From Candidatus Obscuribacterales bacterium (GTDB lineage: Bacteria > Cyanobacteriota > Vampirovibrionia > Obscuribacterales > Obscuribacteraceae): 64,000 nt of DNA. The position numbers and the translations under genes are program-made. Of the stretch, positions 1 to 64,000 are shown one piece after another. Each line of letters begins with the position of its first letter. The first letter of the stretch is position 1. The notes beneath the pieces are model-generated. The model did no database searches, had not been told where the DNA came from, and worked only from the letters and a program-made list of their open reading frames with translations. The stretch is from the NCBI GenBank assembly GCA_019744775.1, contig JAIETZ010000004.1, positions 186,001 to 250,000 on the forward strand, read 5' to 3'.

Positions 1-31
1 GACGCCCTCTTAGCAATTAGATTCGCCGACC

Positions 32-985
32 CTACGCTCTTGGGTGGGATTGACTGTAGATTTTCCGCAGTCTGTCCATACTCACGTGCGTGTAGATCTG
101 GGTGGTGCTAATAGACGAGTGACCCAGGAGATCCTGAACCACGCGGAGATCGGCTCCACCTTCCAGCAAATGTGTGGCGAATGTGTGTCTTAGTGTGTGT
201 GGTGTAATTGTCTTGTTAATACCTGCCTTGCGGGCGTACTTCAAGACAATTCTGTGCACTGAACGTGTCGACAGCGGTGTCGATTCACGGCTAATAAAGA
301 GCGGATCTTTACCTTCCGGAAGACGTCCACCAGCCAAACGAGACCAGTGCTCATTGAGGTAACGACGCAACCACTCGTTGGCGCTTTCATTCAAAAGCAC
401 AACGCGTTCGCGGCTACCCTTGCCGAAGCAACGAATTTCCATGGTTTCCGGGTTGTATTCAGCAACCGTCAAACCGCAGAGTTCGCTTACTCGCATGCCT
501 GTAGCATAAAGTGTTTCCATAATTGCTCTGTCGCGAACACCCAAAGATGAGTTGTCCGGTTGAGAGAGAAGATTCTTCACCTCTTCGCGATCCAAGCAAG
601 CCGGCAAGCGACGAGCAAGTTTCGGTCCACGAAGTGGCTTCGATGGATCTTCAGTAATCAATTGCTCGCGGCGCAAGAAACGGCAAAAGCTTCTAATAGC
701 CGAAATCTTACGGGCAACTGTCGGGCGGCTGTACTGATCAGTAATGTCTCTGATGTAGGTTCTCAGCGCTTCCGCTTCCAACCAACCTGAACTATTACCG
801 CTCGTACCGGCCATCAATGTACCTTCAACCTGAGGAACTTGTCCCTCCGGTTGTCCTGAGGAGTTAATCAACTGCCTCAGATCATTTATATATGCGCGAA
901 TTGTGTGCGATGAATAATTACGTTCTGCTTCAAGGTAGCCCGCAAATTGATCGAGCCACACCAGTGCCCCTGGTTGGTAAGTCAC
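32..985 (-). CDS. xerC: Tyrosine recombinase, XerC/XerD family
   Basis: A 317-aa site-specific recombinase, by family most likely one half of the Xer system that resolves chromosome dimers at dif. All catalytic residues are visible: Arg165 (ATGMRVSEL), Lys189 (GKGSRER), His263/Arg266 (HTLRH), His289 (LLGHSS) and the nucleophile Tyr298 (TQIYTHV). The N-terminal SAM-like DNA-binding domain is present (about residues 8-110). It carries an unusual Gly/Ser/Gln-rich stretch at about residues 42-68 that most XerC/XerD proteins lack. The start is GTG, preceded by GAGGG at a good distance. It diverges from the giant gene at 1370. XerC and XerD cannot be told apart firmly from sequence alone. An integrase of a mobile element is less likely, because the length and the XerC-like N-terminus fit the housekeeping family. 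Confidence 0.9.
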   Translation of the reverse strand: MTYQPGALVWLDQFAGYLEAERNYSSHTIRAYINDLRQLINSSGQPEGQVPQVEGTLMAGTSGNSSGWLEAEALRTYIRDITDQYSRPTVARKISAIRSFCRFLRREQLITEDPSKPLRGPKLARRLPACLDREEVKNLLSQPDNSSLGVRDRAIMETLYATGMRVSELCGLTVAEYNPETMEIRCFGKGSRERVVLLNESANEWLRRYLNEHWSRLAGGRLPEGKDPLFISRESTPLSTRSVHRIVLKYARKAGINKTITPHTLRHTFATHLLEGGADLRVVQDLLGHSSISTTQIYTHVSMDRLRKIYSQSHPRA

Positions 986-1262
986 GATCGCCCTCTTTCT
1001 TTCTAGTCTAGTAAATATTAAAAATGTGTAACGGAACGAAGTTAATTATAAGCATCTTATGATCGCTGTAAAGCCCCTTGGCATCATATTTTGAGACATT
1101 TCTTTGAAAGCCTCACAGGGCGATCATTTCGAGATATTCCACTTTTTCGGACGCTCTAGCCTGTTGATATCCAACTGCTCATTAATTTCGATCTCTCGAA
1201 ATCCAGACAAAGCAAAATCCAGGTAAACTGCGCCGAACTCTCCATTTTGTTACGATGGAATC

Positions 1263-1291
1263 TTGTCAAGAAGTCATTACTCATAGACAAT
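1263..1291 (+). promoter_or_regulatory. Candidate promoter of the giant secreted gene
   Basis: TTGTCA (1263-1268), 17 bases, then GACAAT (1286-1291). This resembles a sigma-70-type -35/-10 pair (5/6 and 4/6 matches) and would give a leader of about 70 bases. Confidence 0.4.
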
Positions 1292-1316
1292 ATTGTTATG
1301 GTATGTCGTGTGTAGG

Positions 1317-1339
1317 CTGGCAAGGCATTTGGTTGCCAG
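1317..1339 (+). promoter_or_regulatory. Leader hairpin and Shine-Dalgarno of the giant gene
   Basis: Perfect 7-bp stem CTGGCAA/TTGCCAG with a 9-base loop, 30 bases before the ATG at 1370. AGGAG follows at 1359-1363, six bases before the start, and fixes that start. The hairpin may stabilise or regulate the leader; no known riboswitch class was recognised. Confidence 0.4.
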
Positions 1340-1369
1340 ATCCTGCCTGGAATCCCCTAGGAGTGATTC

Positions 1370-4300
1370 ATGATCCAGTTCAGAAAGAAGCTGGCATTAC
1401 TTTGCGCATTCGGTTTCTTATTTGTACACCTGCAAGGAAGTGTTGCCTTAGCGCAGGAGTCGACATCAAGCGTTCCAGATTCTCACAGTTGTGACTCGGC
1501 AACATGCGTGAATGGCACGAATCCAGCAACGGCAACTATTGTCGAATCTGCCTCACACTCAACACCAATTAACTTGGACCTCAGCTCGACCCAGCAAACG
1601 GTTGCGCTGCCAACAACAGCCACATTTTTGCCTTTCAACCTATCTGTTACCGACGGAAGTTCTCTACCTATTCAGCCTGGTGCTTTGCTAACTCCAGCAC
1701 AATTTATTGCTGCCTTCCAGATTCTATCGGGAGGCACGCAAGAACTACTGCTTGGGATAAATGGTAATGCTGTCGGTGGCAGCTTTGCCATTAATGAGAC
1801 CCTAAGCCAGCCGCTGGGCAACCTGGTGGTTCCGCAGGGTGTAACAGCCATTCATGACTTTGGCGTAGCATCCGAACTAAATCTTGCCGGCATTCTAAGC
1901 AATGCTGGAACTTTCTACGCAGTGTCCAGCAACATGGCGGTCAACAGTGCCGCAATCAGCAGCTCCAGTATTATCAACCAGCAGGGCGCGCTTATCACTT
2001 CGGTCCTGCCCACAGCTGGATTGCCTGGATACAGCAACTTGCTCTCATCCCTGAATCTCAACGTGAGCGCAATACAGGAGATACTAAATCACGGCACGAT
2101 TAGCTCCTCAGCCAATCTTTTGATGTCAGCCGGCGGGTCGATAGCGAACACCGGTTCCATAACAGCAGCTCAAAATGCCGTCCTCAATGCAGTCATGGGA
2201 AACATAAACAACTCGGGGTTAATTGCAGCATCAACCGGAAATCTCCATTTGTCTGCCGGCGGTTCTATATTGAACACGGCGAACATATTAGCCGGACACA
2301 ACGCCGCACTGATGTCCATTATAGGTAGTATCGCCAACTCCGGACTTGTTGCCGCCGACTCAGGCAATATCAACCTGACTTCAGAGCTAGGCCGGTCACT
2401 TGCTGTAAATAACATTGAAGGCACTCTACGTGCCCTCAATGCTCAGATCAATATTGAGAACATCTTCAATGATGAAGCAAGCATTATTAGCCTGGCAGGC
2501 GGTGACTTGCTTTCTCAGGAATTGAATCTTTCAGCCGGTGCAGGCAAAGTCAATTTGGCAGCAGGCAATGTCAGTGGAGTCGTGAACATCGACGCAGCAT
2601 GCGCCAATTTATCCGTGTCCGGACCAAGTCTGAATCTGGGCAGACTCAACATAACCGGCGACCCAACGTTCTACAATAGTGGCGGTTCTGTGGTGTTGAA
2701 CAATCCGGGTACATTTCAAGTCAATGCAAATCTGGCTGTGGTAGCCAGCCAGGACATAATCATCAATGGACCGTCGGGTGAAGGTATCATCACCAACCCG
2801 GGAGCCGGTCAGGCAGGAGATGTTTATCTGTTTGCTGGCGCAAACTTCACAGCACCTCTACCACTGCAAAATCTACAGTCAGGCCCGGATTTTGCAACAA
2901 CAATTACTTTACAGGGCGGCTCAACAACCGGCGGAGCCGTCTATGTGCCCGGCGGCATCAGAACCAACGGCGGCATTGTACAAATTGCGGCGTACTCGGG
3001 AAACGGTAGCGGCTCCACCCTCAATCCCGGATCTATCCAGGTAGGTGATGTGAGCACAAAAGGCGGCGGCGTTGCAATGATTTCCGGCGCTACATCGGGA
3101 GTCGGCATCAGCACCGGCAACATCACTACATCTACTGCAAGCGGTCCTAAGAATGGTGGAAACGTCGGCCTTCTTGCCGTGCCATTCACATCGCCTTCGT
3201 TTTCAATTACAAACGCAGTGCCGTCAACTTTCCCTGCCCCATTTGCTCCGACAAGCAGCACTTACAATAGCGCGCTCATTTCAACAGGCAATATCCTCAC
3301 AGCAGGCGGCGGCGGCAATGGCGGCACAGACCTGAGTCCTATTGGGCAAGCCGGTGGCTCAGGCGGAAGCGTAACCATTAGATCAAATGGAACTATAAAC
3401 ACAGGTTTCGTCAGAACCTTCGGCGGCGGAGGCGGAGGCGGTGTCGGTAACAACCCGGGAGGCGTCGGCGGAACAGGTGGAACTGTGCTGTTAGATGCTG
3501 GAGCAGGCTCGGTCAATGTATTGGGCGATATCAACAGCTCGGGAGGAGGAGGCGGCGGCGGTGGATCTTTTAACACAGTTGCACTGATTTACATCGCAGG
3601 TGGTTCCGGCGGCAGCGCCGGAGCGGTCTCGATTTCAAGCAATAGCGTAGTGAGCATTGCTGGAGCGATACTTGCAGCCGGCGGCGGCAACGGCGGCTCT
3701 GGCAAGAGTACTTTCTTATTCGGGCTTGGACAAGCCGGCGGTGGTGGCGGCAGCTACGGCGGTGGAGGCGGTGGCGGCGCGACAGGAGGTGGAGCTCAAG
3801 TACCAGGAGGTGCTGGAGGCGGCGGTCTATATGGTGGTGGCGGCGGCGGCGGTGGCGGAAACGGCACTGTTTCTGCAGGAGGAGGCGGCGGCGGTGGTTT
3901 TGCAGGCGGCGGCGGCGGCGGTGGCGGCGCAGGAGGTTTTCAGGACGCTGGCACAACACCACCTCCTCCTGAAGCAGGTGGCGGTGGTGGTGGTGGCGGT
4001 CTGGGGATAGGCGGCGGTGGCGGTGGCTCCACGGGCGCGAACGGTGCCGCTGGCAGTGGTGGAGGCAGTGGTGGAGACGGATTACCCGGAGGCGGCAACC
4101 TCAGTTCACCAGGTGGAAGCGGCGGACCAGGCGGTGGCGGCTCAGGTGGTGCGGGGACCGTCGGCAATACGGTCATAGTGAACGGCGGAGCTGGCGGCGC
4201 CGGTGGGGGTGCCGGAGCAGGCACTGGGGCAGGCGGCGCCGGAGGAGTCAACTTAGGGGGCAGCATTCCGCTGGGCGGAGGCACACCTGTGCCACCAGTA

Positions 4301-7300
4301 CCGGACACAAACGGTGCTGCAGCCGGCTGGGGTGGCGGCGGACAAGTAACTATTTCAGGACACTCGCTTCATGTTGGACAATCAAACGGCACAGGTTCCA
4401 ATCTCGGGTCAATAAGAGCCGAAGGACCGGGCGGTTTCATTAACATCCAAACAAGTCCCACCGCCAAGGCAGTTTATTTTAACGACGCCAATTACGGCCC
4501 GGGTGCCCAGTTATACGCGTCTCCATTGGGCGGATTTGGAGCAGAAGGTCCAAGTGTTGCCAATCAGATTGTAATAAATGGAAGTGTTATGGGTTCACAA
4601 GTTGCTGCAGGCAGATATGGCGGGCAGGCAGTTAATATACGCTATTCGACCAACTTAACCAGACAAGTGAGCGTGGCCAATTTGCTGACCCCGGCCGAAC
4701 AGATAGCTGTTGTGCAAGTCTTAACTGGCGGACTCGCTTCTCAAACTATCGTACTAAGCGACCTGCTCACGCGTTCTGCTATTGGCGGCAATTTTACTAT
4801 AGACAGCAGCCTGATTCCATCAGGAGGGTTCACTAGCTTAAACCTTCCTTCTACAGTAACGGCAAATGTGAATGTACCGACGTTAACTTATGCAGGGCCA
4901 GCCACCATTGATGGATTCGTGAGTTTCAGCTCCGGTGGAGCTCAACTGCATGTTTCAAATGGAAATATAGCAGGTAGCGGAAGAGTAATCGGGTCTTACG
5001 CGCTTAGAATTAGCGCCGGCAATGGCAGCATCGGCGCAAGCGGCAACCCGCTTGGTGTTCAGGCTAGGGTGCTTGGCTTGGACGCAGCTGGAAGCGGCAA
5101 TGTTTTCGCGCTATTTATGGACAACATTCAGCTTGAGCTGCATAACTCTACTGCTGCTGGACAATTTAACTTATATGCACCCCAGACTATAACGTCTTCG
5201 CCGGGTACGTCAATCTCCTCACCAATAGTAATTATTGAATCGGGAGTCGCCATAGGTGAGCAAGGAGCCCCGCTCAATATCAACGGCACGACGCAACTGA
5301 CTGCCAAGGCGGGTCTTTCTGTATACGTCAGAAACATTTCTCCAACTGGAACTACCACACTTGCAGGGGCCAACAACATGTTTGGTCAAGCCATTGTTAA
5401 TAGGGGTACTACTTACAACCTGCAATCGCAAGGAGACATAATAGCTGCCGGTGGCGCAAGCTCGCTTCCCGAAAGTGCCGTAACGGCAGCTTCTGTCGCA
5501 CTAAACTCGACACTTGGCAATGTGGGCAGCAGTACCAAACCTGTTCTTCTTGGGACCGCTTATACAAATTTGACTGCGCAAGCTGCACAATCGGTTTTCG
5601 TAAAGAATCCACTAAACGGCGCAACATCGTTGAGTAGCTCTGTTTTGTCAGATGGCTCCTTGATAACAAACAAGGCAGGCAATACATATTCGTTTGAGTC
5701 CGAAGGAACAATAGCTTCGCTTTCAGTTGGCACACTCGCAGACAACAGCATCTCAGCTCCCCGTGTCATCGTTACTTCCAACAACGGCGATGTCGGCTTA
5801 TCTTACCTGCCCGTGCTTTTGTCCGGACAATCAGGACAAACTACCTTACTTACAGCAAGAGCTCTCAGCGCCGGCGGATCAGTAAATATTCGCGCACTTT
5901 CACCGGGTCTGACAGTCAGCTTACGTGACGTCTTTTCGGGTGGCTTTCCTTTGTATGACAACGGAGCCGGTCAAACATACAGCCTTCAAGCGGCCTCAGA
6001 CATCATTTCGTCTACGGCGGGGGCAGGCAGCACGATCACGGCACCCACCACTGTTCTATACTCACTTGCCGGAAACACTGGCACTGCGGCATCTCCAGTT
6101 ATGTTGAGCGGGACCAGCAACCTTACTGCTCAAGCCAGCCAATCAGTTGTAATACGTGACATAACAAACGGAAATATAACATTGCAAGGAAATGTCGCTG
6201 CTGACGGCACGACTATCACCAACAAAGCGGGCAGCACATACAACTTGCAGACCGTAGGGGACATAGTCTCATCTAATATAGGCACACCGGCAAACAACGC
6301 AATCCTGGCAAGCAGCATAATACTTTATTCCACTACAGGCAATGTCGGCACAGCAGCTTCACCTGTCCTGCTCAATGCTTTGTTTGCTCCGTTAACCGCA
6401 CAAGCTTCATCAACTGGCAAGTCGGTCTTCATCAATAATATCTTAGTGCCACCACCACCGGGGTCATTGCCATTTGATGCAAGCACTACGGTAATTTTAT
6501 CAAATGGCGTGGCTGCAGGCGGAGCAGCCATAACCAATCGAGCCGGCTCAATTTACAACATCCAGGCGGTCGGGCGCATAATCGCCGCTTCACAAACGGT
6601 CGAAATTACAGCACCAGATGTGGTTTTGTATTCTTCAACAAGCGATGTCGGTTCAAGCGCCGCGTCGCCTATTCGTATAAGCAGCCCGAGTAACTTAACA
6701 GCAAAAGCAGCAGGCTCGGTGTTCATCAACAACACAGCTACAGGTCCTGGTACGACCGTGAGTCTTAAGAGCGCCAATTCCGTAGACGGTACTTTAATTG
6801 CAAACTCTGCCGCCGGTCAATTCAATATAGCGGCTCAAGGCAATATAGTCAGCTCAGCTTCAGGTGCCGCAAATGCAATCAGCGCTCCAATCACTATATT
6901 ACATTCAGTTGCCGGCAGTACAGGTACTGCCACAGCGCCGGTGCTGATAAACGGTGCAACAACACTGACTGCACAAGCGAACCAAGATGTGCAGATAAGC
7001 ACTGCCGACATTCTCCAGCCGTTCAGCATCAGTTTCGGCAACGCAGCCGTTCAATCTAGCAGCGGCAACATAATATCAAACAAAGCCGGGAGCCTATACA
7101 GAGTATTTTCAAACAGCGATATTTCGCTTTCGTCCGATCTGTTAGTTGAAGCACCACTTTTTCAGCTGCAGTCACAAAGCGGCAATCTAACAACATTGAA
7201 CATTAGGAACAGCGGTCAGAGTATCGATATGAGCGCTAATTCTGGCAGTATAAGCACCGGCAATATCATCACAGCGGGTATCGGCGGAACAGCCGGTAAT

Positions 7301-10300
7301 ATGGCTGCCGCAGGTGGACCTGGACAGAACGCCGGCAACATAAGCATTAATGCCCTGGCGAACATAAACACAGGCATGCTGCTTGCTTATGGCGGCGGCG
7401 GTGGTGGCGGCACTACCGGCGGTGCGGGCGGCTCCGGCGGCAATGTATTGATTGGCTCAACAGGCGGCTCAGTTATTACAAACGCAATTAACAGCTCTGG
7501 CGGAGGTGGCGGCGGCTCATCTGCTATCGGCTCTGCAGGAGGAGCCGGCGGATCTGCCGGCAATATTACGATATCCGTAAACCATCCTAACAGCGTGGCA
7601 ATCCAAGGATCGGTTCTGGCGGCTGGTGGCGGCAACGGTGGCAGCTCGACAACGGCCTTTGGCGGAGCTGGCGGCGGCGGCAGTTTCGGCGGCGGCGGCG
7701 GTGGTGCGGCCGGTACAAATGCTGGTGGCGGGGGTGGAGGCTATGGCAGCGGAAGCGGGGGCAATTTCTTCACGGCGGGCGGCGGTGGCGGTAGCACTGC
7801 CGGTAATGGCGCTGGTGGTAATGGCATGCCCACTGGCGGCTCAGGTGGCTTCTTTGGCATGGGTGGCGCTGCCGGAAATGCAGTCAGTTCAAACGGTGCA
7901 AATGTTGGCTCACCAGTAGGATCAGGAAACGGCGGCGCTATTTCCATAAGCGCACTTGTAGTTTCAATAACTGGCACTGTAGCCGGACTTGGCGCCGGAA
8001 CTGCTTATTCATCATCAGCATTTACGCAGGATTCTCTGAATGCTCTGGGTGCTGGTGGATCTATAGTGATAGGAACGCCTTCAGGACAGTCCTACTTTGC
8101 TGACGCTAACTATGCAGCCGGTGCTGCTACTTATCTGGCGCCGGCAGGCCGGTTCGTCTCTGTCGGTTCGCTGCAAGCCGATCAACCAATTGTAATTAAC
8201 GGTGTGAGTTTCGCATCTCCTGTAGCTGCAGGATCATTCGATACTGTAGGCAGTATCCTTGAGGGGACTCAGCTGGTTCTGATTACACCAGGATCATTCA
8301 TTACACCGGCTGAACAAATAGCTTTTTTGCAGGTTCTAGGGGGCGGGCCGCAAACACTTTTACTTGGCCAGCCAGCTGCCACAAACACCCCCGGAACAGG
8401 TTTTGCATCAGGCGGTAACTTCAGTATTAACAACCAGAACGTTCCGTCGGGCGATTTTAACAGCTTAACTTTGCCTGCAGGCGTTACAGCACAGGTGAAT
8501 GTTCCAACTCTGACTTACACAGGGCAGGCGACAGTAGACGGCAATATTAACTTCAGTTCTGCAAGCGCCCAGCTCAATGTTGGATCAAGCCTTAACTTAG
8601 GCGGCACGATCAATTTCAATGGCGCCACAAGTGGTGCTGTCCTTGCCGGAAACACAATTTCCGGATCAGGCTCAGTAAGCTCGCTTAGTGGGCTGCTTTC
8701 AATAACTTCGACTGCCGGCAATATCGGCACAAGCCTCACGGCGCTTGCCGTGAGTTCAGGCGCAAGCGGCATTATGCAGCTTAGACTTAACGCAAACGCC
8801 CTGACAAACGCAGCCGGACTCGGCAATGTATACATAAGATCGGCAGACGCAGATTTGAGCGCCACTTTGCCTGCTCTTTTGCTAGCAGGGTCCTCGGCTG
8901 GTTCCGGTCTGCCTGCAGATAATACGACAGGCAATTTTGAAGTGACAGCAACAAGTGGCGGTATCGGCATTTTAGGAGCTGTCAGCGCCACAACCGGTCT
9001 GACACTTTCGGCAAACACAAATCTGACCCAGCAAGCCGGAGGCAGCTTTGCCAGCAAAGGCTTAAGCCTTCTTGCGCGCACTGGCTCTGTGTATATTCAA
9101 TCATTAAGTGTAAATGGTGGCGGCATTTCACTTATGTCCGGTCAGGACGTCATTGTCGCAGGCGGGCTCGCGACAGTGCCCGGTGCTGTGCAAGGCGATC
9201 TCACGCTTGTCGCCGGGGCCAATTTTGTAAACGCCTTTTCAATAAATGGAGCTTCCGCCACAGGTGGCACAATTTTTGTTACCGGACCAATAACTACAAG
9301 CGGCAATAATTTCACAGCAGCGGCTTACACAGGAAGCGGCACCGGCTCTGCGTTTTTACCGGGCACTGTTTCTGTGACAGGAGCCATAAACACAGGTGCT
9401 GTATCAGGCAGCCAAATTAACGGCAACGCAGCTATTATTGCTGCCGGAAGCAGCAGCGCCATTAGCGTTGCCGGCATAACAACATCTTCTGGAGCTGGGT
9501 CCAGCCCGGCAGCAGGCTCAATTCATCTTTTTGCAGCAACACCAGTAATTAACGGCGGCACCGATCTATTTACAAAAGCAGGTGCGATTTCACCAAGACC
9601 GCCATTTGAAGTCAGTGGACTCGTACTTAGTTCAGGTTCTATAACTGCCGGCAATTTGATGGCCGCAGGCGCAGCCGGTCCCTACGACAGCTTTGCCGGC
9701 TCCGGCTCCCCGGGCGGTGCCGGTGGCACAGTAACTATTGGCGCAGGTGGCAATATCAACACCGGATTCATTAGAAGCTTCGGCGGTGGCGGCTGGGGCA
9801 CCTTTCTTGAAAATGGCCTTGCAGGTGGTGCTGGCGGCGCAATTGCAGTCACTTCAACAGGCGGCGCCATAAACATAGCTGGCGACGTGAACGCATCTGG
9901 CGGTGGCGGCGGCGGTGCCGGCGGCAGCCTTCTAACGCCGTATGTCGGCGGCGCCGGCGGTTCCGGAGCTAATGTCACAGTCAGCGGCACTGGCACTGTA
10001 AATATCATAGGTCCGGTGCTCGCAGCAGGCGGCGGCAGCGGCGGCAAAACAATGGACTTTTTCGGTCATGTCAGCGGCGGCGGCGGCAGCTTCGGCGGGC
10101 GGGGCGGCACCGGCGGCGATACCAGTGGCAACGGGCTTGGGCTGGGATTTGCAGACTCAATACCAAATTATGGCGGCGGCGGTGGCGGCTTCGGACTGGG
10201 AGGCAGCGGCACAAGCCTTGTCGAGAACGGCAGTGATGCCGGCGGCGCATCAGCAGGCGCCGTTGTCATAAACGGCAGGCTGGTCGCCATAGGCACAATC

Positions 10301-13300
10301 GGACAGTTGCTAACATCAACCGGCGGCAGCTTTGATCTGGACTCTGTGAATGCGCTTGGAGGCGGCGGCACCGTTATACTCAACTCACAGTTCGGGCAAA
10401 CAACTTACTTCAACGACGCCAACTACGGAGCACTTGCAAATGTCTACCTGGCACCCGGCAGCGGCAGGCTGCAGGCGGGAAGTGGCATCGGCACGCCGAT
10501 TACTGTAAATGGCATTGCAAGCGCATCTCCTGTGAATTTAGGTATATTCGGCGCCGGCGGTGCCACTATAGAAGAATCCGGATCCCCTTTTGTAATATTG
10601 CCCGGCATGTTTATAACGCCGGCCGAGCAGATTGCATACATTCAAGTGGCAGCCGGTGGACCGCAGGCGCTTACTTTAGGAGGCACAGGACCCGGTACAG
10701 GTCGTGCAATCGGCGGCTCTTTCTCAATTCAAACTGAAAACATCCCCACTGGAAATTTTACGAACTTGCGCCTGCCGCCTACAGTTGTGGCTAATGCTAA
10801 CGTGTCGATTCTTACTTATACAGGTTCGGCCCAGATTAGCGGAACGTTGAATCTCAACAACAGTACATCACAACTAAATATAGGCGGCAGCACTTCCGTA
10901 TTAGGGCTGGGCAGCATAACATTCAGTAATAACAGCAGTGGTGCATTAACATCAGGCGGCTCTATCGATCTAAGTGGTCCCGGCATAGGACTTACTGTGA
11001 ACAGCTTCTCCCCGTCCACTCTCGTTTTGGTTTCGGGTGGCGAGATCCGTTCTGTAGCAGCGCTGCTTAATCTAAGCCAGCCGAATGCGCTTGATTTGAC
11101 CGTCATAGCAGGAGTGAACTTGAGCCCGATTCAAGCTGACGGCAGTGTGAGTTTCTCGGCCGGCTCAACCTCAGGCGGGGCAGTACAGGTAAACTCATCA
11201 ATTAGCACTAACGGAGGCAAGCTGGAGATAGCCGCCTACGCTGGCAGCGCCTTGGGTTCGGGATCGGTAAATATTGCAGGAACAATAGATACTAACAACG
11301 GCAATTTGACGATAATATCCGGTGCCGCATCAGGCACAGGAATTTCAACAGGACAGATCATAAGTGCTGGCACGGCGCTTACAGGAAGCGCCGGCAGTGT
11401 CCGACTCCTCACAGCAAGTCCGATCATCGCAAACCCGGGCGCAGCAACAATTGCTAACAGCACAATTAGCCCATCTCCAGTTTTCGCAACAAGCGGACTT
11501 ACCCTGAGTGGTGCCGGAATTTCAACCGGTGGCATACTGGCGGCCGGAGCCGGCGGTGCCGGAGCAACTGCCTCCGCAGGCGAAGCTGGCGGCGCAGGTG
11601 GTGAAATACAAATTCAAAGCGGCGGTTCAATATCTGTTGGTTTCGTTCGTAGCTTCGGAGGCGGCGGCGGTGGCGGTAGCGCAGGTGGTACCGGAGGCAA
11701 CGGTGGCAACATTAATATCACCGCAGTGTCAGGATTTATATTAATCGCAGGAGACATTAACAGCTCAGGAGGAGGCGGCGGCGGCAGTAGCCAAAGCGAT
11801 GTGCCAGGAGGACTGGGTGGCTCAGCTGGTTCGATTACCATCAGCACAAGCTCCGGCGTGGCAATCACCGGTCCCATTCTTGCTGTAGGCGGAGGCAATG
11901 GAGGCTACAATGACTCCGGAAGCACACTGTCAAGCGACTCGGGGGGTGGTGGAGGCGGCGGTTCATTCGGCGGCGGCGGTGGTGGCGCAGCTCATACATC
12001 AAGTGGGGCAGGTGGTGGTGGTGGATTCTATGGCGGCGGTGGTGCCGGCGGCGGAACTTCTAGTGCCACAGTAGGTGGTAGTGGTGCTGGCGGCGGCTAC
12101 GCAGGTGGTGGCGGCGGCGGTGGCGGTAGCACTGGCACAATAGCCGGCAGCGGCGGTGGCGGAGGTGGCGGGTTAGGCAACGGAGGAGGAGGCGGCGGTG
12201 GCGGTTTCTTCGGCGGTGCCGGGGCTGGCGGAGAAGGTGGTGGAGTTTCAGCAGGTAACAACGGTGTTAACGGAAGCAACACTATTAATGGTGGAACCGG
12301 AGCCTTCGGTGGTTCCGGCAATGGCGGTGGCGGTAACGGCAGCTCAGGGCAGGGAGCCTCAGGCGACTTTATCGGCGGGAGGGGCGGCAATGGCGATACT
12401 ACCGGCGGTGGCACACCCAACGGTGGACTCGGGTCCAATGGCGGTGCCGGTTTTGGCGGTAGATTTGGAAGCGGTGGCACATCAGGTGGACTCACATCAG
12501 GAACCAACGGCGCTGAAGCAGGCGCAACCGGTGCAAGCGGAAATTCCGGGGCAATAACCATATCCGGACAAACAATAAGCGTATCAACAGACATAGGAAA
12601 CCTGGACGGTGGCTCCTCCGGCTTCTCACTCTCGAATTATAATGCCGATGCGCTCAACGCCCTTGGAAATAATGGCACTATTGTAATTTCAGCCGGCGCT
12701 TTTGCGCCCATATATTTGCCGGATGCAAACTACGGACTTGGTGCCAATACCTACCCCGCTCAGACAGGAGGATTTTTCTCCACCGGCGGTCTTGCGGCCG
12801 GCACGGGAGCGGGGCAGCCAATAACAATTGGCGGCGTATCCTACGCCTCGCCTGTAGCAGGCGGATCTTTTGGAGGTGAAACAGCCACCATTTTGGAGGA
12901 CGGCGTGTCGGTCACAATTGGTCCCGGCATGTTCATTACGCCGGCAGAACAAATTGCATTCGTGCAGGTAGTCTTAGGCGGAACGCCAGCCTCTCAAACA
13001 CTGATTTTGAGCCAGTCATTGTCTACAAGCAATCCAGGCACAGGTTATGCATCCGGTGGGGACTTCAATATCGACAGTAACAACATTCCGGATGGCGGCT
13101 TTACAAACCTGATCCTGCCGGATCTAGTAATTGCCACTGTGAGTGTGCCACTCACTTATTCAGGATCCGCATCAATTTCGGGAAGCCTAAATTTCAATTC
13201 ACCCGGTGCTCAACTGAATGTAGGCAACGGTCTGACTATCGCGCCAACAGGCATCATCGGAAGCGTCGACTCCCTATCAATAAATTTGGGCACGGACACT

Positions 13301-16300
13301 ACTTTCACTAACGATGGAAAAGTAGAGAGTCTCTCCCTTGCAGCTGCCGGTACAAACACCATATCTATATCCAGCTTGGGCACTTGGACACTTGCCGGCA
13401 GCACAGGAATTCTAGATCCTGGTCAGAATCACTTTGCAAAACTAACTTCACCCATCTCAGTGATCCTGGCAAACAGCCTAACTCAAGAGATCGGTTCAGC
13501 TGGTATTACAGCCAGCATAGAAATTGCCGCGCCTCGGCTTTACGGGCCGGATGACGGCAGTACTGCCAGTGTTAATACTAGCGGCACAGTGGTACTACAC
13601 AGTGGCTCCGCTGGAGGCTCATTTCAAGCAATTGGGAACGGAACCATCAACTTCGGCTCACCAGCTGGTGGTCTTACGAATTTTTCCTCGGCAACCGGCG
13701 GCGATTTGAACTTCACTATTCAAGACATTGTCTTGGAGCAGACAGGCACAACAGGCAATTCATTTGTGTTGAATTCAGGTGGCACATTCAGAAATTCCGG
13801 CACGATCCTTGTGAGTGCTGACACCATTACAATAGCTGGGACAGATCTGACTCTTAAAGGAGAGTTTGGGATTTTCAGCTTTAACTCAACCGGCTCAGTG
13901 CGGGTTGAGGCAAATGTGCTGAGAATGGACGATATAAATCTGTCGGTATCGAGCGGCTCCGACTTCGTGCTATCGGTCGCGCAGGTTGTCGGCAACTTTA
14001 CGACAATTCTAAACGGACCAGTAGTACTGGACGGTGTCAGCAGCACACGATTTTCACTGGCAGCAGGCGCAGCGGCAAGTATCATCCGCGTGGACTCGCT
14101 TCAAGACAGTAGCGGTTTCACGACATTGACAGTGGATAATGGAGTAACCGTCACTTCCGATGCCACCATTACGTTTGGCTCAGCAAGTAATTACAATGTA
14201 TCTGGTGCTATTTCTGCAAACGGACTGATAAGCCTTCCTTCAGACTCTCAGATTGTTATGGGCACTGGCTCAGCGCTAACGGCTCAGTCATCAAACAATA
14301 TTGACTTCGGTACCAATACCCAAATATCGGGCGGGAGTCTTTCCGGAACGATTACGGCAAACCAAATTAATTTCACTGGTGGCACGGTGAATGTAGATAT
14401 AAGAGAGATAAACGGACTATTGGGTCCTATCTCCACAGGCGGTTCCGACGTCACAATTCATACGGCTGTCGGTAATCTAGTGGTGGCACAGACTGGAGTT
14501 GATACCAGTGGCGGCAGCAACGCCGATGGAGGAACAATTGATTTGAGGGCTTCTACCGGATCCATTCGCGGAGTCACACTAGTCACAGCCCCCTCATTCA
14601 ACACGCAGGGCGACGGCAACGGCAAGAGTGCAGGTAGCATCAGCCTGATTGCAGGAATTGATCTATCCACAGCCACCGTCCAGGCTACGGGCATTAATGG
14701 GGCATCAGGACAGGCAATCACTTTGACTGCGCCAAACGGACTGAACTTAATTTCGGATGTAGATGCAAGAGGTTCGGTGGCCGGCGGCAATATCACCATA
14801 AATACGGAAGCTCTCTCCGGCACATCTGCGGCAGTCTCAACCAATTTTAACGCGACGATTTCAGTTGAATCGCAGGATAACCTCATTCTCACTGGCACCA
14901 CTACTTTCCGCACCGCCGGAGCCGGCAGCACTTCTTTTCTGGCTATGACAGCAGGGAAGTCCATTACGCTTGGTGATGCTGCAGCGTTAGTTGTAGAAGG
15001 AGGTGGAGACCTAAATATCCGCACACCAAACCTGATCTTTGCCGCGACTACAACCAGTCCTTCCCTAACCGCAACGGAAAACTCAGCCGTCACAATCAAT
15101 TCAGGCAACTCAAGTACAAATGTGAGTCTCAACATCACCGGTGCGGCAGGCTTTGGCGGAACTATAACTACTTGCGCCAACTGCGCAGGTTCGGGAGGTT
15201 CCATTTTAATCTCACCAACTGGAAATGGCTCTCTGACCTTCGCGATATCCGGTGTCGGTGTTACAGATTTGTCCTTTAATGGCGCCGATCTTGCCTTGAA
15301 CGCCACAGCTGTGACTATCAATCCAGGTGTATTCATAGGCTCAGATCAGCAAATTGTCGTCAATATGAATTACGCTGCGCCAGCAACACCGACGTTTGTC
15401 AACAACGGCTCGTTGGAAACACAATTCTCCGGAGCCAATACCTCAAGCATATTAATACAGAACACTCTCGGTAATCTTAATCTTTCAGGCAGCGGTTCAT
15501 TCTTGCAGGCAGGAAGTGTCAAAGGCGACACGGTATTTCGAAGCAGCGGCAACTTGACCATAATTGACGGAACATCCTTCACAGCTTCAGGTGGAGGTAG
15601 CGTCATTTTTTATGCTCTCGAAATACAGGTAAGCAGTCCTTCAGCCGCAACTGCATCTGCGACCTTCAGCGCCAACGGAGTCTCCAACTATGTGATTAAT
15701 TCCAGCTTCGTTTGCACTATTTGCCCACTAGCATTTCGCCCAGCCGGTTTGGCGACTACGTCCACTCTCAACTTGAACGGAGCCCCCGTAGCCACTAGCA
15801 CCGTCGGCGGTGCCACATTCAACCCGGTGTCCAGCATACTTGTCGGCGCCGACTTCACACTGGCAACCGACAGCTCGATTACTTTAAGCACAACCCCGTT
15901 TACACCTGGTACTTCCAGCATTGTGACTCTAGACGGGACAGTCAGCGCCCTGTCAGGCTCAGTCGTTGTTCAAAATCCGGACAATTTAATACTTGTAGGA
16001 ACAGGTAGAATTGAAACCGGTCCATTCGGTTCAATCAATTTCAATGCAGGCAATATGATTACCCTTGCAGGTGGAGTATTGCCGACCACACTGACCGTCG
16101 CGGGCGGGCCATTAAGCGTTGATGCTCCTCAACTTGTAATTGCATCCGGTCAGTCACTTATCAGAAACAACGATATCTCAATCACCACAAGCTCTCTTAC
16201 GAACAATGGCTCCCTGCAAATGCTGAGTCCAAGCAACATCAACGTATTAGCAGCCCAAGTCGGCAGCTCGCTTGACCTGACTGTAAACGGCTCCGGCTCT

Positions 16301-18013
16301 TATTCAGCCACCTATCTCAACCTTACATTGGACTGCTTGTGTAGTCCAAGTTCGGCGAATTTGACTTTATCAGGATCTCCGACGGTCGATGGATCTATCG
16401 CCATATTAACTGCTTCAATTGGATCAGTTGTTGTGCCAGTCAACACCAACGTAACTGCTTCAGATGGAATATCAGTGAGCACCAATAGCTTAAGCATCTT
16501 TGGTACTTTGCGAGCATTGGGTTCGCTTCCCATACTTGGAAGCGGCGGCATAAATATTGCAGACAATGGCTTGTCTGGCTCAGGTACCATGTCCATTAAC
16601 GGCCCCGGTACATTGATCGCCATATCCGATTCAATTGTTTTTCAACCCTCAAGTAACTCAATCACTTTTACAAACACGCTTACTTTGCGCGCTTCACCTG
16701 TCGGATCGTCCGCGGCAGTGTCAGTAGTAGACAATGCAAATCTGGGCGTGATATTAACTGCAAATGCGAATCTCATGGTGATTGGTGGAGATGGACGTAC
16801 TCTTATTGAAAGTCCGACAGGCTTACCTCTCAACCTTTTAGGATCAGGAAAACTCTCATCTACTACACAGCTAGCTATTACAGCTACCGCCCCAGCTTCC
16901 AACTTAAATTTGACAGGAAGCCCCAGTCTGTTGCTCGAAGGTCCGGTCTTCTTGTCTGCAACCGGGGGTGCCGTCAACATCATTTCTGGTCAGATAGCAC
17001 ACAGCGGACCGGTCATGCTCAACACGCCGGCAGCTATACCAAGCGGATTCAATCCTGACACAGACGTTGCTCAACTGAATTCCACGGTAACACCTCCAAA
17101 TTCCGTCAATGCCAGTCTCTATATAAGGACGAACGAACTTACCGTCAACGGCAACCTCAGTGCCATGACGGTAGCAGAAGCTGCGGCCGAAATTGGTACC
17201 GGCTCAAATTTCGGAACAGGTCTCGCTTCCCTAGAGACTGGGCGATTGCCAATTTTCTCATTTCTGTTTTCACTTTTTCAGCAAGGGGACATCACCAATT
17301 TGTCAGCTCCACAAATTATCGCCACCGACAAGACCCCGTTTAGACAAAGTACTTCTGAAGAAACATTCTTGCTAGGGTATTTGTCTAGCGATCAGCTTGA
17401 GCATCCAACCGGCTTTATTGCCACCCTTGAAGACGCCCGACTGCACACAGTAAGTCTTTTCACCCAGAACTGGGCAGAAAACGCCGGGCTTGTCGCGGGG
17501 CAACAAACAGGTGGCAATTCCCTGCAGCTAATGCAAGGGGCGGGTATTTTCACACCAGCACAAGACATAGTTATTCAAACAAACCACGGTACAGTTTATA
17601 TTGCCGCCAAGAGCACGGCGATAATTTGGACAACCGGTAAGGAAACTACAATCTATACCTTGCATAGCAAGCGCCTTGGTGATATTTCAGCGCTAGTGGG
17701 CAAACACCGCATTTCTATCCCTCTGGGCATGCAGTTAGTACTGGCAAATGGCGACGGTAAGAATTTGGAGGGCATAAATGCCATCACAGGAATCGCATTC
17801 AGGAATGCAATTGACTTGAACCTTGACGGTGAGGTTAAGGGATTTCTGGCGGATTTTTCCCTAATGTCGTCCATTGAAGCAATTAAGGTTCTCCGTGGGC
17901 TTGCCAAATCTGGCGACCCCGCTGCCAAGCGTTTTGTATCAATTCTTTTGAAAAATTCCGCCCTGTTGGCACACGTAACAGCTTCACACGGTCCTTACAA
18001 AACATCTAAATAG
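1370..18013 (+). CDS. Giant secreted modular repeat protein (5547 aa)
   Basis: A single uninterrupted frame. Residues 1-28 are a Sec signal peptide (two Arg/Lys clusters, hydrophobic core, cleavage near VALA-QE). After it come: a half copy of the TPAEQIA module (~105-165); filamentous-haemagglutinin-like repeats with SGLIAASTGNL-type units (~240-345); four glycine-rich blocks (Gly-Gly-Gly runs, about residues 645-990, 2005-2195, 2780-2955, 3390-3735); four full 'DANYG...TPAEQIA...LTYTG' cassettes; a distinct repeat array (~1305-1920); a beta-rich Ser/Thr/Asn region (~3950-5360); and a non-repetitive tail from ~5385. The composition and parallel-beta-helix-like repeats suggest a surface or extracellular-matrix fibre or adhesin. 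This is inference: no adhesin domain is proven. No LPXTG motif, autotransporter barrel or neighbouring TpsB transporter is visible, so the route across the outer membrane is unknown. Glycine blocks resemble mycobacterial PE_PGRS only in composition. Confidence 0.85.
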   Translation: MIQFRKKLALLCAFGFLFVHLQGSVALAQESTSSVPDSHSCDSATCVNGTNPATATIVESASHSTPINLDLSSTQQTVALPTTATFLPFNLSVTDGSSLPIQPGALLTPAQFIAAFQILSGGTQELLLGINGNAVGGSFAINETLSQPLGNLVVPQGVTAIHDFGVASELNLAGILSNAGTFYAVSSNMAVNSAAISSSSIINQQGALITSVLPTAGLPGYSNLLSSLNLNVSAIQEILNHGTISSSANLLMSAGGSIANTGSITAAQNAVLNAVMGNINNSGLIAASTGNLHLSAGGSILNTANILAGHNAALMSIIGSIANSGLVAADSGNINLTSELGRSLAVNNIEGTLRALNAQINIENIFNDEASIISLAGGDLLSQELNLSAGAGKVNLAAGNVSGVVNIDAACANLSVSGPSLNLGRLNITGDPTFYNSGGSVVLNNPGTFQVNANLAVVASQDIIINGPSGEGIITNPGAGQAGDVYLFAGANFTAPLPLQNLQSGPDFATTITLQGGSTTGGAVYVPGGIRTNGGIVQIAAYSGNGSGSTLNPGSIQVGDVSTKGGGVAMISGATSGVGISTGNITTSTASGPKNGGNVGLLAVPFTSPSFSITNAVPSTFPAPFAPTSSTYNSALISTGNILTAGGGGNGGTDLSPIGQAGGSGGSVTIRSNGTINTGFVRTFGGGGGGGVGNNPGGVGGTGGTVLLDAGAGSVNVLGDINSSGGGGGGGGSFNTVALIYIAGGSGGSAGAVSISSNSVVSIAGAILAAGGGNGGSGKSTFLFGLGQAGGGGGSYGGGGGGGATGGGAQVPGGAGGGGLYGGGGGGGGGNGTVSAGGGGGGGFAGGGGGGGGAGGFQDAGTTPPPPEAGGGGGGGGLGIGGGGGGSTGANGAAGSGGGSGGDGLPGGGNLSSPGGSGGPGGGGSGGAGTVGNTVIVNGGAGGAGGGAGAGTGAGGAGGVNLGGSIPLGGGTPVPPVPDTNGAAAGWGGGGQVTISGHSLHVGQSNGTGSNLGSIRAEGPGGFINIQTSPTAKAVYFNDANYGPGAQLYASPLGGFGAEGPSVANQIVINGSVMGSQVAAGRYGGQAVNIRYSTNLTRQVSVANLLTPAEQIAVVQVLTGGLASQTIVLSDLLTRSAIGGNFTIDSSLIPSGGFTSLNLPSTVTANVNVPTLTYAGPATIDGFVSFSSGGAQLHVSNGNIAGSGRVIGSYALRISAGNGSIGASGNPLGVQARVLGLDAAGSGNVFALFMDNIQLELHNSTAAGQFNLYAPQTITSSPGTSISSPIVIIESGVAIGEQGAPLNINGTTQLTAKAGLSVYVRNISPTGTTTLAGANNMFGQAIVNRGTTYNLQSQGDIIAAGGASSLPESAVTAASVALNSTLGNVGSSTKPVLLGTAYTNLTAQAAQSVFVKNPLNGATSLSSSVLSDGSLITNKAGNTYSFESEGTIASLSVGTLADNSISAPRVIVTSNNGDVGLSYLPVLLSGQSGQTTLLTARALSAGGSVNIRALSPGLTVSLRDVFSGGFPLYDNGAGQTYSLQAASDIISSTAGAGSTITAPTTVLYSLAGNTGTAASPVMLSGTSNLTAQASQSVVIRDITNGNITLQGNVAADGTTITNKAGSTYNLQTVGDIVSSNIGTPANNAILASSIILYSTTGNVGTAASPVLLNALFAPLTAQASSTGKSVFINNILVPPPPGSLPFDASTTVILSNGVAAGGAAITNRAGSIYNIQAVGRIIAASQTVEITAPDVVLYSSTSDVGSSAASPIRISSPSNLTAKAAGSVFINNTATGPGTTVSLKSANSVDGTLIANSAAGQFNIAAQGNIVSSASGAANAISAPITILHSVAGSTGTATAPVLINGATTLTAQANQDVQISTADILQPFSISFGNAAVQSSSGNIISNKAGSLYRVFSNSDISLSSDLLVEAPLFQLQSQSGNLTTLNIRNSGQSIDMSANSGSISTGNIITAGIGGTAGNMAAAGGPGQNAGNISINALANINTGMLLAYGGGGGGGTTGGAGGSGGNVLIGSTGGSVITNAINSSGGGGGGSSAIGSAGGAGGSAGNITISVNHPNSVAIQGSVLAAGGGNGGSSTTAFGGAGGGGSFGGGGGGAAGTNAGGGGGGYGSGSGGNFFTAGGGGGSTAGNGAGGNGMPTGGSGGFFGMGGAAGNAVSSNGANVGSPVGSGNGGAISISALVVSITGTVAGLGAGTAYSSSAFTQDSLNALGAGGSIVIGTPSGQSYFADANYAAGAATYLAPAGRFVSVGSLQADQPIVINGVSFASPVAAGSFDTVGSILEGTQLVLITPGSFITPAEQIAFLQVLGGGPQTLLLGQPAATNTPGTGFASGGNFSINNQNVPSGDFNSLTLPAGVTAQVNVPTLTYTGQATVDGNINFSSASAQLNVGSSLNLGGTINFNGATSGAVLAGNTISGSGSVSSLSGLLSITSTAGNIGTSLTALAVSSGASGIMQLRLNANALTNAAGLGNVYIRSADADLSATLPALLLAGSSAGSGLPADNTTGNFEVTATSGGIGILGAVSATTGLTLSANTNLTQQAGGSFASKGLSLLARTGSVYIQSLSVNGGGISLMSGQDVIVAGGLATVPGAVQGDLTLVAGANFVNAFSINGASATGGTIFVTGPITTSGNNFTAAAYTGSGTGSAFLPGTVSVTGAINTGAVSGSQINGNAAIIAAGSSSAISVAGITTSSGAGSSPAAGSIHLFAATPVINGGTDLFTKAGAISPRPPFEVSGLVLSSGSITAGNLMAAGAAGPYDSFAGSGSPGGAGGTVTIGAGGNINTGFIRSFGGGGWGTFLENGLAGGAGGAIAVTSTGGAINIAGDVNASGGGGGGAGGSLLTPYVGGAGGSGANVTVSGTGTVNIIGPVLAAGGGSGGKTMDFFGHVSGGGGSFGGRGGTGGDTSGNGLGLGFADSIPNYGGGGGGFGLGGSGTSLVENGSDAGGASAGAVVINGRLVAIGTIGQLLTSTGGSFDLDSVNALGGGGTVILNSQFGQTTYFNDANYGALANVYLAPGSGRLQAGSGIGTPITVNGIASASPVNLGIFGAGGATIEESGSPFVILPGMFITPAEQIAYIQVAAGGPQALTLGGTGPGTGRAIGGSFSIQTENIPTGNFTNLRLPPTVVANANVSILTYTGSAQISGTLNLNNSTSQLNIGGSTSVLGLGSITFSNNSSGALTSGGSIDLSGPGIGLTVNSFSPSTLVLVSGGEIRSVAALLNLSQPNALDLTVIAGVNLSPIQADGSVSFSAGSTSGGAVQVNSSISTNGGKLEIAAYAGSALGSGSVNIAGTIDTNNGNLTIISGAASGTGISTGQIISAGTALTGSAGSVRLLTASPIIANPGAATIANSTISPSPVFATSGLTLSGAGISTGGILAAGAGGAGATASAGEAGGAGGEIQIQSGGSISVGFVRSFGGGGGGGSAGGTGGNGGNINITAVSGFILIAGDINSSGGGGGGSSQSDVPGGLGGSAGSITISTSSGVAITGPILAVGGGNGGYNDSGSTLSSDSGGGGGGGSFGGGGGGAAHTSSGAGGGGGFYGGGGAGGGTSSATVGGSGAGGGYAGGGGGGGGSTGTIAGSGGGGGGGLGNGGGGGGGGFFGGAGAGGEGGGVSAGNNGVNGSNTINGGTGAFGGSGNGGGGNGSSGQGASGDFIGGRGGNGDTTGGGTPNGGLGSNGGAGFGGRFGSGGTSGGLTSGTNGAEAGATGASGNSGAITISGQTISVSTDIGNLDGGSSGFSLSNYNADALNALGNNGTIVISAGAFAPIYLPDANYGLGANTYPAQTGGFFSTGGLAAGTGAGQPITIGGVSYASPVAGGSFGGETATILEDGVSVTIGPGMFITPAEQIAFVQVVLGGTPASQTLILSQSLSTSNPGTGYASGGDFNIDSNNIPDGGFTNLILPDLVIATVSVPLTYSGSASISGSLNFNSPGAQLNVGNGLTIAPTGIIGSVDSLSINLGTDTTFTNDGKVESLSLAAAGTNTISISSLGTWTLAGSTGILDPGQNHFAKLTSPISVILANSLTQEIGSAGITASIEIAAPRLYGPDDGSTASVNTSGTVVLHSGSAGGSFQAIGNGTINFGSPAGGLTNFSSATGGDLNFTIQDIVLEQTGTTGNSFVLNSGGTFRNSGTILVSADTITIAGTDLTLKGEFGIFSFNSTGSVRVEANVLRMDDINLSVSSGSDFVLSVAQVVGNFTTILNGPVVLDGVSSTRFSLAAGAAASIIRVDSLQDSSGFTTLTVDNGVTVTSDATITFGSASNYNVSGAISANGLISLPSDSQIVMGTGSALTAQSSNNIDFGTNTQISGGSLSGTITANQINFTGGTVNVDIREINGLLGPISTGGSDVTIHTAVGNLVVAQTGVDTSGGSNADGGTIDLRASTGSIRGVTLVTAPSFNTQGDGNGKSAGSISLIAGIDLSTATVQATGINGASGQAITLTAPNGLNLISDVDARGSVAGGNITINTEALSGTSAAVSTNFNATISVESQDNLILTGTTTFRTAGAGSTSFLAMTAGKSITLGDAAALVVEGGGDLNIRTPNLIFAATTTSPSLTATENSAVTINSGNSSTNVSLNITGAAGFGGTITTCANCAGSGGSILISPTGNGSLTFAISGVGVTDLSFNGADLALNATAVTINPGVFIGSDQQIVVNMNYAAPATPTFVNNGSLETQFSGANTSSILIQNTLGNLNLSGSGSFLQAGSVKGDTVFRSSGNLTIIDGTSFTASGGGSVIFYALEIQVSSPSAATASATFSANGVSNYVINSSFVCTICPLAFRPAGLATTSTLNLNGAPVATSTVGGATFNPVSSILVGADFTLATDSSITLSTTPFTPGTSSIVTLDGTVSALSGSVVVQNPDNLILVGTGRIETGPFGSINFNAGNMITLAGGVLPTTLTVAGGPLSVDAPQLVIASGQSLIRNNDISITTSSLTNNGSLQMLSPSNINVLAAQVGSSLDLTVNGSGSYSATYLNLTLDCLCSPSSANLTLSGSPTVDGSIAILTASIGSVVVPVNTNVTASDGISVSTNSLSIFGTLRALGSLPILGSGGINIADNGLSGSGTMSINGPGTLIAISDSIVFQPSSNSITFTNTLTLRASPVGSSAAVSVVDNANLGVILTANANLMVIGGDGRTLIESPTGLPLNLLGSGKLSSTTQLAITATAPASNLNLTGSPSLLLEGPVFLSATGGAVNIISGQIAHSGPVMLNTPAAIPSGFNPDTDVAQLNSTVTPPNSVNASLYIRTNELTVNGNLSAMTVAEAAAEIGTGSNFGTGLASLETGRLPIFSFLFSLFQQGDITNLSAPQIIATDKTPFRQSTSEETFLLGYLSSDQLEHPTGFIATLEDARLHTVSLFTQNWAENAGLVAGQQTGGNSLQLMQGAGIFTPAQDIVIQTNHGTVYIAAKSTAIIWTTGKETTIYTLHSKRLGDISALVGKHRISIPLGMQLVLANGDGKNLEGINAITGIAFRNAIDLNLDGEVKGFLADFSLMSSIEAIKVLRGLAKSGDPAAKRFVSILLKNSALLAHVTASHGPYKTSK
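1684..1860 (+). repeat. TPAEQIA module, N-terminal half copy
   Basis: Encodes LLTPAQFIAAFQILSGG followed by a GGSFAIN... LVVPQGVTA stretch. This matches the second half of the cassettes further on but lacks the preceding DANYG half. Confidence 0.7.
2092..2400 (+). repeat. FHA-like beta-helix repeats
   Basis: Two to three ~45-residue units of the form 'SGLIAA.SGNL.LSAGGSI.N', with spaced Asn-Ser/Gly and alternating hydrophobic residues, typical of filamentous-haemagglutinin-type parallel beta-helices. Confidence 0.6.
3300..4340 (+). repeat. Glycine-rich block 1
   Basis: About 345 codons, mostly GGN glycine in runs of 3-8 separated by Ser, Ala, Asn and aromatic residues. It generates long proline-rich open frames on the minus strand that are not genes. 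Confidence 0.9.
4481..4970 (+). repeat. DANYG/TPAEQIA cassette A
   Basis: Starts FNDANYGPGAQLY (residue ~1037). LLTPAEQIAVVQVLTGG lies 65 residues later, then GGNFTID, NLPSTVTANVNVPTLTYAG and a LHVSNG end. Confidence 0.85.
5280..7130 (+). repeat. Array of ~85-100 aa repeats (LTA-A / ITNKAGSTYN type)
   Basis: About seven degenerate units, each running LTAQA..SV.I ... G..ITNKAGSTYNLQ..GDI.S ... ILYS..GNVGTAASPV.L. The units are unrelated to the DANYG cassette and occur only between cassette A and glycine block 2. Confidence 0.8.
7380..7960 (+). repeat. Glycine-rich block 2
   Basis: About 190 codons of the same Gly-run type as block 1, introduced by a shared INTGMLLAYGGGGGGG-like entry sequence. 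Confidence 0.9.
8093..8600 (+). repeat. DANYG/TPAEQIA cassette B
   Basis: FADANYAAGAATYLAP, then ING.SFASPVAAGSF, FITPAEQIAFLQVLGGG (65 residues after DANYA), GGNFSIN, VPTLTYTG and AQLNVG. Confidence 0.85.
9700..10235 (+). repeat. Glycine-rich block 3
   Basis: About 175 codons, the shortest of the four glycine blocks. It has the same entry (GFIRSFGGGG) and exit (DSVNALGGGG) sequences as its relatives. Confidence 0.9.
10408..10890 (+). repeat. DANYG/TPAEQIA cassette C
   Basis: FNDANYGALANVYLAP, ITVNGIASASPV, MFITPAEQIAYIQVAAGG, GGSFSIQ, LTYTGSAQISG and SQLNIGG. Organised like copies B and D. Confidence 0.85.
11540..12560 (+). repeat. Glycine-rich block 4
   Basis: About 340 codons of Gly runs, similar in size to block 1. 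It enters through GFVRSFGGGGGGG and leaves into NADALNALGNNG. Confidence 0.9.
12714..13230 (+). repeat. DANYG/TPAEQIA cassette D
   Basis: LPDANYGLGANTYPAQ, ITIGGVSYASPVAGGSFGG, MFITPAEQIAFVQVVLGG (70 residues after DANYG), GGDFNID, LTYSGSASISG and AQLNVG. It is the last copy; the rest of the protein has no further one. Confidence 0.85.
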
Positions 18014-18037
18014 TAAGACAGAATTGGAGACTTTTTA

Positions 18038-18454
18038 TCAAACCTGAAAGAGATCGAGCACTAAACAGAGGCGATCATCAATAGCTCGCACATGACTCGC
18101 TTCCAGCACACCGACTAAACGACGCAGTCGAATAATGGAAACACTGCGCACCTGTTCGGTCATGAAATAGGTCGAGTGATGTAATCCATTTGAAATAGAA
18201 TCGCCAACTTCTCGATGAGAAAATAAAGTCGTCCCGCTAGAGTTAGTGAAATGAGCGCTGGTTCCTGGTACAACGATTACTCGACCAAGCCGCGCCGCAA
18301 AGTTATTCAATTCTTGTCGAGACACAATAACTGCAGGGTGCTCCATTCCAAGTTCGGTTCCTAAAGGATTGCCAAAGTCAACCATCCATATCTCGCCGCG
18401 ACGATAACTCGCCTCAGAAGCTGAGTGACTTTTAGGCTTTCCACCACCAGCCAT
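18038..18454 (-). CDS. MazF/PemK-type endoribonuclease toxin (pair 1)
   Basis: A 138-aa toxin of the MazF/PemK/Kid fold, a family that cleaves mRNA and is held inactive by its antitoxin. The diagnostic start is present (RRGEIWMVDFGNPLG..., then HPAVIVSRQELN), followed by VIVVPGTS and a C-terminal helix. About 18 N-terminal residues (Gly/Ser/Lys) precede the domain. The gene starts two bases after the stop of its antitoxin, with AGGAG inside the antitoxin's end, so translation is probably coupled. It ends 25 bases from the convergent end of the giant gene, with no clear terminator between. The cleavage site cannot be predicted. Confidence 0.8.
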   Translation of the reverse strand: MAGGGKPKSHSASEASYRRGEIWMVDFGNPLGTELGMEHPAVIVSRQELNNFAARLGRVIVVPGTSAHFTNSSGTTLFSHREVGDSISNGLHHSTYFMTEQVRSVSIIRLRRLVGVLEASHVRAIDDRLCLVLDLFQV

Positions 18455-18456
18455 GA

Positions 18457-18714
18457 TTAGAGCCCATCTCCTGATGCGCCCTCAAAAGCAGAAGATATTT
18501 GCCTATATTTCTTCAGCGCTTTCTCGTTACTAGCTAAATCTGCAAGATCTTGCGCAAAACGCTGTGCCAACATTTCACGCTCAAGGAGCGTCACAGCAAG
18601 ATCCAGCAGTTCGGGCTGACTCATGTCAGTTTGCGTTTGCATTCGGTCCAACTTCTGCTTAGCTGCAAGGTTTATACGGACGATTGGCTGCCTGGATGGA
18701 ATACGAGCTGTCAT
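18457..18714 (-). CDS. Ribbon-helix-helix antitoxin (pair 1)
   Basis: An 85-aa partner of the toxin just downstream. The N-terminus (SRQPIVRINLAAKQKLDRM, then SQPELLDLAVTLLERE) has the strand-helix-helix pattern of RHH DNA-binding proteins. The acidic, helical C-terminus would embrace the toxin. The frame stays open 26 codons further up, but the ATG at 18714 has GAGGTG eight bases before it, and the extra Cys-rich residues would overlap the promoter, so the shorter form is preferred. It probably represses its own operon through the TGTATACA array directly upstream. Confidence 0.7.
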   Translation of the reverse strand: MTARIPSRQPIVRINLAAKQKLDRMQTQTDMSQPELLDLAVTLLEREMLAQRFAQDLADLASNEKALKKYRQISSAFEGASGDGL

Positions 18715-18727
18715 AAATTCACACCTC

Positions 18728-18764
18728 TGTATACAATTATGTATACATTTTTGCATACAGTCAA
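18728..18764 (-). promoter_or_regulatory. Promoter with triple TGTATACA operator, TA pair 1
   Basis: On the minus strand TTGACT (18759-18764), 17 bases, CATAAT (18736-18741). Three octamers lie exactly 12 bases apart at 18728, 18740 and 18752 (TGTATACA, TGTATACA, TGCATACA). The first two are perfect palindromes, and the array covers the -10 box and most of the spacer. This is a typical binding pattern for RHH repressors. Confidence 0.7.
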
Positions 18765-18769
18765 GATTC

Positions 18770-19135
18770 TTAGGGAACTCTAGTTTCGCCAAGTGCGATT
18801 CTTATTCCACGATGAATTCTCCTCATCGACAATTGACTAATTTTTCCGCCCAACGGACCATTGACCAGTAATATTTTGTCTACTGTTGTGACTTGATCAC
18901 ACTTCGCCACCGAATGATGAGGAAGTCCGCCTTCCTTGGCTGGTACACGCACATAAGTATCCAATAGAAATGTCTTACTAGTGATGGGCACAACCATCAC
19001 ATCAGACGCATACAAGTTGCGAGCATCCGCGGACACGACAATCGCCGGTCTCGGTTGATGAGGATCGGAGGGCTGATTGGGAAATTTGACATACCAAATT
19101 TCACCCTTTTCAGGGCTTACTTCACTTACGGCCAA
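18770..19135 (-). CDS. MazF/PemK-type endoribonuclease toxin (pair 2)
   Basis: A 121-aa MazF/PemK-family protein: EKGEIWYVKFPNQPSDPHQPRPAIVVSADA, then VMVVPITSKT and CDQVTTVDK, the usual order of toxin strands. It differs clearly from pair 1 (Asp-Pro-His-Gln loop, shorter N-terminus), so this is not a fresh duplication. Its start overlaps the end of the antitoxin gene by 10 bases, so the two are co-translated. The promoter of pair 1 begins just after its stop. Confidence 0.8.
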   Translation of the reverse strand: MAVSEVSPEKGEIWYVKFPNQPSDPHQPRPAIVVSADARNLYASDVMVVPITSKTFLLDTYVRVPAKEGGLPHHSVAKCDQVTTVDKILLVNGPLGGKISQLSMRRIHRGIRIALGETRVP

Positions 19136-19485
19136 ATGAACTTCGCAGCCTCCGTCTGAATTGCTTTCCAGTCGGCATCCTCTTGAGTTTCCTTATGTGT
19201 AGCGTAATAACGTTTGTATGTTTCAGCTTGCATCCAATGGATCCACAGCTCGATTGCCTGCTCAAAAACGGCGCTACGATTAGTCTCTGGATGCCATTCA
19301 ACGTAATCATCAACATAACGAAGCAGTCCTGGATGAACTGAAACAGTTACCCGGGCCGCTGTGTTGTCGTCTGCCGGCGGCACTCCGTACTCCTGCGGCA
19401 GAAGCGCTTCATACAAGCTTGCCGGATCAGCGACTGTCTCACCAACCTTCGAAGCGATAGATTTCCGGCGCCTGGGTCTGGCCAT
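19126..19485 (-). CDS. Ribbon-helix-helix antitoxin (pair 2)
   Basis: A 119-aa protein with a basic start (MARPRRRKS), a linker, then an RHH-like domain at about residues 42-80 (AARVTVSVHPGLLRYVDDYV, then NRSAVFEQAIELWI). A helical, charged tail follows that should bind the toxin. The open frame begins at a GTG at 19503, but the ATG at 19485 has GAGG eight bases upstream and is preferred. It partners the overlapping MazF gene. Likely autoregulated through the direct repeats in its promoter. Confidence 0.7.
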   Translation of the reverse strand: MARPRRRKSIASKVGETVADPASLYEALLPQEYGVPPADDNTAARVTVSVHPGLLRYVDDYVEWHPETNRSAVFEQAIELWIHWMQAETYKRYYATHKETQEDADWKAIQTEAAKFIWP

Positions 19486-19511
19486 AAAACAAGCCTCAAT
19501 CACTTATATAA

Positions 19512-19543
19512 TTCATCATACGCTTTCATCATACGAATTGCAA
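19512..19543 (-). promoter_or_regulatory. Promoter with direct-repeat operator, TA pair 2
   Basis: Minus strand: TTGCAA (19538-19543), 17 bases, TATGAT (19515-19520). An 11-base direct repeat CGTATGATGAA occurs twice, at 19525-19535 and 19512-19522, with a period of 13 bases. It covers the -10 box and spacer. The sequence differs from the operator of pair 1, so the two pairs are probably controlled separately. Confidence 0.65.
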
Positions 19544-19604
19544 ATTAAGCCGTGAGCCAACGCCGCCGGCTCAAAGACAGGCGACCTATGGCAACAGCTA
19601 GCTG

Positions 19605-20390
19605 TTACGCAGGCTCGGAGATTCTCACAGCCCCACTTGGACGCAGGTCAGGGTTCAGCGCCACTCTTTCATCGAACACAAAACAATCGCCATTCCAGAA
19701 TGCGCCTCCAACATCTTCGAAGTAGCGCAAGATGCCACCGTCCAACTGGAGCACTTTGGGGTGTCCAATTTCTTCTAGATAAATTGCAGCCTTTTCGCAC
19801 CGAATACCACCCGTGCAAAACGACACTATTGTTTTGTCTTTGAGACTTGCATCGGATTCTAATGCGGCGCGTATTTCATCGGGGAATTCGCCGAATTTTG
19901 TGAGGTTGAGATCAACAGCACCTTCAAATGTACCGAAGTCGACCTCGAATTTGTTGCGCGTATCGAGTAATACTATCTCGCGTTTTTCGTCATCGTATCC
20001 CTGCTCAAGCCACTGTTTCAATGTCACAGGATCAACAGACGCTGCACGACTATCTGCAGGACGAATTGTCGGATGACGCATCGTGATGATTTCTTTGGCC
20101 ACACGTACTACCATTTTGCCGAACGGCTGGTTGTCCGACAAACTTTCCTTAATCGTGATGTCGAGGAAACACTGTTGAAATTGACTATCGTTACGCAAGT
20201 AGTGAAGAAACTCATCAATAGAATTCCTCGGCCCTGCCAAAAAGAGATTGATACCTTCAGTAGCGAGGATAATCGTGCCTTTGAGATTCAGTTCACTGCA
20301 TTTATCTTTCAACGGCGCTATCCAATCAGCCGGCTCAGGAATACCGACGAACTTGTAGGCAGCAATATTGACGGTGGGCATTGTTAACAT
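19605..20390 (-). CDS. trhO: tRNA uridine(34) hydroxylase, rhodanese family (TrhO/YceA)
   Basis: A 261-aa member of the UPF0176/TrhO family, which hydroxylates U34 of tRNAs (ho5U synthesis, prephenate-independent route). The N-terminal acylphosphatase-like domain (YKFVGIPEP, GTIILATEGINLFLAG) is followed by a rhodanese domain (about 115-230) with the catalytic Cys192 in SFCTGGIRCEKAA, and LDGGILRYFE. It is shorter than the E. coli protein and lacks the Cys-rich C-terminal extension seen in many members. The next ATG (20381) is an alternative start; neither has a strong Shine-Dalgarno site. It stands between two toxin-antitoxin groups without obvious functional connection. Confidence 0.85.
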   Translation of the reverse strand: MLTMPTVNIAAYKFVGIPEPADWIAPLKDKCSELNLKGTIILATEGINLFLAGPRNSIDEFLHYLRNDSQFQQCFLDITIKESLSDNQPFGKMVVRVAKEIITMRHPTIRPADSRAASVDPVTLKQWLEQGYDDEKREIVLLDTRNKFEVDFGTFEGAVDLNLTKFGEFPDEIRAALESDASLKDKTIVSFCTGGIRCEKAAIYLEEIGHPKVLQLDGGILRYFEDVGGAFWNGDCFVFDERVALNPDLRPSGAVRISEPA

Positions 20391-20434
20391 CTGCTTGTGA
20401 ATCTTGAGTGGACAGTCTACTAATGATTGTCCGT

Positions 20435-20806
20435 TTAGTAGTTATATGCAACTAACGAATGTAGAGCACTCGCTAGAGGAATTTTGCTGGCTTCAAGGTT
20501 GGCGATTGCTTGTACTATCTGCTTGTAGCCTAAGTCTCTCTTTGGGTTATTTTGAAGATAGATAAGCAGAACTCCCGGATGACTCCGCTTGTCCTCTAAA
20601 TAAGCTTCATGCAGGTCTTCGAAGTCATCGCAATTGGTAGTTACAACAAGGCGATTATCCTTAACAGCATGATCGAAAATCGCACTGTCCGTACTGCCTA
20701 TCAGGTTTATTTGAGTTACTGTAACCACATCGTGCCCTGCTTTTTCCAGCGCCGCAATCAACAGCTTGTCGATTAGGCATTCATCTACCAGAAGTTTTAG
20801 GCTCAA
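20435..20806 (-). CDS. DUF5615 PIN-like toxin (VapC45-like)
   Basis: A 123-aa Mut7-C/PIN-like protein: LKLLVDECLIDKLLIAALEK at the start, VTQINLIGSTDSAIFDHAVK, then LVVTTNCDDFEDL, the usual spacing of the acidic residues in DUF5615 proteins. This family is paired with DUF433 antitoxins. It overlaps the end of the upstream gene by 26 bases, so both are one transcript. A weak 7-bp inverted repeat (CTACTAA/TTAGTAG, 20417-20441) overlaps its stop codon. RNase activity is expected from the family, not shown. Confidence 0.75.
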   Translation of the reverse strand: MSLKLLVDECLIDKLLIAALEKAGHDVVTVTQINLIGSTDSAIFDHAVKDNRLVVTTNCDDFEDLHEAYLEDKRSHPGVLLIYLQNNPKRDLGYKQIVQAIANLEASKIPLASALHSLVAYNY

Positions 20807-21290
20807 AGCTTATTCCTTTTTCCTGTAGCCGTCGCTTCTCTTCAGCAGCTTCCATTTGCAATAGAGCTTTGTTTGTCTCGCAATATTCTTCAATTTCCAA
20901 AATTGCCTCTAGCGGCAAGTCCCAATTTTCAGCAGCTTCCTCAGATGTTAGGTTGTTTACTCGCATGGACACCCAAACATTGGCAGCGGGCAATTTTCTA
21001 CCCTTAACAAACAGCTGCCTTTTCCATGGATGATCATGCTGCACCAGATACTTTGGTCCGCGCGCTGCACCAAAAGGCAGAAGCACTCTTTCCGGCTCCA
21101 TAAAACCTGGCTTGCTTATATAGATTTGCTTACCCTGGCTAACTTCTTCTCCAAGCTGAATTCCTAAGCGTATCGCAGCTAACACCGCATCCTTTCTGGA
21201 TGTCGCATTAGCTAACTCCTGGAAGTGAGTGATAGCTTGGGCTTGCTCTGGACTGACTTCAAAGTTTTCGCGCTTTGTGTCTTTAGGCAT
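20781..21290 (-). CDS. DUF433-type antitoxin (VapB45-like)
   Basis: A 169-aa protein. The C-terminal ~65 residues match the DUF433 helix-turn-helix type (LPAANVWVSMRVNNLTSEEA, then NWDLPLEAILEIEEYCETNK), the usual partner of DUF5615 toxins. The first ~100 residues form a longer N-terminal part (SRKDAVLAAIRLGIQLGEEV, then a stretch with ISKPGFMEPERVLLPFG) that may contact DNA or toxin. AAGGAG stands six bases before the ATG. A strong promoter with an inverted repeat lies just upstream. The pair sits directly beside the tRNA-Sec gene. Confidence 0.7.
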   Translation of the reverse strand: MPKDTKRENFEVSPEQAQAITHFQELANATSRKDAVLAAIRLGIQLGEEVSQGKQIYISKPGFMEPERVLLPFGAARGPKYLVQHDHPWKRQLFVKGRKLPAANVWVSMRVNNLTSEEAAENWDLPLEAILEIEEYCETNKALLQMEAAEEKRRLQEKGISFEPKTSGR

Positions 21291-21313
21291 TCTGGACTCC
21301 TTGAATCTAATTT

Positions 21314-21343
21314 GAGTATATATTACTCAGTGGTGATTTTCAA
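21314..21343 (-). promoter_or_regulatory. Promoter/operator of the VapBC45-like pair
   Basis: Minus strand: TTGAAA (21338-21343), exactly 17 bases, TATACT (21315-21320). An inverted repeat GAGTA-5-TACTC (21314-21328) covers the -10 box and is the likely antitoxin operator. The promoter begins 13 bases after the 3' end of the tRNA. Confidence 0.65.
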
Positions 21344-21355
21344 GTGCCGAAAACT

Positions 21356-21451
21356 CGGGGACGAATGGGAATCGAACCCACCCGGGCTAGCGCTGGGCTC
21401 ACCCACAGCGGTTTTGAAGACCGTGCATCACACCAGCGATGTCTCATCCCC
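21356..21451 (-). tRNA. selC: tRNA-Sec (UCA anticodon)
   Basis: A 96-base selenocysteine tRNA. Diagnostic points read from the sequence: anticodon loop CTTCAAA with anticodon UCA; 8-bp acceptor stem GGGGATGA/TCGTCCCC with discriminator G; 6-bp D stem CATCGC/GTGATG closed by a TGGT tetraloop; a long variable arm (GGGTGAGC/GCTAGCCC, one mismatch, loop CCAGC); 5-bp T stem with TTCGATT loop. These fit the 8/5 bacterial tRNA-Sec layout and set it apart from tRNA-Ser, tRNA-Leu and an opal suppressor. The anticodon stem has four solid pairs and then a mismatch or bulged C. CCA is not encoded. No selA, selB, selD or in-frame UGA gene was seen in this window. Confidence 0.93.
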
Positions 21452-21568
21452 GCAGCTATTTTAGCCTTATTAATAGGATGGGGCTACGTATTTACCCCAC
21501 TGACATTGAAAGCTCCTGTCACTACAATCATTCTATTGACAACAACTCAAGCAATTGGAGTAAGGATC

Positions 21569-21994
21569 ATGGCAGAACAGTATGTTTCAAAAGCAATCGA
21601 ACTTTTAAGAGCAGAGGCAAAAACTAATGAGCGCGCCGGTAACTTGGCCGAAGCCGAGCACGACTACAAGACACTGCTCACGCTAGAAGAAATCTGCGGA
21701 TTCCCGAAGGCAGTCATCGATTCCGAGAAAGGGAATGTACAGAGATGTGAGTTGGCACAAACATTGAAACATATGATGGAAAAATCCAGTCTCCATCTGG
21801 AAGCGCTTATAGTCCCGAAAGAACCACCAACAGAAGTGCGCGGCGTCAACACGTGCGGCAAAATAAGAGTAAAGCCATCGGAGACAGTAATTATTGACAC
21901 CGAAAAGCTCTACAAAGAAAAGCAAGCAAAGGCTGCAAAAAACGAACAACCGATCACACCTGATTGGGAATGGTCCGGCAAAGGCTGTCCATAA
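21569..21994 (+). CDS. Hypothetical protein, 141 aa
   Basis: Not recognised. The first ~90 residues are helical and TPR/MIT-like (YVSKAIELLRAEAKTNERAG, then AEHDYKTLLTLEE). The rest is polar (VNTCGKIRVKPSETVIIDTE) and ends PDWEWSGKGCP. No signal peptide or membrane segment. The open frame begins earlier, inside the complement of the tRNA gene; the ATG at 21569 with AAGGA five bases upstream is the credible start. It is isolated between the tRNA-Sec and the polymerase operon. Confidence 0.6.
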   Translation: MAEQYVSKAIELLRAEAKTNERAGNLAEAEHDYKTLLTLEEICGFPKAVIDSEKGNVQRCELAQTLKHMMEKSSLHLEALIVPKEPPTEVRGVNTCGKIRVKPSETVIIDTEKLYKEKQAKAAKNEQPITPDWEWSGKGCP

Positions 21995-22328
21995 CTAGCT
22001 CTTTGTTATTCGTTTTCAGAATTTGTTTAGATTCGACGCCATCATTGGTGCCTATACGCTGATTTCTTGCGCTTCGTAACGCTGCAAATAGATCTTTTCT
22101 CATCGAATTAAGCTACAATACCCCTTGGCATATCTCGCAAAAACACGGCTAACGCCTTGTGAGAGATGCTATTCCGGTTTGTGATCGATAGATAAGGTTA
22201 TAAATATTTGTGTTTACAATCGCCTGGGTTAGCCCCATCTACATTGACAGTACATTAACTCCTTACGTAAACTTGCTAGCTTGTCCCTTAAATCCCATGA
22301 GCTTTTAGCCAGCACCCAGAGGTATCCA
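21995..22328 (+). other. Leader region of the RNA polymerase operon
   Basis: 334 bases without a gene, holding the rpoB promoter candidate at 22244-22273. No L10/L12 genes precede rpoB, in contrast to Proteobacteria and as in Cyanobacteria. No attenuator or protein-binding RNA structure was recognised. Confidence 0.5.
22244..22273 (+). promoter_or_regulatory. Candidate rpoB promoter
   Basis: A perfect -35 TTGACA at 22244-22249, then an 18-base spacer and TAAACT (22268-22273). Transcription would begin about 50 bases before the rpoB ATG. Confidence 0.5.
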
Positions 22329-25300
22329 ATGGCTTTAGAGATATCTGAGCGCGTCCGAACCTTCGGGGTCGGAAGTTCTCGCATCGCCGAACTTCCCGAT
22401 CTCGCCGAAATTCAAAAGGCGTCCTTTGCGTGGTTTATCCGCGAAGGTCTTGCCGAAGAGTTGAAGGCATTTAGTCCGATCAAGGACTACACAGGCAGAC
22501 TTGAACTGCACTTCCTCGCCGATTACACATTCGACGATCACACCGAACCCAACAAACCAAAGACTCCTGAAGATGCGCGTGCAATGGACGCCAGCTTCAC
22601 GAAGAAACTGCGCATCAAGATGCGCTTGGTTAACCGCGACATTGGTGAAATCAAAGAACAAGAGATATATGTAGGCGATATCCCAATGATGACGGACCGC
22701 GGTACGTTCATCATCAACGGCGCTGAGCGGGTTATCGTTTCTCAGATCGTCAGAAGCCCTGGCATCTACTACAAGCGCGAAGTTGACACCAACGGTAAGC
22801 GTACGTTCTCCGCTACCCTTATCCCGAACCGTGGCGCTTGGCTGAAGTTCGAATCGGATACCAATGACGTTATCTATGTAAAGATCGACAAAAACCGCAA
22901 ATTGCCGGCAACAACCTTGCTACGCGCTTTGGGTTATTCCGATCAGGAGATGGAGTCCATCTTCCGTCATCGCGATTTCTTGAAGAAGACCTTCGAGAAA
23001 GACAACACCAAGACTCGTGAAGAAGCCTTGATCGAAGTCTACCGTAAGCTACGTCCAGGCGATCCGCCGTCTGTAGCTGGTGGTCAATCGATTATCGACA
23101 GCCGCTTCTTCGATGATAAGCGTTACGACTTGGGTAAAGTTGGTCGCTATAAGCTCAACAAGAAGCTCAATTTGTCCATTCCTGAAACTCAGCGTACTTT
23201 GTCTCGTGAAGACATCGTTGCTGCAGTGGATTATCTAATTGCTCTGCACTATGACGAAGGTCATCCTGATGATATCGATCACTTAGGCAATCGTCGTATT
23301 CGTTCAGTCGGTGAACTATTGCAGAACCAGTTCCGCATCGGTTTGACCCGTCTTGAGCGTATCGTTAAAGAGCGTATGACATTGCAAGATGCAGACACTC
23401 TGACACCAGCTAACTTGCTCAACACCAAGCCATTGGTTGCAGCTATCCGTGAATTCTTTGGATCGTCACAATTGAGCCAATTTATGGATCAAACAAACCC
23501 ATTGGCAGAACTCACCCACAAGAGAAGACTCTCTGCATTGGGTCCTGGTGGTTTGTCTCGTGAAAGAGCTGGATTTGCTGTACGCGACATTCACCCAAGT
23601 CACTACGGACGTATTTGTCCAGTAGAGACTCCTGAAGGTCCAAACGCAGGTCTTATCGGATCACTAGCTACACATGCTCGCGTTAACGAGTATGGCTTCA
23701 TCGAAACTCCTTATCGTCAGGTCATTGGCGGAAAACTTTCCGAAAATGTCCACTATCTGACAGCCGATGAAGAAGATAAATTCCGTGTTGCTCCAGGTGA
23801 TGTGCCTGTAGATGATGCCGGCAACTTCTTAACTGAACTAATTCCAGTTCGTTATCGTTCCGAATTTATCGAAACAACACCGGATCAAGTCGACTACGTA
23901 GGCGTAAGCCCAATTCAGATCGTCTCTGTTGGAACAGCACTTATTCCGTTCCTTGAGCACGATGACGCCAACCGTGCCTTGATGGGATCCAACATGCAAC
24001 GTCAGTCAGTTCCGCTGATTAGAACAGAGCGTGCCTATGTCACAACCGGCATCGAGAAGCAAGCAGCCCGCGACTCGGGTATGGTGCTCTTGTCCCACGT
24101 TGATGGCACAGTTGAGTTGGTAACAGGCAATGTCATCCGCATCCGTCAAGCAGACGGCAAGGTTGTGGATTGCAAACTCTCGAAGTTCCAACGTTCCAAC
24201 CAAGACACTTGCTTAAACCAAAAACCGATGGTCAACGTCGGTGACAAGGTGAAAGCCGGTCAGATTATTGCTGACGGTGCTGCCACCAAGTCTGGTGAAT
24301 TGGCTGTAGGACGCAACTTACTCGTGGCATTCATGCCATGGGAAGGCTACAACTTTGAAGACGCTATCCTCATAAGCCAGAGACTCGTTTACGACGATGT
24401 GTTGACCTCCATTCACATTGAGAAATTGGAGATTGACGCTCGTTCAACCAAACTAGGTCCGGAAGAGATAACTCGTGAAGTGCCGAACGTCTCTGAAGAG
24501 TCGCTCAGGCACTTGGACGAAAACGGCATCGTGCGCATAGGCTCACGTGTTTATCCGGATGACATTCTGGTTGGAAAGATTACACCGAAGGGTGAATCCG
24601 AGCACCCACCGGAAGAGAAGCTCTTAAGAGCAATCTTCGGTGAGAAGGCTCGTGATGTACGCGACAACTCACTACGCGTTCCGCATGGTGAAGGTGGTCG
24701 AGTAGTAGATGTCAAAGTCTTCGACCGCGAAAAAGGCGACGAATTGCCACCAGTGGCCAACAAAGTCGTCCGCGTGTACATTGCCCAGAAGCGTAAAATC
24801 TCGGTCGGCGACAAAGTCGCAGGACGTCACGGCAACAAAGGTATCGTGGCTAAGATTCTTCCACCGGAAGACATGCCATTCCTGCCTGATGGCACACCTG
24901 TCGACATCGTCTTGAACCCGCTTGGTGTACCAAGCCGTATGAACGTCGGACAGACATTCGAGACACTTCTCGGATTAGCTGCCATGCTCACAGGCTTGCA
25001 CTACGAAGTACCACCATTCGACGAAATGTTCGAAGGCGAAGCTTCCACCAGCTTGGTTCACCGTGAAATCAAGACAGGTAAAGAAAAAGCCGGCACTCCG
25101 TGGGTCGGAGACGACGGCAAAATAACCATCTACGATGGTCGCACCGGTGATAAGTTCGACAACCCAGTTACAGTCGGCCGCATCTACATGATGAAGCTCG
25201 TCCACTTGGTTGACGACAAGATTCACGCTCGTTCGACAGGTCCTTACTCGCTGGTTACCCAGCAGCCACTAGGTGGTAAGGCTCAGTTCGGCGGACAGAG

Positions 25301-25793
25301 ACTTGGAGAAATGGAATGTTGGGCACTGGAAGCATTCGGTGCGGCTTATTCCTTGCAGGAAATGTTGACCATCAAATCCGATGACGTCAACGGCCGCTCG
25401 AAGGCCTACGAATCCATCGTTAAGGGTGAAAACTTGAGACGTCCTGGTATTCCTGAGTCCTTCAAAGTACTGGTCCGCGAATTGCAATCAATCGGCTTGG
25501 ATGTCTCCGTTGCTAAACACAACCGTGATGGCGAAGAGCAAGAAGTTGACTTGATGGTTGAAGTCGAAGAAGTGAGACCACGCGGAATGCGCCGTGTCAG
25601 CCCATTTGGTGACATCGGTATGGAATCCGAATTGGCTGAACTTACACGCCAAACTATGATCCCGGCTACCGGGGTTGCAGTTAGCGAGCCAGAGGAATCT
25701 GAAGGCGTTGCAGTTATGAATGAGGTATCAATTGATTTGGGATTAGGCGATGAAGCCACCGATGAAGCAGATTCATCGGATGACGAAAATTAG
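22329..25793 (+). CDS. rpoB: RNA polymerase subunit beta
   Basis: 1154 aa, the core beta subunit, which forms half of the active-site cleft. Clear landmarks: the N-terminal lobe ([19 protein letters not shown]), the rifampicin pocket near residue 380 ([20 protein letters not shown], then [12 protein letters not shown]), [18 protein letters not shown], and the C-terminal clamp part ([20 protein letters not shown]). The rifampicin-pocket residues look wild-type. The frame is open from a TTG at 22281, but the ATG at 22329 has AGAGG six bases upstream. The C-terminus ends with a short acidic tail. The length is close to cyanobacterial RpoB and lacks the large insertions of the E. coli protein. 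First gene of rpoB-rpoC1-rpoC2. Confidence 0.98.
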
Positions 25794-25811
25794 TCAGCTT
25801 CAACGGTTTAA

Positions 25812-27644
<1,833 letters not shown>

Positions 27645-27690
27645 TAGTTGTACTTCATAGCCAAATTTGCATCATAAGGAAATAACAGGC

Positions 27691-30600
27691 ATGAGCCAAG
27701 ATAAGAAAGACTCAATAGCGTTCATCAACCAAACGGTGGACAAGAAGAAGCTAGGTTCGCTTCTTGCTGAACTGTACGAGAAGTACGGCACAGCACGTTC
27801 TGCTGAAGTTGCCAACTCGCTCAAAGACTTGGGCTTCAAGTTCGCCACCAAAGCAGGCGTCACAATCTCTATCGAGGACTTGGAAGTACCAGAGACCAAG
27901 CGCAACTTGATCTCTGCTGCTGAAAAGGAAATTGAAGAAGCTCAGCGTCGCTACGAGCGCGGTGAGATCACAGAAGTTGAACGCTACAACAAGGTTATCG
28001 ACACATGGTCTGCTACAACCGACCAATTGACCCGCGAAGTGGTCGACAACTTTGATCGCATGAACCCTGTATACATGATGGCCTTCTCCGGCGCCAGAGG
28101 TAACATCTCTCAGGTCCGTCAGCTGGTCGGTATGCGTGGCTTGATGGCTGACTCTCAAGGACAGATTATCGACTTGCCGATTAAGGCTAACTTCCGCGAA
28201 GGTCTGAACGTAACCGAGTACATCATCTCCTCTTATGGTGCACGTAAGGGTCTTGTAGATACAGCTCTGAAAACAGCCGACTCCGGTTATCTAACCAGAC
28301 GTCTGGTTGACGTTGCTCAAGACGTTATTGTTCGCGATCTCGATTGCGGCACAACACGCTCCGTAGCAATGCAGGCAATCATGGAAGGCGATAAAGTTAT
28401 CGTCGGCTTGTCCGAGCGCGCCTTCGGTAGAACTTCTTTTGAAGATGTTGTTAGCCCGGATGGCGAAGTTATCGTCCAAAAAGGTCAGCTCATCGACAGA
28501 AAAGCAGCAGCAGCTCTCGATAAAGCTAAAATCAGAAGCATTCCAGTGCGTTCGCCTCTTGGTTGCATAAGCCAATTCGGCGTTTGCCAGAAGTGCTATG
28601 GCTGGTCACTCACAACCAACAAGAACGTCGATGTCGGCGAAGCAATTGGTATCATTGCCGCTCAGTCAATCGGTGAACCTGGAACACAGCTCACAATGAG
28701 AACGTTCCACACAGGTGGTGCCGTAGCTGGTGGCAGCAGCCGTATTCAGATCAAGGCTCCGATGACCGGTGAAGTCACCTACAAGATTCCAACCCGTTCT
28801 GTTCGTACCGCTTACGGTGACCAAGTTGAACAAGCTACTCGGGACGGCGCCATCAAAGTTGGCGGCGGCAAGAGAGATGAATCCTTCAACTTACCTGCCG
28901 GCGCTCTCATCATGGTTGCCTCCGGTACTGAAGTACAGCAAGGACAAGTTATTGCCGAGCATGAAGCAGTTGGCGCTAAGAAGAACTTGACGGAAAAGGC
29001 CAGCAAAGATATCACCGCTGATATCTCCGGTCGTGTTTCATTCCAAGGCTTCCAGGCTGACGAAAAACGTGATCGTCAAGGCAACATCTCCCGCACAGCA
29101 AACCGTGCCGGTATCATCTGGGTACTGGAAGGGGACGTATACAACCTGCCTTCAGGTGCCCGTGTTGTCGTCAAAGACGGACAAGACGTGGTTCCAGGCG
29201 ATGTTCTGGCTGAGATCACAATCTCATCCGAGCATGGAGGTGAAGTACGCTTCGGCACAGATCTGAAAACGCAAAACGTCAAGCAAGGCAAGAAAACAGT
29301 TGCCAAACTTGTTGAAGGTAAGGAAATAAACGTCGTCATCGCTTCAGTCGGTGCAGCTAATGCCAAATTAGAACTCGGCAAGCAAAGCAGCGCATGGAAA
29401 GTGCAAAAGACCAAAGAAGCCTTCACCATCAAAGTAGTGCATGACGAAACAGTAGAAAACGGCAAGATTGTCGCTGAACTCGTAGATGATGGCGTCAATG
29501 CTGTTACCTGCGGCGGCGAAGTCATTTACGACGGAGTCGAAACAGATGATCGTCGCGTCGTAACCAAGCCTGGTCGCTTGCTCTTTATCCCAGAAGAGAC
29601 ACACTTCCTCTCCAAGGATGCTTCCTTGAAGATGGTCGACTCCGGTGACATCGTCACTGCCGGTCAGGAAGTCGTCAAAGACGTCTTCGCTCACATGGAC
29701 GGTGTGGCTGAGATAGTTGCCGACAACGACATCATCCACGAAGTAATTATTCGTCCAGGAGACATCGTTCCGATAGCCGATCCTTCCGAATTGAAAGTTA
29801 GAGACGGTGAGATAGTCGACGTTGGTGTTGAGTTCCTCGAGGGACAAAAGACCAAGAAGCGCCAGATGATTACTCTGCTCGAGCGCGAAGATGGCTCCAG
29901 CTTTGTTCTAGTTCGTCCAGTTGATGAATACTGGATTGAGCCAAGAGAAACCAAATTCAAGCACAAAGCTACTGACGAGAAAATTAGCTTGAGAAGCGTC
30001 ACTCAGCTCTTGTTCCGTGATCGCGAGAAAGTGCGCAACCTGCAAGGCGCAGCATTGACCCGTACATCACTCGTTCTGCAAATGCAAGGTCAATTGCAAG
30101 GACTCAAGGGAACAGTCGAAGTTGAAAACGACGATCTCCATATTGTCGTCAAAGAAAACATCCTCTTGAGACGCGACAGCGAATTCAACGTCACATTGTT
30201 GGCTGTTGAAGATCGTCAGGAAATTCCTGCAGGCGGCGCCATTGCCACCACGCAAGTGTTGACCAAAACACCAGCGCGCGTGCAATTGTCCAAGTCTGAT
30301 GAGCGCCGTGTTCTTCTCATCACAGAAGAACAGCAGATTCACGAAAAAGTGAAAGGGACTCCAACGGTTAAAGTCGGCGACCTCTTACGCAATGAGGACA
30401 CTATCGCTAAGGGCTCCACAGCCAGCCATTCCGGTCAAGTTGTAGCTGTTGAGTCTGGTGAAGTGACTATCCGTAAAGGACGTCCTTACCTCATCTCCGG
30501 TAACACACAACTGCAAACAGATGATGGTCAGCTGGTGCAGCGTGGTGACTTGCTTGCAACACTTATCTTCGAAAGACAGAAGACAGGGGACATCGTACAG

Positions 30601-31365
30601 GGTCTACCAAGAGTTGAAGAACTGCTGGAAGCTCGCAAACCCAAAGAATCAGCCATCTTGGCTGAGCGTGCCGGTCGTGCCCGTGTTGTCACCGAAGATG
30701 ACATCACTCGCTTGATTGTCACCTATCCGGAAGGCGGCGAAGAAGAGATAGTCATACCTTCAGGATTGAACATTATCGTTGAAGACGGTGAAGACATCAC
30801 AGTAGGTAAGGCACTCACAGACGGTCCACCAAACCCACACGATATCGTGCGCTTGGTCAATATCGAAGCTGCTCAGAAATTCCTTGTGGATGAAGTGCAG
30901 TCGGTATATCGTTCACAGGGTGTAGACATCGCCGACAAACACATTGAAGTGATTGTCAGACAGATGACTCGCAAGGTGCGCGTAGACGAGCCGGGCGAAA
31001 CAATCTTGCTGCCGGGCGAATTGCTCGAGCGTTACGATGCCGAACAAGAAAACGCCAAGGCGCAAGCCGCCGGGATAAGAGAAGCAACCTGGCAACCAGT
31101 ACTTCTCGGTATCACCAAAGCCAGCTTGAACACAGAAAGCTTCATCTCTGCTGCTTCCTTCCAGGAAACAACAAGAATCCTCACCGAAGCTGCTGTCGAA
31201 GGTAAGAAAGATTGGCTACGTGGCTTGAAGGAAAACGTGATCATCGGTCGCTTGATTCCAGCCGGAACAGGCTTCCAGGGTCACCATGCCCCAGCTGAAG
31301 AAGAAGAGCAAGAAGAGGACATCTATCCTCCAATCGGCGAAGGCTCTTTCACTCAGACGAGTTAG
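27691..31365 (+). CDS. rpoC2: RNA polymerase subunit beta-prime, C-terminal chain
   Basis: 1224 aa. The beginning matches cyanobacterial RpoC2 closely (VDKKKLGSLLAELYEKYGTA, ARGNISQVRQLVGMRGLM, GARKGLVDTALKTADSGYL). The trigger loop is GEPGTQLTMRTFHTGG from about residue 328. The conserved C-terminal segment (GITKASLNTESFISAASFQE) follows only at about residue 1145, so some 800 residues separate them. In E. coli this stretch holds a ~190-residue SI3 insertion plus the jaw. Here it is filled with many beta-rich, KG/PGD-containing units (SBHM-like), consistent with a cyanobacterial-type giant SI3. The frame is open from TTG 27667; the ATG at 27691 (MSQDKK) with AAGGA upstream is preferred. 46 bases lie between the rpoC1 stop and this start. 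Confidence 0.97.
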   Translation: MSQDKKDSIAFINQTVDKKKLGSLLAELYEKYGTARSAEVANSLKDLGFKFATKAGVTISIEDLEVPETKRNLISAAEKEIEEAQRRYERGEITEVERYNKVIDTWSATTDQLTREVVDNFDRMNPVYMMAFSGARGNISQVRQLVGMRGLMADSQGQIIDLPIKANFREGLNVTEYIISSYGARKGLVDTALKTADSGYLTRRLVDVAQDVIVRDLDCGTTRSVAMQAIMEGDKVIVGLSERAFGRTSFEDVVSPDGEVIVQKGQLIDRKAAAALDKAKIRSIPVRSPLGCISQFGVCQKCYGWSLTTNKNVDVGEAIGIIAAQSIGEPGTQLTMRTFHTGGAVAGGSSRIQIKAPMTGEVTYKIPTRSVRTAYGDQVEQATRDGAIKVGGGKRDESFNLPAGALIMVASGTEVQQGQVIAEHEAVGAKKNLTEKASKDITADISGRVSFQGFQADEKRDRQGNISRTANRAGIIWVLEGDVYNLPSGARVVVKDGQDVVPGDVLAEITISSEHGGEVRFGTDLKTQNVKQGKKTVAKLVEGKEINVVIASVGAANAKLELGKQSSAWKVQKTKEAFTIKVVHDETVENGKIVAELVDDGVNAVTCGGEVIYDGVETDDRRVVTKPGRLLFIPEETHFLSKDASLKMVDSGDIVTAGQEVVKDVFAHMDGVAEIVADNDIIHEVIIRPGDIVPIADPSELKVRDGEIVDVGVEFLEGQKTKKRQMITLLEREDGSSFVLVRPVDEYWIEPRETKFKHKATDEKISLRSVTQLLFRDREKVRNLQGAALTRTSLVLQMQGQLQGLKGTVEVENDDLHIVVKENILLRRDSEFNVTLLAVEDRQEIPAGGAIATTQVLTKTPARVQLSKSDERRVLLITEEQQIHEKVKGTPTVKVGDLLRNEDTIAKGSTASHSGQVVAVESGEVTIRKGRPYLISGNTQLQTDDGQLVQRGDLLATLIFERQKTGDIVQGLPRVEELLEARKPKESAILAERAGRARVVTEDDITRLIVTYPEGGEEEIVIPSGLNIIVEDGEDITVGKALTDGPPNPHDIVRLVNIEAAQKFLVDEVQSVYRSQGVDIADKHIEVIVRQMTRKVRVDEPGETILLPGELLERYDAEQENAKAQAAGIREATWQPVLLGITKASLNTESFISAASFQETTRILTEAAVEGKKDWLRGLKENVIIGRLIPAGTGFQGHHAPAEEEEQEEDIYPPIGEGSFTQTS

Positions 31366-31403
31366 TTTATATAGCTCCGGTTTCGCTTCGCTACAGGTTA
31401 ATC

Positions 31404-31433
31404 AAAAGAGCCAGGCAATTGCCTGGCTCTTTT
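31404..31433. terminator. Bidirectional rho-independent terminator
   Basis: Perfect palindrome with 13-base arms (AAAAGAGCCAGGC and complement) around AATT. A-run on one side and T-run on the other allow it to end both the rpo operon (+) and the convergent gene at 31457 (-). Confidence 0.9.
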
Positions 31434-31456
31434 GTCATTCCCCAAATGAACCTAAA

Positions 31457-32875
31457 TTACATACTTGCTTTCAGACCGCGTTCCATATCGTCCAGCGCCT
31501 TCAAACGGGCAGCAACAATCTGCCCAGGTAAAGCACCTCTCCTGCGTGCCTTTTGGCGTTGAATTTCTCCTTGTACCTGAATGCGCAGAGTATCAAGAAT
31601 GGCAAAGCTGGTTGCAGGCAATCCAACTACAGCAGCGGTGAACAACATGTCGTTGGTCACACGTCCTGCCCTTTTTGTAGCGCTGTTGTATCGGTGGTCA
31701 TATCCCGGAATCAAGAAGAAGATAGACTGAGCCGTTTTCGAGCCACCAACAAAAGCACCTGCCGCGACGTTTTCCGTAGCTGTGAGACGGGCTGCAGCAA
31801 CCTTCATCTCTTCTCTTCTGATTGCCCCTGTAAAGTCCTTTTCGTGCACATCAAAGATGGCCTCTCTATCTGTAATTGAGGCAACGGCTGTATCAGCTGC
31901 ATGTTTTTCCTTCATCAGCTTGTCTAAGGCTTGCATATCACTTTGGAGTTCAGCAATCTTTGCCTCTTCAGCTTCAGGAAGTGCCTTATCAACTTTTCTC
32001 TTGGTCATTTTTGCAACTTCCCAACCAACAAAACGACTTAAGATAGGCGCCGCCATGGTCAATTGACCAGAGATGGCAAAGAGTACACCGGCTCTTCCGT
32101 TCCAGACTCGTTTGTGCTTATAGAGGGAGAGAAATGCAAAATGGGCGCCAATTGCACCAGTTGTGTATTTTGCTACATCGAAAAGATATTGAGTCTGCTG
32201 AAAGGCAAGCAGCCCCCGTGCTCCGACGTGATAGCGACTGAATTCCTTAAGGCTTTGTTCAAGCATGTCATTGAGCACCTTCGCCTCAGCATTGAAGACC
32301 TCATCGTATCTATCAAGGTTGGAATCATTTGATGCTTGATTTACCAGGTTTTGTCGCTGCTCCAGCAGATTTTGAATATCTTCTTTAATAGTTCGAATAT
32401 GCCTGATGGAAGCGCCAGGCGAATAGCCGCGCATGCGAGCCCTGATGTCATGATAAGAATTAACACCAAATTCACCAGCCGCTGCGCTTGCTCCAATTAT
32501 CGAACCAATCATAGGAAGATGGTTGGCGGTTTCCTGCACCTTTACATTGAGTCTTTCCGGATGATGCAAGTCTCTGCCCCGATTCCAGGTAGAGAGAATT
32601 CCACCATATAGTCCAAGCGAGTTATTGGCTTCTTGCATTGCTGCATACCGCCAACCTTTCCAACGTCCTTGTCTAGCAACTTCGATGGTGTAGTGCAGTG
32701 AAAATCGTTCTAACTCGATTTCCTTGAGTAAAATCTGCTTTGTCAGGCTATCGACCTTTTCTACAGTGACGGTCTCATCAACCGATTGCTGGAGAGCAAG
32801 TGCCGGAGCGCCTTGTGTAAGCAACACCGCAGATCCAACAGCTATTAAGTTTTTTCCTTTAGTAAGTGATGGCAT
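31457..32875 (-). CDS. Secreted/membrane protein of unknown function, 472 aa
   Basis: No family recognised. Residues 1-28 look like a signal peptide (Lys-rich start, hydrophobic core, APALA-LQ). Several further moderately hydrophobic segments follow (about 120-135, 240-290, 380-440), mixed with charged helices such as EEAKIAELQSDMQALDKLMK, so it is probably an integral envelope protein. Its start lies nine bases after the stop of the SulP transporter gene on the same strand, so it is likely co-transcribed and could be an accessory factor for that transporter; this is inference from position only. The transcript ends at the shared terminator. Confidence 0.6.
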   Translation of the reverse strand: MPSLTKGKNLIAVGSAVLLTQGAPALALQQSVDETVTVEKVDSLTKQILLKEIELERFSLHYTIEVARQGRWKGWRYAAMQEANNSLGLYGGILSTWNRGRDLHHPERLNVKVQETANHLPMIGSIIGASAAAGEFGVNSYHDIRARMRGYSPGASIRHIRTIKEDIQNLLEQRQNLVNQASNDSNLDRYDEVFNAEAKVLNDMLEQSLKEFSRYHVGARGLLAFQQTQYLFDVAKYTTGAIGAHFAFLSLYKHKRVWNGRAGVLFAISGQLTMAAPILSRFVGWEVAKMTKRKVDKALPEAEEAKIAELQSDMQALDKLMKEKHAADTAVASITDREAIFDVHEKDFTGAIRREEMKVAAARLTATENVAAGAFVGGSKTAQSIFFLIPGYDHRYNSATKRAGRVTNDMLFTAAVVGLPATSFAILDTLRIQVQGEIQRQKARRRGALPGQIVAARLKALDDMERGLKASM

Positions 32876-32883
32876 TAATTTGC

Positions 32884-34557
32884 CTAGGGGGAATACTGAA
32901 CTCTATATCTAAACGAATCCGCATGATCAGAGCAGCTATACAGGGTGTCCAAGCCTTCAACGCTAAACGAGCAACCTATCCTTTTTGTTTCCTCGATAAG
33001 TTGCTTAAAGTATACGGTAGTACTGTGATCTACGATACCTACATCGGAGGTGAGTACAACCTTTACCTTATTACCTGGATTGATAAGCCCCTTCAATGCA
33101 GAGCGAATGGACAAACTGTTGAAGCAGGTAAGTGGTCCTGAAAAGTAGATATACTTCGTGCCGCTAACGCTCTCAACTTTTTCAAGCGGATTCTTAAATA
33201 AACGCACTACCGTTTTGCCCAGCAATTCCAGTCTATTTTCTTGATTGCCGGCGGCTTCTGATGCCTTAAATGAGTAGTACACGAGGATGAGAACCTTCAT
33301 TGCAATGCCGGCGGCAATACCAATAAGAAGATCAGAGCAAACTGTGACAAGAACAGTTGTTGTAAATATTAGCAACTGTTCTCTGCCAAGCTCGATCATT
33401 TTTTGCCATTGATGAGGACCGGCCAACTTATAGCCTATCTGCATTAGTACGGCTGACAAGGCCGCAATTGGAATGGCCCTGATTAGCTCATGTCCGAAAA
33501 CCAGGAAGGATATAAGGAAAAGCGCATTGTAGAAGTTGACCCAGGCAGTTCTTCCACCGGCAAAGATGTTAGTGCTGCTCTTCATGATTCCGGGAATGAT
33601 CGTTAAACCACCAATGAATCCAGAACAGATGTTGGAAATGCCCATGGCCAGTAATGTTCTATCGGGATTGGATTTTCTGTGGAACGGATCAATTTGATCA
33701 ACTGCATGTATTGTCGCCAACGATTCTGTACCGTCGACAAATGTCAATGCCAGAACGGCCACAATAACCTTGGGTATTATCGTCGCATCACTAAACAATA
33801 GTCCAAAGTCGGGAAATTGAAATCCATGCTGCAGTAGATTGGTCGGTATTTGCACTAAATAACGACTTTCCAGGTGAAAGAAATTAGCCAGCACAATACC
33901 GACCAACACTACCAGCAAATGCGGCGGAACGAAACGAAGTACCTGGTATTTTAGCTTAGGCAGGATAAAGAGCAAAGCCAAACAAACAATTGAAGTGACA
34001 AACACAGCCGGATTCAGGTGAGTTATATGCGACGGAGTCTCAGCCAACACAACAAAAAATTCATTGGCGTGATATTTGTGACCGATGAAGTTTGGAATTT
34101 GTTTGCCGATAATAAGCAAGCCGATAGAAGCCAACATTCCTTGGACAGCAGCTCTAGGAATTAGATAACTAAATCTGGCTGCTTTCAAATACATAAGCGC
34201 AATTTGAGTTAGTCCGGCGAGCATGATTACAGGCAATACAAGCTTATAGCCAAGCGCCATGTCTCCTTTACCCAACGCCAATATTGATGAATACAAGACG
34301 GGCGCAAGTCCGGCTGCCGGACCGCTGATGGTGACGAAAGCACCACCAATGAAAGGGAAAACAAGTCCGGCTATGACTTCCGATGTTAGTCCACAGATAG
34401 GTGGCGCACCGGATGCTAAGGCTATGCCCAAAGATAACGGCACAGATACCAATGCCACAATCAAGCCGGCAACAATATCGTGTCTCCAATGCTTGAGTCC
34501 ACGAATTCCGTTCTCCGGTGTCTCGATATGGTTTTCCACCTTGATATTTCGCCCCAT
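32884..34557 (-). CDS. SulP-family anion transporter with STAS domain
   Basis: 557 aa. About ten to twelve membrane segments begin with the SulP signature (WRHDIVAGLIVALVSVPLSL, GLTSEVIAGLVFPFIGG, TISGPAAGLAPV). The C-terminal cytoplasmic STAS-like domain (about 465-545) includes TKYIYFSGPLTCFNSLSIRS and VVLTSDVGIVDHSTTVYFKQ. The family moves sulfate, bicarbonate (BicA) or other anions, usually with sodium or protons; the substrate cannot be chosen from sequence alone. It follows a two-component system on the same strand, with a 110-base gap containing a box shared with the regulator's own promoter. No strong Shine-Dalgarno site precedes the ATG. Confidence 0.9.
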   Translation of the reverse strand: MGRNIKVENHIETPENGIRGLKHWRHDIVAGLIVALVSVPLSLGIALASGAPPICGLTSEVIAGLVFPFIGGAFVTISGPAAGLAPVLYSSILALGKGDMALGYKLVLPVIMLAGLTQIALMYLKAARFSYLIPRAAVQGMLASIGLLIIGKQIPNFIGHKYHANEFFVVLAETPSHITHLNPAVFVTSIVCLALLFILPKLKYQVLRFVPPHLLVVLVGIVLANFFHLESRYLVQIPTNLLQHGFQFPDFGLLFSDATIIPKVIVAVLALTFVDGTESLATIHAVDQIDPFHRKSNPDRTLLAMGISNICSGFIGGLTIIPGIMKSSTNIFAGGRTAWVNFYNALFLISFLVFGHELIRAIPIAALSAVLMQIGYKLAGPHQWQKMIELGREQLLIFTTTVLVTVCSDLLIGIAAGIAMKVLILVYYSFKASEAAGNQENRLELLGKTVVRLFKNPLEKVESVSGTKYIYFSGPLTCFNSLSIRSALKGLINPGNKVKVVLTSDVGIVDHSTTVYFKQLIEETKRIGCSFSVEGLDTLYSCSDHADSFRYRVQYSP

Positions 34558-34590
34558 TCGGCAACAGACAGCCCCGGACGATTACGACCG

Positions 34591-34601
34591 GTTCAACTAG
34601 G
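34591..34601 (-). promoter_or_regulatory. Shared box upstream of the SulP gene
   Basis: GTTCAACTAGG, 33 bases before the transporter ATG. It differs by one base from GCTCAACTAGG at 36647-36657, in the same orientation and at nearly the same distance from the response regulator start. Candidate regulator site. Confidence 0.4.
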
Positions 34602-34667
34602 TTAAATTGCCACAAAACCCGTAGCACTTTACCCAACAGACGCATTGCAGCATCTGTAGTCATGCTA

Positions 34668-35936
34668 TTAGGAATTCGTGGGGATTGTGTGGGTACTTAT
34701 AGGCTGTGCCACTATAGGCAAACTGACAATAACTTTTGTGCCGACATTAAGCTCACTGTCGACCTTGATAGCGCCCCTGTGTGCTTCTACAACGTTTTTG
34801 ACAATGACCAGCCCTAGTCCTGAGCCACCACTTGCAGCAGCGCGTGATGATTCTGCGCGGAAGAATTTGTCGAATATTCTCGGTAAATCTTGTTCGCTTA
34901 TTCCTACTCCACTATCGGCAATTACCAATTGTGCGGTTTGATCAGTCAACTTCAACGATATTGAAATGGTGCCGGCGGACTTGTTGTAAGAAATGGCATT
35001 CTGCAATAAATTCGTCAACATCTGTTGCAACTGAAACATATTGCCGCGCACAAAAACATTGTCCATCGACTCAATTGAAAGCTGAATACCATGCTCTTCC
35101 AATAGAGGCTGAATATGCTCAAGCGTTTCTCTAACTAGGTCATGAAATGGCAATACCTTAAATGTGCGAGTTGTAGCCTTATCCGACTCCAGCTTAGCCA
35201 GCAAAAGCATGTCATCAACTAAATTGCGCATTCTGGTCAAAGACAGTTTGATGACGGAAACTTTCTTCAAAACATCAGCTTGCTTTGCCCCCTGGCGATC
35301 AAGGTTGTCCAAGGCAGCTTGAGCAATCGACAAAGGCGTGTTCAATTCATGACCGGCGTTAATCATGAATTCTTTGAGAATAGAAAATGTCTCTTCGATG
35401 GGCTTAATAGCCACCGCAGTAAAGTAATAACCGCAAATAAACAATAGAGCAATAAGCACAGGAAATGTTATGACCAACATCAGCAACCTATCACTCTCAG
35501 CTCTTTCACGAGCGTCCGTGGGTAACTGAACTTGCAGATAACCCAAGAGCCGGCCATGGTCCAAGATTCGGCGCGATAGACTTCGCAAATGATGACCATG
35601 CAGAGGAACTTCTGTAGCTCGAGGATACATTATGGTTACACCAGGGGCGCCTGTTTCTTGCACAAATTTTCCGTTTGGATCGAATAACTGTATTGAAGCA
35701 AGCAACTTTATCGATTTTGCAGAAAAGGATCGAGTCGCCGTCGGCAGACTTAGATGACCATCGGTGTAATCTATGTTTTGCAAATGCTCTGCCACCAACT
35801 CAGCAAGCTCCGAGTCGATAGCAGCGGTTAATTGGTTGTGAAATAGGACCCCGGTGAGTATTGTGGTTGTGATATGAGCAACTGCGGATAGACAGACGAA
35901 CCAAATTGTCAGACGTAATCGCAGGTTTTTAAACAT
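34668..35936 (-). CDS. Sensor histidine kinase
   Basis: 422 aa. Membrane segment at ~9-33, an extracytoplasmic sensor region (~34-150), a second membrane segment (~152-178), then the dimerisation domain with His196 in NAGHELNTPL and a HATPase domain: N box NAISYNKSAG, G1 DSGVGISEQDLPRIFDKFF, G2 GGSGLGLVIVKNVVEAHRG. No HAMP signature is clear between the second segment and the H box. The open frame begins one codon earlier at a GTG; the ATG at 35936 is used here. It overlaps the stop of the response regulator gene by 8 bases, so the two are translated together. The signal is unknown; the transporter downstream suggests an anion or pH cue. Confidence 0.9.
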   Translation of the reverse strand: MFKNLRLRLTIWFVCLSAVAHITTTILTGVLFHNQLTAAIDSELAELVAEHLQNIDYTDGHLSLPTATRSFSAKSIKLLASIQLFDPNGKFVQETGAPGVTIMYPRATEVPLHGHHLRSLSRRILDHGRLLGYLQVQLPTDARERAESDRLLMLVITFPVLIALLFICGYYFTAVAIKPIEETFSILKEFMINAGHELNTPLSIAQAALDNLDRQGAKQADVLKKVSVIKLSLTRMRNLVDDMLLLAKLESDKATTRTFKVLPFHDLVRETLEHIQPLLEEHGIQLSIESMDNVFVRGNMFQLQQMLTNLLQNAISYNKSAGTISISLKLTDQTAQLVIADSGVGISEQDLPRIFDKFFRAESSRAAASGGSGLGLVIVKNVVEAHRGAIKVDSELNVGTKVIVSLPIVAQPISTHTIPTNS

Positions 35937-36609
35937 CACGATTCACAACCATATAACCTGAACCATGCACCGTGGCAATGAAAGAATCTTTGCCTTCCGT
36001 ATCGAGCTTTTTACGCAATGACTTTACATAAGAACGCAAAGTCTCAGGAGTTATGTGAGTATATGACTCCCAAACACGCCTGATCAACGCCTCTGTGCTG
36101 AAGGTGACATTAGGATGGCGAAGTAGAAATTCCAACAGATTGAACTCGCGCGGTTCCAGATGAACATCCTGTCCACCCTTAGTGACGGTTCGTGTTTTAG
36201 GATCGACTACGATGTCCATAACCTGCAAATTATTCGTTGGCGACACAACCTTGCGTCTGAGCAAAGAGCGTATTCTGGCGCTCAATTCCTTAAGTTGGAC
36301 AGGCTTGGTCAAATAATCATCTGCTCCGGCATCCAATCCTTCTTCCTTGGATTCAATCGATGACCGGGCGGTAAGAATAAGTATAGGAGTCTGCCCGCCG
36401 GATGCGCGATAGTTTTTGCAAACATCCACTCCACTCAAACTAGGTAGCATCCAGTCAAGGACAACAACATCGTATTGGCAGCAAGAAAGAATCTCTTGTG
36501 CCGCCAGTCCGTCTCCTACAATTTCCACAATATGATGCTCGTGCTGCAACCACTCGCTAATCTCATTAGCCAGTAAAGCCTCATCTTCTGCTAGCAAAAC
36601 CTTACTCAT
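35929..36609 (-). CDS. Response regulator, OmpR/PhoB family
   Basis: 226 aa. The receiver domain has the acidic pocket Glu8-Asp9, the phosphoacceptor Asp52 (VVVLDWMLP), Thr80 (LILTAR) and Lys102 (YLTKPV). The C-terminal winged helix is of the OmpR type (LEPREFNLLEFLLRHPN, VRSLRKKL-like recognition region TLRSYVKSLRKKL, VHGSGYMV). The frame is open a few codons up, but the ATG at 36609 with AGGG upstream is the likely start. It is first in the operon with the kinase. An inverted repeat containing the shared box lies just before it, suggesting autoregulation. Confidence 0.92.
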   Translation of the reverse strand: MSKVLLAEDEALLANEISEWLQHEHHIVEIVGDGLAAQEILSCCQYDVVVLDWMLPSLSGVDVCKNYRASGGQTPILILTARSSIESKEEGLDAGADDYLTKPVQLKELSARIRSLLRRKVVSPTNNLQVMDIVVDPKTRTVTKGGQDVHLEPREFNLLEFLLRHPNVTFSTEALIRRVWESYTHITPETLRSYVKSLRKKLDTEGKDSFIATVHGSGYMVVNRDV

Positions 36610-36642
36610 CGACTTATCCCTATGATGGCATTGACGTAGCAA

Positions 36643-36662
36643 TTCGGCTCAACTAGGCCGAA
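36643..36662 (-). promoter_or_regulatory. Inverted repeat and shared box before the response regulator
   Basis: TTCGGC-8-GCCGAA, perfect 6-base arms. The core GCTCAACTAGG (36647-36657) matches the box before the SulP gene with one difference. It could be the binding site of the regulator encoded next to it. Confidence 0.4.
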
Positions 36663-36725
36663 TAATACTATGGTACTAGTGTAAAACGAGAATTGTGGGG
36701 GTTTTGTGGGGGAGAACAGACAAAA

Positions 36726-36750
36726 ACAGCCGGGCAGTGTGCCCGGCTGT
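36726..36750 (-). terminator. Rho-independent terminator of the YdjM-like gene
   Basis: 11-bp perfect stem (ACAGCCGGGCA and complement) with a 3-base loop. On the minus strand it is followed by TTTTT. It lies 18 bases after the stop of the gene at 36769 and separates it from the two-component operon. Confidence 0.85.
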
Positions 36751-36768
36751 TGAGACTTTTGACTTACC

Positions 36769-37245
36769 CTAAACGGTCTTGACTAGACTCTTTGTTTTGA
36801 CCGTAGTCGAGCCGTGATAGACCCTTTCAGTAAGCAGCCTATTTGCGTCAAACCCTTTGTGGATGCGGTTTGCTAGAAAATAAGTTAATCGCGATCTCGA
36901 TGGATTACAGTGCTGATCCAGCAAAAGATGCGTCAAAATTGATAGTGTGACACCTACGCGGAAAGGCTGTAGGGTGGGACCTCTTAGGAGGAAAAAGAAC
37001 AAGGCTAACAGTTCGTAGGAGTGCAGAGGCAAATACAATTTCCCACTGTACTTCTCATGGCAAGCTTCATTGAAATGAAACCAGCTGAACCTGAGTCCAT
37101 GAGCTTTGACATAATCGAAGATATGATCGATGTCGATCACCCAGCCTGCCAGAAAACTAGCAAGTGCTGCGCCTGGAGAACGGTAACGAGCATAAGTAGC
37201 AAGGCTAACCCCTGCTGATGTAATTACATGACCTAGCGTACGCAT
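36769..37245 (-). CDS. YdjM/PF04307-like membrane protein
   Basis: 158 aa. It has the His/Asp pattern of the membrane-bound metal-dependent hydrolase family (YdjM, LexA-regulated in E. coli): HVITSAGVS, WVIDIDHIFDY, LHSYELLALFFFLL and ILTHLLLDQHCNPSR, with two to three hydrophobic segments. The activity of this family is poorly defined. AAGGA stands nine bases before the ATG. It is monocistronic, divergent from the TPR-NHL gene, and ends at its own hairpin terminator. Family assignment is by motif only. Confidence 0.6.
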   Translation of the reverse strand: MRTLGHVITSAGVSLATYARYRSPGAALASFLAGWVIDIDHIFDYVKAHGLRFSWFHFNEACHEKYSGKLYLPLHSYELLALFFFLLRGPTLQPFRVGVTLSILTHLLLDQHCNPSRSRLTYFLANRIHKGFDANRLLTERVYHGSTTVKTKSLVKTV

Positions 37246-37394
37246 AAAGAAGGTCCTTTCCAGAATTGCCGGTTGCCAATAGAGATTATATTTCGATTAA
37301 CACAATGTTATATACCCACATCCTAATGCAACTTATTCGTAAAACAATAGTCAGCCCGTTAAATAGACGTAAAACATGTCAGGAGATAGCGCCA

Positions 37395-38537
37395 ATGCCG
37401 TTTTGTTCCCACCTAGCCACCAGAATTATCGGACTGGCACTACTTAGCCTTCTCACAGTCGCCCCTGCTGCACTCGCTGCCGAGGAAAAGCCAGGCGCGC
37501 ACGCTGTCAGCCTGTACAACTTGGGACTGACCGCCTACAAGCAAGGCAGCCCCGAATCAGCAATCATCTTCTTCCGCCGGGCAACCGACCTTGACCCGGA
37601 TTTGGCCGATGCGCATTACAATCTGGCTGTCATCTACCAAGCTCAGAAGAGATACAAGGAAGCAATTCCTCGCTTCGAGCAAGTTTTACGCGTCAAACCA
37701 ACGGATGCTGATGCGCACTTCCAACTAGCAATAATCCTGCAAGAAACAGGCAGACTACCGGAAGCCAAAGATCATTTTTCCAACATTGCTCCAAATAACC
37801 CGCACTTTGCCGAATGCCAACAACGCATGGCACAGATAAATAGCCAACTTTCAGGCGGCGCCCAACTGAAGGGCCAGTCCGGATTTGAATCGACTCCAAA
37901 TTATGGACAAAATCAATCAACAGTTGCCGCCAATATGTCCGGCAGCAGAATTGATGAAAGCCCAATGCAGACGGTAGCCCCCTCTTCTTTTGGTTACGCG
38001 GCCCAAAATTACAATAACCAACAAATGTCGGCTCAAACACAGCAACAGATGCCCGTCGAACAACCGGTACAGCAATTACAACCAATTCAACCGGTTCAAC
38101 AAGCAGCGCCTACACCAAGTCCTGTACCGACAATTGCCAACTCGACTTTGCGTGTTATTGCTACTGGATTTTCCGCACCATCCGGCATTGCCTTTGATCG
38201 TCAAGGCAACTTGTACATCGCAAATTTCTTGAGCAATACAATCGACAGAATCACACTTGATGGTTCACGCATGCAATTTTCCGCAGGCATCAACTTGAAA
38301 GGACCTATCGGCATAACTATTGATGAAACCGGTAACGTCTATGTCGCCAATTACAATTCCGGCACCATTGCCCGTATTAATCCGGCAGGAGTTGCCACCA
38401 TTATTGCCAGCGGCTTCAAGAAGCCATATTATTTAGCTCTGGACAACGACGGAAATTTATATGTCAGCCAGCAAGAAGACAATTCAGTTGTAAGAATTAC
38501 TCTCCCCAAATCGGCGGCTAGAAGCGCCAGCAAATAG
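37395..38537 (+). CDS. Exported TPR protein with C-terminal NHL-type propeller repeats
   Basis: 380 aa. Signal peptide at 1-28 (ends ALA-AEE). Three to four TPR units (about 35-150: AVSLYNLGLTAYKQGSPESA, DADAHFQLAIILQETG). A Gln/Pro-rich linker (~155-245). Then three NHL/SMP-30-like units (GIAFDRQGNLYIANFLSNT, GITIDETGNVYVANYNSGT, LALDNDGNLYVSQQED). Three blades do not close a propeller alone, so oligomerisation or a degenerate blade may be needed. AGGAG nine bases before the ATG at 37395 sets the start; the longer open frame would put the signal peptide inside. It is probably periplasmic or surface-exposed. The plsC gene follows after three bases. Confidence 0.75.
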   Translation: MPFCSHLATRIIGLALLSLLTVAPAALAAEEKPGAHAVSLYNLGLTAYKQGSPESAIIFFRRATDLDPDLADAHYNLAVIYQAQKRYKEAIPRFEQVLRVKPTDADAHFQLAIILQETGRLPEAKDHFSNIAPNNPHFAECQQRMAQINSQLSGGAQLKGQSGFESTPNYGQNQSTVAANMSGSRIDESPMQTVAPSSFGYAAQNYNNQQMSAQTQQQMPVEQPVQQLQPIQPVQQAAPTPSPVPTIANSTLRVIATGFSAPSGIAFDRQGNLYIANFLSNTIDRITLDGSRMQFSAGINLKGPIGITIDETGNVYVANYNSGTIARINPAGVATIIASGFKKPYYLALDNDGNLYVSQQEDNSVVRITLPKSAARSASK

Positions 38538-38540
38538 TCC

Positions 38541-39158
38541 ATGGCAACATTCAATGAAAATTCACTAAAACTCAGTGGGCGGTTGTTTTTCAATTTCATC
38601 GCATCTAGCTACAGGCTAAAGTTTTGGCTGACGCACCCCACCGTTGTAAAAGGCAAAGAAAACTTGCCTACAGAAGGGGCGTATTTGATGGTGGCTAATC
38701 ACCTCTCAGATGTTGACCCGCCGGCCATCGGCATTCAAGTTGGCCAACCGGTTGGATTTATGGCCAAGGAAGAACTCTTTAAAATTCCAATTTATGGTCC
38801 AGCGCTTGCACTTCTTGGAGCAGTTTCTGTCGATCGCAATAAACCGGAACCGTCCACATTTAAGGCTCTTCGCCAAATTTTAAAAACAGGACGTCCTGTT
38901 TTAGCCTTTATTGAAGGCACACGAACCAAAACTCCCGGCGTACTGGGTATGCCGCACACTGGTCCGGCTTACATTGCCAGATCGAATAAAGTACCAATTG
39001 TCCCCGTGAGCATAGTCGGCTCAAATGACAAGAAAAGCAAAATGTACATCACCTTCGGGGAACCAATGCCGCCAGGTGAAGACCTGGACGAAACGACCTG
39101 GAAAATCATGGAGCGAATATCTGAAATGTCCGGGCTCAAGCTTCCTGAAAAACACTAG
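38541..39158 (+). CDS. plsC: 1-acyl-sn-glycerol-3-phosphate acyltransferase
   Basis: 205 aa, PlsC family; makes phosphatidic acid from lysophosphatidic acid in membrane phospholipid synthesis. The catalytic HX4D motif is His54/Asp59 (NHLSDVDPP). The glycerol-phosphate-binding motif is FIEGTRTKTPG (Glu125-Arg128). PIVPVSIVGS follows near the end. The hydrophobic N-terminus would associate with the membrane. It begins three bases after the TPR-NHL gene and is therefore co-transcribed. Its stop shares the palindrome CTAG with the stop of the convergent yhaN-like gene. Confidence 0.9.
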   Translation: MATFNENSLKLSGRLFFNFIASSYRLKFWLTHPTVVKGKENLPTEGAYLMVANHLSDVDPPAIGIQVGQPVGFMAKEELFKIPIYGPALALLGAVSVDRNKPEPSTFKALRQILKTGRPVLAFIEGTRTKTPGVLGMPHTGPAYIARSNKVPIVPVSIVGSNDKKSKMYITFGEPMPPGEDLDETTWKIMERISEMSGLKLPEKH

Positions 39159-42139
39159 AAGCTTACCGAGGCTGACTCCGTTATCGGTTTCAATTCGCAG
39201 TTTTGAATAAGTGCCTTTTCTTCTTCATTTAGTCTGTCCATGAGCCAACGGTGTCTTTCATGGTGGCAGCTGAAAATGATCACCTGGTGGTCTTTAGCAA
39301 GCACGTTCAAAAGAAAACGCATTGACTTCAAGAAACGCTCGTCATCGAGTTCACTAAACGGCTCGTCCAAGACAATTGGAAGAGAAGAGTCGCGGCTTAA
39401 AAAGCGGCAAATGGCCATGCGGGCCAGCCAGTAGAGCTGCTCTCGTGTTCCTATTGATGTCTGGCTCTCAATATTGGCCGGCTGCCAGGGTTCAACTTCG
39501 CCTTTGCGCCTTGCTGTTATTTGTAGATTCTGATCAAATTGAATGCTCTCAAAGTCAGAGCCGATACCGTTTAATAGATCTTTGGAAATTTCATTCAATT
39601 GCTGTGACCAATTTCTGTGTGTTTCATAAGCCATTTGTTGGAAGGTAGTCAAAGCCAATTCCAGGGACAACTTAGTTTGCTTGAATTCCTTGATTTGTTC
39701 TTCCAGCGATTCGAGATTTTCTTCCAGTTTGAGGTAATGATCCTCATAGTTTTTCAAGGATGCGCGCACCTTGATGGACAATTCCTCTTTTTCTTTTTGA
39801 TATGCATGCAAGAGTTCAGAATAGCCGGTGAGGCGCTGCGCAAAGTCAGTTCTTTTTGTCAAAACCCCCAGGCAATCCGATGATTCGGCGATTTCCGGAT
39901 ATTTAACTATCAACTCTTCCATTTTTGACCAGGCAGCTTGTCTTTGCCGCTTCAGTCTTTCTATTAAATCCGGCAATGTGTTTACAGAAGTATCGGATGT
40001 GCTGTCACGCTCCATTAGTCCCAACTCCGACTTGAGGTCCTGCCACTGCCTAAATGATTGAATTCTATTTGTAAAAGTTTCATAGGCGGCGGGAATATCT
40101 TCCGGATGATCAATTTTTGCTTTTCGAAAGTACTCCTTCAATTGAGCATCCAAGTCACGCATTTCATCGGACAAGAATTTCAATTCGGATCTCTGATGCT
40201 CGAGCATCTCGCCGGATAATTTAATTCCACGCGTCTGCTCAAGATAACTATTTATATCCTCAGCTAACTTGAACGCCATTTGTGGCGTTATTTTATCCAG
40301 CGAATAGCCAGCCTTGGTCAGCATCGCCTTTAGCTGGTCTTTTAGAACATCTGCGTGCGATTCCTGGCTCTGAATAATTTCAGTCAGCAGATCCAATTCT
40401 TTGAGTGCCGGCGCCGCTGAGGCATAAGCCTGCATGCGTTCTAAGAGCTGATTACCGTCTGACAGAAAGGCATTTCGAGCAATTATGTTCAAGCGCTCGT
40501 TCATTAAGCCAATTTCTTGAGGCAGATTTTTGGCATCCTGATTATTTCTTTCTTCTTCTTCGCGAGCGGTTGCTAAATCCAATTTGCGGAAGTTGTTAGC
40601 GTCGAAAAATGTCTTGGCGTGAAAAGCCAAAATCACAAAAGCAACAGCACAAATAGCACCAATAGCAAATGAGACGGTGGAGGAATCAACCGGCAACAAT
40701 GCAGCTACCGACGGCAATTTACTCAAGAGAAAAAGCAAAATGAGCACAACTAGAAAAGCAAAACTCATCATAGCACCACTGCTGGCTGCAGCAGACATGT
40801 GTTTACGTTCAGCCAAAATATCATTGGCAATCATCTGAGCACGCCAAGCCGAGCCCTTGGTGCGCTCAATCTGATCAGTCATTTTCTTAATTTTCTCGTG
40901 GCACATGTAGGCTTCGTCAAGGTCTTTTGTGTCCAGATTCAAAAGTGACTTGCGTACCGAAGACAACCCATCTAAATCGATACCGCTTGTTCGAACTCTT
41001 CCTTCTTCGGCTTCCAACTTGGTTTTATTTTGCACAAGTTCAGACAATACTGACTGCAGCGTCATGCCTATGCCTGATACCGTCTGTGCTTCCTCAGATG
41101 TGAAATGATGAGCGGATTCATATTGTTCGCGCACACGCATTTCTTTCAAAGACAGCTCTTTTTCCTTACTATCAAGTTCGTGCTTAAGTCTTTGCCTATC
41201 GGAAAGGCGCGCCTCACGCTTGGTCCAAAGCTCCTCGACATTTTTAACTGAAGCAATGGGAAACTCTTCGCTGCCGGCCAGAAGTTTCATTTTCACGCGT
41301 AAGTCGTTGACCTTAACAAGCCTGTCGGTTGCCTTGCTCAGTCGAGTGTCGACATCGGCCACCTCAAGACACAAATGAAGATATTCAAGGGCTCTAAGCT
41401 GTCTTTCTTCCACTTTGACCTTGTCTTTGAGCAGAGCCAGTCTTTCCAGATCTTCTCTGGCAGCAAGCCTGTCTCTATCAAGATCGTGCAGTCTTACTTG
41501 AATATCTTCTCGCTGCATCTCTAATTCTGAGATAAGTCGTTCTGCGCGGTATTTCTTTCCTTGCCATGGAAAACTGGCAAGAGCTTCCATTAAAACTTCT
41601 ATCGCTTCAGCAGCTGTTGTAGCAGCACCGGAGGCATCGGATATGCTCTGCAGAATCGCTGACAGGCTGGATTCTTCGGATAGTCCTGTAAGCCCAAGTT
41701 CCCTTTGTCCGACAAAAGACGTATTACGGAATAGATCCCTGCCGACTCCTGTTAGCCTAATTCCTAATTGATCCTGGCTAGGACCGGACAAGTATTCGTT
41801 GGTCACATCTCTATCAGAATTCAATCTGTCAAAAACTTTCAAAATGCGCTCGTCAAAATCACGCACGATGCGCAATTTTTGATCCGGCAAGGTTATATCC
41901 ATAGAGGCTTTGAAGCCCTGTGCTGTCTTGGGCTTGCGTGCTTCTCTCTCCTTCAGCCTGTCTTCAGTAGAGCGCTGGTGCGGCGGGTAGTCAAACAAAA
42001 TTGCCCAAATTGATTCGGCAATTGTCGATTTGCCATACTCATTGGCGGCCAAAACAAGGTTTAAACGCCCTTGTTGGAAATCAATGCGCTTGCCGGCTAA
42101 ATTGCCGAATGCATCAAAAAATAGACTCTCAATCAGCAT
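39155..42139 (-). CDS. yhaN: YhaN-like SMC/SbcC-type ATPase with membrane segments
   Basis: 994 aa. The N-terminal ATPase half holds Walker A in AANEYGKST (Lys37). The C-terminal half holds an ABC-type signature region and Walker B (LPIVLDEPFSELDDERF). Between them are long coiled coils, interrupted at about residues 425-500 by two strongly hydrophobic segments (FAFLVVLILLFLL and VSFAIGAICAVAFVILAF). This arrangement is typical of Bacillus YhaN rather than of soluble SbcC. With its partner it probably forms a nuclease complex acting on DNA ends. The ATG at 42139 overlaps the end of the partner gene by 11 bases; the open frame upstream (to 42193) is not needed. Confidence 0.8.
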   Translation of the reverse strand: MLIESLFFDAFGNLAGKRIDFQQGRLNLVLAANEYGKSTIAESIWAILFDYPPHQRSTEDRLKEREARKPKTAQGFKASMDITLPDQKLRIVRDFDERILKVFDRLNSDRDVTNEYLSGPSQDQLGIRLTGVGRDLFRNTSFVGQRELGLTGLSEESSLSAILQSISDASGAATTAAEAIEVLMEALASFPWQGKKYRAERLISELEMQREDIQVRLHDLDRDRLAAREDLERLALLKDKVKVEERQLRALEYLHLCLEVADVDTRLSKATDRLVKVNDLRVKMKLLAGSEEFPIASVKNVEELWTKREARLSDRQRLKHELDSKEKELSLKEMRVREQYESAHHFTSEEAQTVSGIGMTLQSVLSELVQNKTKLEAEEGRVRTSGIDLDGLSSVRKSLLNLDTKDLDEAYMCHEKIKKMTDQIERTKGSAWRAQMIANDILAERKHMSAAASSGAMMSFAFLVVLILLFLLSKLPSVAALLPVDSSTVSFAIGAICAVAFVILAFHAKTFFDANNFRKLDLATAREEEERNNQDAKNLPQEIGLMNERLNIIARNAFLSDGNQLLERMQAYASAAPALKELDLLTEIIQSQESHADVLKDQLKAMLTKAGYSLDKITPQMAFKLAEDINSYLEQTRGIKLSGEMLEHQRSELKFLSDEMRDLDAQLKEYFRKAKIDHPEDIPAAYETFTNRIQSFRQWQDLKSELGLMERDSTSDTSVNTLPDLIERLKRQRQAAWSKMEELIVKYPEIAESSDCLGVLTKRTDFAQRLTGYSELLHAYQKEKEELSIKVRASLKNYEDHYLKLEENLESLEEQIKEFKQTKLSLELALTTFQQMAYETHRNWSQQLNEISKDLLNGIGSDFESIQFDQNLQITARRKGEVEPWQPANIESQTSIGTREQLYWLARMAICRFLSRDSSLPIVLDEPFSELDDERFLKSMRFLLNVLAKDHQVIIFSCHHERHRWLMDRLNEEEKALIQNCELKPITESASVSF

Positions 42140-43397
42140 TTTTGATCGATATCCTCTTTTGCTTGAGAGCATCCAGCCCAAAATACAGAGCATCCTCTAT
42201 TGCTTTTACATCAATCGGTCCTTCTCCATTGGCAATTGCGACTGAGCCTCCTGCCGCTTCTGCTTCTTTTTTCAAGTTCGTCAAAAATGCAACAAATTTG
42301 CCTTCAGTTGTTCGTTCATCAATCGACTGCAAGAAGTAATCTTGGCGAGTTTCATCACTTACTTCCAAGTGATAAAACATGGTTGCTAGTTTTTCTTTGA
42401 CATAGGTCGGTTCACCACCAGCCGGATAGCGACCAGTCAAACGCAGGTAAACTATGTCTGTACCTTCACGCGCTCCTGCTGACACCAAATTGAGCATGAC
42501 TTGATCAATTACCTCATTGGATGTCTTGCCGGTTATTTCAAAATCGGCAACAACAATTCTTCTTTTGTCCGATTCGACCGGCTCAATTTTTACTTCAAAG
42601 TCTTGTCCGTTTCCAGGTTTGGCACTTATCGTGCCAAACAAGCAAAAGCGCGGACCTGACTCATCCAGTCCACGGCCTATTAAACAGCCGGAATAAGCAC
42701 CTATGAGTTTGTCCTCGAATTTAATTGGGGTTTGTTGGTGATAGTGTCCAACTGCCGTGTAAGTAAAGCCTTGGTTGATCAATTCCTGAGCAGAAAAAGG
42801 AGCAGTTAACTTACCAGGAAAACCGGAGTCGCCGCCTTTGTAGCCATCAAGCGATCCATGAAACAGCAGAATGTTCATAGGCTTCAATTTCTCTTTTGAA
42901 ATTGGCTCGGCAAGCAGCCGCTCTTCAACAGGGACATTGGCGGCAAAAGCACAGCCGGTAAAGGAAACGTCATCTCGAAACGGGTGGCAGACAGTCTGAA
43001 AATTGGCGCTTTTGTAAATGTGAACATTAGACGGCCAAAGACGCATGCCGCGCGCCTGCAGCGCCTCCAGATTGTACATAGAATCAGCCGAATAATAATC
43101 ATGGTTGCCTGGACTTATGACTATGAAAGTATCTTTGATGGACATGCAAAGCTCAATCACTTGATTAACTGTTTGGCTGCTTACGGATTCGGCATCCCAG
43201 AGATCACCAGGTATCAAAATGGCGTCCACACGCCTTTCTTTGGCTACCTCAAAGACTTTGGCAAGCGCTTCTAAAATCTCTTGCTTGCGTTCCTTCCGTT
43301 TACTCACCGGCAACTTAATCTTACTTCCGGCAAAAGCCGAGTCCAGATGGACATCGGATACTTGCAAGAAGGAAAACGGTTTTGACTCTAAAGCCAC
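42129..43397 (-). CDS. yhaO: YhaO/SbcD-like metallophosphoesterase
   Basis: About 422 aa, calcineurin-type nuclease of the SbcD/Mre11 class. The metal-binding motifs are in order: QVSDVHLDSAF, LIPGDLWDAE, VISPGNHDYYS, LLFHGSLDG and AVGHYHQQTP. A C-terminal capping region of ~170 residues follows. It presumably cuts DNA ends together with the overlapping ATPase. The frame is open from a TTG at 43427; GTG at 43397 has GGAG five bases upstream and starts right before the domain, so it is preferred, with moderate certainty. Confidence 0.82.
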   Translation of the reverse strand: MALESKPFSFLQVSDVHLDSAFAGSKIKLPVSKRKERKQEILEALAKVFEVAKERRVDAILIPGDLWDAESVSSQTVNQVIELCMSIKDTFIVISPGNHDYYSADSMYNLEALQARGMRLWPSNVHIYKSANFQTVCHPFRDDVSFTGCAFAANVPVEERLLAEPISKEKLKPMNILLFHGSLDGYKGGDSGFPGKLTAPFSAQELINQGFTYTAVGHYHQQTPIKFEDKLIGAYSGCLIGRGLDESGPRFCLFGTISAKPGNGQDFEVKIEPVESDKRRIVVADFEITGKTSNEVIDQVMLNLVSAGAREGTDIVYLRLTGRYPAGGEPTYVKEKLATMFYHLEVSDETRQDYFLQSIDERTTEGKFVAFLTNLKKEAEAAGGSVAIANGEGPIDVKAIEDALYFGLDALKQKRISIKNAD

Positions 43398-43490
43398 GGT
43401 GACTCCAGCAGATAATGTTGCAATCAAGGCTCACGAACGCCTCTAAGTGAAATTTGCCCCGCAACAACCTTAAATATGCGGATTTCCCTA

Positions 43491-43519
43491 TTTTCAAATT
43501 CAATTAAATTCCCTAAAAT
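43491..43519 (+). promoter_or_regulatory. Candidate promoter of the TPR gene at 43565
   Basis: TTTTCA (43491-43496), 17 bases, TAAAAT (43514-43519). A 4/6 plus 5/6 match in an AT-rich stretch. Confidence 0.4.
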
Positions 43520-43564
43520 CTGCCTAACTAAAAAGCCATTGGACATATGGCAAGCGAGGGACGA

Positions 43565-44557
43565 ATGAAGAAGGTGATTCTGGCAGGGCTGGTAATAGCG
43601 CAAGTCAGTACTTGTTCATTATCAGCATCCGCGCAGGGACTAGCCGGCAGGCTTTTACCAAAGTCCGAACTTTTAGGTTCAACCAAGGCAGACACTGTTT
43701 TCCAGATGCCTGAGTCTCTGGCTGAAGGTCAAAAATTACTAGGATCAGGGCAAGCCCCTAAAGCCGCTCAGTTATTTCAGCATTATGTTAGCGAGCATGA
43801 CGCCGACAGCGAAGGCTACTTCTGGTTGGGAACCGCGCTTAATGAGATAGGCGATGCCAAAGGATCAGTCGATGCTTTCGGACAGGCTGTCACCATCAAC
43901 AATCGCACTGGCGCAGATTCTGCCCAGCTAAGAGTAAACTTCGGCAATTCGCTCATGGTTCTGGAAAGAGTCGACGAAGCACTTTTCCAATACCACAAAG
44001 CAATTTCCATCGATCCTGGTGAAGCTAGAGCCTATTTCAATCTGGCAAGAGCCCAGATTAAAAAGGAAAGCCCTGTTACCGCGCAAGCTGCACTAGTCAA
44101 CTTGCACAAGGCGGCAGCACTTGGTTTGACCCATCCGGACATACAGCGCTATAGCGCTATGAGCTATATCATCCTTTCTGAAAATGGAAAAGCAGCTGAC
44201 GCCTTGAAGCAATACTTGCAGCAAGTGCCAAATGATCAGGCGGACAGCGGACTGCGCAAAACCATTGAAGACACAATTTCAGAACTAGTAACCACAAAAG
44301 AAGAAGCTGTCGAGCATCTAGTTACACCCATCGAGAAGCGCCAGTACACTCTAAGTCCAGAAATTGCTTATGCCGTTTTGGACATGGACGAATCCAAAAA
44401 GGTCGTCACAATAGGTGCCGAAGATTCCCGTGACCCCGACGACGGAGCTCAAGACGGCAACAACGACGGCATTTTCCAGATGAGTTCAATTGGCTTTGAG
44501 ACACAAGTGTCCATTCACCCCAAATTAGTGGGTCTGGGCAAAAAGGTCGAACAATAG
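43565..44557 (+). CDS. Exported TPR-repeat protein
   Basis: 330 aa. Signal peptide at 1-23 (MKKVILAGLVIAQVST, cleavage after SASA-Q). Four to five TPR-like helix pairs between ~45 and ~235 (LLGSGQAPKAAQLFQHYVSE, GYFWLGTALNEIGDAKGSVD, RAYFNLARAQIKKE). A C-terminal ~95-residue region without repeats contains an acidic SRDPDDGAQDGNNDG stretch. The ATG at 43565 with GAGGG just upstream is chosen over the ATG at 43547. Probably a periplasmic scaffold; the partner is unknown. The protease gene starts 64 bases later on the same strand. Confidence 0.75.
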   Translation: MKKVILAGLVIAQVSTCSLSASAQGLAGRLLPKSELLGSTKADTVFQMPESLAEGQKLLGSGQAPKAAQLFQHYVSEHDADSEGYFWLGTALNEIGDAKGSVDAFGQAVTINNRTGADSAQLRVNFGNSLMVLERVDEALFQYHKAISIDPGEARAYFNLARAQIKKESPVTAQAALVNLHKAAALGLTHPDIQRYSAMSYIILSENGKAADALKQYLQQVPNDQADSGLRKTIEDTISELVTTKEEAVEHLVTPIEKRQYTLSPEIAYAVLDMDESKKVVTIGAEDSRDPDDGAQDGNNDGIFQMSSIGFETQVSIHPKLVGLGKKVEQ

Positions 44558-44621
44558 CGTAGTTGTCTCATTGTCCAAGTATTGAAAACGCCCTAGGATG
44601 GTCAAAAATCCGAGGGAAGCC

Positions 44622-45506
44622 ATGTCATTTGAGGCAATTTCAAGAAAACAGGATACGCCTGCTACAAACGGCGATCATTGTCTTAGTGTGGTTGAAATCC
44701 CCGTGCTTTTAGCCGGGAAGAAGGCCGCCGAATACGAGAAGGCGGAGTATTTAGAGTCAAGCGACACGGCCCAACTATATAAACGCACCCACGACGCTGT
44801 TGTGCATGTCGTTCTAGAGATTAAGCCCAGTGAGTTGTTGAAACACGGCTTAATGGACAAGGACTTGTACAAGGAGCTTACCAAAGAAGAAAGGCAAACT
44901 AAGCTGAAAAACTCTGCAACAGGTTTTTTCATATCTTCGGATGGAATTTTGGTTACCAACTACCACGTAGCGCACATAAAATGCGACTTGAGCGCTCAAT
45001 GGCCTGACGGCAGGAAAGTTAGCCTACGCAAGATAGCCGAAAATAAAAAAGCCGATCTCGCCATTCTTAAAATCGACAGTCCGGAACCAATGCGCGTAAC
45101 TGCATTATCGCTTGCCAATGACGATGTCTTACCTAACGAAAAGTTGACTGCACTTGGTTATCCCAACCAATGGAACGCCTTACACCTCTCACCCGGAGAA
45201 CTTCTCAAATCAGGCAAACGCAAGGATTTCTTGCCTAACTCTACCTGTCCGTCAGTAAAAGGTGTTCGTCAGTCACTTTCAATAATGCAAACCAGCTGCC
45301 ATGAAGCACCAGGAGCATCTGGCTCACCGGTTTTAAATGAGACTGGAGAAGTCGTGGGAATAAACTTCGCCGGACCGTCACCGGATGCTGAGGACAAACC
45401 AATGCACAGCTTTGCTATTCCGGTTAAGGAATTGAAAAGGATTATGACAAGACTGCCGGAATTGCGAAACGTTATTGGCGAAACTAATTCACCAGCTCGA
45501 CGATAG
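44622..45506 (+). CDS. Trypsin-like serine protease without signal peptide or PDZ domain
   Basis: 294 aa, HtrA/DegP-type chymotrypsin fold. The catalytic triad is visible: His115 (VTNYHVAH), Asp145 ([10 protein letters not shown]) and Ser233 (APGASGSPV). About 85 N-terminal residues precede the domain. No signal peptide and no PDZ domain are seen, so it would be cytoplasmic unless exported otherwise, which is unusual for the family. GAGGG before the ATG at 44622 selects this start over the ATG at 44598. The end overlaps the convergent thiolase gene by 23 bases. Confidence 0.8.
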
Positions 45507-46683
45507 TTGCTATTCCTTGTCCTACTCCGATGCACATAGTAGCCAGCCCATAGCGGACTTTGCGACGCCTCATCTCGTGTACAAGTGTAGCCATCACGCG
45601 AGCACCAGTCGCACCTAGAGGATGTCCTAGGGCAATAGCTCCGCCGTTGACGTTCAATTTGGATTGATCAATGCCAAGATCTTGCACGCAGGCTAAGACT
45701 TGAATGGCGAATGCTTCGTTCAATTCGACAAGACCTATGTCGTTCATCGTCAATCCAGCTCTTTCAAGAACCTTCTTAGTAGCTGGAATTGGACCAAGTC
45801 CCATAACTGCCGGATCAACACCAGCGACTGCTGATGCTACATAGCGGGCCATCGGCTTCAAACCTAGCTCTTTGACTTTCTTGTCAGAGACAATAAGAAC
45901 AGCAGCGGCTCCGTCGTTTATCCCGGAGGAATTACCGGCTGTAACCGTGCCGCCTTCGCGAAAAGCTGCTTTCAGTTTTGCAAGGTCAGCCATACTTGTT
46001 TCCGGACGCGGATGTTCGTCTTTGGAGACAACTATTGGAAGACCTTTTTTCTGCTTGACGGAAACCGATACTATTTCGTCGTTGAACTTGCCATCTTTGA
46101 GAGCGGCACCATATTTTTGCTGGCTGGACAAGGCAAACTCATCTTGCTCTTCGCGCGAAATTTTGTATTTTTCGCAGACATTTTCCGCTGTTTCACCCAT
46201 GGAATAGGGGTGATACATTTTGGACAGCTTATCATTTATAAAACGCCAACCAAGTGTGGTATCAAACATTTTTAGATCGCCACGCGGCATAGCACTTTCA
46301 GGCTTACCCATAACGAAGGGCGCGCGTGTCATGGACTCAACACCACCGGCTATGTAAATGTCGCCACTGCCTGCAAGAATTGCCTGGCAGGCTTCATTGA
46401 CTGCCATAAGCCCTGAACCACAAAGCCGGTTTACCGTGCCGCCGGCAACACTTACCGGCAGTCCGGCTAAAAGAGTCGCCATGCGTGCCACGTTGCGGTT
46501 GTCTTCACCTGCCTGATTGGCGCAACCCAATAAGACATCTTCGATTTGATTGGGATCAATGGCATTGCGTTTTACAAGCTCGGCAATAACCAGCGCTGCA
46601 AGATCATCCGGACGCATAGAGCCTAAGGCTCCTGCATAGCGCCCGATCGGTGTTCTCAATGCATCAACAATAAAAGCTTCCAA
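45484..46683 (-). CDS. Acetyl-CoA acetyltransferase (thiolase)
   Basis: 399 aa, type II/I thiolase joining two acetyl-CoA or cleaving 3-ketoacyl-CoA. Catalytic residues: nucleophile Cys88 ([12 protein letters not shown]), His354 ([12 protein letters not shown]) and Cys384 (TMCIGVGQG). Length and motifs are those of AtoB/PhaA/FadA-type enzymes; biosynthetic and degradative forms cannot be separated here. The start is a TTG at 46683 preceded by AGGGGG, which gives the usual [13 protein letters not shown] beginning; the upstream in-frame stretch lies inside the previous gene. Eight bases separate it from the stop of the repeat-protein gene upstream, with the ribosome site at that stop. Confidence 0.92.
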
Positions 46684-46691
46684 AGTTCCCC

Positions 46692-48587
46692 CTACGGTTG
46701 CACTAACCAAAACTGATTTTCTCTTACAAGCTCTGCCAAGACTTCCGCAGGGCAATTTGCATTACTTGCTACTTGTTCGACAACGCGAATATCCTGGTCA
46801 TGCGCAAGACGCATCAGAGTATCGGCACTTGTTTTGTCCGAACCGGCCACTGTCCCACGCACGCGATAGTCCTTATCCTTAGCAAGTTCATCGAGCTTTG
46901 CCGCATCAGCAAGCGGGCTAAATACAAAAGCTGCTCTTACCATAGGACTTGTATCTTGAATAAGGTCTTTTGCTAAGTCAGCCGGCAATGACGGATTTTG
47001 TGCCGCCACACTCCTTACAAAAGTGTCGTCGGATTTAGTCAATTGTCCAAGAATGTACTCAGGACACTCTTTTTGGCCCGCCAAAAAGATCTTTACTGAT
47101 ACATCATTATCGTCAGCCAGCTTGATCAAAGCTTCCTTCGGCAAATCAGCACGAGCAAAAATAAGTTTTTCGACTTCCGAATCGCCGTCGCCGGCCAATG
47201 TAGTAAGTGCATCTTTCGGACACGACTTGTTTTTAGCTAGAGTTTGACGGACCCGAGACTGCGAATCTGCAGACAATCTGGTCAAAATAGTGCCCGCAGC
47301 ATTCTCATTTCCGGCAACAGCTACTCGTACTTCCAATTCAGGATCTGCAGCAAGTAATGTTAGAGCCGCCGTTTCGAAAGTCTTATTTGCCAATCTTCGC
47401 CTTACGGATGGTTCTGAATCTTTAGCAAGTTTTACAGCCATGGCTGAAGAAAGTTTTCCATTAACGGCCAGCATTTCCTTAACGACCGTTGAAGGATGCT
47501 GAGAAAGTTTCAACATTATTGACTCAGGCAGATCAGTTCTTGCTGCCACTACTTGCACAACAGCAAGAGAGCTGTCATCTGCAAGTTTGGACAATTGTTC
47601 AAGGCCAGTATGGAGATTTTCCGCAGTGGCTGCTCTGACAATTGCTTCAGTGTCGACACTGAGCATTGCCAGCATAGACGTGCTGCAATTTGGATTTGCT
47701 GCCAATGCCCATCGTACTTTCGTATTAGCATCCTTTAGCAAGGCATTATGCATGTCAGAGGGCAAGTTCGGGTTTAAGGCTACTTCCGCTCTAACTTCCC
47801 ATGCCGGATCCGCGGCTAGAACTCTCAATATGTCTGCCGGCGTAGATTCATTTGCGGCAACTGCTTCTCTAACAACAAGGCTTGAGTCTTTAGCCAAACC
47901 CTTCAATGTTTCGGCGGATGCTTTTTTGTTGGATGCAACAAACGACCTTACACCTAAATCTCCATCAGAAGCAAGGACGGAAAGACATTCAGGAGTTGCA
48001 TTTACCTGGCGAGCAAGAAAAGATCTGACAAGACGGTCGCCCATTTTGCTCAAACGTTGCACAACATCGGGTGGCACATTCGGGTTTCGCGCCAAAGATA
48101 AAAGCAAGAATTCCGTTTGCCCTAGATTATTTGCTAAATCACGCAGAGCCTGAGGAGATGTTGCCGGATCAGATGCAATTAATTCATAGACACGGACTTG
48201 TTGATTCTTGGTCAACCTGCTCATTACAGTCGGCGAAAACGGCCGACCGCCTTTTACAAGTGCTTCAACAACAAATTGATCGGCATCACCTGCCAAACGG
48301 GACTTTATTTCGTCCGTGCATTTCGGATTTTGTGCAACCTGAGCACGCACTAAATCAGATGGATCTTTTGCCAATGTACTGAGTAACGAAGGTGGGCAAT
48401 TGGCGTTTTTAGCTACTGCTAGGCGCAATCTTGGCGCCGGACCTTTTTCATTCCATACAGCAAGCTGTTGAGTTGGTTGAATAACAGCAGCTCTTGCTCG
48501 CGAAATATCCTTGCCGGATTCCTGCGAGAAAGCGGCAGTATTAGAAAGAGCCAAGGCCAATACGAACGGCACAAATTTTTGCGTCAT
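46692..48587 (-). CDS. Exported variant-leucine-rich-repeat (LRV/HEAT-like) protein
   Basis: About 631 aa. Signal peptide ([19 protein letters not shown]). Then some 22 tandem ~24-residue units of the form 'LA.D....VR..VA.NP..P...L', for example [17 protein letters not shown] and [20 protein letters not shown], which fill almost the whole protein. This is the LRV/HEAT-like solenoid used for protein binding. The start is either ATG 48587 or GTG 48599; GAGG lies upstream of both but fits neither perfectly. It precedes the thiolase on one transcript, although their functions look unrelated. Confidence 0.78.
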
Positions 48588-48618
48588 GACAAGCTTCACC
48601 TCACCAAGAAATTTTAGT

Positions 48619-50490
48619 TCATTGGTGGACTTTCATGACGATTTCTTTGAGTTTTTCTCGGTCTATTTCCTGACTGGCATATTCGATATATTTCACCTGC
48701 CAGTCATCAAGGTCTTTCAATATCTCGGACAATGCCTGCCCGACGGCTCTGGCTGCAGCCAGGTCAATGCCCACTTCGCCGCCGGAGCCAATAGCAAACA
48801 TACGAGCGCGCACCGAATAGCCCTGGGTGGCCTGAAGGGACAACTTCAGAAGGACGGAATTACGTTCTGATCCAACTGCCTGCCCAATGGCATAGACAAT
48901 TTGCTGAAACTTATCCAGAGGTGCGGCAATGCCCTCTCTAGGAGCACCGACGAGCTTGTAATGCAAAAGCCTGTCTACTGCTTGCGAGAATGCCAAGGTA
49001 GTTATTGACTGCTGGTTATCAATGGCGTTTGAAATGGGTGTTAAACCATCACTCATTTCCCAGACAATCCGCATCAAATCAATTTCATCGCTTGTCAGCT
49101 CAGCTTGCGTACTAGGGTCCATCATTCGTCCGGAAGCGAGCAAATGATGCGAATCAGGATATCTTTCAAGCGGTGAATGCACGCCTTTTGGTAACTTGCC
49201 CCAGACAACCAAAATATTGTCTTGCGCCAATGCGCTATCAAGAAGCAGTTTGTCCAGAGGCTTGGTTACTTTCGCCGATTCGTGAGCAAGATCTGGTGGT
49301 GGTTGTCTTTGAATAAAGACGAAAATTCCTTCTCGCCATACAGAAGCAAATTCCAAAACTGCCGCGTTACCCAAGATACTTCCCAGCTTGGCATTAGTTA
49401 AAATGCCTTTTTCAAACAATGCTCTAAATTGCTGTCCTTTATACTCCACAGATAAGACTCCGGTTTCCCTGTTAGTGGAAAGAGTCTGCAAAACACCTGA
49501 TGGATCCGTTGTGCCTAAATAACCAACCAGAGACTGGACGGATTTTTCTTCAGGGCTAGTTGTAACGACACGTTTAGTTTCTTCAGCACCCCCACCTTGT
49601 CCATAAAATGCTTGATCAGACAAAGCAATTTCCAATTGCCGACAACTCAAATAGCCTTTGGAAATAGCTAGTGATCCTAAAGACAACCGAACACTGTTGG
49701 ATGTATTTTGCTGTTGAAAAAGCATCTCATCAAGTTGATCCTGGCTGACTATTCGCGACGCCAAAAGATATTCGCTCAGCTGAAAAGCAATTTTGTTCTT
49801 GAAGCAATTGACCAAAAAAGGCACTTTGGCAAATAGCGGATAAATTGCCTTCGACTCTTCAAGCGATCTCAATTCCTGTTTCAACTCATCCATTGTCAGT
49901 TTTCCAGGCTCTTTGGTCAGACGTTGAGAAAGGACGTTCAAAGGTGAGTAATTGTCGATGGCAGCCAATACTTTGTTGCGCTTGCGATGCGACTCTAGAC
50001 CACCTTTGAGTTTGATACCAAAAGAGGTAAGTACGGGAATTGAAGACATAAGAATTTGTTCGGCTAGATCAGTCGACTTTTCCAGCTCGGCACCTTCTTC
50101 GGCAAATTTCCCGTAGACATGTTTCGCCAGCAATGGCGAATAGTCATAAACTTCAGCATGAGAGTCAAAAACACTGAAGCCTTTAGGTCCAAGTTGCGAA
50201 TCCTTGGTAAAAACAATTACCTTGTCTTGTTTTACGACAGCCATGGCACCCGTGCTGCTAAGCACATTTTCAGCATGGGAAGCCAACTCTATTAGTGATT
50301 CGAACGAAAACAAAAAACCTGATTTGCGAGCATCAACTATCACAAAGTCGCACAGTTGTTTCACTTGTTCTAGTTTTTCCAGTTCAAGAACTGCATCAGG
50401 TCCAAATACCAAAAAGACAATTTTTTCTTCTGAGGCGGCATTAGCGACCTCACTTTGTCTTGTTTGCGACTGATTGGACTGAACGGACAC
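48619..50490 (-). CDS. STAS-like / MshEN-like / DUF4388 (PATAN) protein
   Basis: 623 aa with a mosaic layout. Residues ~22-95 resemble a STAS domain (DFVIVDARKSGFLFSFESLI). Residues ~240-290 resemble the N-terminal domain of GspE/MshE ATPases (LLASRIVSQDQLDEMLFQQQ, SLGSLAISKGYLSCRQLEIA). Residues ~325-410 match DUF4388/PATAN (GVLQTLSTNRETGVLSVEYK, FEKGILTNAKLGSILGNAAV). The C-terminus (~450-600) has helical and roadblock-like stretches. DUF4388 proteins act in gliding, phototaxis or signalling in Cyanobacteria and Myxobacteria. The start is GTG 50490 with AAGGTG upstream, and a perfect palindrome lies 23 bases before it. The next gene upstream also carries MshEN-like units. Confidence 0.7.
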   Translation of the reverse strand: MSVQSNQSQTRQSEVANAASEEKIVFLVFGPDAVLELEKLEQVKQLCDFVIVDARKSGFLFSFESLIELASHAENVLSSTGAMAVVKQDKVIVFTKDSQLGPKGFSVFDSHAEVYDYSPLLAKHVYGKFAEEGAELEKSTDLAEQILMSSIPVLTSFGIKLKGGLESHRKRNKVLAAIDNYSPLNVLSQRLTKEPGKLTMDELKQELRSLEESKAIYPLFAKVPFLVNCFKNKIAFQLSEYLLASRIVSQDQLDEMLFQQQNTSNSVRLSLGSLAISKGYLSCRQLEIALSDQAFYGQGGGAEETKRVVTTSPEEKSVQSLVGYLGTTDPSGVLQTLSTNRETGVLSVEYKGQQFRALFEKGILTNAKLGSILGNAAVLEFASVWREGIFVFIQRQPPPDLAHESAKVTKPLDKLLLDSALAQDNILVVWGKLPKGVHSPLERYPDSHHLLASGRMMDPSTQAELTSDEIDLMRIVWEMSDGLTPISNAIDNQQSITTLAFSQAVDRLLHYKLVGAPREGIAAPLDKFQQIVYAIGQAVGSERNSVLLKLSLQATQGYSVRARMFAIGSGGEVGIDLAAARAVGQALSEILKDLDDWQVKYIEYASQEIDREKLKEIVMKVHQ

Positions 50491-50512
50491 GTCAACACCT
50501 TGTAATTGGCTT

Positions 50513-50537
50513 GTAATTTACACAGCCTGTAAATTAC
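50513..50537 (-). promoter_or_regulatory. Perfect 25-base inverted repeat, candidate operator
   Basis: Arms GTAATTTACA and TGTAAATTAC around CAGCC. A further GTAATT copy lies a few bases nearer the gene. No T-run follows, so it is not a typical terminator. It sits in the 76-base gap between two minus-strand genes. Confidence 0.5.
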
Positions 50538-50566
50538 TATGCCCGCAATAGTGCCAAAAACAAACC

Positions 50567-51178
50567 CTAACAGGCTAAAGCTTCCAGAATTTCGTCGGCC
50601 AGCCAGCCTCTTTCAACCAGTATCTTACCTAAAGGCTTTTCGGAAGTACGCTGTTCAACCAGCGCAATACGCACCATATCTTCTGTTACCAGACCCAAGC
50701 CAATTAGACGCTGCCCAATCTGGTGAGGCGCATCGGCGGGGAGATTTATCAGCCGCTGGCTAAGTAAGAAACTGTCCAATTCCATCTGGGTTACAAGAGA
50801 GGCACTCTTTAATATTTCCCCAAGCGGTAAATTCAATATAGCTTGCTGTCCGAGAGCTTCCTGTAATTGTTCAAGACTGATTTTGCCGGAGGCGACCAGA
50901 AGCTGCCCTAATTTGGGCGGCAGCAGGGACTCTATGTCATCAGGCATTTTACTGGGCGAATCCTCGTCACCATCTAGAATCCGCTTATAAGCATCTTCAA
51001 TACCTAGCGCAGCCTGGCGAGCCTGGACCCAAGACTGTGGTGTGGCCAGACAATCATCTTCATCAAGTGATGCCTTAAGGGCTTCATAAACCTGTGCAAC
51101 TTCGTCTTTGCCGGCTGCTGGTGTCAGTCCGAGCAATAAATATGGACAAGTGGAACGAGCTTTTTGCAAGACTGTCAT
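50567..51178 (-). CDS. J-like domain protein with two MshEN-like units
   Basis: 203 aa. The N-terminal ~65 residues resemble a J-domain-like helical bundle (CPYLLLGLTPAAGKDEVAQV, AALGIEDAYKRIL) but lack the HPD motif, so Hsp70 stimulation is unlikely. Two units of the GspE/MshE N-terminal type follow: LGQLLVASGKISLEQLQEAL and IGQRLIGLGLVTEDMVRIAL with LGKILVERGWL. Such units bind cyclic-di-GMP in MshE; the key residues cannot be checked reliably here. The ATG at 51178 (GAGG upstream) is chosen over the longer frame. It precedes the DUF4388 protein, and the two probably work together. Confidence 0.65.
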   Translation of the reverse strand: MTVLQKARSTCPYLLLGLTPAAGKDEVAQVYEALKASLDEDDCLATPQSWVQARQAALGIEDAYKRILDGDEDSPSKMPDDIESLLPPKLGQLLVASGKISLEQLQEALGQQAILNLPLGEILKSASLVTQMELDSFLLSQRLINLPADAPHQIGQRLIGLGLVTEDMVRIALVEQRTSEKPLGKILVERGWLADEILEALAC

Positions 51179-51281
51179 CGTAACCGTCCTCAATTCCAGT
51201 TTACCCCCGAACGCCCAGAACGGGAATAGACTTGTAACAGCAAGCGCCAATTAGATGCTGGACGGATTCTTAATGTTCCGG

Positions 51282-53339
51282 CTAAGCAAACCCAGAGAGC
51301 GCTTCTTTAAAGGCTTCCAGCTCATTAATTGGCTTTTGGCAGGTAAAGTTACGGCAAATATAAGCTGTCGGCTTACCTGATACTAATGGACGGTCTTTTA
51401 ATAACGGCAGTTCAGAATGGTTGCTGGTGTCGTTTAGGACAACCGCGCTATTAGGCAAGTACTTTTTGCCGGCGGCAAAAACCATTTCTTGCGTTTCGTT
51501 AGTTCTGGCCGGATCAACAGACAAAACTATTTCAGCACCATTAGCCAAATGAAAGTCTAAAGCAGAAAGGAAATATGCAAACTGCTCGGCACCTTTGCCA
51601 AAATATGGTGCATACAAAGAAATGGTTGATTCAGCTTTTTTCCTATAAGACTCGCTGTCTGTAACTTTGGCCAAACGCAAAAGAGCAAACGCACAAGCAG
51701 CAGATGCCGATGGAATTGGTGCATCATAAAAACTCTTCGGGCGGGTAATTAGCGACTCGTGATCCGCACTTGTGTAGAAGAAACTACCATCATTCTTATC
51801 GAAAAATTGTTTGTCCATCACGTCGGCAAACTCAATTGCTTTTTCCACCCACTTAGGGTCCGCATCAACAGATGCCAAATCTAAAAGCGCCTCAGTAAAA
51901 TATGCGTAGTCATCAAGGTAGCCATTGAGCTTGGATTTACCTTTGCCCCAAGTTCTAAGCAAACGCCCGTTTACTGACAATTTGGCAAGAATAAATTCGG
52001 CTGCTTTCTTTGCCGCCTGCAAATAACGCTCGTCGCAAAGAACGCGATAACCGGCGACAAAGCCTGAGATCATAAGACTATTCCAAGCGGTTAAAACCTT
52101 TTCGTCACGGGCCGGACGCACACGCTTGTTTCTGTAAGCCAATAATTTCTCGTTGATAGCGGACAAACGCTTATTAAACTCATCCACGCCGAGATTGGCT
52201 CTACGGGCCAATTCAGATGGGGTATCGGTCAAGTTCAAGACAGTGGTCTGGTGTTCAAAATTACCAAAAGGTGTAACACCATATACCTGGCTGGCGAAAG
52301 TAGCTTCATCAGAAGGAAGAATTTCGTCAATTTCCTTGGGCGTGAATACGTAAAACTTGCCTTCTTCACCTTCACTATCGGCATCGAGACTGGAGTAAAA
52401 CGCGCCATCTTCAGATGTAAGCTCCCGCAAAACAAATTCCAAAACGTTTTTGCCTACTATTTTGTAGTAGTCGTTTTCATATACAAGTGATGCTTCCAAA
52501 TAGAGTCTGGCTAAAAGCGCATTGTCATAAAGCATCTTTTCAAAATGTGGCACCAGCCATTGGCGATCCACTGAATAACGAGCAAAACCACCGCCAATTT
52601 GATCTTGAATGCCGCCCTGAGCCATTTTATTCAAAGTAAGTCCAAGCAAATCGTGTAATTGCCTGTCGTTTTTAACTTTGCGCAAAAGAAAAAACAATGC
52701 TGAGGCTTGAGGAAATTTCGGCGCACCGCCGAAGCCGCCCCACTGACGATCAAAGATCATCATCAGCCTTTCAAGAGCCGGCTCAAATACATCGAATGTC
52801 AGTTTGGCACCGGTTGGTTCCACTTCGGTCATTTGCCTTAAGTAAATGGCCATCTCATTGGAACTGGCAAGAACATCTTCCCGTTTTTCATGCCAAGTCT
52901 TGGCTACAGACAAAAGCACGCGCCGAAAACTCGGTAAACCATGTCTGTCTTGTGGCGGAAAATAGGTACCACCATAGAATGGTTTTAAATCAGGCGTCAA
53001 AAACACAGTCATCGGCCAGCCGCCGTGACCGGTCATCATTTGTACGGAGCGCATGTAAATATCATCAAGATCAGGTCGTTCTTCGCGGTCCACTTTTATT
53101 GGCACGAAATACTCGTTCATGATCTCGGCAATTCCGGGATCTTCAAACGACTCATGCTCCATGACGTGACACCAGTGGCAAGCAGCGTAGCCGATGGAAA
53201 GCAGTATTGGCTTATCGTCAAACTTGGCCTTTTCCAAAGCTTCGTCAGACCAAGCAAACCAATCGACAGGATTGTAAGCATGCTGCAAAAGATACGGACT
53301 GGTTTCTTCAATTAGGCGATTTGCTTTGGACTTGGTCAT
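51282..53339 (-). CDS. yyaL: YyaL/DUF255 thioredoxin-domain protein
   Basis: 685 aa, the spermatogenesis-associated-protein-20 / YyaL family. It begins [20 protein letters not shown], then the thioredoxin-like motif with Cys54 and Cys57 ([11 protein letters not shown]), [19 protein letters not shown], and a large six-hairpin-glycosidase-like (alpha/alpha) domain ([30 protein letters not shown]). The exact reaction is unknown; roles in redox or sugar metabolism are guessed for the family. It starts inside the last 32 bases of the glycosyltransferase gene upstream, so translation is coupled. Confidence 0.88.
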
Positions 53340-54567
53340 TTAGACTACCTTTCTCAATTGCTTGCGAAGACTTGTTTGTCCTATTCTGCAAAGCGATTTC
53401 ATAAGCCCTTAAGGTGTCTGCTACGGTTTTGTCCCAGGTCAATTCTTGCGCTCTCAATCGAGCCGCCTCGCCCATGGCAGCGCAACGTTTTCTGTCGGCC
53501 ATTAGATATTCCATTTGCTTAGCCAGTTCTTTTGCATCTAAGTGATCTTCCAAAACTAATCCGGTTTCACCGACAATTTCCGACACACCGGAGACGCGGC
53601 TGACAATCGGTGTAAGTCCTTTGAGCATGCCTTGCAGGGCAGTCATGCCAAACGGTTCCACTCGTGAAGGCAAAACAATGGCCATGCCTTGCTTATAAAC
53701 GGCATCCATATCTTTGCGGAAGCCTAAGTAAGTAACCAATCCCGTTAAATCCATTGCCTTCAAACGCAGTTTATCCAAGGGACGCAAAGAAATACCGGCA
53801 ACAATTAGATGGAATAACTTGCCTTGTTTTCTCAAGTGATAGCAGGCGGACAACAGCACATCCAGTCCCTTTTTGCGGTAACCGCGACCGACAAACAAGA
53901 AAGTAAACGGCTGTTTACCGGCAAGCTCGCTTGGCGCGCCTTGAACCTGACTAATATCTTGTACTGTTTCAAAAATATTCTTCTCTTGCACTTTAGGTTC
54001 AGCAAGCTTTGCTCCTGGATAGGCAATGACTGACGGCTTGCTTTCACTGATGTTGTAGTTGCTGTAAAAATCATCGCGGCAAACTTTAGCGGAAAAGACC
54101 AGACACTTTCCCTCGTTCAACAACAGTTGATCGTATTCATCGCGCAAACGATAACGAGCCAATAATTGAAACTTCGTCCAGTTAACCAAATTCTCCCAGC
54201 GTTTACCGACTTTATAGAGACGGTGCACACTGTGATTGTGAAATGTCACTACATCAACGCCATTAACAGGCAGGTGCTGGCTGTGCACGATATCAAATGA
54301 GCCGGCTTGTTTAAGCGCTCGACTAGCAGCTTCAAAATAATGAGTTAGGCGCTTATCTTTCGATGTACCGGCGGCAGGAGCAGGGAGATAATGGAAAGAC
54401 AAATTGTCCGACTCTATAAGTGTGTTGCTCACTTCGCAAATCACTTTTACTGTGTGTCCGCGCTCAAGTAGACCTTCAACGAGTTTATGGGTGTAAAGTT
54501 CCAAACCGCCGTTTGTAGAAAACGAACGAACAACCATAGCGATATTTAGCTTGTTCAAAGCAGTCAT
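53308..54567 (-). CDS. Glycosyltransferase family 4
   Basis: 419 aa, GT-B fold, retaining type; transfers sugars in surface glycan synthesis. N-terminal [20 protein letters not shown] (acceptor side) and C-terminal donor site [47 protein letters not shown]. In the usual E-x7-E donor motif the second Glu is replaced by Gln (EPFGMTALQ), an uncommon change in the group. The first half contains [22 protein letters not shown], as in WaaG-like enzymes. The ATG at 54567 with AGGTGG upstream is preferred over GTG 54576. It follows trxB by 13 bases and overlaps yyaL. Confidence 0.85.
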
Positions 54568-54580
54568 CGGTACCACCTGC

Positions 54581-55546
54581 TTACTTAGCTACTTTGGCCT
54601 TGTTTGCTTGTTTTTCAGCGGCTTCTTGTGCTTCCAATAGCCACTGAGCTTCAAGAGCTGCCATACAGCCTGTTCCCGCAGCAGAAATTGCTTGTCGGTA
54701 GAGAGGATCTTGCACGTCGCCGGCAGCAAACACTCCCTTAATAGCAGTCTTCACGCCGTCAGTAACGATATAACCACTTTCATCCAATTCAAGCTGACCG
54801 ACAAATAATTCGGTATTCGGCTTGTGGCCAATAGCAACAAAGACGCCGTCGGCAGGCAAATCTTCAACTTTGTTGGTTTTCAAATTGCGCAACTTAATGG
54901 ATGTCACATGTCCAGCATTAACATCATCAATTTCATCGATGACGCTATCCAGGACAAATTTGATTTTCGGGTTGTCCATGGCGCGATCAACCATAATTTT
55001 GGAAGCACGGAATGAATCACGACGGTGAACAAGTGTCACCGATGAAGCGAAACGAGTTAAGAAAATAGCTTCTTCCATAGCCGTGTCGCCGCCGCCTACA
55101 ACATAGACAACTTTGTCCTTGAAGAAAAAGCCGTCGCAAGTGGCACATGCGGAAACTCCATGTCCCATCAGTTTGGATTCAGATTCCAATCCTAATAATT
55201 TGGCAGATGCGCCTGTGCAAATAATCAAAGTGTCGGTTACTATTTCTTCGCCGCTTGTTTTGATAACAAATGGGCTCTTACTTAAATCGACACTTTCAGC
55301 ATTGTCGAATATGAACTGCGTGCCGAAACGCTCAGCTTGTTTGTGCATGAGCTCCATAAGATCGGGACCAAGGATGCCATCGGGAAATCCTGGGAAATTT
55401 TCAACATCGGTAGTAATTGTGAGCTGTCCGCCGGCTTGCAAACCTTGAATGACCAATGGTTCCAAATCGGCGCGCGCGGCATAAATTGCCGCAGTCAGAC
55501 CAGCTGATCCGGATCCTAAAATCGTTACTTTCTTACGAATGGCCAT
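54581..55546 (-). CDS. trxB: Thioredoxin reductase
   Basis: 321 aa, low-molecular-weight NADPH-dependent type. FAD-binding GSGSAGLTAAIYAARA at the start, redox-active Cys134/Cys137 (SACATCDGFF), NADPH-binding VVGGGDTAMEEA, the 2'-phosphate-binding HRRDSFRAS, and the C-terminal FAD motif GVFAAGDVQDPLYRQA. The enzyme keeps thioredoxin reduced. It heads a tight cluster with a glycosyltransferase and the thioredoxin-domain protein YyaL. A 19-base palindrome lies 52 bases upstream of the start. Confidence 0.96.
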   Translation of the reverse strand: MAIRKKVTILGSGSAGLTAAIYAARADLEPLVIQGLQAGGQLTITTDVENFPGFPDGILGPDLMELMHKQAERFGTQFIFDNAESVDLSKSPFVIKTSGEEIVTDTLIICTGASAKLLGLESESKLMGHGVSACATCDGFFFKDKVVYVVGGGDTAMEEAIFLTRFASSVTLVHRRDSFRASKIMVDRAMDNPKIKFVLDSVIDEIDDVNAGHVTSIKLRNLKTNKVEDLPADGVFVAIGHKPNTELFVGQLELDESGYIVTDGVKTAIKGVFAAGDVQDPLYRQAISAAGTGCMAALEAQWLLEAQEAAEKQANKAKVAK

Positions 55547-55597
55547 TTATCTTCCCGTACATCCCAATATCTTCTCGCTATATCGACTAAAAAGCGC

Positions 55598-55616
55598 TTG
55601 ATGTCCCGGACATCAA
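55598..55616 (-). promoter_or_regulatory. 19-base palindrome before trxB
   Basis: TTGATGTCC-C-GGACATCAA, perfect 9-base arms. On the minus strand AGCGCTTTTT follows shortly, so it could be a terminator of the CHAD gene (stop at 55670) or an operator of trxB. Undecided. Confidence 0.5.
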
Positions 55617-55669
55617 CATCACCAATTGTATGGCTGTGGAAGGCACATTGAGGGCAATTTGAGAATTAC

Positions 55670-56581
55670 TTAAATAAGTGGCGATACTACAGTGGGGCGT
55701 AAGCCGTATGGAAGCTGCTTGCGGCTTTTGGCAAACAGTTTCATGGCGTGCTCGTTCTGGTTCTTGATAGCTTCAGAAGCCGCCATTTCCTCTGGTAAGT
55801 CCTTAATAAGCTCGCCAATGCGCGTCAAATCGTTAAAACGTCCTAAATCCTGCTGCGTTTTGTAAAGCCCAATACTGGTCAAGCCAAAGAATTCAGCCAG
55901 GAAAAATCGCCAAGACTTTACTCCCAGACGCAGTTGATGCAGCTCGGGTGGCGTTTTTGCCGACCTTTCCATATCCAAGACGGCTTTTTCCTGCTCAACC
56001 AGATATCTTTCCAGATGCTGATAGGCAGTTTCTTGTCCATAGCTACTTTCAAAAAGCCTGCGACTTAACTTTCTGGCTCGGCTGTTTAAACACTTGTCGA
56101 AATCTTTCACTAATTGATCAACATCTAATGCTTTGACGTACTTCTTGGCTTTCTTGTTCAGAACCTCTTGCTCAGTTTTCCACTTGTCAAGAGTTTCTTT
56201 GGTTACCCCAACCTTTGACCCAAGTTCAATGTTTACATCCATGTCTCGGGCTGCTCCTAATACTTTTAGTAGCTTCTGCAACTTCTTACCGACCTTTTTG
56301 GCAAATTTCTTGCTCTCAAATCCATCCCGCCGCAAAACCTCCCACACAGAATCCCAGCGCCTCAAAGCAATCCGAGCATCGTGCACTCTTTTGGAGCTGA
56401 ATTTTTTCGACAATTGAAATAGTTCGCGCTCAAGTGCGTCCCAGACGGTAAAAGCGGTGTCTCTTTCAGAAACAACCCAGGTCAATGCAGCTAAGTGAGG
56501 TGGAATATGCGGTTCATAGGGCGCACTAAGACTAGCTTCTAGAGCCTTTCTAACCGAGGAACCACCCGACCCCGATTTCAT
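55670..56581 (-). CDS. CHAD-domain protein
   Basis: 303 aa, nearly all alpha-helical and rich in Lys/Arg. It has the CHAD signatures (VHDARIALRRWDSVWEVL, KKLQKLLKVLGAARDMDV, ELHQLRLGVKSWRFFL). CHAD proteins bind inorganic polyphosphate and are often near polyphosphate or CYTH genes; none is seen here. About 45 N-terminal residues precede the domain. AAGGA lies eight bases before the ATG. It stands alone upstream of trxB. If the host belongs to the polyphosphate-storing Obscuribacterales, a role on polyphosphate granules is plausible, but this is inference. Confidence 0.8.
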   Translation of the reverse strand: MKSGSGGSSVRKALEASLSAPYEPHIPPHLAALTWVVSERDTAFTVWDALERELFQLSKKFSSKRVHDARIALRRWDSVWEVLRRDGFESKKFAKKVGKKLQKLLKVLGAARDMDVNIELGSKVGVTKETLDKWKTEQEVLNKKAKKYVKALDVDQLVKDFDKCLNSRARKLSRRLFESSYGQETAYQHLERYLVEQEKAVLDMERSAKTPPELHQLRLGVKSWRFFLAEFFGLTSIGLYKTQQDLGRFNDLTRIGELIKDLPEEMAASEAIKNQNEHAMKLFAKSRKQLPYGLRPTVVSPLI

Positions 56582-56764
56582 TTGTCACATCCTTCAAATT
56601 TGTCTTCTCAATACAATCAAATCATTTGTCAGAACGCGCTGGAATATCCTGCTACTCAATCACTTAATATTGCGCAACAGCATCTTAGCTGATTCGATTA
56701 TCGTATATCCGGGTAATCAATTTGTGTTACTCATTTAGTATGGATTGTAGTCTGGAGTCGCTCA

Positions 56765-57808
56765 ATGCCCCAAAAAAGTTGTCTAATTGCGGTAAGCCTT
56801 TTACTATCTTTTGGTTTTGCTTTACCAACTGTCGCGCAACCGCCTGCAACAAATCCAGCTAAAGAGGTCGAAAAACCAGCAGCAAATCCCGCGGGCTTTG
56901 AAGAACATATGACTTTGGCCGCCGATCTATTCAAGAAAGAAAAAATTGAAGAGGCAATCAAGGAATTTGAAGCAGCTCTCGCCCTTGATCCAAATAATGT
57001 CGTAGTGGAAAACTGGCTCGGTTTTTGCCATCAGCAATTAGGGTTCAATTTGCAAAGACAAGACAAACAAGATCCAGCCGTTGCTGAATTTGAAAAGGCC
57101 ATTCACAACTTTGAACGAGCAGTGGAACTCGATGATGATTATGCCGAAGGTCACAACAATTTGGCATCTGTTTATCAACAATTGTCGCGCAACGAGAAAG
57201 CCGAAGAGGAGTTCAAAAAGGCGCTCACCTTGAAGCCTGACTTCAAGGAAGCTCGCTTCAATTTAGCTTATGTATTGGCTCAGCTTAAGAAAAACGACGA
57301 GGCAATTGCTGAATTTCAAAAGGTAATTGCAGCCGATCCTAAATTTGCCGATGCTTATTATCAAGTCGGTTGTCTCTATCACAAGAAAAAGGACAACGCG
57401 AAAGCCGTTGAGTTTTATAATAAATGCTTGGAATTAGACTCCAAAAATGCCGCAGCTATAACCAAATTGGGCGTTATTGAATTACAGGCAGGCAATAAGG
57501 AAAAAGCCTTTGCCCAATTCGCTCAGGCCCTTTCAATTGATCCTAATTTCTACGAAGCTCACATAAACCAAGGCACCATCTACCTAGACAGCAACGACAC
57601 ATCTAAGGCACTGGAGAAACTTGCTAAGGCTTTAGAGATAAATCCTTATGATGATCAAGTGCATTTCCAACTAGGTAGGCTCTTTTTCCGCCAGCAGCGA
57701 TTCAAAGACGCCATTGATCAACTCAATCAAGCAATTTATCTCAACCCGGAAAACGCCGATGCCAAACTAGAACTGGAAAAGGTAGTTGAGGCAAAGAAGA
57801 AGGTCTAA
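56765..57808 (+). CDS. Exported TPR-repeat protein
   Basis: 347 aa. Signal peptide at 1-24 (CLIAVSLLLSFGFALPTVA-Q), a Pro/Ala linker, then about eight consecutive TPRs from residue ~48 to the end (LFKKEKIEEAIKEFEAALAL, AEGHNNLASVYQQLSRNEKA, EARFNLAYVLAQLKKNDEAI). Charged inner faces suggest a binding platform for envelope proteins. GGAG stands eight bases before the ATG. It is the third exported TPR protein of the window, after those at 37395 and 43565. It converges with the glycosyltransferase at 57889 without a visible terminator. Confidence 0.8.
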   Translation: MPQKSCLIAVSLLLSFGFALPTVAQPPATNPAKEVEKPAANPAGFEEHMTLAADLFKKEKIEEAIKEFEAALALDPNNVVVENWLGFCHQQLGFNLQRQDKQDPAVAEFEKAIHNFERAVELDDDYAEGHNNLASVYQQLSRNEKAEEEFKKALTLKPDFKEARFNLAYVLAQLKKNDEAIAEFQKVIAADPKFADAYYQVGCLYHKKKDNAKAVEFYNKCLELDSKNAAAITKLGVIELQAGNKEKAFAQFAQALSIDPNFYEAHINQGTIYLDSNDTSKALEKLAKALEINPYDDQVHFQLGRLFFRQQRFKDAIDQLNQAIYLNPENADAKLELEKVVEAKKKV

Positions 57809-57888
57809 GTCGAATTAGCTTGCAGAATCCTTAGAAACCGCAGCAATGGAAAAGCAGACGAAAGCTTGAGAATAATGTTGCGACGAGC

Positions 57889-59238
57889 TTACTTCTTTAG
57901 CAAGTCAGCCAAAACGGCTCTGGAACGCTTGAGTACCAGATCCTTGCCGCCACGTGAATAGACAGCGCGGGCACGCTCCATAACAGAAGGCATCTTAACC
58001 GGTTTGTGCGCCGGCAATCTGTGGGGATTGCGACAGAATTCCTTGAGTGGCAGGACTGTTTTATACCATACAAAGTCCTGCGATAACGACTTTGCGCCCT
58101 GGCTATATTTATCGCGCAAGTCGTTACTTGAAATTAGTGCATCAATTGCATTGACCCAAGCTTTGACGTCTTTGTATGGCAGTGCCATGCCGGCAGAATT
58201 TTGGGAAATGAGATCGGCCAATTGATCTCCGCCTGTAGTCAAAATTGGCAATCCAGCCCAGAGATAATCAAGAATTCTTGTGCGGAAGGAAAATCTTGTT
58301 TCCGGAAGATCATAGTGAGCCGAAACAGCAACATCGGCGTCCAGCAAATAATTGACTCTGTCGGCATAAGAAATCCACGAGTCACCAAAGAAAACGTGTT
58401 TGTCCAGAACTCCTAATTCTGCAGCCAATTTCTTTGCTTCAATCACAATAGGCATTTGCGCAACTTGTGGGTTGGGCGACTTAATGCCCATGAAGTACAG
58501 CTTCAAATTCTTCTTGGTCTTGGACAGCTCTGCTACTGCTTTAATTATGGTCAAGGGATCAAACCATTGCCATATGCCACCACCCCAGACGAGAACAAAG
58601 TCGTCTTCATTTATTCCAGCGACCTGTCCTTTAATACCTGGTCCTGTTTTCTTAGCCGGATTTGCGGGCAATCCAAATGGCACTACATCAATTAGCTTGC
58701 GGAAACTGCCGTCGAATTTGTACATTTCGGGTGTCATGCGACCAAGTTCACAGAAGCGACCTAACCAATAATCTCGTTGTCGCTCCGATGCGCAAAGACA
58801 GAAGTCCGCTCTGAGCATGTGCTTTTTCAGGACTTGATGCATCAGTCGATAGCTGGACGAAGCAGTAACAGGATCATCTGCATACTCAGCTAAAATCGAG
58901 AGCAAATAAGGGTCGTAAAGATCTACAACAATTGGTTTATCCAAGTCTGCCAAATGCGGGTAAGTCTTCAGAACATTTGCTTGAACAAAAATAACATCAG
59001 CTTTCTCCGCGACCTTGTAAAGCTTGCCTTTACCCAGACCAGCTAAAAGTTTCACGCTGGACGGAGCGCCCTCAATGCCTTCCAAGTCCGTTGATCTTGG
59101 AGAATAAAGGATTACATCAAATTCATCTGCCAACTGCTTACCTAGCTCGACAGCCCGAATGGCAGGGCCTGCCATCTGTTTGGCGATAGGTTCGAGCGTA
59201 ATAATGAGAATTTGGCGTCGCACTGTCATATCCGGCAT
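57889..59238 (-). CDS. Glycosyltransferase, GT-B fold
   Basis: 449 aa. N-terminal QILIITLEPIAKQMAGPAIRA and IFVQANVLKTYPHLAD; C-terminal donor part VLVWGGGIWQWFDPLTIIKA, HVFFGDSWISYADRVNYLLD, RTRILDYLWAGLPILTTGGD. It resembles group-1/GT4-like transferases, though the E-x7-E motif is not obvious. AGGG seven bases before the first ATG supports that start. It is divergent from a GT2 gene with facing promoters, so the two probably contribute to one surface polysaccharide. Acceptor and sugar are unknown. Confidence 0.78.
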   Translation of the reverse strand: MPDMTVRRQILIITLEPIAKQMAGPAIRAVELGKQLADEFDVILYSPRSTDLEGIEGAPSSVKLLAGLGKGKLYKVAEKADVIFVQANVLKTYPHLADLDKPIVVDLYDPYLLSILAEYADDPVTASSSYRLMHQVLKKHMLRADFCLCASERQRDYWLGRFCELGRMTPEMYKFDGSFRKLIDVVPFGLPANPAKKTGPGIKGQVAGINEDDFVLVWGGGIWQWFDPLTIIKAVAELSKTKKNLKLYFMGIKSPNPQVAQMPIVIEAKKLAAELGVLDKHVFFGDSWISYADRVNYLLDADVAVSAHYDLPETRFSFRTRILDYLWAGLPILTTGGDQLADLISQNSAGMALPYKDVKAWVNAIDALISSNDLRDKYSQGAKSLSQDFVWYKTVLPLKEFCRNPHRLPAHKPVKMPSVMERARAVYSRGGKDLVLKRSRAVLADLLKK

Positions 59239-59271
59239 ATCTATGCCCTAAAGCAGCTGTATATCGGGCTC

Positions 59272-59277
59272 ATTATA
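59272..59277 (-). promoter_or_regulatory. -10 box, leftward glycosyltransferase
   Basis: A perfect TATAAT on the minus strand, 34 bases before the ATG at 59238. No clear -35 box. Confidence 0.4.
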
Positions 59278-59318
59278 TCCTGATAAGGCCCAATGCATTC
59301 CAGCTTTTAGGGGTCGGT

Positions 59319-59324
59319 TATAAT
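59319..59324 (+). promoter_or_regulatory. -10 box, rightward glycosyltransferase
   Basis: A perfect TATAAT on the plus strand, 28 bases before the GT2 start. It faces away from the minus-strand box 41 bases to the left. Confidence 0.45.
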
Positions 59325-59351
59325 TAGTGACTCATAAGTTGAAGGGGTTCC

Positions 59352-60374
59352 ATGGCTGTCCAGGATCTTGTCAGCATTGTTATACCGAATTGGAACGGCA
59401 AGAAATTTCTTACCGGCTGTCTCGATTCGCTTGCCAAACAAACGTACAAGCCTCTAGAAGTGATTGTCGTGGACAACGGCTCACATGACGGCTCTGTAGA
59501 ATTTCTGCAAGCAAATTATCCCGATGTAAAAATTGCCCGCTTTGATGTGAACACAGGTTTCAGCAAAGCAGTCAACAGAGGCATTTTGGAATCAGATGGT
59601 GAATTTGTCGTTTTGATGAACAATGACACCACTTGCGAAGACACTTGGATATCCGAACTAGTAAAAGCAATCAAGCAACATCCGGAAGCCGGCTCTGCCG
59701 GATGCAAGATGTTGGCTTATGACGATCACCGCATTCTCGATGGCGCAGGAGACGGCTACAGGCGAGGCGGCCTTCCCGGACGCATCGGACACAGAGAGTT
59801 CGATAACGGGCAATTTGATACAGCTCGCTACATTTTAGGTGCGTGCGGTGGGGCAGCATTATATCGCCGCAGTCTATTTGACGACATTGGTCTTTTTGAC
59901 GAAGACTACTTTGCCTATCTCGAAGATGTCGACATGGGATTGAGAGCGCAAAATGCCGGTTACAAGTGCATTTATGTGCCGTCGGCAATTATTTACCATC
60001 TCGGTTGCGGCACAACAGGCAGCGGCTATTCACCGCTTGTAGTAAAACTGTCCGCCCGCAACAACTGGAACACTATCATCAAAAACATTCCAGGCAAATT
60101 GCTCTGGAAGTTCATGCCGCAAATACTTTATTGGCAAACTTACTATTTGGCAGTAGTCACCATACGTGGCGGACAAGTGCTGCCATATTTCCTGGGCAGC
60201 CTGCAGTCACTTATGCTTTTGCCGAAAATGCTCAAAAAGCGCAAAGAAATAAAGTCCAAGCGCCGTGTGCCTGTCGCCTACCTTGAACAAATTATTGTGC
60301 AATCAGAGCACGACTTAAAAGAATCTCGCGCTCGTTTAATTCAGCAAGAAGCAAAGTTAGCGCATTCTAGATAA
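59352..60374 (+). CDS. Glycosyltransferase family 2
   Basis: 340 aa, GT-A fold, inverting; rhamnosyltransferase-like. [36 protein letters not shown], the metal-binding DxD-type region ([11 protein letters not shown]), then a characteristic AGDGYRRGG and [19 protein letters not shown] hydrophobic stretch near 255-300 may bind the membrane. The C-terminus is a charged helix. AAGGGG precedes the ATG. The M20 peptidase follows after 19 bases and is probably co-transcribed. Confidence 0.9.
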
Positions 60375-60393
60375 TTACAAACACGGAGGGTCC

Positions 60394-61773
60394 ATGACCG
60401 TTACGACAGAAATCAATACCACCGAGCTCAACAAATTTATCGATGGTATTCGTCCGACATTTGAATCTTCGCTTAAAGAATTAGTGGATATCCCAAGTGT
60501 CTCAATGGATCCAAACCACAAGAAAGACATCGAGAAAGCAGCACAATCAGCTGTAAAGTTTCTCAAATCAATCGGGGCAACAGCTGAAGTAATCCCAACG
60601 GACGGCAATCCGGTTATTTATGGCGAAATTATCGCCGGCAAACAATTCCCCACAGTATCTGTCTATAACCACATCGATGTGCAACCTGCTGACGCCGACG
60701 AGTGGCTGAAGCCTCCTTTTGATATGCAAATTGAAAATGGTGTTTATCGCGGACGCGGCACAACCGATGATAAGGGACCGGCACTAACAGCCATGTTTGC
60801 CGCTAAGTTCGCCAAAGAGCAAAATATTCCGGTGAATATCAAATTCATCTGGGAATTGGAAGAAGAAATTGGCAGCCCATCTTTTGAAAAATTCTTGAAC
60901 GACAACAAAGAGAAACTCAAGACGGATTCGATTTTAATTTCCGACACTATTTGGATTTCACGCGATCGTCCGGCTATTTCATACGGACTAAGAGGACTGC
61001 AAGGTGTTGTCGTTCGCCTGAAAACAGGTAAGAAAGATGTTCACTCAGGACTTGTCGGCGGACTAGCACGCAATCCAATTGGCGAATTGGCTAAACTCAT
61101 TGCCGAATGTTATGACGCAGAAACAGGCGAAGTGAAAATTCCCGGCTTCTACGACGATGTAAATCGGGCTTCCGACACCGAGCAAGACAACTTCGTTAAT
61201 TCCGGTTTTTCCACCGATGAGTTCAAGCGTGCTCATGAACTGACTTCTGTACGCAAGACCAAAGACATGAAAGAAGCTGCTGAACGTATTTGGGCGATGC
61301 CCACTTTTGAAGTGCACGGAATAGTCGGCGGCTACTCTGGACCGGGCGTCAAGACAATAGTGCCCCATCAAGCAGAAGCAAAAATAAGCATGCGTCTTGT
61401 GAAAAACCAAGATCCCACTAAGATGCTAGCTTTGCTCACCAAATTCGTAACGCAAAAATGCCCTGATGCGGAAGTTATTGCTGAAGGATCATTGCGTCCA
61501 TATCTCGGTGAGTTCAGCGGACCATTTAACAAAGCGGCTTCTGAAGCAATGAAATTCGCCTTTGGCAAAGAACCGGCATTCACCCGCGAGGGCGGTTCAA
61601 TTGGAGCAGTCGTAAGCATGAACGACATTCTCGGTGTACCGATTACATTCTTGGGATTGTCGCTGCCGGAACACGGGTACCACGCCATTAACGAAAACTA
61701 CGATTGGCAACAAGCCTCAGGCGGCATGAAAATGTTCGTCAAATACTTTTCGCTCGTTTCACAAATCAAATAG
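60394..61773 (+). CDS. M20-family metallo-dipeptidase
   Basis: 459 aa, zinc peptidase of the M20 (PepV/carnosinase/CNDP-like) group. Metal site motifs: [10 protein letters not shown] (His), [16 protein letters not shown] (bridging Asp), [15 protein letters not shown] (general base Glu and metal Glu), LISDTIWIS (Asp), and [15 protein letters not shown] (terminal His). The dimerisation domain lies at about residues 215-360. No signal peptide, so it is cytoplasmic. GGAGG lies just before the ATG. It likely frees amino acids from dipeptides. Confidence 0.9.
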
Positions 61774-62126
61774 ACTAAAACCAAAGTTGCCGGTCCACCA
61801 AGGAACATATTGCTGCAATAGTTATCTATGCAGCTAGCACTTTTTGAGCGCAAACTAACAGCAATTTGCCTCGACACAGGAGCAAACTGGTCTCTTAAGG
61901 AAACATCAAAACTACTCTGGTTGTGTATAGTGTCCTCAGGGTTTTCCCCAGCAGAGTTGATTTAATGCGCGCAAAACTTTTTATGATGGCAGTGTCGGTC
62001 ATCATGTGTGGAAGCCATTATGAGACGAGAATACACCGCAATTGCTTTTTTATAATTGCAAATTTTACTCTACGGTTATTACCAACCATAATTATGCCGC
62101 TGCAAGGGGTCTCTTTGCAAAAGTCC
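61774..62126. other. Convergent gap without a recognised gene
   Basis: 353 bases between the M20 gene (+) and ispF (-). Only short open frames without ribosome sites were seen. The one possible structure is a weak AT-rich inverted repeat (GCAATT ... AATTGC, near 62038-62060) which might act as a poor terminator. Nothing else supported. Confidence 0.4.
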
Positions 62127-62603
62127 TCAATTAGATTTTTCGATGAGGGCAACTGCTTGAACAGCAATCGCCTCACCTTGACCAATAGGACCTAAGCGTT
62201 CTGCCGTTGTTGCTTTGACACTCACTTGATCGATATCTATTTTCAACACACCAGCTAGTCCGCGGCGCATTTCCTCGTAATGAGGTGACAGCTTCGGCTT
62301 TTCACAAATTACTACAGTGTCGACATTAGTAATTGAATAATTCAGTTCGCCCAACTTTGCCACAACCGCGGCCAACATTTCAAAGCTGCTGATGCCTTTT
62401 ATATTTGGATCCGTAGGTGAAAACCAGGTGCCGATATTTCCTTGAGCAGAGGCACCTAATAGCGCATCTATTACCGCATGAGTTAGAGCGTCACCGTCAG
62501 AATGTCCTTCGACTCCCTTGTCGTGAGGGATTTCCACACCGCCCAATATCAGCTTGCGCCCTTCAACAAGGCGATGAATATCAAAGCCATTGCCAATACG
62601 CAT
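62127..62603 (-). CDS. ispF: 2-C-methyl-D-erythritol 2,4-cyclodiphosphate synthase
   Basis: 158 aa, full length. It makes the cyclic diphosphate in the MEP pathway to isopentenyl diphosphate. Zinc ligands Asp8 and His10 (GNGFDIHR) and the later His in VEGHSDGDALTHAVIDALLG; the substrate loop KGISSFEML; and the C-terminal KATTAERLGPIGQGEAIAVQ. The start follows the stop of the carboxylase gene by three bases, so translation is coupled even though only a weak AGG ribosome site is present. Confidence 0.97.
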   Translation of the reverse strand: MRIGNGFDIHRLVEGRKLILGGVEIPHDKGVEGHSDGDALTHAVIDALLGASAQGNIGTWFSPTDPNIKGISSFEMLAAVVAKLGELNYSITNVDTVVICEKPKLSPHYEEMRRGLAGVLKIDIDQVSVKATTAERLGPIGQGEAIAVQAVALIEKSN

Positions 62604-62606
62604 TGC

Positions 62607-64000
62607 CTATGAATCTCCAACCACAAGCATGACAGCTGCGCCTTCAACAGTTTCGCCTGCTTTTACTTTGATCGTTTTAACAGTACCGGCTTTCTTCGCA
62701 AGAACTTCCGACTCCATTTTCATTGCTTCAAACAAAACAAGCTTTTGCCCTACTGAAACTTGCTGCCCTTCTTTGACAAAGATTTCTTTCACAAGTCCAT
62801 GCATCTCGGCACGCACGTTACCGGAGTGACCGTTAGTCTCAGCTTTGATTGCCGGTGCAGATTGGGTTGAACTTACGGCTGGGGCAGAAATTGCTGTTTT
62901 GCCTTCCACCAATTCTGTGACAGCAACAGTAAATGTGCGTTCATTTACATTCACTTCAAAGCTGCGTGGACCAACACGTTTGACTTGCGCATTATCTGCC
63001 GGCGCCAAAGAAGTCCCTTTAGGTTGCGCAGGGGAAGCCACAGGTTTTGGAAAATCGGCGGCACGCTCTGTCAGGGTTTTCTTGAAGTCTCGCTCGACAA
63101 ACATAGTGTCGATTTTGCCTTCCACAAAATTCTTGTCTTCAAGTAAGAGCAAATGGAAAGGAATAGTCGTTGCGACCCCTTCAATAACAAAGTCTTTTAA
63201 GGCAAGTTTAGTGCGAGCAATAGCTTCATCTCTGGTCCGACCCCAGACAATGAGCTTAGCCAAAAGCGAATCATAGAAAGGTTGAATTTCATAGCCCGAA
63301 TAGCAAGCCGAATCAACACGCACCCAAGAGCCACGAGGCTCTTTCCAATTTGTAATTTTTCCCGGCGACGGCATGAATTGCTTGAACGGATCTTCTGCGT
63401 TGATACGACATTCAATTGCATGTCCGCGAGCGGTTATATCGCTTTGCTTAAAGGAAATTGGCTCGCCTGCTGCAATGCGAATTTGTTCTTTGACGATATC
63501 AACGCCTGTAATCATTTCCGTAATCGGGTGTTCTACTTGTACTCTGGTGTTTACTTCCAGGAAATAAAACTCGTCACCGAAGACTAGGCATTCAATGGTG
63601 CCGGCTGAAGTGTAACCCAATGCTTTTGCACCGGCAATACCGGCATCGAACATTCTATGTTTCAGTGCTAGAGGTAAGTGCACACCCGGACTTTCTTCCA
63701 GCAATTTCTGATGACGTCTTTGACTTGAGCAGTCACGCTCAAACAAGTGAACGACATTTCCTTGGTTATCACCCAGAATTTGAATTTCGATGTGGCGAGG
63801 TTTGTCCAAGTATTTCTCAACATAGACTTCGCCGCTGCCAAAATAGCTGGTGCCTTCTCTTTGGGCGCCGGCCAATGCCGATTCAATTTCCTCTTCCTTG
63901 CGAACAACACGCAACCCGCGTCCGCCGCCACCGGCAGAGGCTTTAATTGCCAAAGGATAACCGTATTGAACACCGAGCTCTTTTACAGCTTCAACTGTAG
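62607..64000 (-). CDS. Biotin carboxylase fused to biotin carrier domain (5' end beyond window)
   Basis: At least 463 residues; the frame remains open to the window end, so the N-terminus is missing. The ATP-grasp part of biotin carboxylase is clear (AIKASAGGGGRGLRVV, YVEKYLDKPRHIEIQILGD, FLEVNTRVQVEHPITEMITG). Next come a linker with a small beta domain (RSFEVNVNERTFTVAVTEL) and the C-terminal biotinyl domain with the biotin-accepting Lys in EAMKMES. Such AccC-AccB fusions are alpha subunits of acyl-CoA (propionyl/methylcrotonyl/acetyl) carboxylases or pyruvate carboxylase subunit A. No carboxyltransferase gene is in the window, so the substrate is open. Confidence 0.92.
   Translation of the reverse strand, partial: TVEAVKELGVQYGYPLAIKASAGGGGRGLRVVRKEEEIESALAGAQREGTSYFGSGEVYVEKYLDKPRHIEIQILGDNQGNVVHLFERDCSSQRRHQKLLEESPGVHLPLALKHRMFDAGIAGAKALGYTSAGTIECLVFGDEFYFLEVNTRVQVEHPITEMITGVDIVKEQIRIAAGEPISFKQSDITARGHAIECRINAEDPFKQFMPSPGKITNWKEPRGSWVRVDSACYSGYEIQPFYDSLLAKLIVWGRTRDEAIARTKLALKDFVIEGVATTIPFHLLLLEDKNFVEGKIDTMFVERDFKKTLTERAADFPKPVASPAQPKGTSLAPADNAQVKRVGPRSFEVNVNERTFTVAVTELVEGKTAISAPAVSSTQSAPAIKAETNGHSGNVRAEMHGLVKEIFVKEGQQVSVGQKLVLFEAMKMESEVLAKKAGTVKTIKVKAGETVEGAAVMLVVGDS

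Follow-up and report, generated by a model that had tools for sequence, protein, structure and literature searches.

What kind of protein is encoded by a single open frame of 16.6 kb, and what is the sequence cassette that recurs along it? These questions are raised by a gene in the window, the stretch of 64,000 nucleotides that was analysed here (C4:186001-250000 of genome G000, 4.10 Mb in 13 contigs), from Candidatus Obscuribacterales bacterium. The giant ORF (1370..18013, + strand) runs without interruption through 5547 codons and a stop, and AGGAG at 1359-1363 provides a Shine-Dalgarno sequence upstream of its start. A Sec-type signal sequence, MIQFRKKLALLCAFGFLFVHLQGSVALAQ, was read at the N-terminus of the product. 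Pfam and NCBIfam scans of the entire 5547-aa protein returned zero family matches. A tyrosine recombinase gene (phage-integrase family, XerC/D-like; window 32-985, - strand) lies just upstream and is divergent. Elsewhere in the window, rpoC is present as two adjacent genes (599 and 1232 aa; 25845-31365), adjoining rpoB at 22281-25793; the split rpoC1/rpoC2 arrangement is known from Cyanobacteria. The features of the giant gene are as follows.

1370..18013, + strand: giant gene, 5547 aa plus stop (open frame; AGGAG 1359-1363; ortholog in L099)
1370..1456, + strand: predicted Sec signal peptide, residues 1-29 (by eye; equivalents on complete paralogs)
1532..2077, + strand: N-terminal head, residues 55-236, with NLDLSST, the TPAQFIAAFQIL helix and putative first beta coils (9-paralog alignment; profile matches)
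3680..4294, + strand: Gly-rich block 1, residues 771-975, 56% Gly (Gly content)
4463..4681, + strand: DANYG element 1, residues 1032-1104 (self-match, motif)
4682..4954, + strand: internal head 1 (LTPAEQIAVVQVL...), residues 1105-1195 (self-match, head profile)
7637..7873, + strand: Gly-rich block 2, residues 2090-2168, 53% Gly (Gly content)
8081..8296, + strand: DANYA element 2, residues 2238-2309 (self-match, motif)
8297..8629, + strand: internal head 2 (ITPAEQIAFLQVL...), residues 2310-2420 (head profile; model mean pLDDT about 83-95)
10088..10195, + strand: Gly-rich block 3, residues 2907-2942, 47% Gly (Gly content)
10394..10609, + strand: DANYG element 3, residues 3009-3080 (self-match, motif)
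10610..10939, + strand: internal head 3 (ITPAEQIAYIQVA...), residues 3081-3190 (head profile)
11924..12496, + strand: Gly-rich block 4, residues 3519-3709, 54% Gly (Gly content)
12710..12931, + strand: DANYG element 4, residues 3781-3854 (self-match, motif)
12932..13264, + strand: internal head 4 (ITPAEQIAFVQVV...), residues 3855-3965 (head profile)
13265..17269, + strand: terminal Ser/Thr/Asn/Gly-rich segment, residues 3966-5300, without cassette (sequence; presumed beta-solenoid)
17513..17857, + strand: predicted FecR-like beta domain, residues 5382-5496 (family alignment; model; Foldseek 4m0h)
17858..18010, + strand: predicted helical tail (...LLKNSALLAHVTASHGPYKTSK) (family alignment; model)

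The initial annotation had described four Gly-rich blocks alternating with a conserved cassette, and the repeat structure was measured. Each of the four blocks (47-56% Gly) stands upstream of one DANY[GA] motif. The T of TPA[EQ] was found at residues 108, 1107, 2312, 3083 and 3857, within 3-4 residues of the five starts given earlier (about 105, 1103, 2309, 3080 and 3854); in the first copy the motif is TPAQF. DANY begins at residues 1039, 2245, 3016 and 3785, the second copy being DANYA, and the D-to-T distance from DANY to TPA[EQ] is 68, 67, 67 and 72 residues, close to the near-constant 65-70 residues originally estimated. When the protein was compared with itself by BLASTP with low-complexity masking on, six pairwise matches were obtained among the internal cassettes (140-220 aa, E 7.8e-24 to 4e-28), and the N-terminal element matched one internal element with an E of 7e-7. 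These matches, together with the purifying selection described below, indicate that the cassette is a real unit and not a product of chance, as had been proposed. The VPTLTYTG part ending in LNVG is present as a tail, but some copies have a degenerate form of it, copy 1 having LTYAG/LHVS. The whole protein contains 19% Gly, and the blocks sum to 511 of 5547 residues, about 9% of the protein; of the 19 paralogs examined, 14 have no such block by the same criterion. The last 1,600 residues or so (3966-5547) hold neither cassette nor Gly block.

The two halves of the cassette were found to have different distributions. Giant paralogs of the same genome begin with a signal peptide, followed by an NLDLSST motif, a TPAEQ helix and beta-type sequence, together called the head here. 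In an alignment of nine paralogs, window protein included, the TPAEQ half aligned with the N-terminal heads of the other 8 over 24 invariant columns, with a mean column identity of 57%. The head profile gave 13 near full-length matches among the giants of the genome, plus several partial and internal copies. Internal copies were detected by this search in the 8554-aa and 5630-aa paralogs as well, and the window gene has four further, internal heads. These alignments indicate that the cassette is composite: its TPAEQ half is the head that is shared at the N-terminus across the family, and its DANYG half is a separate element of internal junctions only. The first copy had been described as holding only the second half of the cassette. 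It does lack the DANYG half, but it is not truncated: because the TPAEQ half is N-terminal in the paralogs, the seemingly incomplete first copy is the original head and, judged from the alignment, the ancestral form. DANYG was also considered as a mark of every family member; this was rejected, since no further giant of the genome contains the motif. No Pfam or NCBIfam family covers the head, including the named families (FHA, PE_PGRS) that could have accounted for it, and a PDB sequence search with the head profile gave no match.

A second shared region, of about 200 aa, was found at the C-terminus. This C-domain is common to nearly all giants; the sole giant without it is cut by a contig end. 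AlphaFold modelled it as a beta domain plus helical tail with a pLDDT of about 71-96, and its best Foldseek match in the PDB was the FecR-type structure 4m0h (E 1.2e-3, probability 1.00, TM about 0.3), suggesting that the C-domain is related to FecR in fold. At the sequence level, PF04773 (FecR) did not match the window protein, and its sole matches, in two paralogs, stayed below threshold. No significant similarity emerged when the C-domain was compared by profile with a genuine FecR protein encoded by the genome, a PDB sequence search with the C-domain profile yielded chance-level matches only, and no Pfam or NCBIfam family covers the domain. Matches to the C-domain profile came from about 20 giants and from some 13 small proteins. 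About a dozen small ORFs (G000 L075-L086, roughly 230-580 aa) carry the C-domain alone, several of them with signal-peptide-like N-termini; these small proteins are possible assembly partners or regulators of the giants. Because the C-domain is nearly universal in the giants and also stands alone in small proteins with signal-like starts, we propose that it serves as an anchor or assembly site.

The window protein thus has the features by which the family is defined, a signal peptide, an NLDLSST/TPA[EQ] head and a C-terminal FecR-like/helical domain. In genome G000, 20 giant ORFs of 1,727-25,007 aa carry the head, the C-domain or both, two of them being cut by contig ends, and together they amount to 125,834 aa, or 9.2% of the genome. 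Complete paralogs carry signal sequences equivalent to that of the window protein. A genome search detected the TPAEQ part on other giant ORFs as well, so the head is associated with giant proteins of a putative surface type. One member (C2:174643-249666; L140-L143) is a single unbroken frame of 75 kb for 25,007 aa, with a signal peptide-like start and the family C-domain; its product is among the very large bacterial proteins. Four family giants of 5765, 7405, 3942 and 10865 aa stand in tandem on one strand at C6:20935-105525 (L131-L135), and some of them have weak internal head copies. A literature search retrieved no description of these giants and no link between Obscuribacterales and haemagglutinins; subscription papers and preprints were outside that search.

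The distribution of the family was analysed in related genomes. Within the same family, 18 of 24 genomes contained the head, as did 3/3 of a second family of the order, with up to 40 matches per genome and 30-40 in some relatives. It was detected in 0/13 genomes elsewhere in the class and in 0/385 other genomes of the phylum sample, and the C-domain showed the same taxonomic pattern. Within the genomes sampled, both domains thus appear limited to two families of the order Obscuribacterales; the suggested restriction to Melainabacteria was right and can be narrowed to this order. Records with the head are mostly titled Candidatus Obscuribacterales, Obscuribacter or Melainabacteria MAGs, and some loci come from an uncultured bacterium bin. 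Obscuribacterales-type heads were also seen in a MAG titled Chloroflexi bacterium Bin_14_1_1 (SBAT01 contigs; L110, L111, L116 and L121), which is probably mislabelled or mixed. The DANYG element is rarer than the head, with four copies in the window protein and diverged copies in giants of G026, G016, G013, G007 and G019. At three inspected loci from three other genera, one of them in another family, a Gly block, [DN]ANY or NADY and a TPAE head follow each other in the same order, indicating that this architecture of the cassette predates the genera.

An ortholog of the giant gene was found in another species of Obscuribacterales (L099; JAIEQI010000075.1), where cassettes 1-3 are kept in order. 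These cassettes are 74-80% identical to their positional counterparts and 36-52% identical to the others, indicating that the duplications precede the species split. The dN/dS against this ortholog was 0.12-0.13 for long stretches and 0.06-0.12 for the cassettes, at a dS of 1.4-2.3, which is near saturation; from these values the cassettes are judged to be under purifying selection. Upstream neighbours are not common to the two loci. The ortholog changes frame between its two parts at L099:14398-14539 in the deposited MAG contig, by a real event or an assembly error.

Structure prediction of one cassette was carried out with AlphaFold on an alignment of 38 sequences from the window and related loci. 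Residues 2292-2439 were modelled with high confidence (head pLDDT 83-95) and consist of two strands, a helix at 2313-2323 (in TPAEQIAFLQVL) and then many strands of mostly 3-6 residues. The head is thus predicted to be a folded unit with a helix, and its strand series is typical of a beta-solenoid-like structure. The DANYG strand of cassette 2 was intermediate (pLDDT about 77-80), while pLDDT fell below 50 in the linker (2261-2290), in the Gly block and from about residue 2445 onwards. The confident modelled part after the cap comprises about 150 residues. Because the head is confident behind a disordered linker, the cassette is best read as an end-of-solenoid and restart junction. Foldseek searches of the cassette model against PDB and viral libraries gave no significant match; the top non-significant PDB hit was the TPS domain of P. 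mirabilis hemolysin A (E 2.7, TM about 0.1). On post-head regions, the beta-helix repeat TIGR01731 matched 7 of the 38 relatives' rows weakly (best 2.9e-4) and Fil_haemagg 3 of the 38, also weakly. The designation beta-solenoid is thus based on the strand pattern and these repeat-family matches. Autocorrelation of hydrophobicity along the stalk, as a signal of rungs, was not clearly above shuffles in the window protein, and the entire stalk is a presumed beta-solenoid.

Taken together, we consider it fairly probable that the product is a giant protein of the cell surface or matrix, exported by Sec and composed of five tandem beta-solenoid segments that each begin with a head cap, with a FecR-like end. 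Each segment would open with a head, composed of a short strand pair and the amphipathic helix [LI]TPA[EQ]xIAxxQVL followed by parallel beta coils, and the head would act as an N-terminal cap nucleating solenoid folding. The segment would then pass into a Gly-rich block and close with the DANYG strand element, after which a flexible linker and the next head would restart a new solenoid. The outcome would be a chain of five rods with hinges, held or assembled at the cell surface by the FecR-like domain and helical tail at its end. In related beta-helix exoproteins, caps shield the solenoid ends and aid the onset of folding during export. The surface location, the anchoring and the role of the heads as caps and restarts are putative, and so is the most likely function, which is adhesion, biofilm matrix or a coat.

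The initial annotation had seen the cassette as an assembly or binding unit separating Gly linkers. A folded and conserved unit it is, but it is better read as a cap that restarts the solenoid. We give some, clearly minor, credence to the possibility that the cassette itself binds a ligand or polymerises and is repeated to raise avidity, with the Gly blocks acting only as spacers: this would fit the strong conservation, the repetition, the purifying selection on the cassettes and the disordered linker ahead of the head. However, the head is also the first domain of giants with a single copy, and in the model it runs directly into beta coils, which fits a cap better. The two roles are compatible and need not exclude each other. 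We regard as unlikely that the protein is an FHA-type two-partner-secretion exoprotein with a diverged N-terminal TPS domain, its internal heads being duplicated TPS-like domains. The signal peptide and conserved N-terminal head followed by beta-helix-type sequence would agree with such an origin, as would the TIGR01731 and Fil_haemagg matches in relatives and the hemolysin A TPS domain as top fold match, although the TM of the fold matches is about 0.1. Moreover, PF05860 had no match in the protein or the genome (the genome search matched no control genome either and is therefore poor evidence of absence), the ShlB/TpsB barrel (PF03865) has 0 matches in the genome, and the sole POTRA_2 protein above cut-off is Omp85/BamA-like.

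A Gly-rich PE_PGRS-like or purely elastic or antifreeze-like protein, in which the cassettes have no special role, is very improbable. The overall Gly content and blocks of up to 56% Gly would be expected of it, but PE, PGRS or other family matches are lacking, and the blocks form a small part of the protein and are absent from most paralogs examined. The chance that an assembly artefact or a spurious ORF is responsible is negligible. The frame change within the L099 ortholog indicates that long repetitive genes of this kind are error-prone in assemblies, but the 16.6-kb frame is intact, with a start, a Shine-Dalgarno sequence and the family C-terminus, the dN/dS is 0.06-0.13 and the same genome holds 20 similar ORFs. 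Beyond the preferred reading of head-capped solenoid segments, a more far-reaching view is speculative and rather doubtful: that Obscuribacterales possess their own class of giant surface proteins, reaching 25,007 aa and about 9% of a genome, with re-startable beta-solenoid segments, in which the head would be both folding nucleus and export or assembly signal for a transport route distinct from two-partner secretion and from autotransport, and the FecR-like C-domain would be the site of anchoring or polymerisation.

Obscuribacterales are uncultured, non-photosynthetic relatives of the photosynthetic cyanobacteria, and their cell surface is little known. About 20 giants per genome, with two domains outside Pfam and NCBIfam, offer a handle on attachment, matrix building and cell-cell interaction. 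A further question is how chains as long as 25,007 residues can be exported when no partner has been recognised. The genome encodes a BamA-like Omp85 protein, and Melainabacteria have been reported with genes for a diderm envelope (PMC4040986). If the repeated cap is read rightly, it would be a natural case of solenoid restart within one chain.

Surface proteins of giant size and beta-solenoid build are already known, as in the FHA-type exoproteins and the Giants of Apilactobacillus kunkeei. FHA/two-partner-secretion exoproteins (PF05860, TIGR01731, PF05594) are likewise very long and carry a Sec signal and a conserved N-terminal capping region; their long parallel beta-helix of roughly 20-residue repeats has a counterpart in the weak TIGR01731 and Fil_haemagg matches of relatives. 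In contrast, the window protein has another N-terminal motif, a head reused internally and a FecR-like C-terminal domain, and its genome has no detected TPS domain or TpsB partner. The barrel of classical (type Va) autotransporters, PF03797, had no Pfam match, and the C-terminus was modelled as a FecR-like domain plus helices. RTX repeats had no Pfam or NCBIfam match in the window protein, which has a Sec-type signal peptide. Gly-rich tracts are shared with PE_PGRS proteins; however, no PE domain was matched by Pfam at the N-terminus, and the Gly blocks make up little of the protein and lie between structured segments. The C-domain resembles the FecR/anti-sigma periplasmic domain (PF04773; 4m0h) in predicted fold, but it ends giant secreted proteins or stands in small secreted single-domain ones, with an added helical tail. 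In A. kunkeei, Giant1-5 are extracellular proteins of 3,000-8,000 aa that take up about 6% of the genome, and Giant1-4 have a predicted N-terminal beta-solenoid (PMC12863079). Those Giants belong to a Gram-positive species, are encoded by five consecutive genes and have no known sequence relation to the present family, whereas the giants of the genome analysed here belong to a diderm lineage, number 20 ORFs with a maximum of 25,007 aa, occupy 9.2% of the genome and have repeated caps. The family described here is new in its sequence, in its reused cap and FecR-like end, and in its share of the genome.

Follow-up and report, generated by a model that had tools for sequence, protein, structure and literature searches.

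The MshEN units of VcMshE (5HTL), PilB, the GspE-type proteins and PilF are four-helix folds in which a 53-residue unit consists of two 24-residue motifs, published as two copies of RLGxx(L/V/I)(L/V/I)xxG(L/V/I)(L/V/I)xxxxLxxxLxxQ separated by five residues (PMC5013675). Position 1 of the motif has been extended to R/K/L, and PilF GSPII-C is reported to bind c-di-GMP with Pro at position 1 of motif II (PMC11731258). The same report gives GSPII-B and GSPII-C as the only binding domains of PilF, GSPII-A being a non-binding domain in which one motif is almost perfect and the other degenerate (PMC11731258), and XpsE is described as a degenerate MshEN domain without binding (PMC5013675). MshEN also occurs without an ATPase, fused to REC, HD-GYP, CheX and kinases (PMC5013675). 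In Synechocystis, type IV pili are steered by PATAN regulators through binding to PilB1/PilC (PMC7690835, PMC12288463), and the DnaJ3/DnaK1 system is described as one in which a J protein acts in cyanobacterial type IV pilus motility (PMC9239167).

Here we describe two genes, P1 and P2, in a 64,000-nucleotide stretch of DNA (the window) from a Candidatus Obscuribacterales genome whose assembly comprises 4.1 Mb in 13 contigs and is 97.8% complete. The features are collected in Table 1. P1 begins with GTG and encodes 623 amino acids in the list of open reading frames; the P2 frame spans 50567 to 51250, and its internal ATG at 51178 gives a protein of 203 residues, or 227 if an upstream TTG is used as the start. 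The original prediction had named these two minus-strand genes, and both the genes and their coordinates proved right. The order on that strand is P2, P1, a gene for an LRV solenoid and a gene for a thiolase, with 76 bases between the co-directional P2 and P1 in which our scan found no promoter-like or terminator-like site; the promoter scan returned one site against 3.7 expected by chance, and that site lies inside P1. The adjoining LRV solenoid had also been recognized correctly (PF01816, E 2.4e-49), and its signal-peptide-like N terminus, read by eye, suggests that the protein is exported and probably resides outside the cytoplasm. The closest named relatives of P1 are from Obscuribacterales MAGs, with JAKFVJ010000285 at 97% identity.

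Table 1. Positions in the window of P1, P2, their domains and the downstream genes
Feature	Coordinates	Strand	Description or basis
P1	48619..50490	-	Alpha/beta N-domain, helical linker, MshEN-like bundle, DUF4388 and C-terminal helical region
P1 residues 20-132, alpha/beta Rossmann-like module	50095..50433	-	Weak structure matches, Z about 4-5.6
P1 residues 237-293, MshEN-type four-helix unit	49612..49782	-	NF053729 profile, motif alignment, structure model
P1 residues 323-420, DUF4388 (PF14332)	49231..49524	-	Pfam E 1e-9
P2	50567..51178	-	Pseudo-J protein of 203 aa carrying two MshEN-type units
P2 residues 11-70, J-like three-helix domain without HPD	50969..51148	-	P2 model and Pfam DnaJ matches in the family
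P2 residues 89-141, MshEN unit 1, probable c-di-GMP site	50756..50914	-	Two 24-residue motifs, 5-residue spacer
P2 residues 153-203, MshEN unit 2, degenerate, without the last Gln	50570..50722	-	NF053729 and motif alignment
LRV solenoid	46692..48599	-	19 bases after P1; signal-peptide-like N terminus (by eye); PF01816
Thiolase, 3-oxoadipyl-CoA/acetyl-CoA acyltransferase type	45484..46755	-	Further downstream of P1; conserved there

Our main reading, to which we assign a probability of roughly 0.35, is that P1 is a PATAN/pseudo-MshEN protein that would dock on the motor of a pilus or secretion system, and that P2 would be a separate c-di-GMP receptor; ligand binding, motor docking and any contact between P1 and P2 or between P1 and LRV are functions that we infer. 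Both proteins share the four-helix fold of the MshEN units of MshE-, PilB- and GspE-type ATPases, but neither has an ATPase domain, as had been predicted (Pfam gave no ATPase match in either protein). Compared with MshE-type MshEN, P1 has a degenerate motif I and a 9-residue linker, and P2 has two units placed behind a pseudo-J domain. The described ATPase-free MshEN fusions differ in that P1 adds DUF4388 and P2 adds the pseudo-J domain; NfrB is reportedly another ATPase-free use of MshEN. Such use is already known; in the open-access literature searched we found no description of MshEN together with DUF4388/PATAN or with a pseudo-J/DnaJ domain, and no report on Obscuribacter and cyclic di-GMP.

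The DUF4388 domain predicted for P1 was confirmed by Pfam (38.9 bits against a cut-off of 25) and was matched in 30/30 family members. This domain, which we take to be the PATAN domain, is common to P1 and the regulators PixE, PixG and LsiR. Unlike the PATAN response regulators, P1 has no receiver (REC) domain among its Pfam matches at E<=10 and carries an alpha/beta N-domain, an MshEN-type bundle and a helical C terminus. Against NF053729, an NCBIfam profile of the MshE-related c-di-GMP motif, P1 scored 28.5 bits (E 9.4e-7), below the cut-off of 38, and 66 of 73 family members matched the profile at E<=0.1; a profile search of the PDB returned PilB at E 0.027 and MshE at E 0.64. Residues 233-296 of the P1 model (pLDDT 82, pTM 0.51) aligned with c-di-GMP-containing MshE (5htl_A) at Z 8.9 (60 aligned residues, 2.1 Å, 38% identity) and with PilF GSPII-B (8pdk_B) at Z 8.6, the next helical match reaching Z 5.6, values in a range, under about 13, that can be common for helical bundles. 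We accept the MshEN four-helix fold of P1 because the structure match comes together with the profile matches. Fumarase/aspartase helices were also among the structure matches to P1 residues 237-299 (Z up to 5.6), and Pfam FumaraseC_C matched 14 of 29 P2 homologues (best E 3.1e-6), so we regard this helical-bundle resemblance as part of the MshEN signal. The Pfam MshEN model PF05157 matched neither P1 nor P2, Foldseek gave no match with E below 0.001 for the whole P1 model, and a PHROGs search gave none at E<=0.01.

The N terminus of P1 had been called a STAS domain, a candidate that we rejected: a STAS profile matched 0/30 family members at E<=0.5, and STAS was absent among the 50 structure matches listed, though a very distant STAS fold is conceivable. 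The structure matches obtained for this domain were weak and mixed alpha/beta folds, many of them methyltransferases, and Pfam Methyltransf_3 matched at E 0.042, below its cut-off. Nearer the C terminus, residues 455-519 gave weak structure matches (Z 4.0-4.5) that we read as a winged helix.

To compare c-di-GMP contact positions, we aligned P1 homologues after dropping 8 of 80 loci that had no P1 frame over 580 aa. The alignment contains group A (38 rows, the window included) and an order-wide paralogue, B (35 rows), which is 28-33% identical to P1, has the same domain order and a longer linker, and would share an ancestor with it. In the P1 unit motif I is degenerate and motif II largely kept, and the linker has 9 residues instead of 5. 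Within group A, motif I has Gly3 in 0/38 rows, Arg1 in 1/38 and Gln24 in 9/38 and fails the relaxed published pattern in all 38, whereas motif II has Gly3 and Leu17 in 38/38 and Gln24 in 32/38 and conforms to the pattern in 6/38. Paralogue B keeps most of the contact residues, with Arg1, Gly3, Leu17, Leu21 and Gln24 of motif I and Gly3, Leu17 and Gln24 of motif II in 35/35 rows; its motif II fails the relaxed pattern, position 1 being Phe or Tyr in 33/35, and one B protein scanned alone reached 22.5 bits with NF053729, below the cut-off and through motif I only. Because motif I is ruined in group A and the contacts are kept in B, group A has probably lost c-di-GMP binding (a loss in A, we infer, rather than a gain in B), and B may have kept it. 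GSPII-A of PilF, in which one good and one degenerate motif go with a lack of binding, provides an experimental precedent for group A. P1 itself probably binds no c-di-GMP, and its pseudo-MshEN bundle would then be unresponsive to the ligand. The two paralogues offer a natural contrast between a kept and a lost c-di-GMP motif within one architecture.

The genes around group A loci have a conserved order. LRV lies within 500 bases downstream of P1 in 32/39 loci and the thiolase gene downstream in 34/35, and an SbcC-like gene (32/35) and an SbcD-like gene (29/35) are found nearby; we chose these two names for, respectively, an AAA_23/AAA_27 protein and a neighbor without a Pfam match. The LRV solenoid gene is the partner conserved with P1, and after it come the thiolase and SbcD/SbcC-like genes. 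Group B loci have a gene for a protein without a Pfam match upstream in 31/34 cases, an M17 aminopeptidase gene on the same strand within 500 bases downstream in 23/34, and LRV in 0/32. One neighborhood comparison used 20 loci each from group A and from the group B-like set, chosen by hand. No pilus protein was present among those conserved neighbor families of P1 that were annotated, and the genes of this string do not speak for pili.

Another reading, to which we give only slightly less weight than to the main one, is that P1 acts in the cytoplasm to regulate the gene string in which it lies (LRV, thiolase and SbcD/SbcC-like) and is unconnected with c-di-GMP or pili. The MshEN and winged-helix-like parts of P1 would then be no more than protein-protein or nucleic-acid modules, and P2 an unrelated neighbor. 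The conserved order (LRV 32/39, thiolase 34/35, SbcC-like 32/35), the winged-helix-like matches at residues 455-519 and the degenerate motif I of P1 are all consistent with such a role. However, paralogue B has the same domain order, keeps most contacts and sits in a different neighborhood, which indicates that the architecture of P1 is not tied to the LRV-thiolase-SbcD/SbcC string, and DUF4388/PATAN proteins elsewhere act on pilus motors. In the docking reading, the probable target of P1 is the motor of a pilus or secretion system, by analogy with the PATAN regulators that bind PilB1 and PilC, an analogy drawn from REC-bearing proteins, to which P1 does not belong. P1 would also tie this motor to the envelope protein LRV encoded downstream; since LRV is probably outside the cytoplasm, a direct contact between the two would need a membrane partner. 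Because PATAN and MshEN share a single polypeptide in P1, two regulator types known from cyanobacterial pilus motors may be physically linked.

P2 matched NF053729 with 77.4 bits (cut-off 38, E 5.3e-22) in two stretches, which in a six-frame search of the genome scored 43.8 and 46.8 bits, both above the cut-off. A sequence search of the PDB with P2 returned PilF at E 3.4e-5 and MshE at E 0.008. The P2 model, of modest confidence (pLDDT 64, from an alignment of five sequences), superposed on MshE (5htl_B) at 1.1 Å over 55 columns with probability 1.00 and a Foldseek E of 1.7; no Foldseek match of P2 had an E below 0.001, and matches were judged on coverage, rmsd and probability, those with the best coverage including J domains and MshE. 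The MshEN units predicted for both proteins were thus recovered above threshold in P2 and below it in P1, where the model agrees with the assignment (28.5 bits, Z 8.9), and the resemblance to MshEN, whose vanishing had been named as grounds for refutation, persisted in profile and structure tests alike. The J-like part of P2 also held up. It aligned with the J domain of 6rzy_A (TMt 0.76, Foldseek E 0.72), and Pfam DnaJ matched 18/29 family members at E<=0.5 (best 1.9e-9), though window P2 was unmatched. The HPD tripeptide was found in 0/29 members. In this P2 differs from DnaJ3/DnaK1, and the missing HPD makes stimulation of DnaK by P2 unlikely; the domain could instead serve as a docking helix bundle, not as a DnaK co-chaperone.

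The contact positions of P2 were examined in 29 homologues out of 35 distinct ones scoring above 60 bits; the other six, which were partial, interrupted or weaker, were dropped. The set consists largely of each genome's best match and does not cover every paralogue. Unit 1 has a spacing of exactly 24-5-24 and nine invariant columns, of which six are Gly3, Leu17 and Gln24 of both motifs, an overlap with the contact positions for which the hypergeometric P of 8e-7 is a guide only, the homologues being related. Unit 2 has no invariant column at a contact position. At positions 1, 2, 3, 17, 21 and 24, unit 1 of window P2 reads K-L-G-L-L-Q and P-L-G-L-L-Q, and all six contact positions are kept in both motifs, position 1 counting as kept under the extended consensus or on the precedent of GSPII-C; among the homologues, position 21 of motif I is V/I/L/M.

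We consider it improbable that neither protein binds c-di-GMP and that the MshEN-type bundles serve for protein docking in general. Precedents exist for degenerate MshEN domains without binding (XpsE and GSPII-A), and P2 does deviate from the relaxed published pattern, which 26/29 homologues miss in motif I and 28/29 in motif II, the departures falling mostly in the core (Cys at position 6, a charged or polar residue at 7, Gln/Ser at 10), window P2 departing from it at position 11 of motif I and position 7 of motif II. Against this, the invariant columns of unit 1 coincide with ligand contacts that unit 2 has lost, a pattern expected of a selected binding site. From its sequence, then, P2 probably binds c-di-GMP, and would be a stand-alone ATPase-free receptor in which a single c-di-GMP is clamped by unit 1 in the manner of MshEN. 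Responsiveness to c-di-GMP, originally proposed for the pair, thus probably applies to P2, with its invariant contact positions, and not to P1, with a motif I that fails in 38/38 group A rows.

P1 was matched in 53 of 289 genomes of the class (E<=0.001), all 53 in its own order. Across 386 genomes of the phylum, with the genome of the window set aside, the matches among the best three or fewer candidates per genome were all short ones that covered the MshEN or the DUF4388 part, some of them extending back to about residue 150 of P1, and no full-length relative came from outside the order. P1-like loci labeled Chloroflexi (L141), Proteobacteria (L169, L201) and Actinobacteria (L209) are presumably mislabeled bins, because they are scattered among the other rows of the P1 tree; one relative with 90% P1 identity carries the Chloroflexi label. 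P2 had a match in 53/53 genomes of the order, often several, the best match covering the MshEN part only in some genomes. The two genes adjoin, in contrast, in only six genomes (G000, G129, G140, G135, G036, G072) by our reading of the genome match tables, in which contig ends of drafts can hide adjacency. In the P1 tree a single set (support 93) unites these six rows with one that lacks P2, and there are two label changes. The adjacency is non-trivial, because it survives down to 55% P1 identity inside this set (range, 55-97%), yet it is local. Conservation of the pair at the family level, which the original prediction implied, was not borne out: P2 lies upstream of P1 in 5/30 and 2/20 loci of two samples and in 3/41 named loci whose upstream sequence is 600 bases or longer, or 5/45 when a locus at a contig edge (L140) and one in which P1 is split in two frames (L165 of G135, counted as adjacent) are added.

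A dedicated two-protein adaptor in which P1 as well as P2 binds c-di-GMP, the arrangement originally proposed, is very doubtful, for although both have MshEN-type bundles, motif II of P1 keeps Gly3 and Leu17 (38/38) and Gln24 (32/38), and adjacency persists over 55-97% P1 identity in one subclade, motif I of P1 fails in 38/38 group A rows, and adjacency is confined to 6 genomes of that single subclade, with two label changes. Under the reading of P1 as a docking protein and P2 as a separate receptor, P2 may, in this one subclade where it lies upstream, render a P1 complex responsive to c-di-GMP. B-type orthologues are missing in 10/53 genomes, 8 of which are under 90% complete, and by the same reading of match tables 5 of these 10 have P2 beside P1, compared with 1 of the 43 genomes that possess B (Fisher P 5e-4; the genomes are related, and this is not independent evidence). 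A more far-reaching scenario, to which we give little credence, is that order-specific ATPase-free PATAN/MshEN scaffolds exist in form B, with the site largely kept, and form A (P1), which is blind, and that in the branch of the window, where B was lost, P2 beside A would split sensing from docking to yield a c-di-GMP-controlled motor adaptor.

GGDEF was found in 53/53 genomes of the order and EAL in 50/53, being missing exactly in three genomes of the genus of the window. The genome of the window has 12 GGDEF, 5 HD_5 (HD-GYP-type), 1 PilZ and 3 DUF4388 matches, and across it the Pfam MshEN model matched two motor ATPases only (PilB-type, on one contig, C13). Enzymes of c-di-GMP and a motor therefore exist in this genome. 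NF053729 matched 11 ORFs, P1 and P2 included, of which 10 were above the cut-off and 9 were not motor ATPases. MshEN-type units thus outnumber PilZ (11 ORFs versus 1), and if they bind c-di-GMP, many outputs of the network here would be ATPase-free MshEN proteins.

Another MshEN-bearing gene, F10, is divergent from P1 and lies 1.4-4.8 kb upstream of it in 10/45 group A loci. With a profile built from 13 matches in the genome of the window, which leaves weaker F10 relatives in further loci uncounted, P2 or F10 was present within 5 kb upstream in 11/35 group A loci, compared to 0/29 group B loci with 5 kb of sequence there.

The gene string formed by P1 (the protein that carries a degenerate MshEN-type unit and DUF4388), the LRV solenoid gene, the thiolase gene and the genes that we read as SbcD/SbcC-like is conserved throughout the order, and its members have no obvious shared function. 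P1 and its J-like/MshEN neighbor P2 were also detected, at 90% and 85% identity, respectively, at locus L141, on a contig labelled Chloroflexi that is probably from a mislabelled bin.

The DUF4388 profile weakly matched the MshEN motif (residues 89-114 in P2) in 27 of 29 P2 homologues (best value, 0.0057). Perhaps MshEN-like helices were absorbed into the DUF4388 profile, or perhaps these matches arose by chance.

Further MshEN-bearing genes were identified. F10, a protein with up to three units, is encoded 1.4 to 4.8 kb upstream of P1 orthologues, and a second J-like/MshEN protein shares 31% identity with P2.

Coordinates and loci of the features
Feature	Location	Remarks
P1-LRV-thiolase-SbcD/SbcC-like string	window 45484-48619	
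F10 upstream of P1	L148, L149, L150, L155, L157, L167, L173, L175, L176, L183	divergent
Second J-like/MshEN protein	G000 (own genome) C4:267505-268068	same contig as P2, ~30 kb off

Paralogue B, the P1 relative in which the c-di-GMP motifs are largely retained, is usually flanked by genes that encode a LysM protein, the uncharacterized protein F3 and a leucyl aminopeptidase of the M17 family (loci L100-L117 and L184-L219). Its orthologue was absent from 10 of the 53 genomes of the order, including G000.

No EAL domain was found in any of the three genomes of the genus (G000, G129 and G140), two of which are 77 to 88% complete, while all 50 remaining genomes of the order contain one. Five HD_5 (HD-GYP-type) matches were detected in G000, and c-di-GMP hydrolysis in this genus is presumably carried out by HD-GYP-type proteins.
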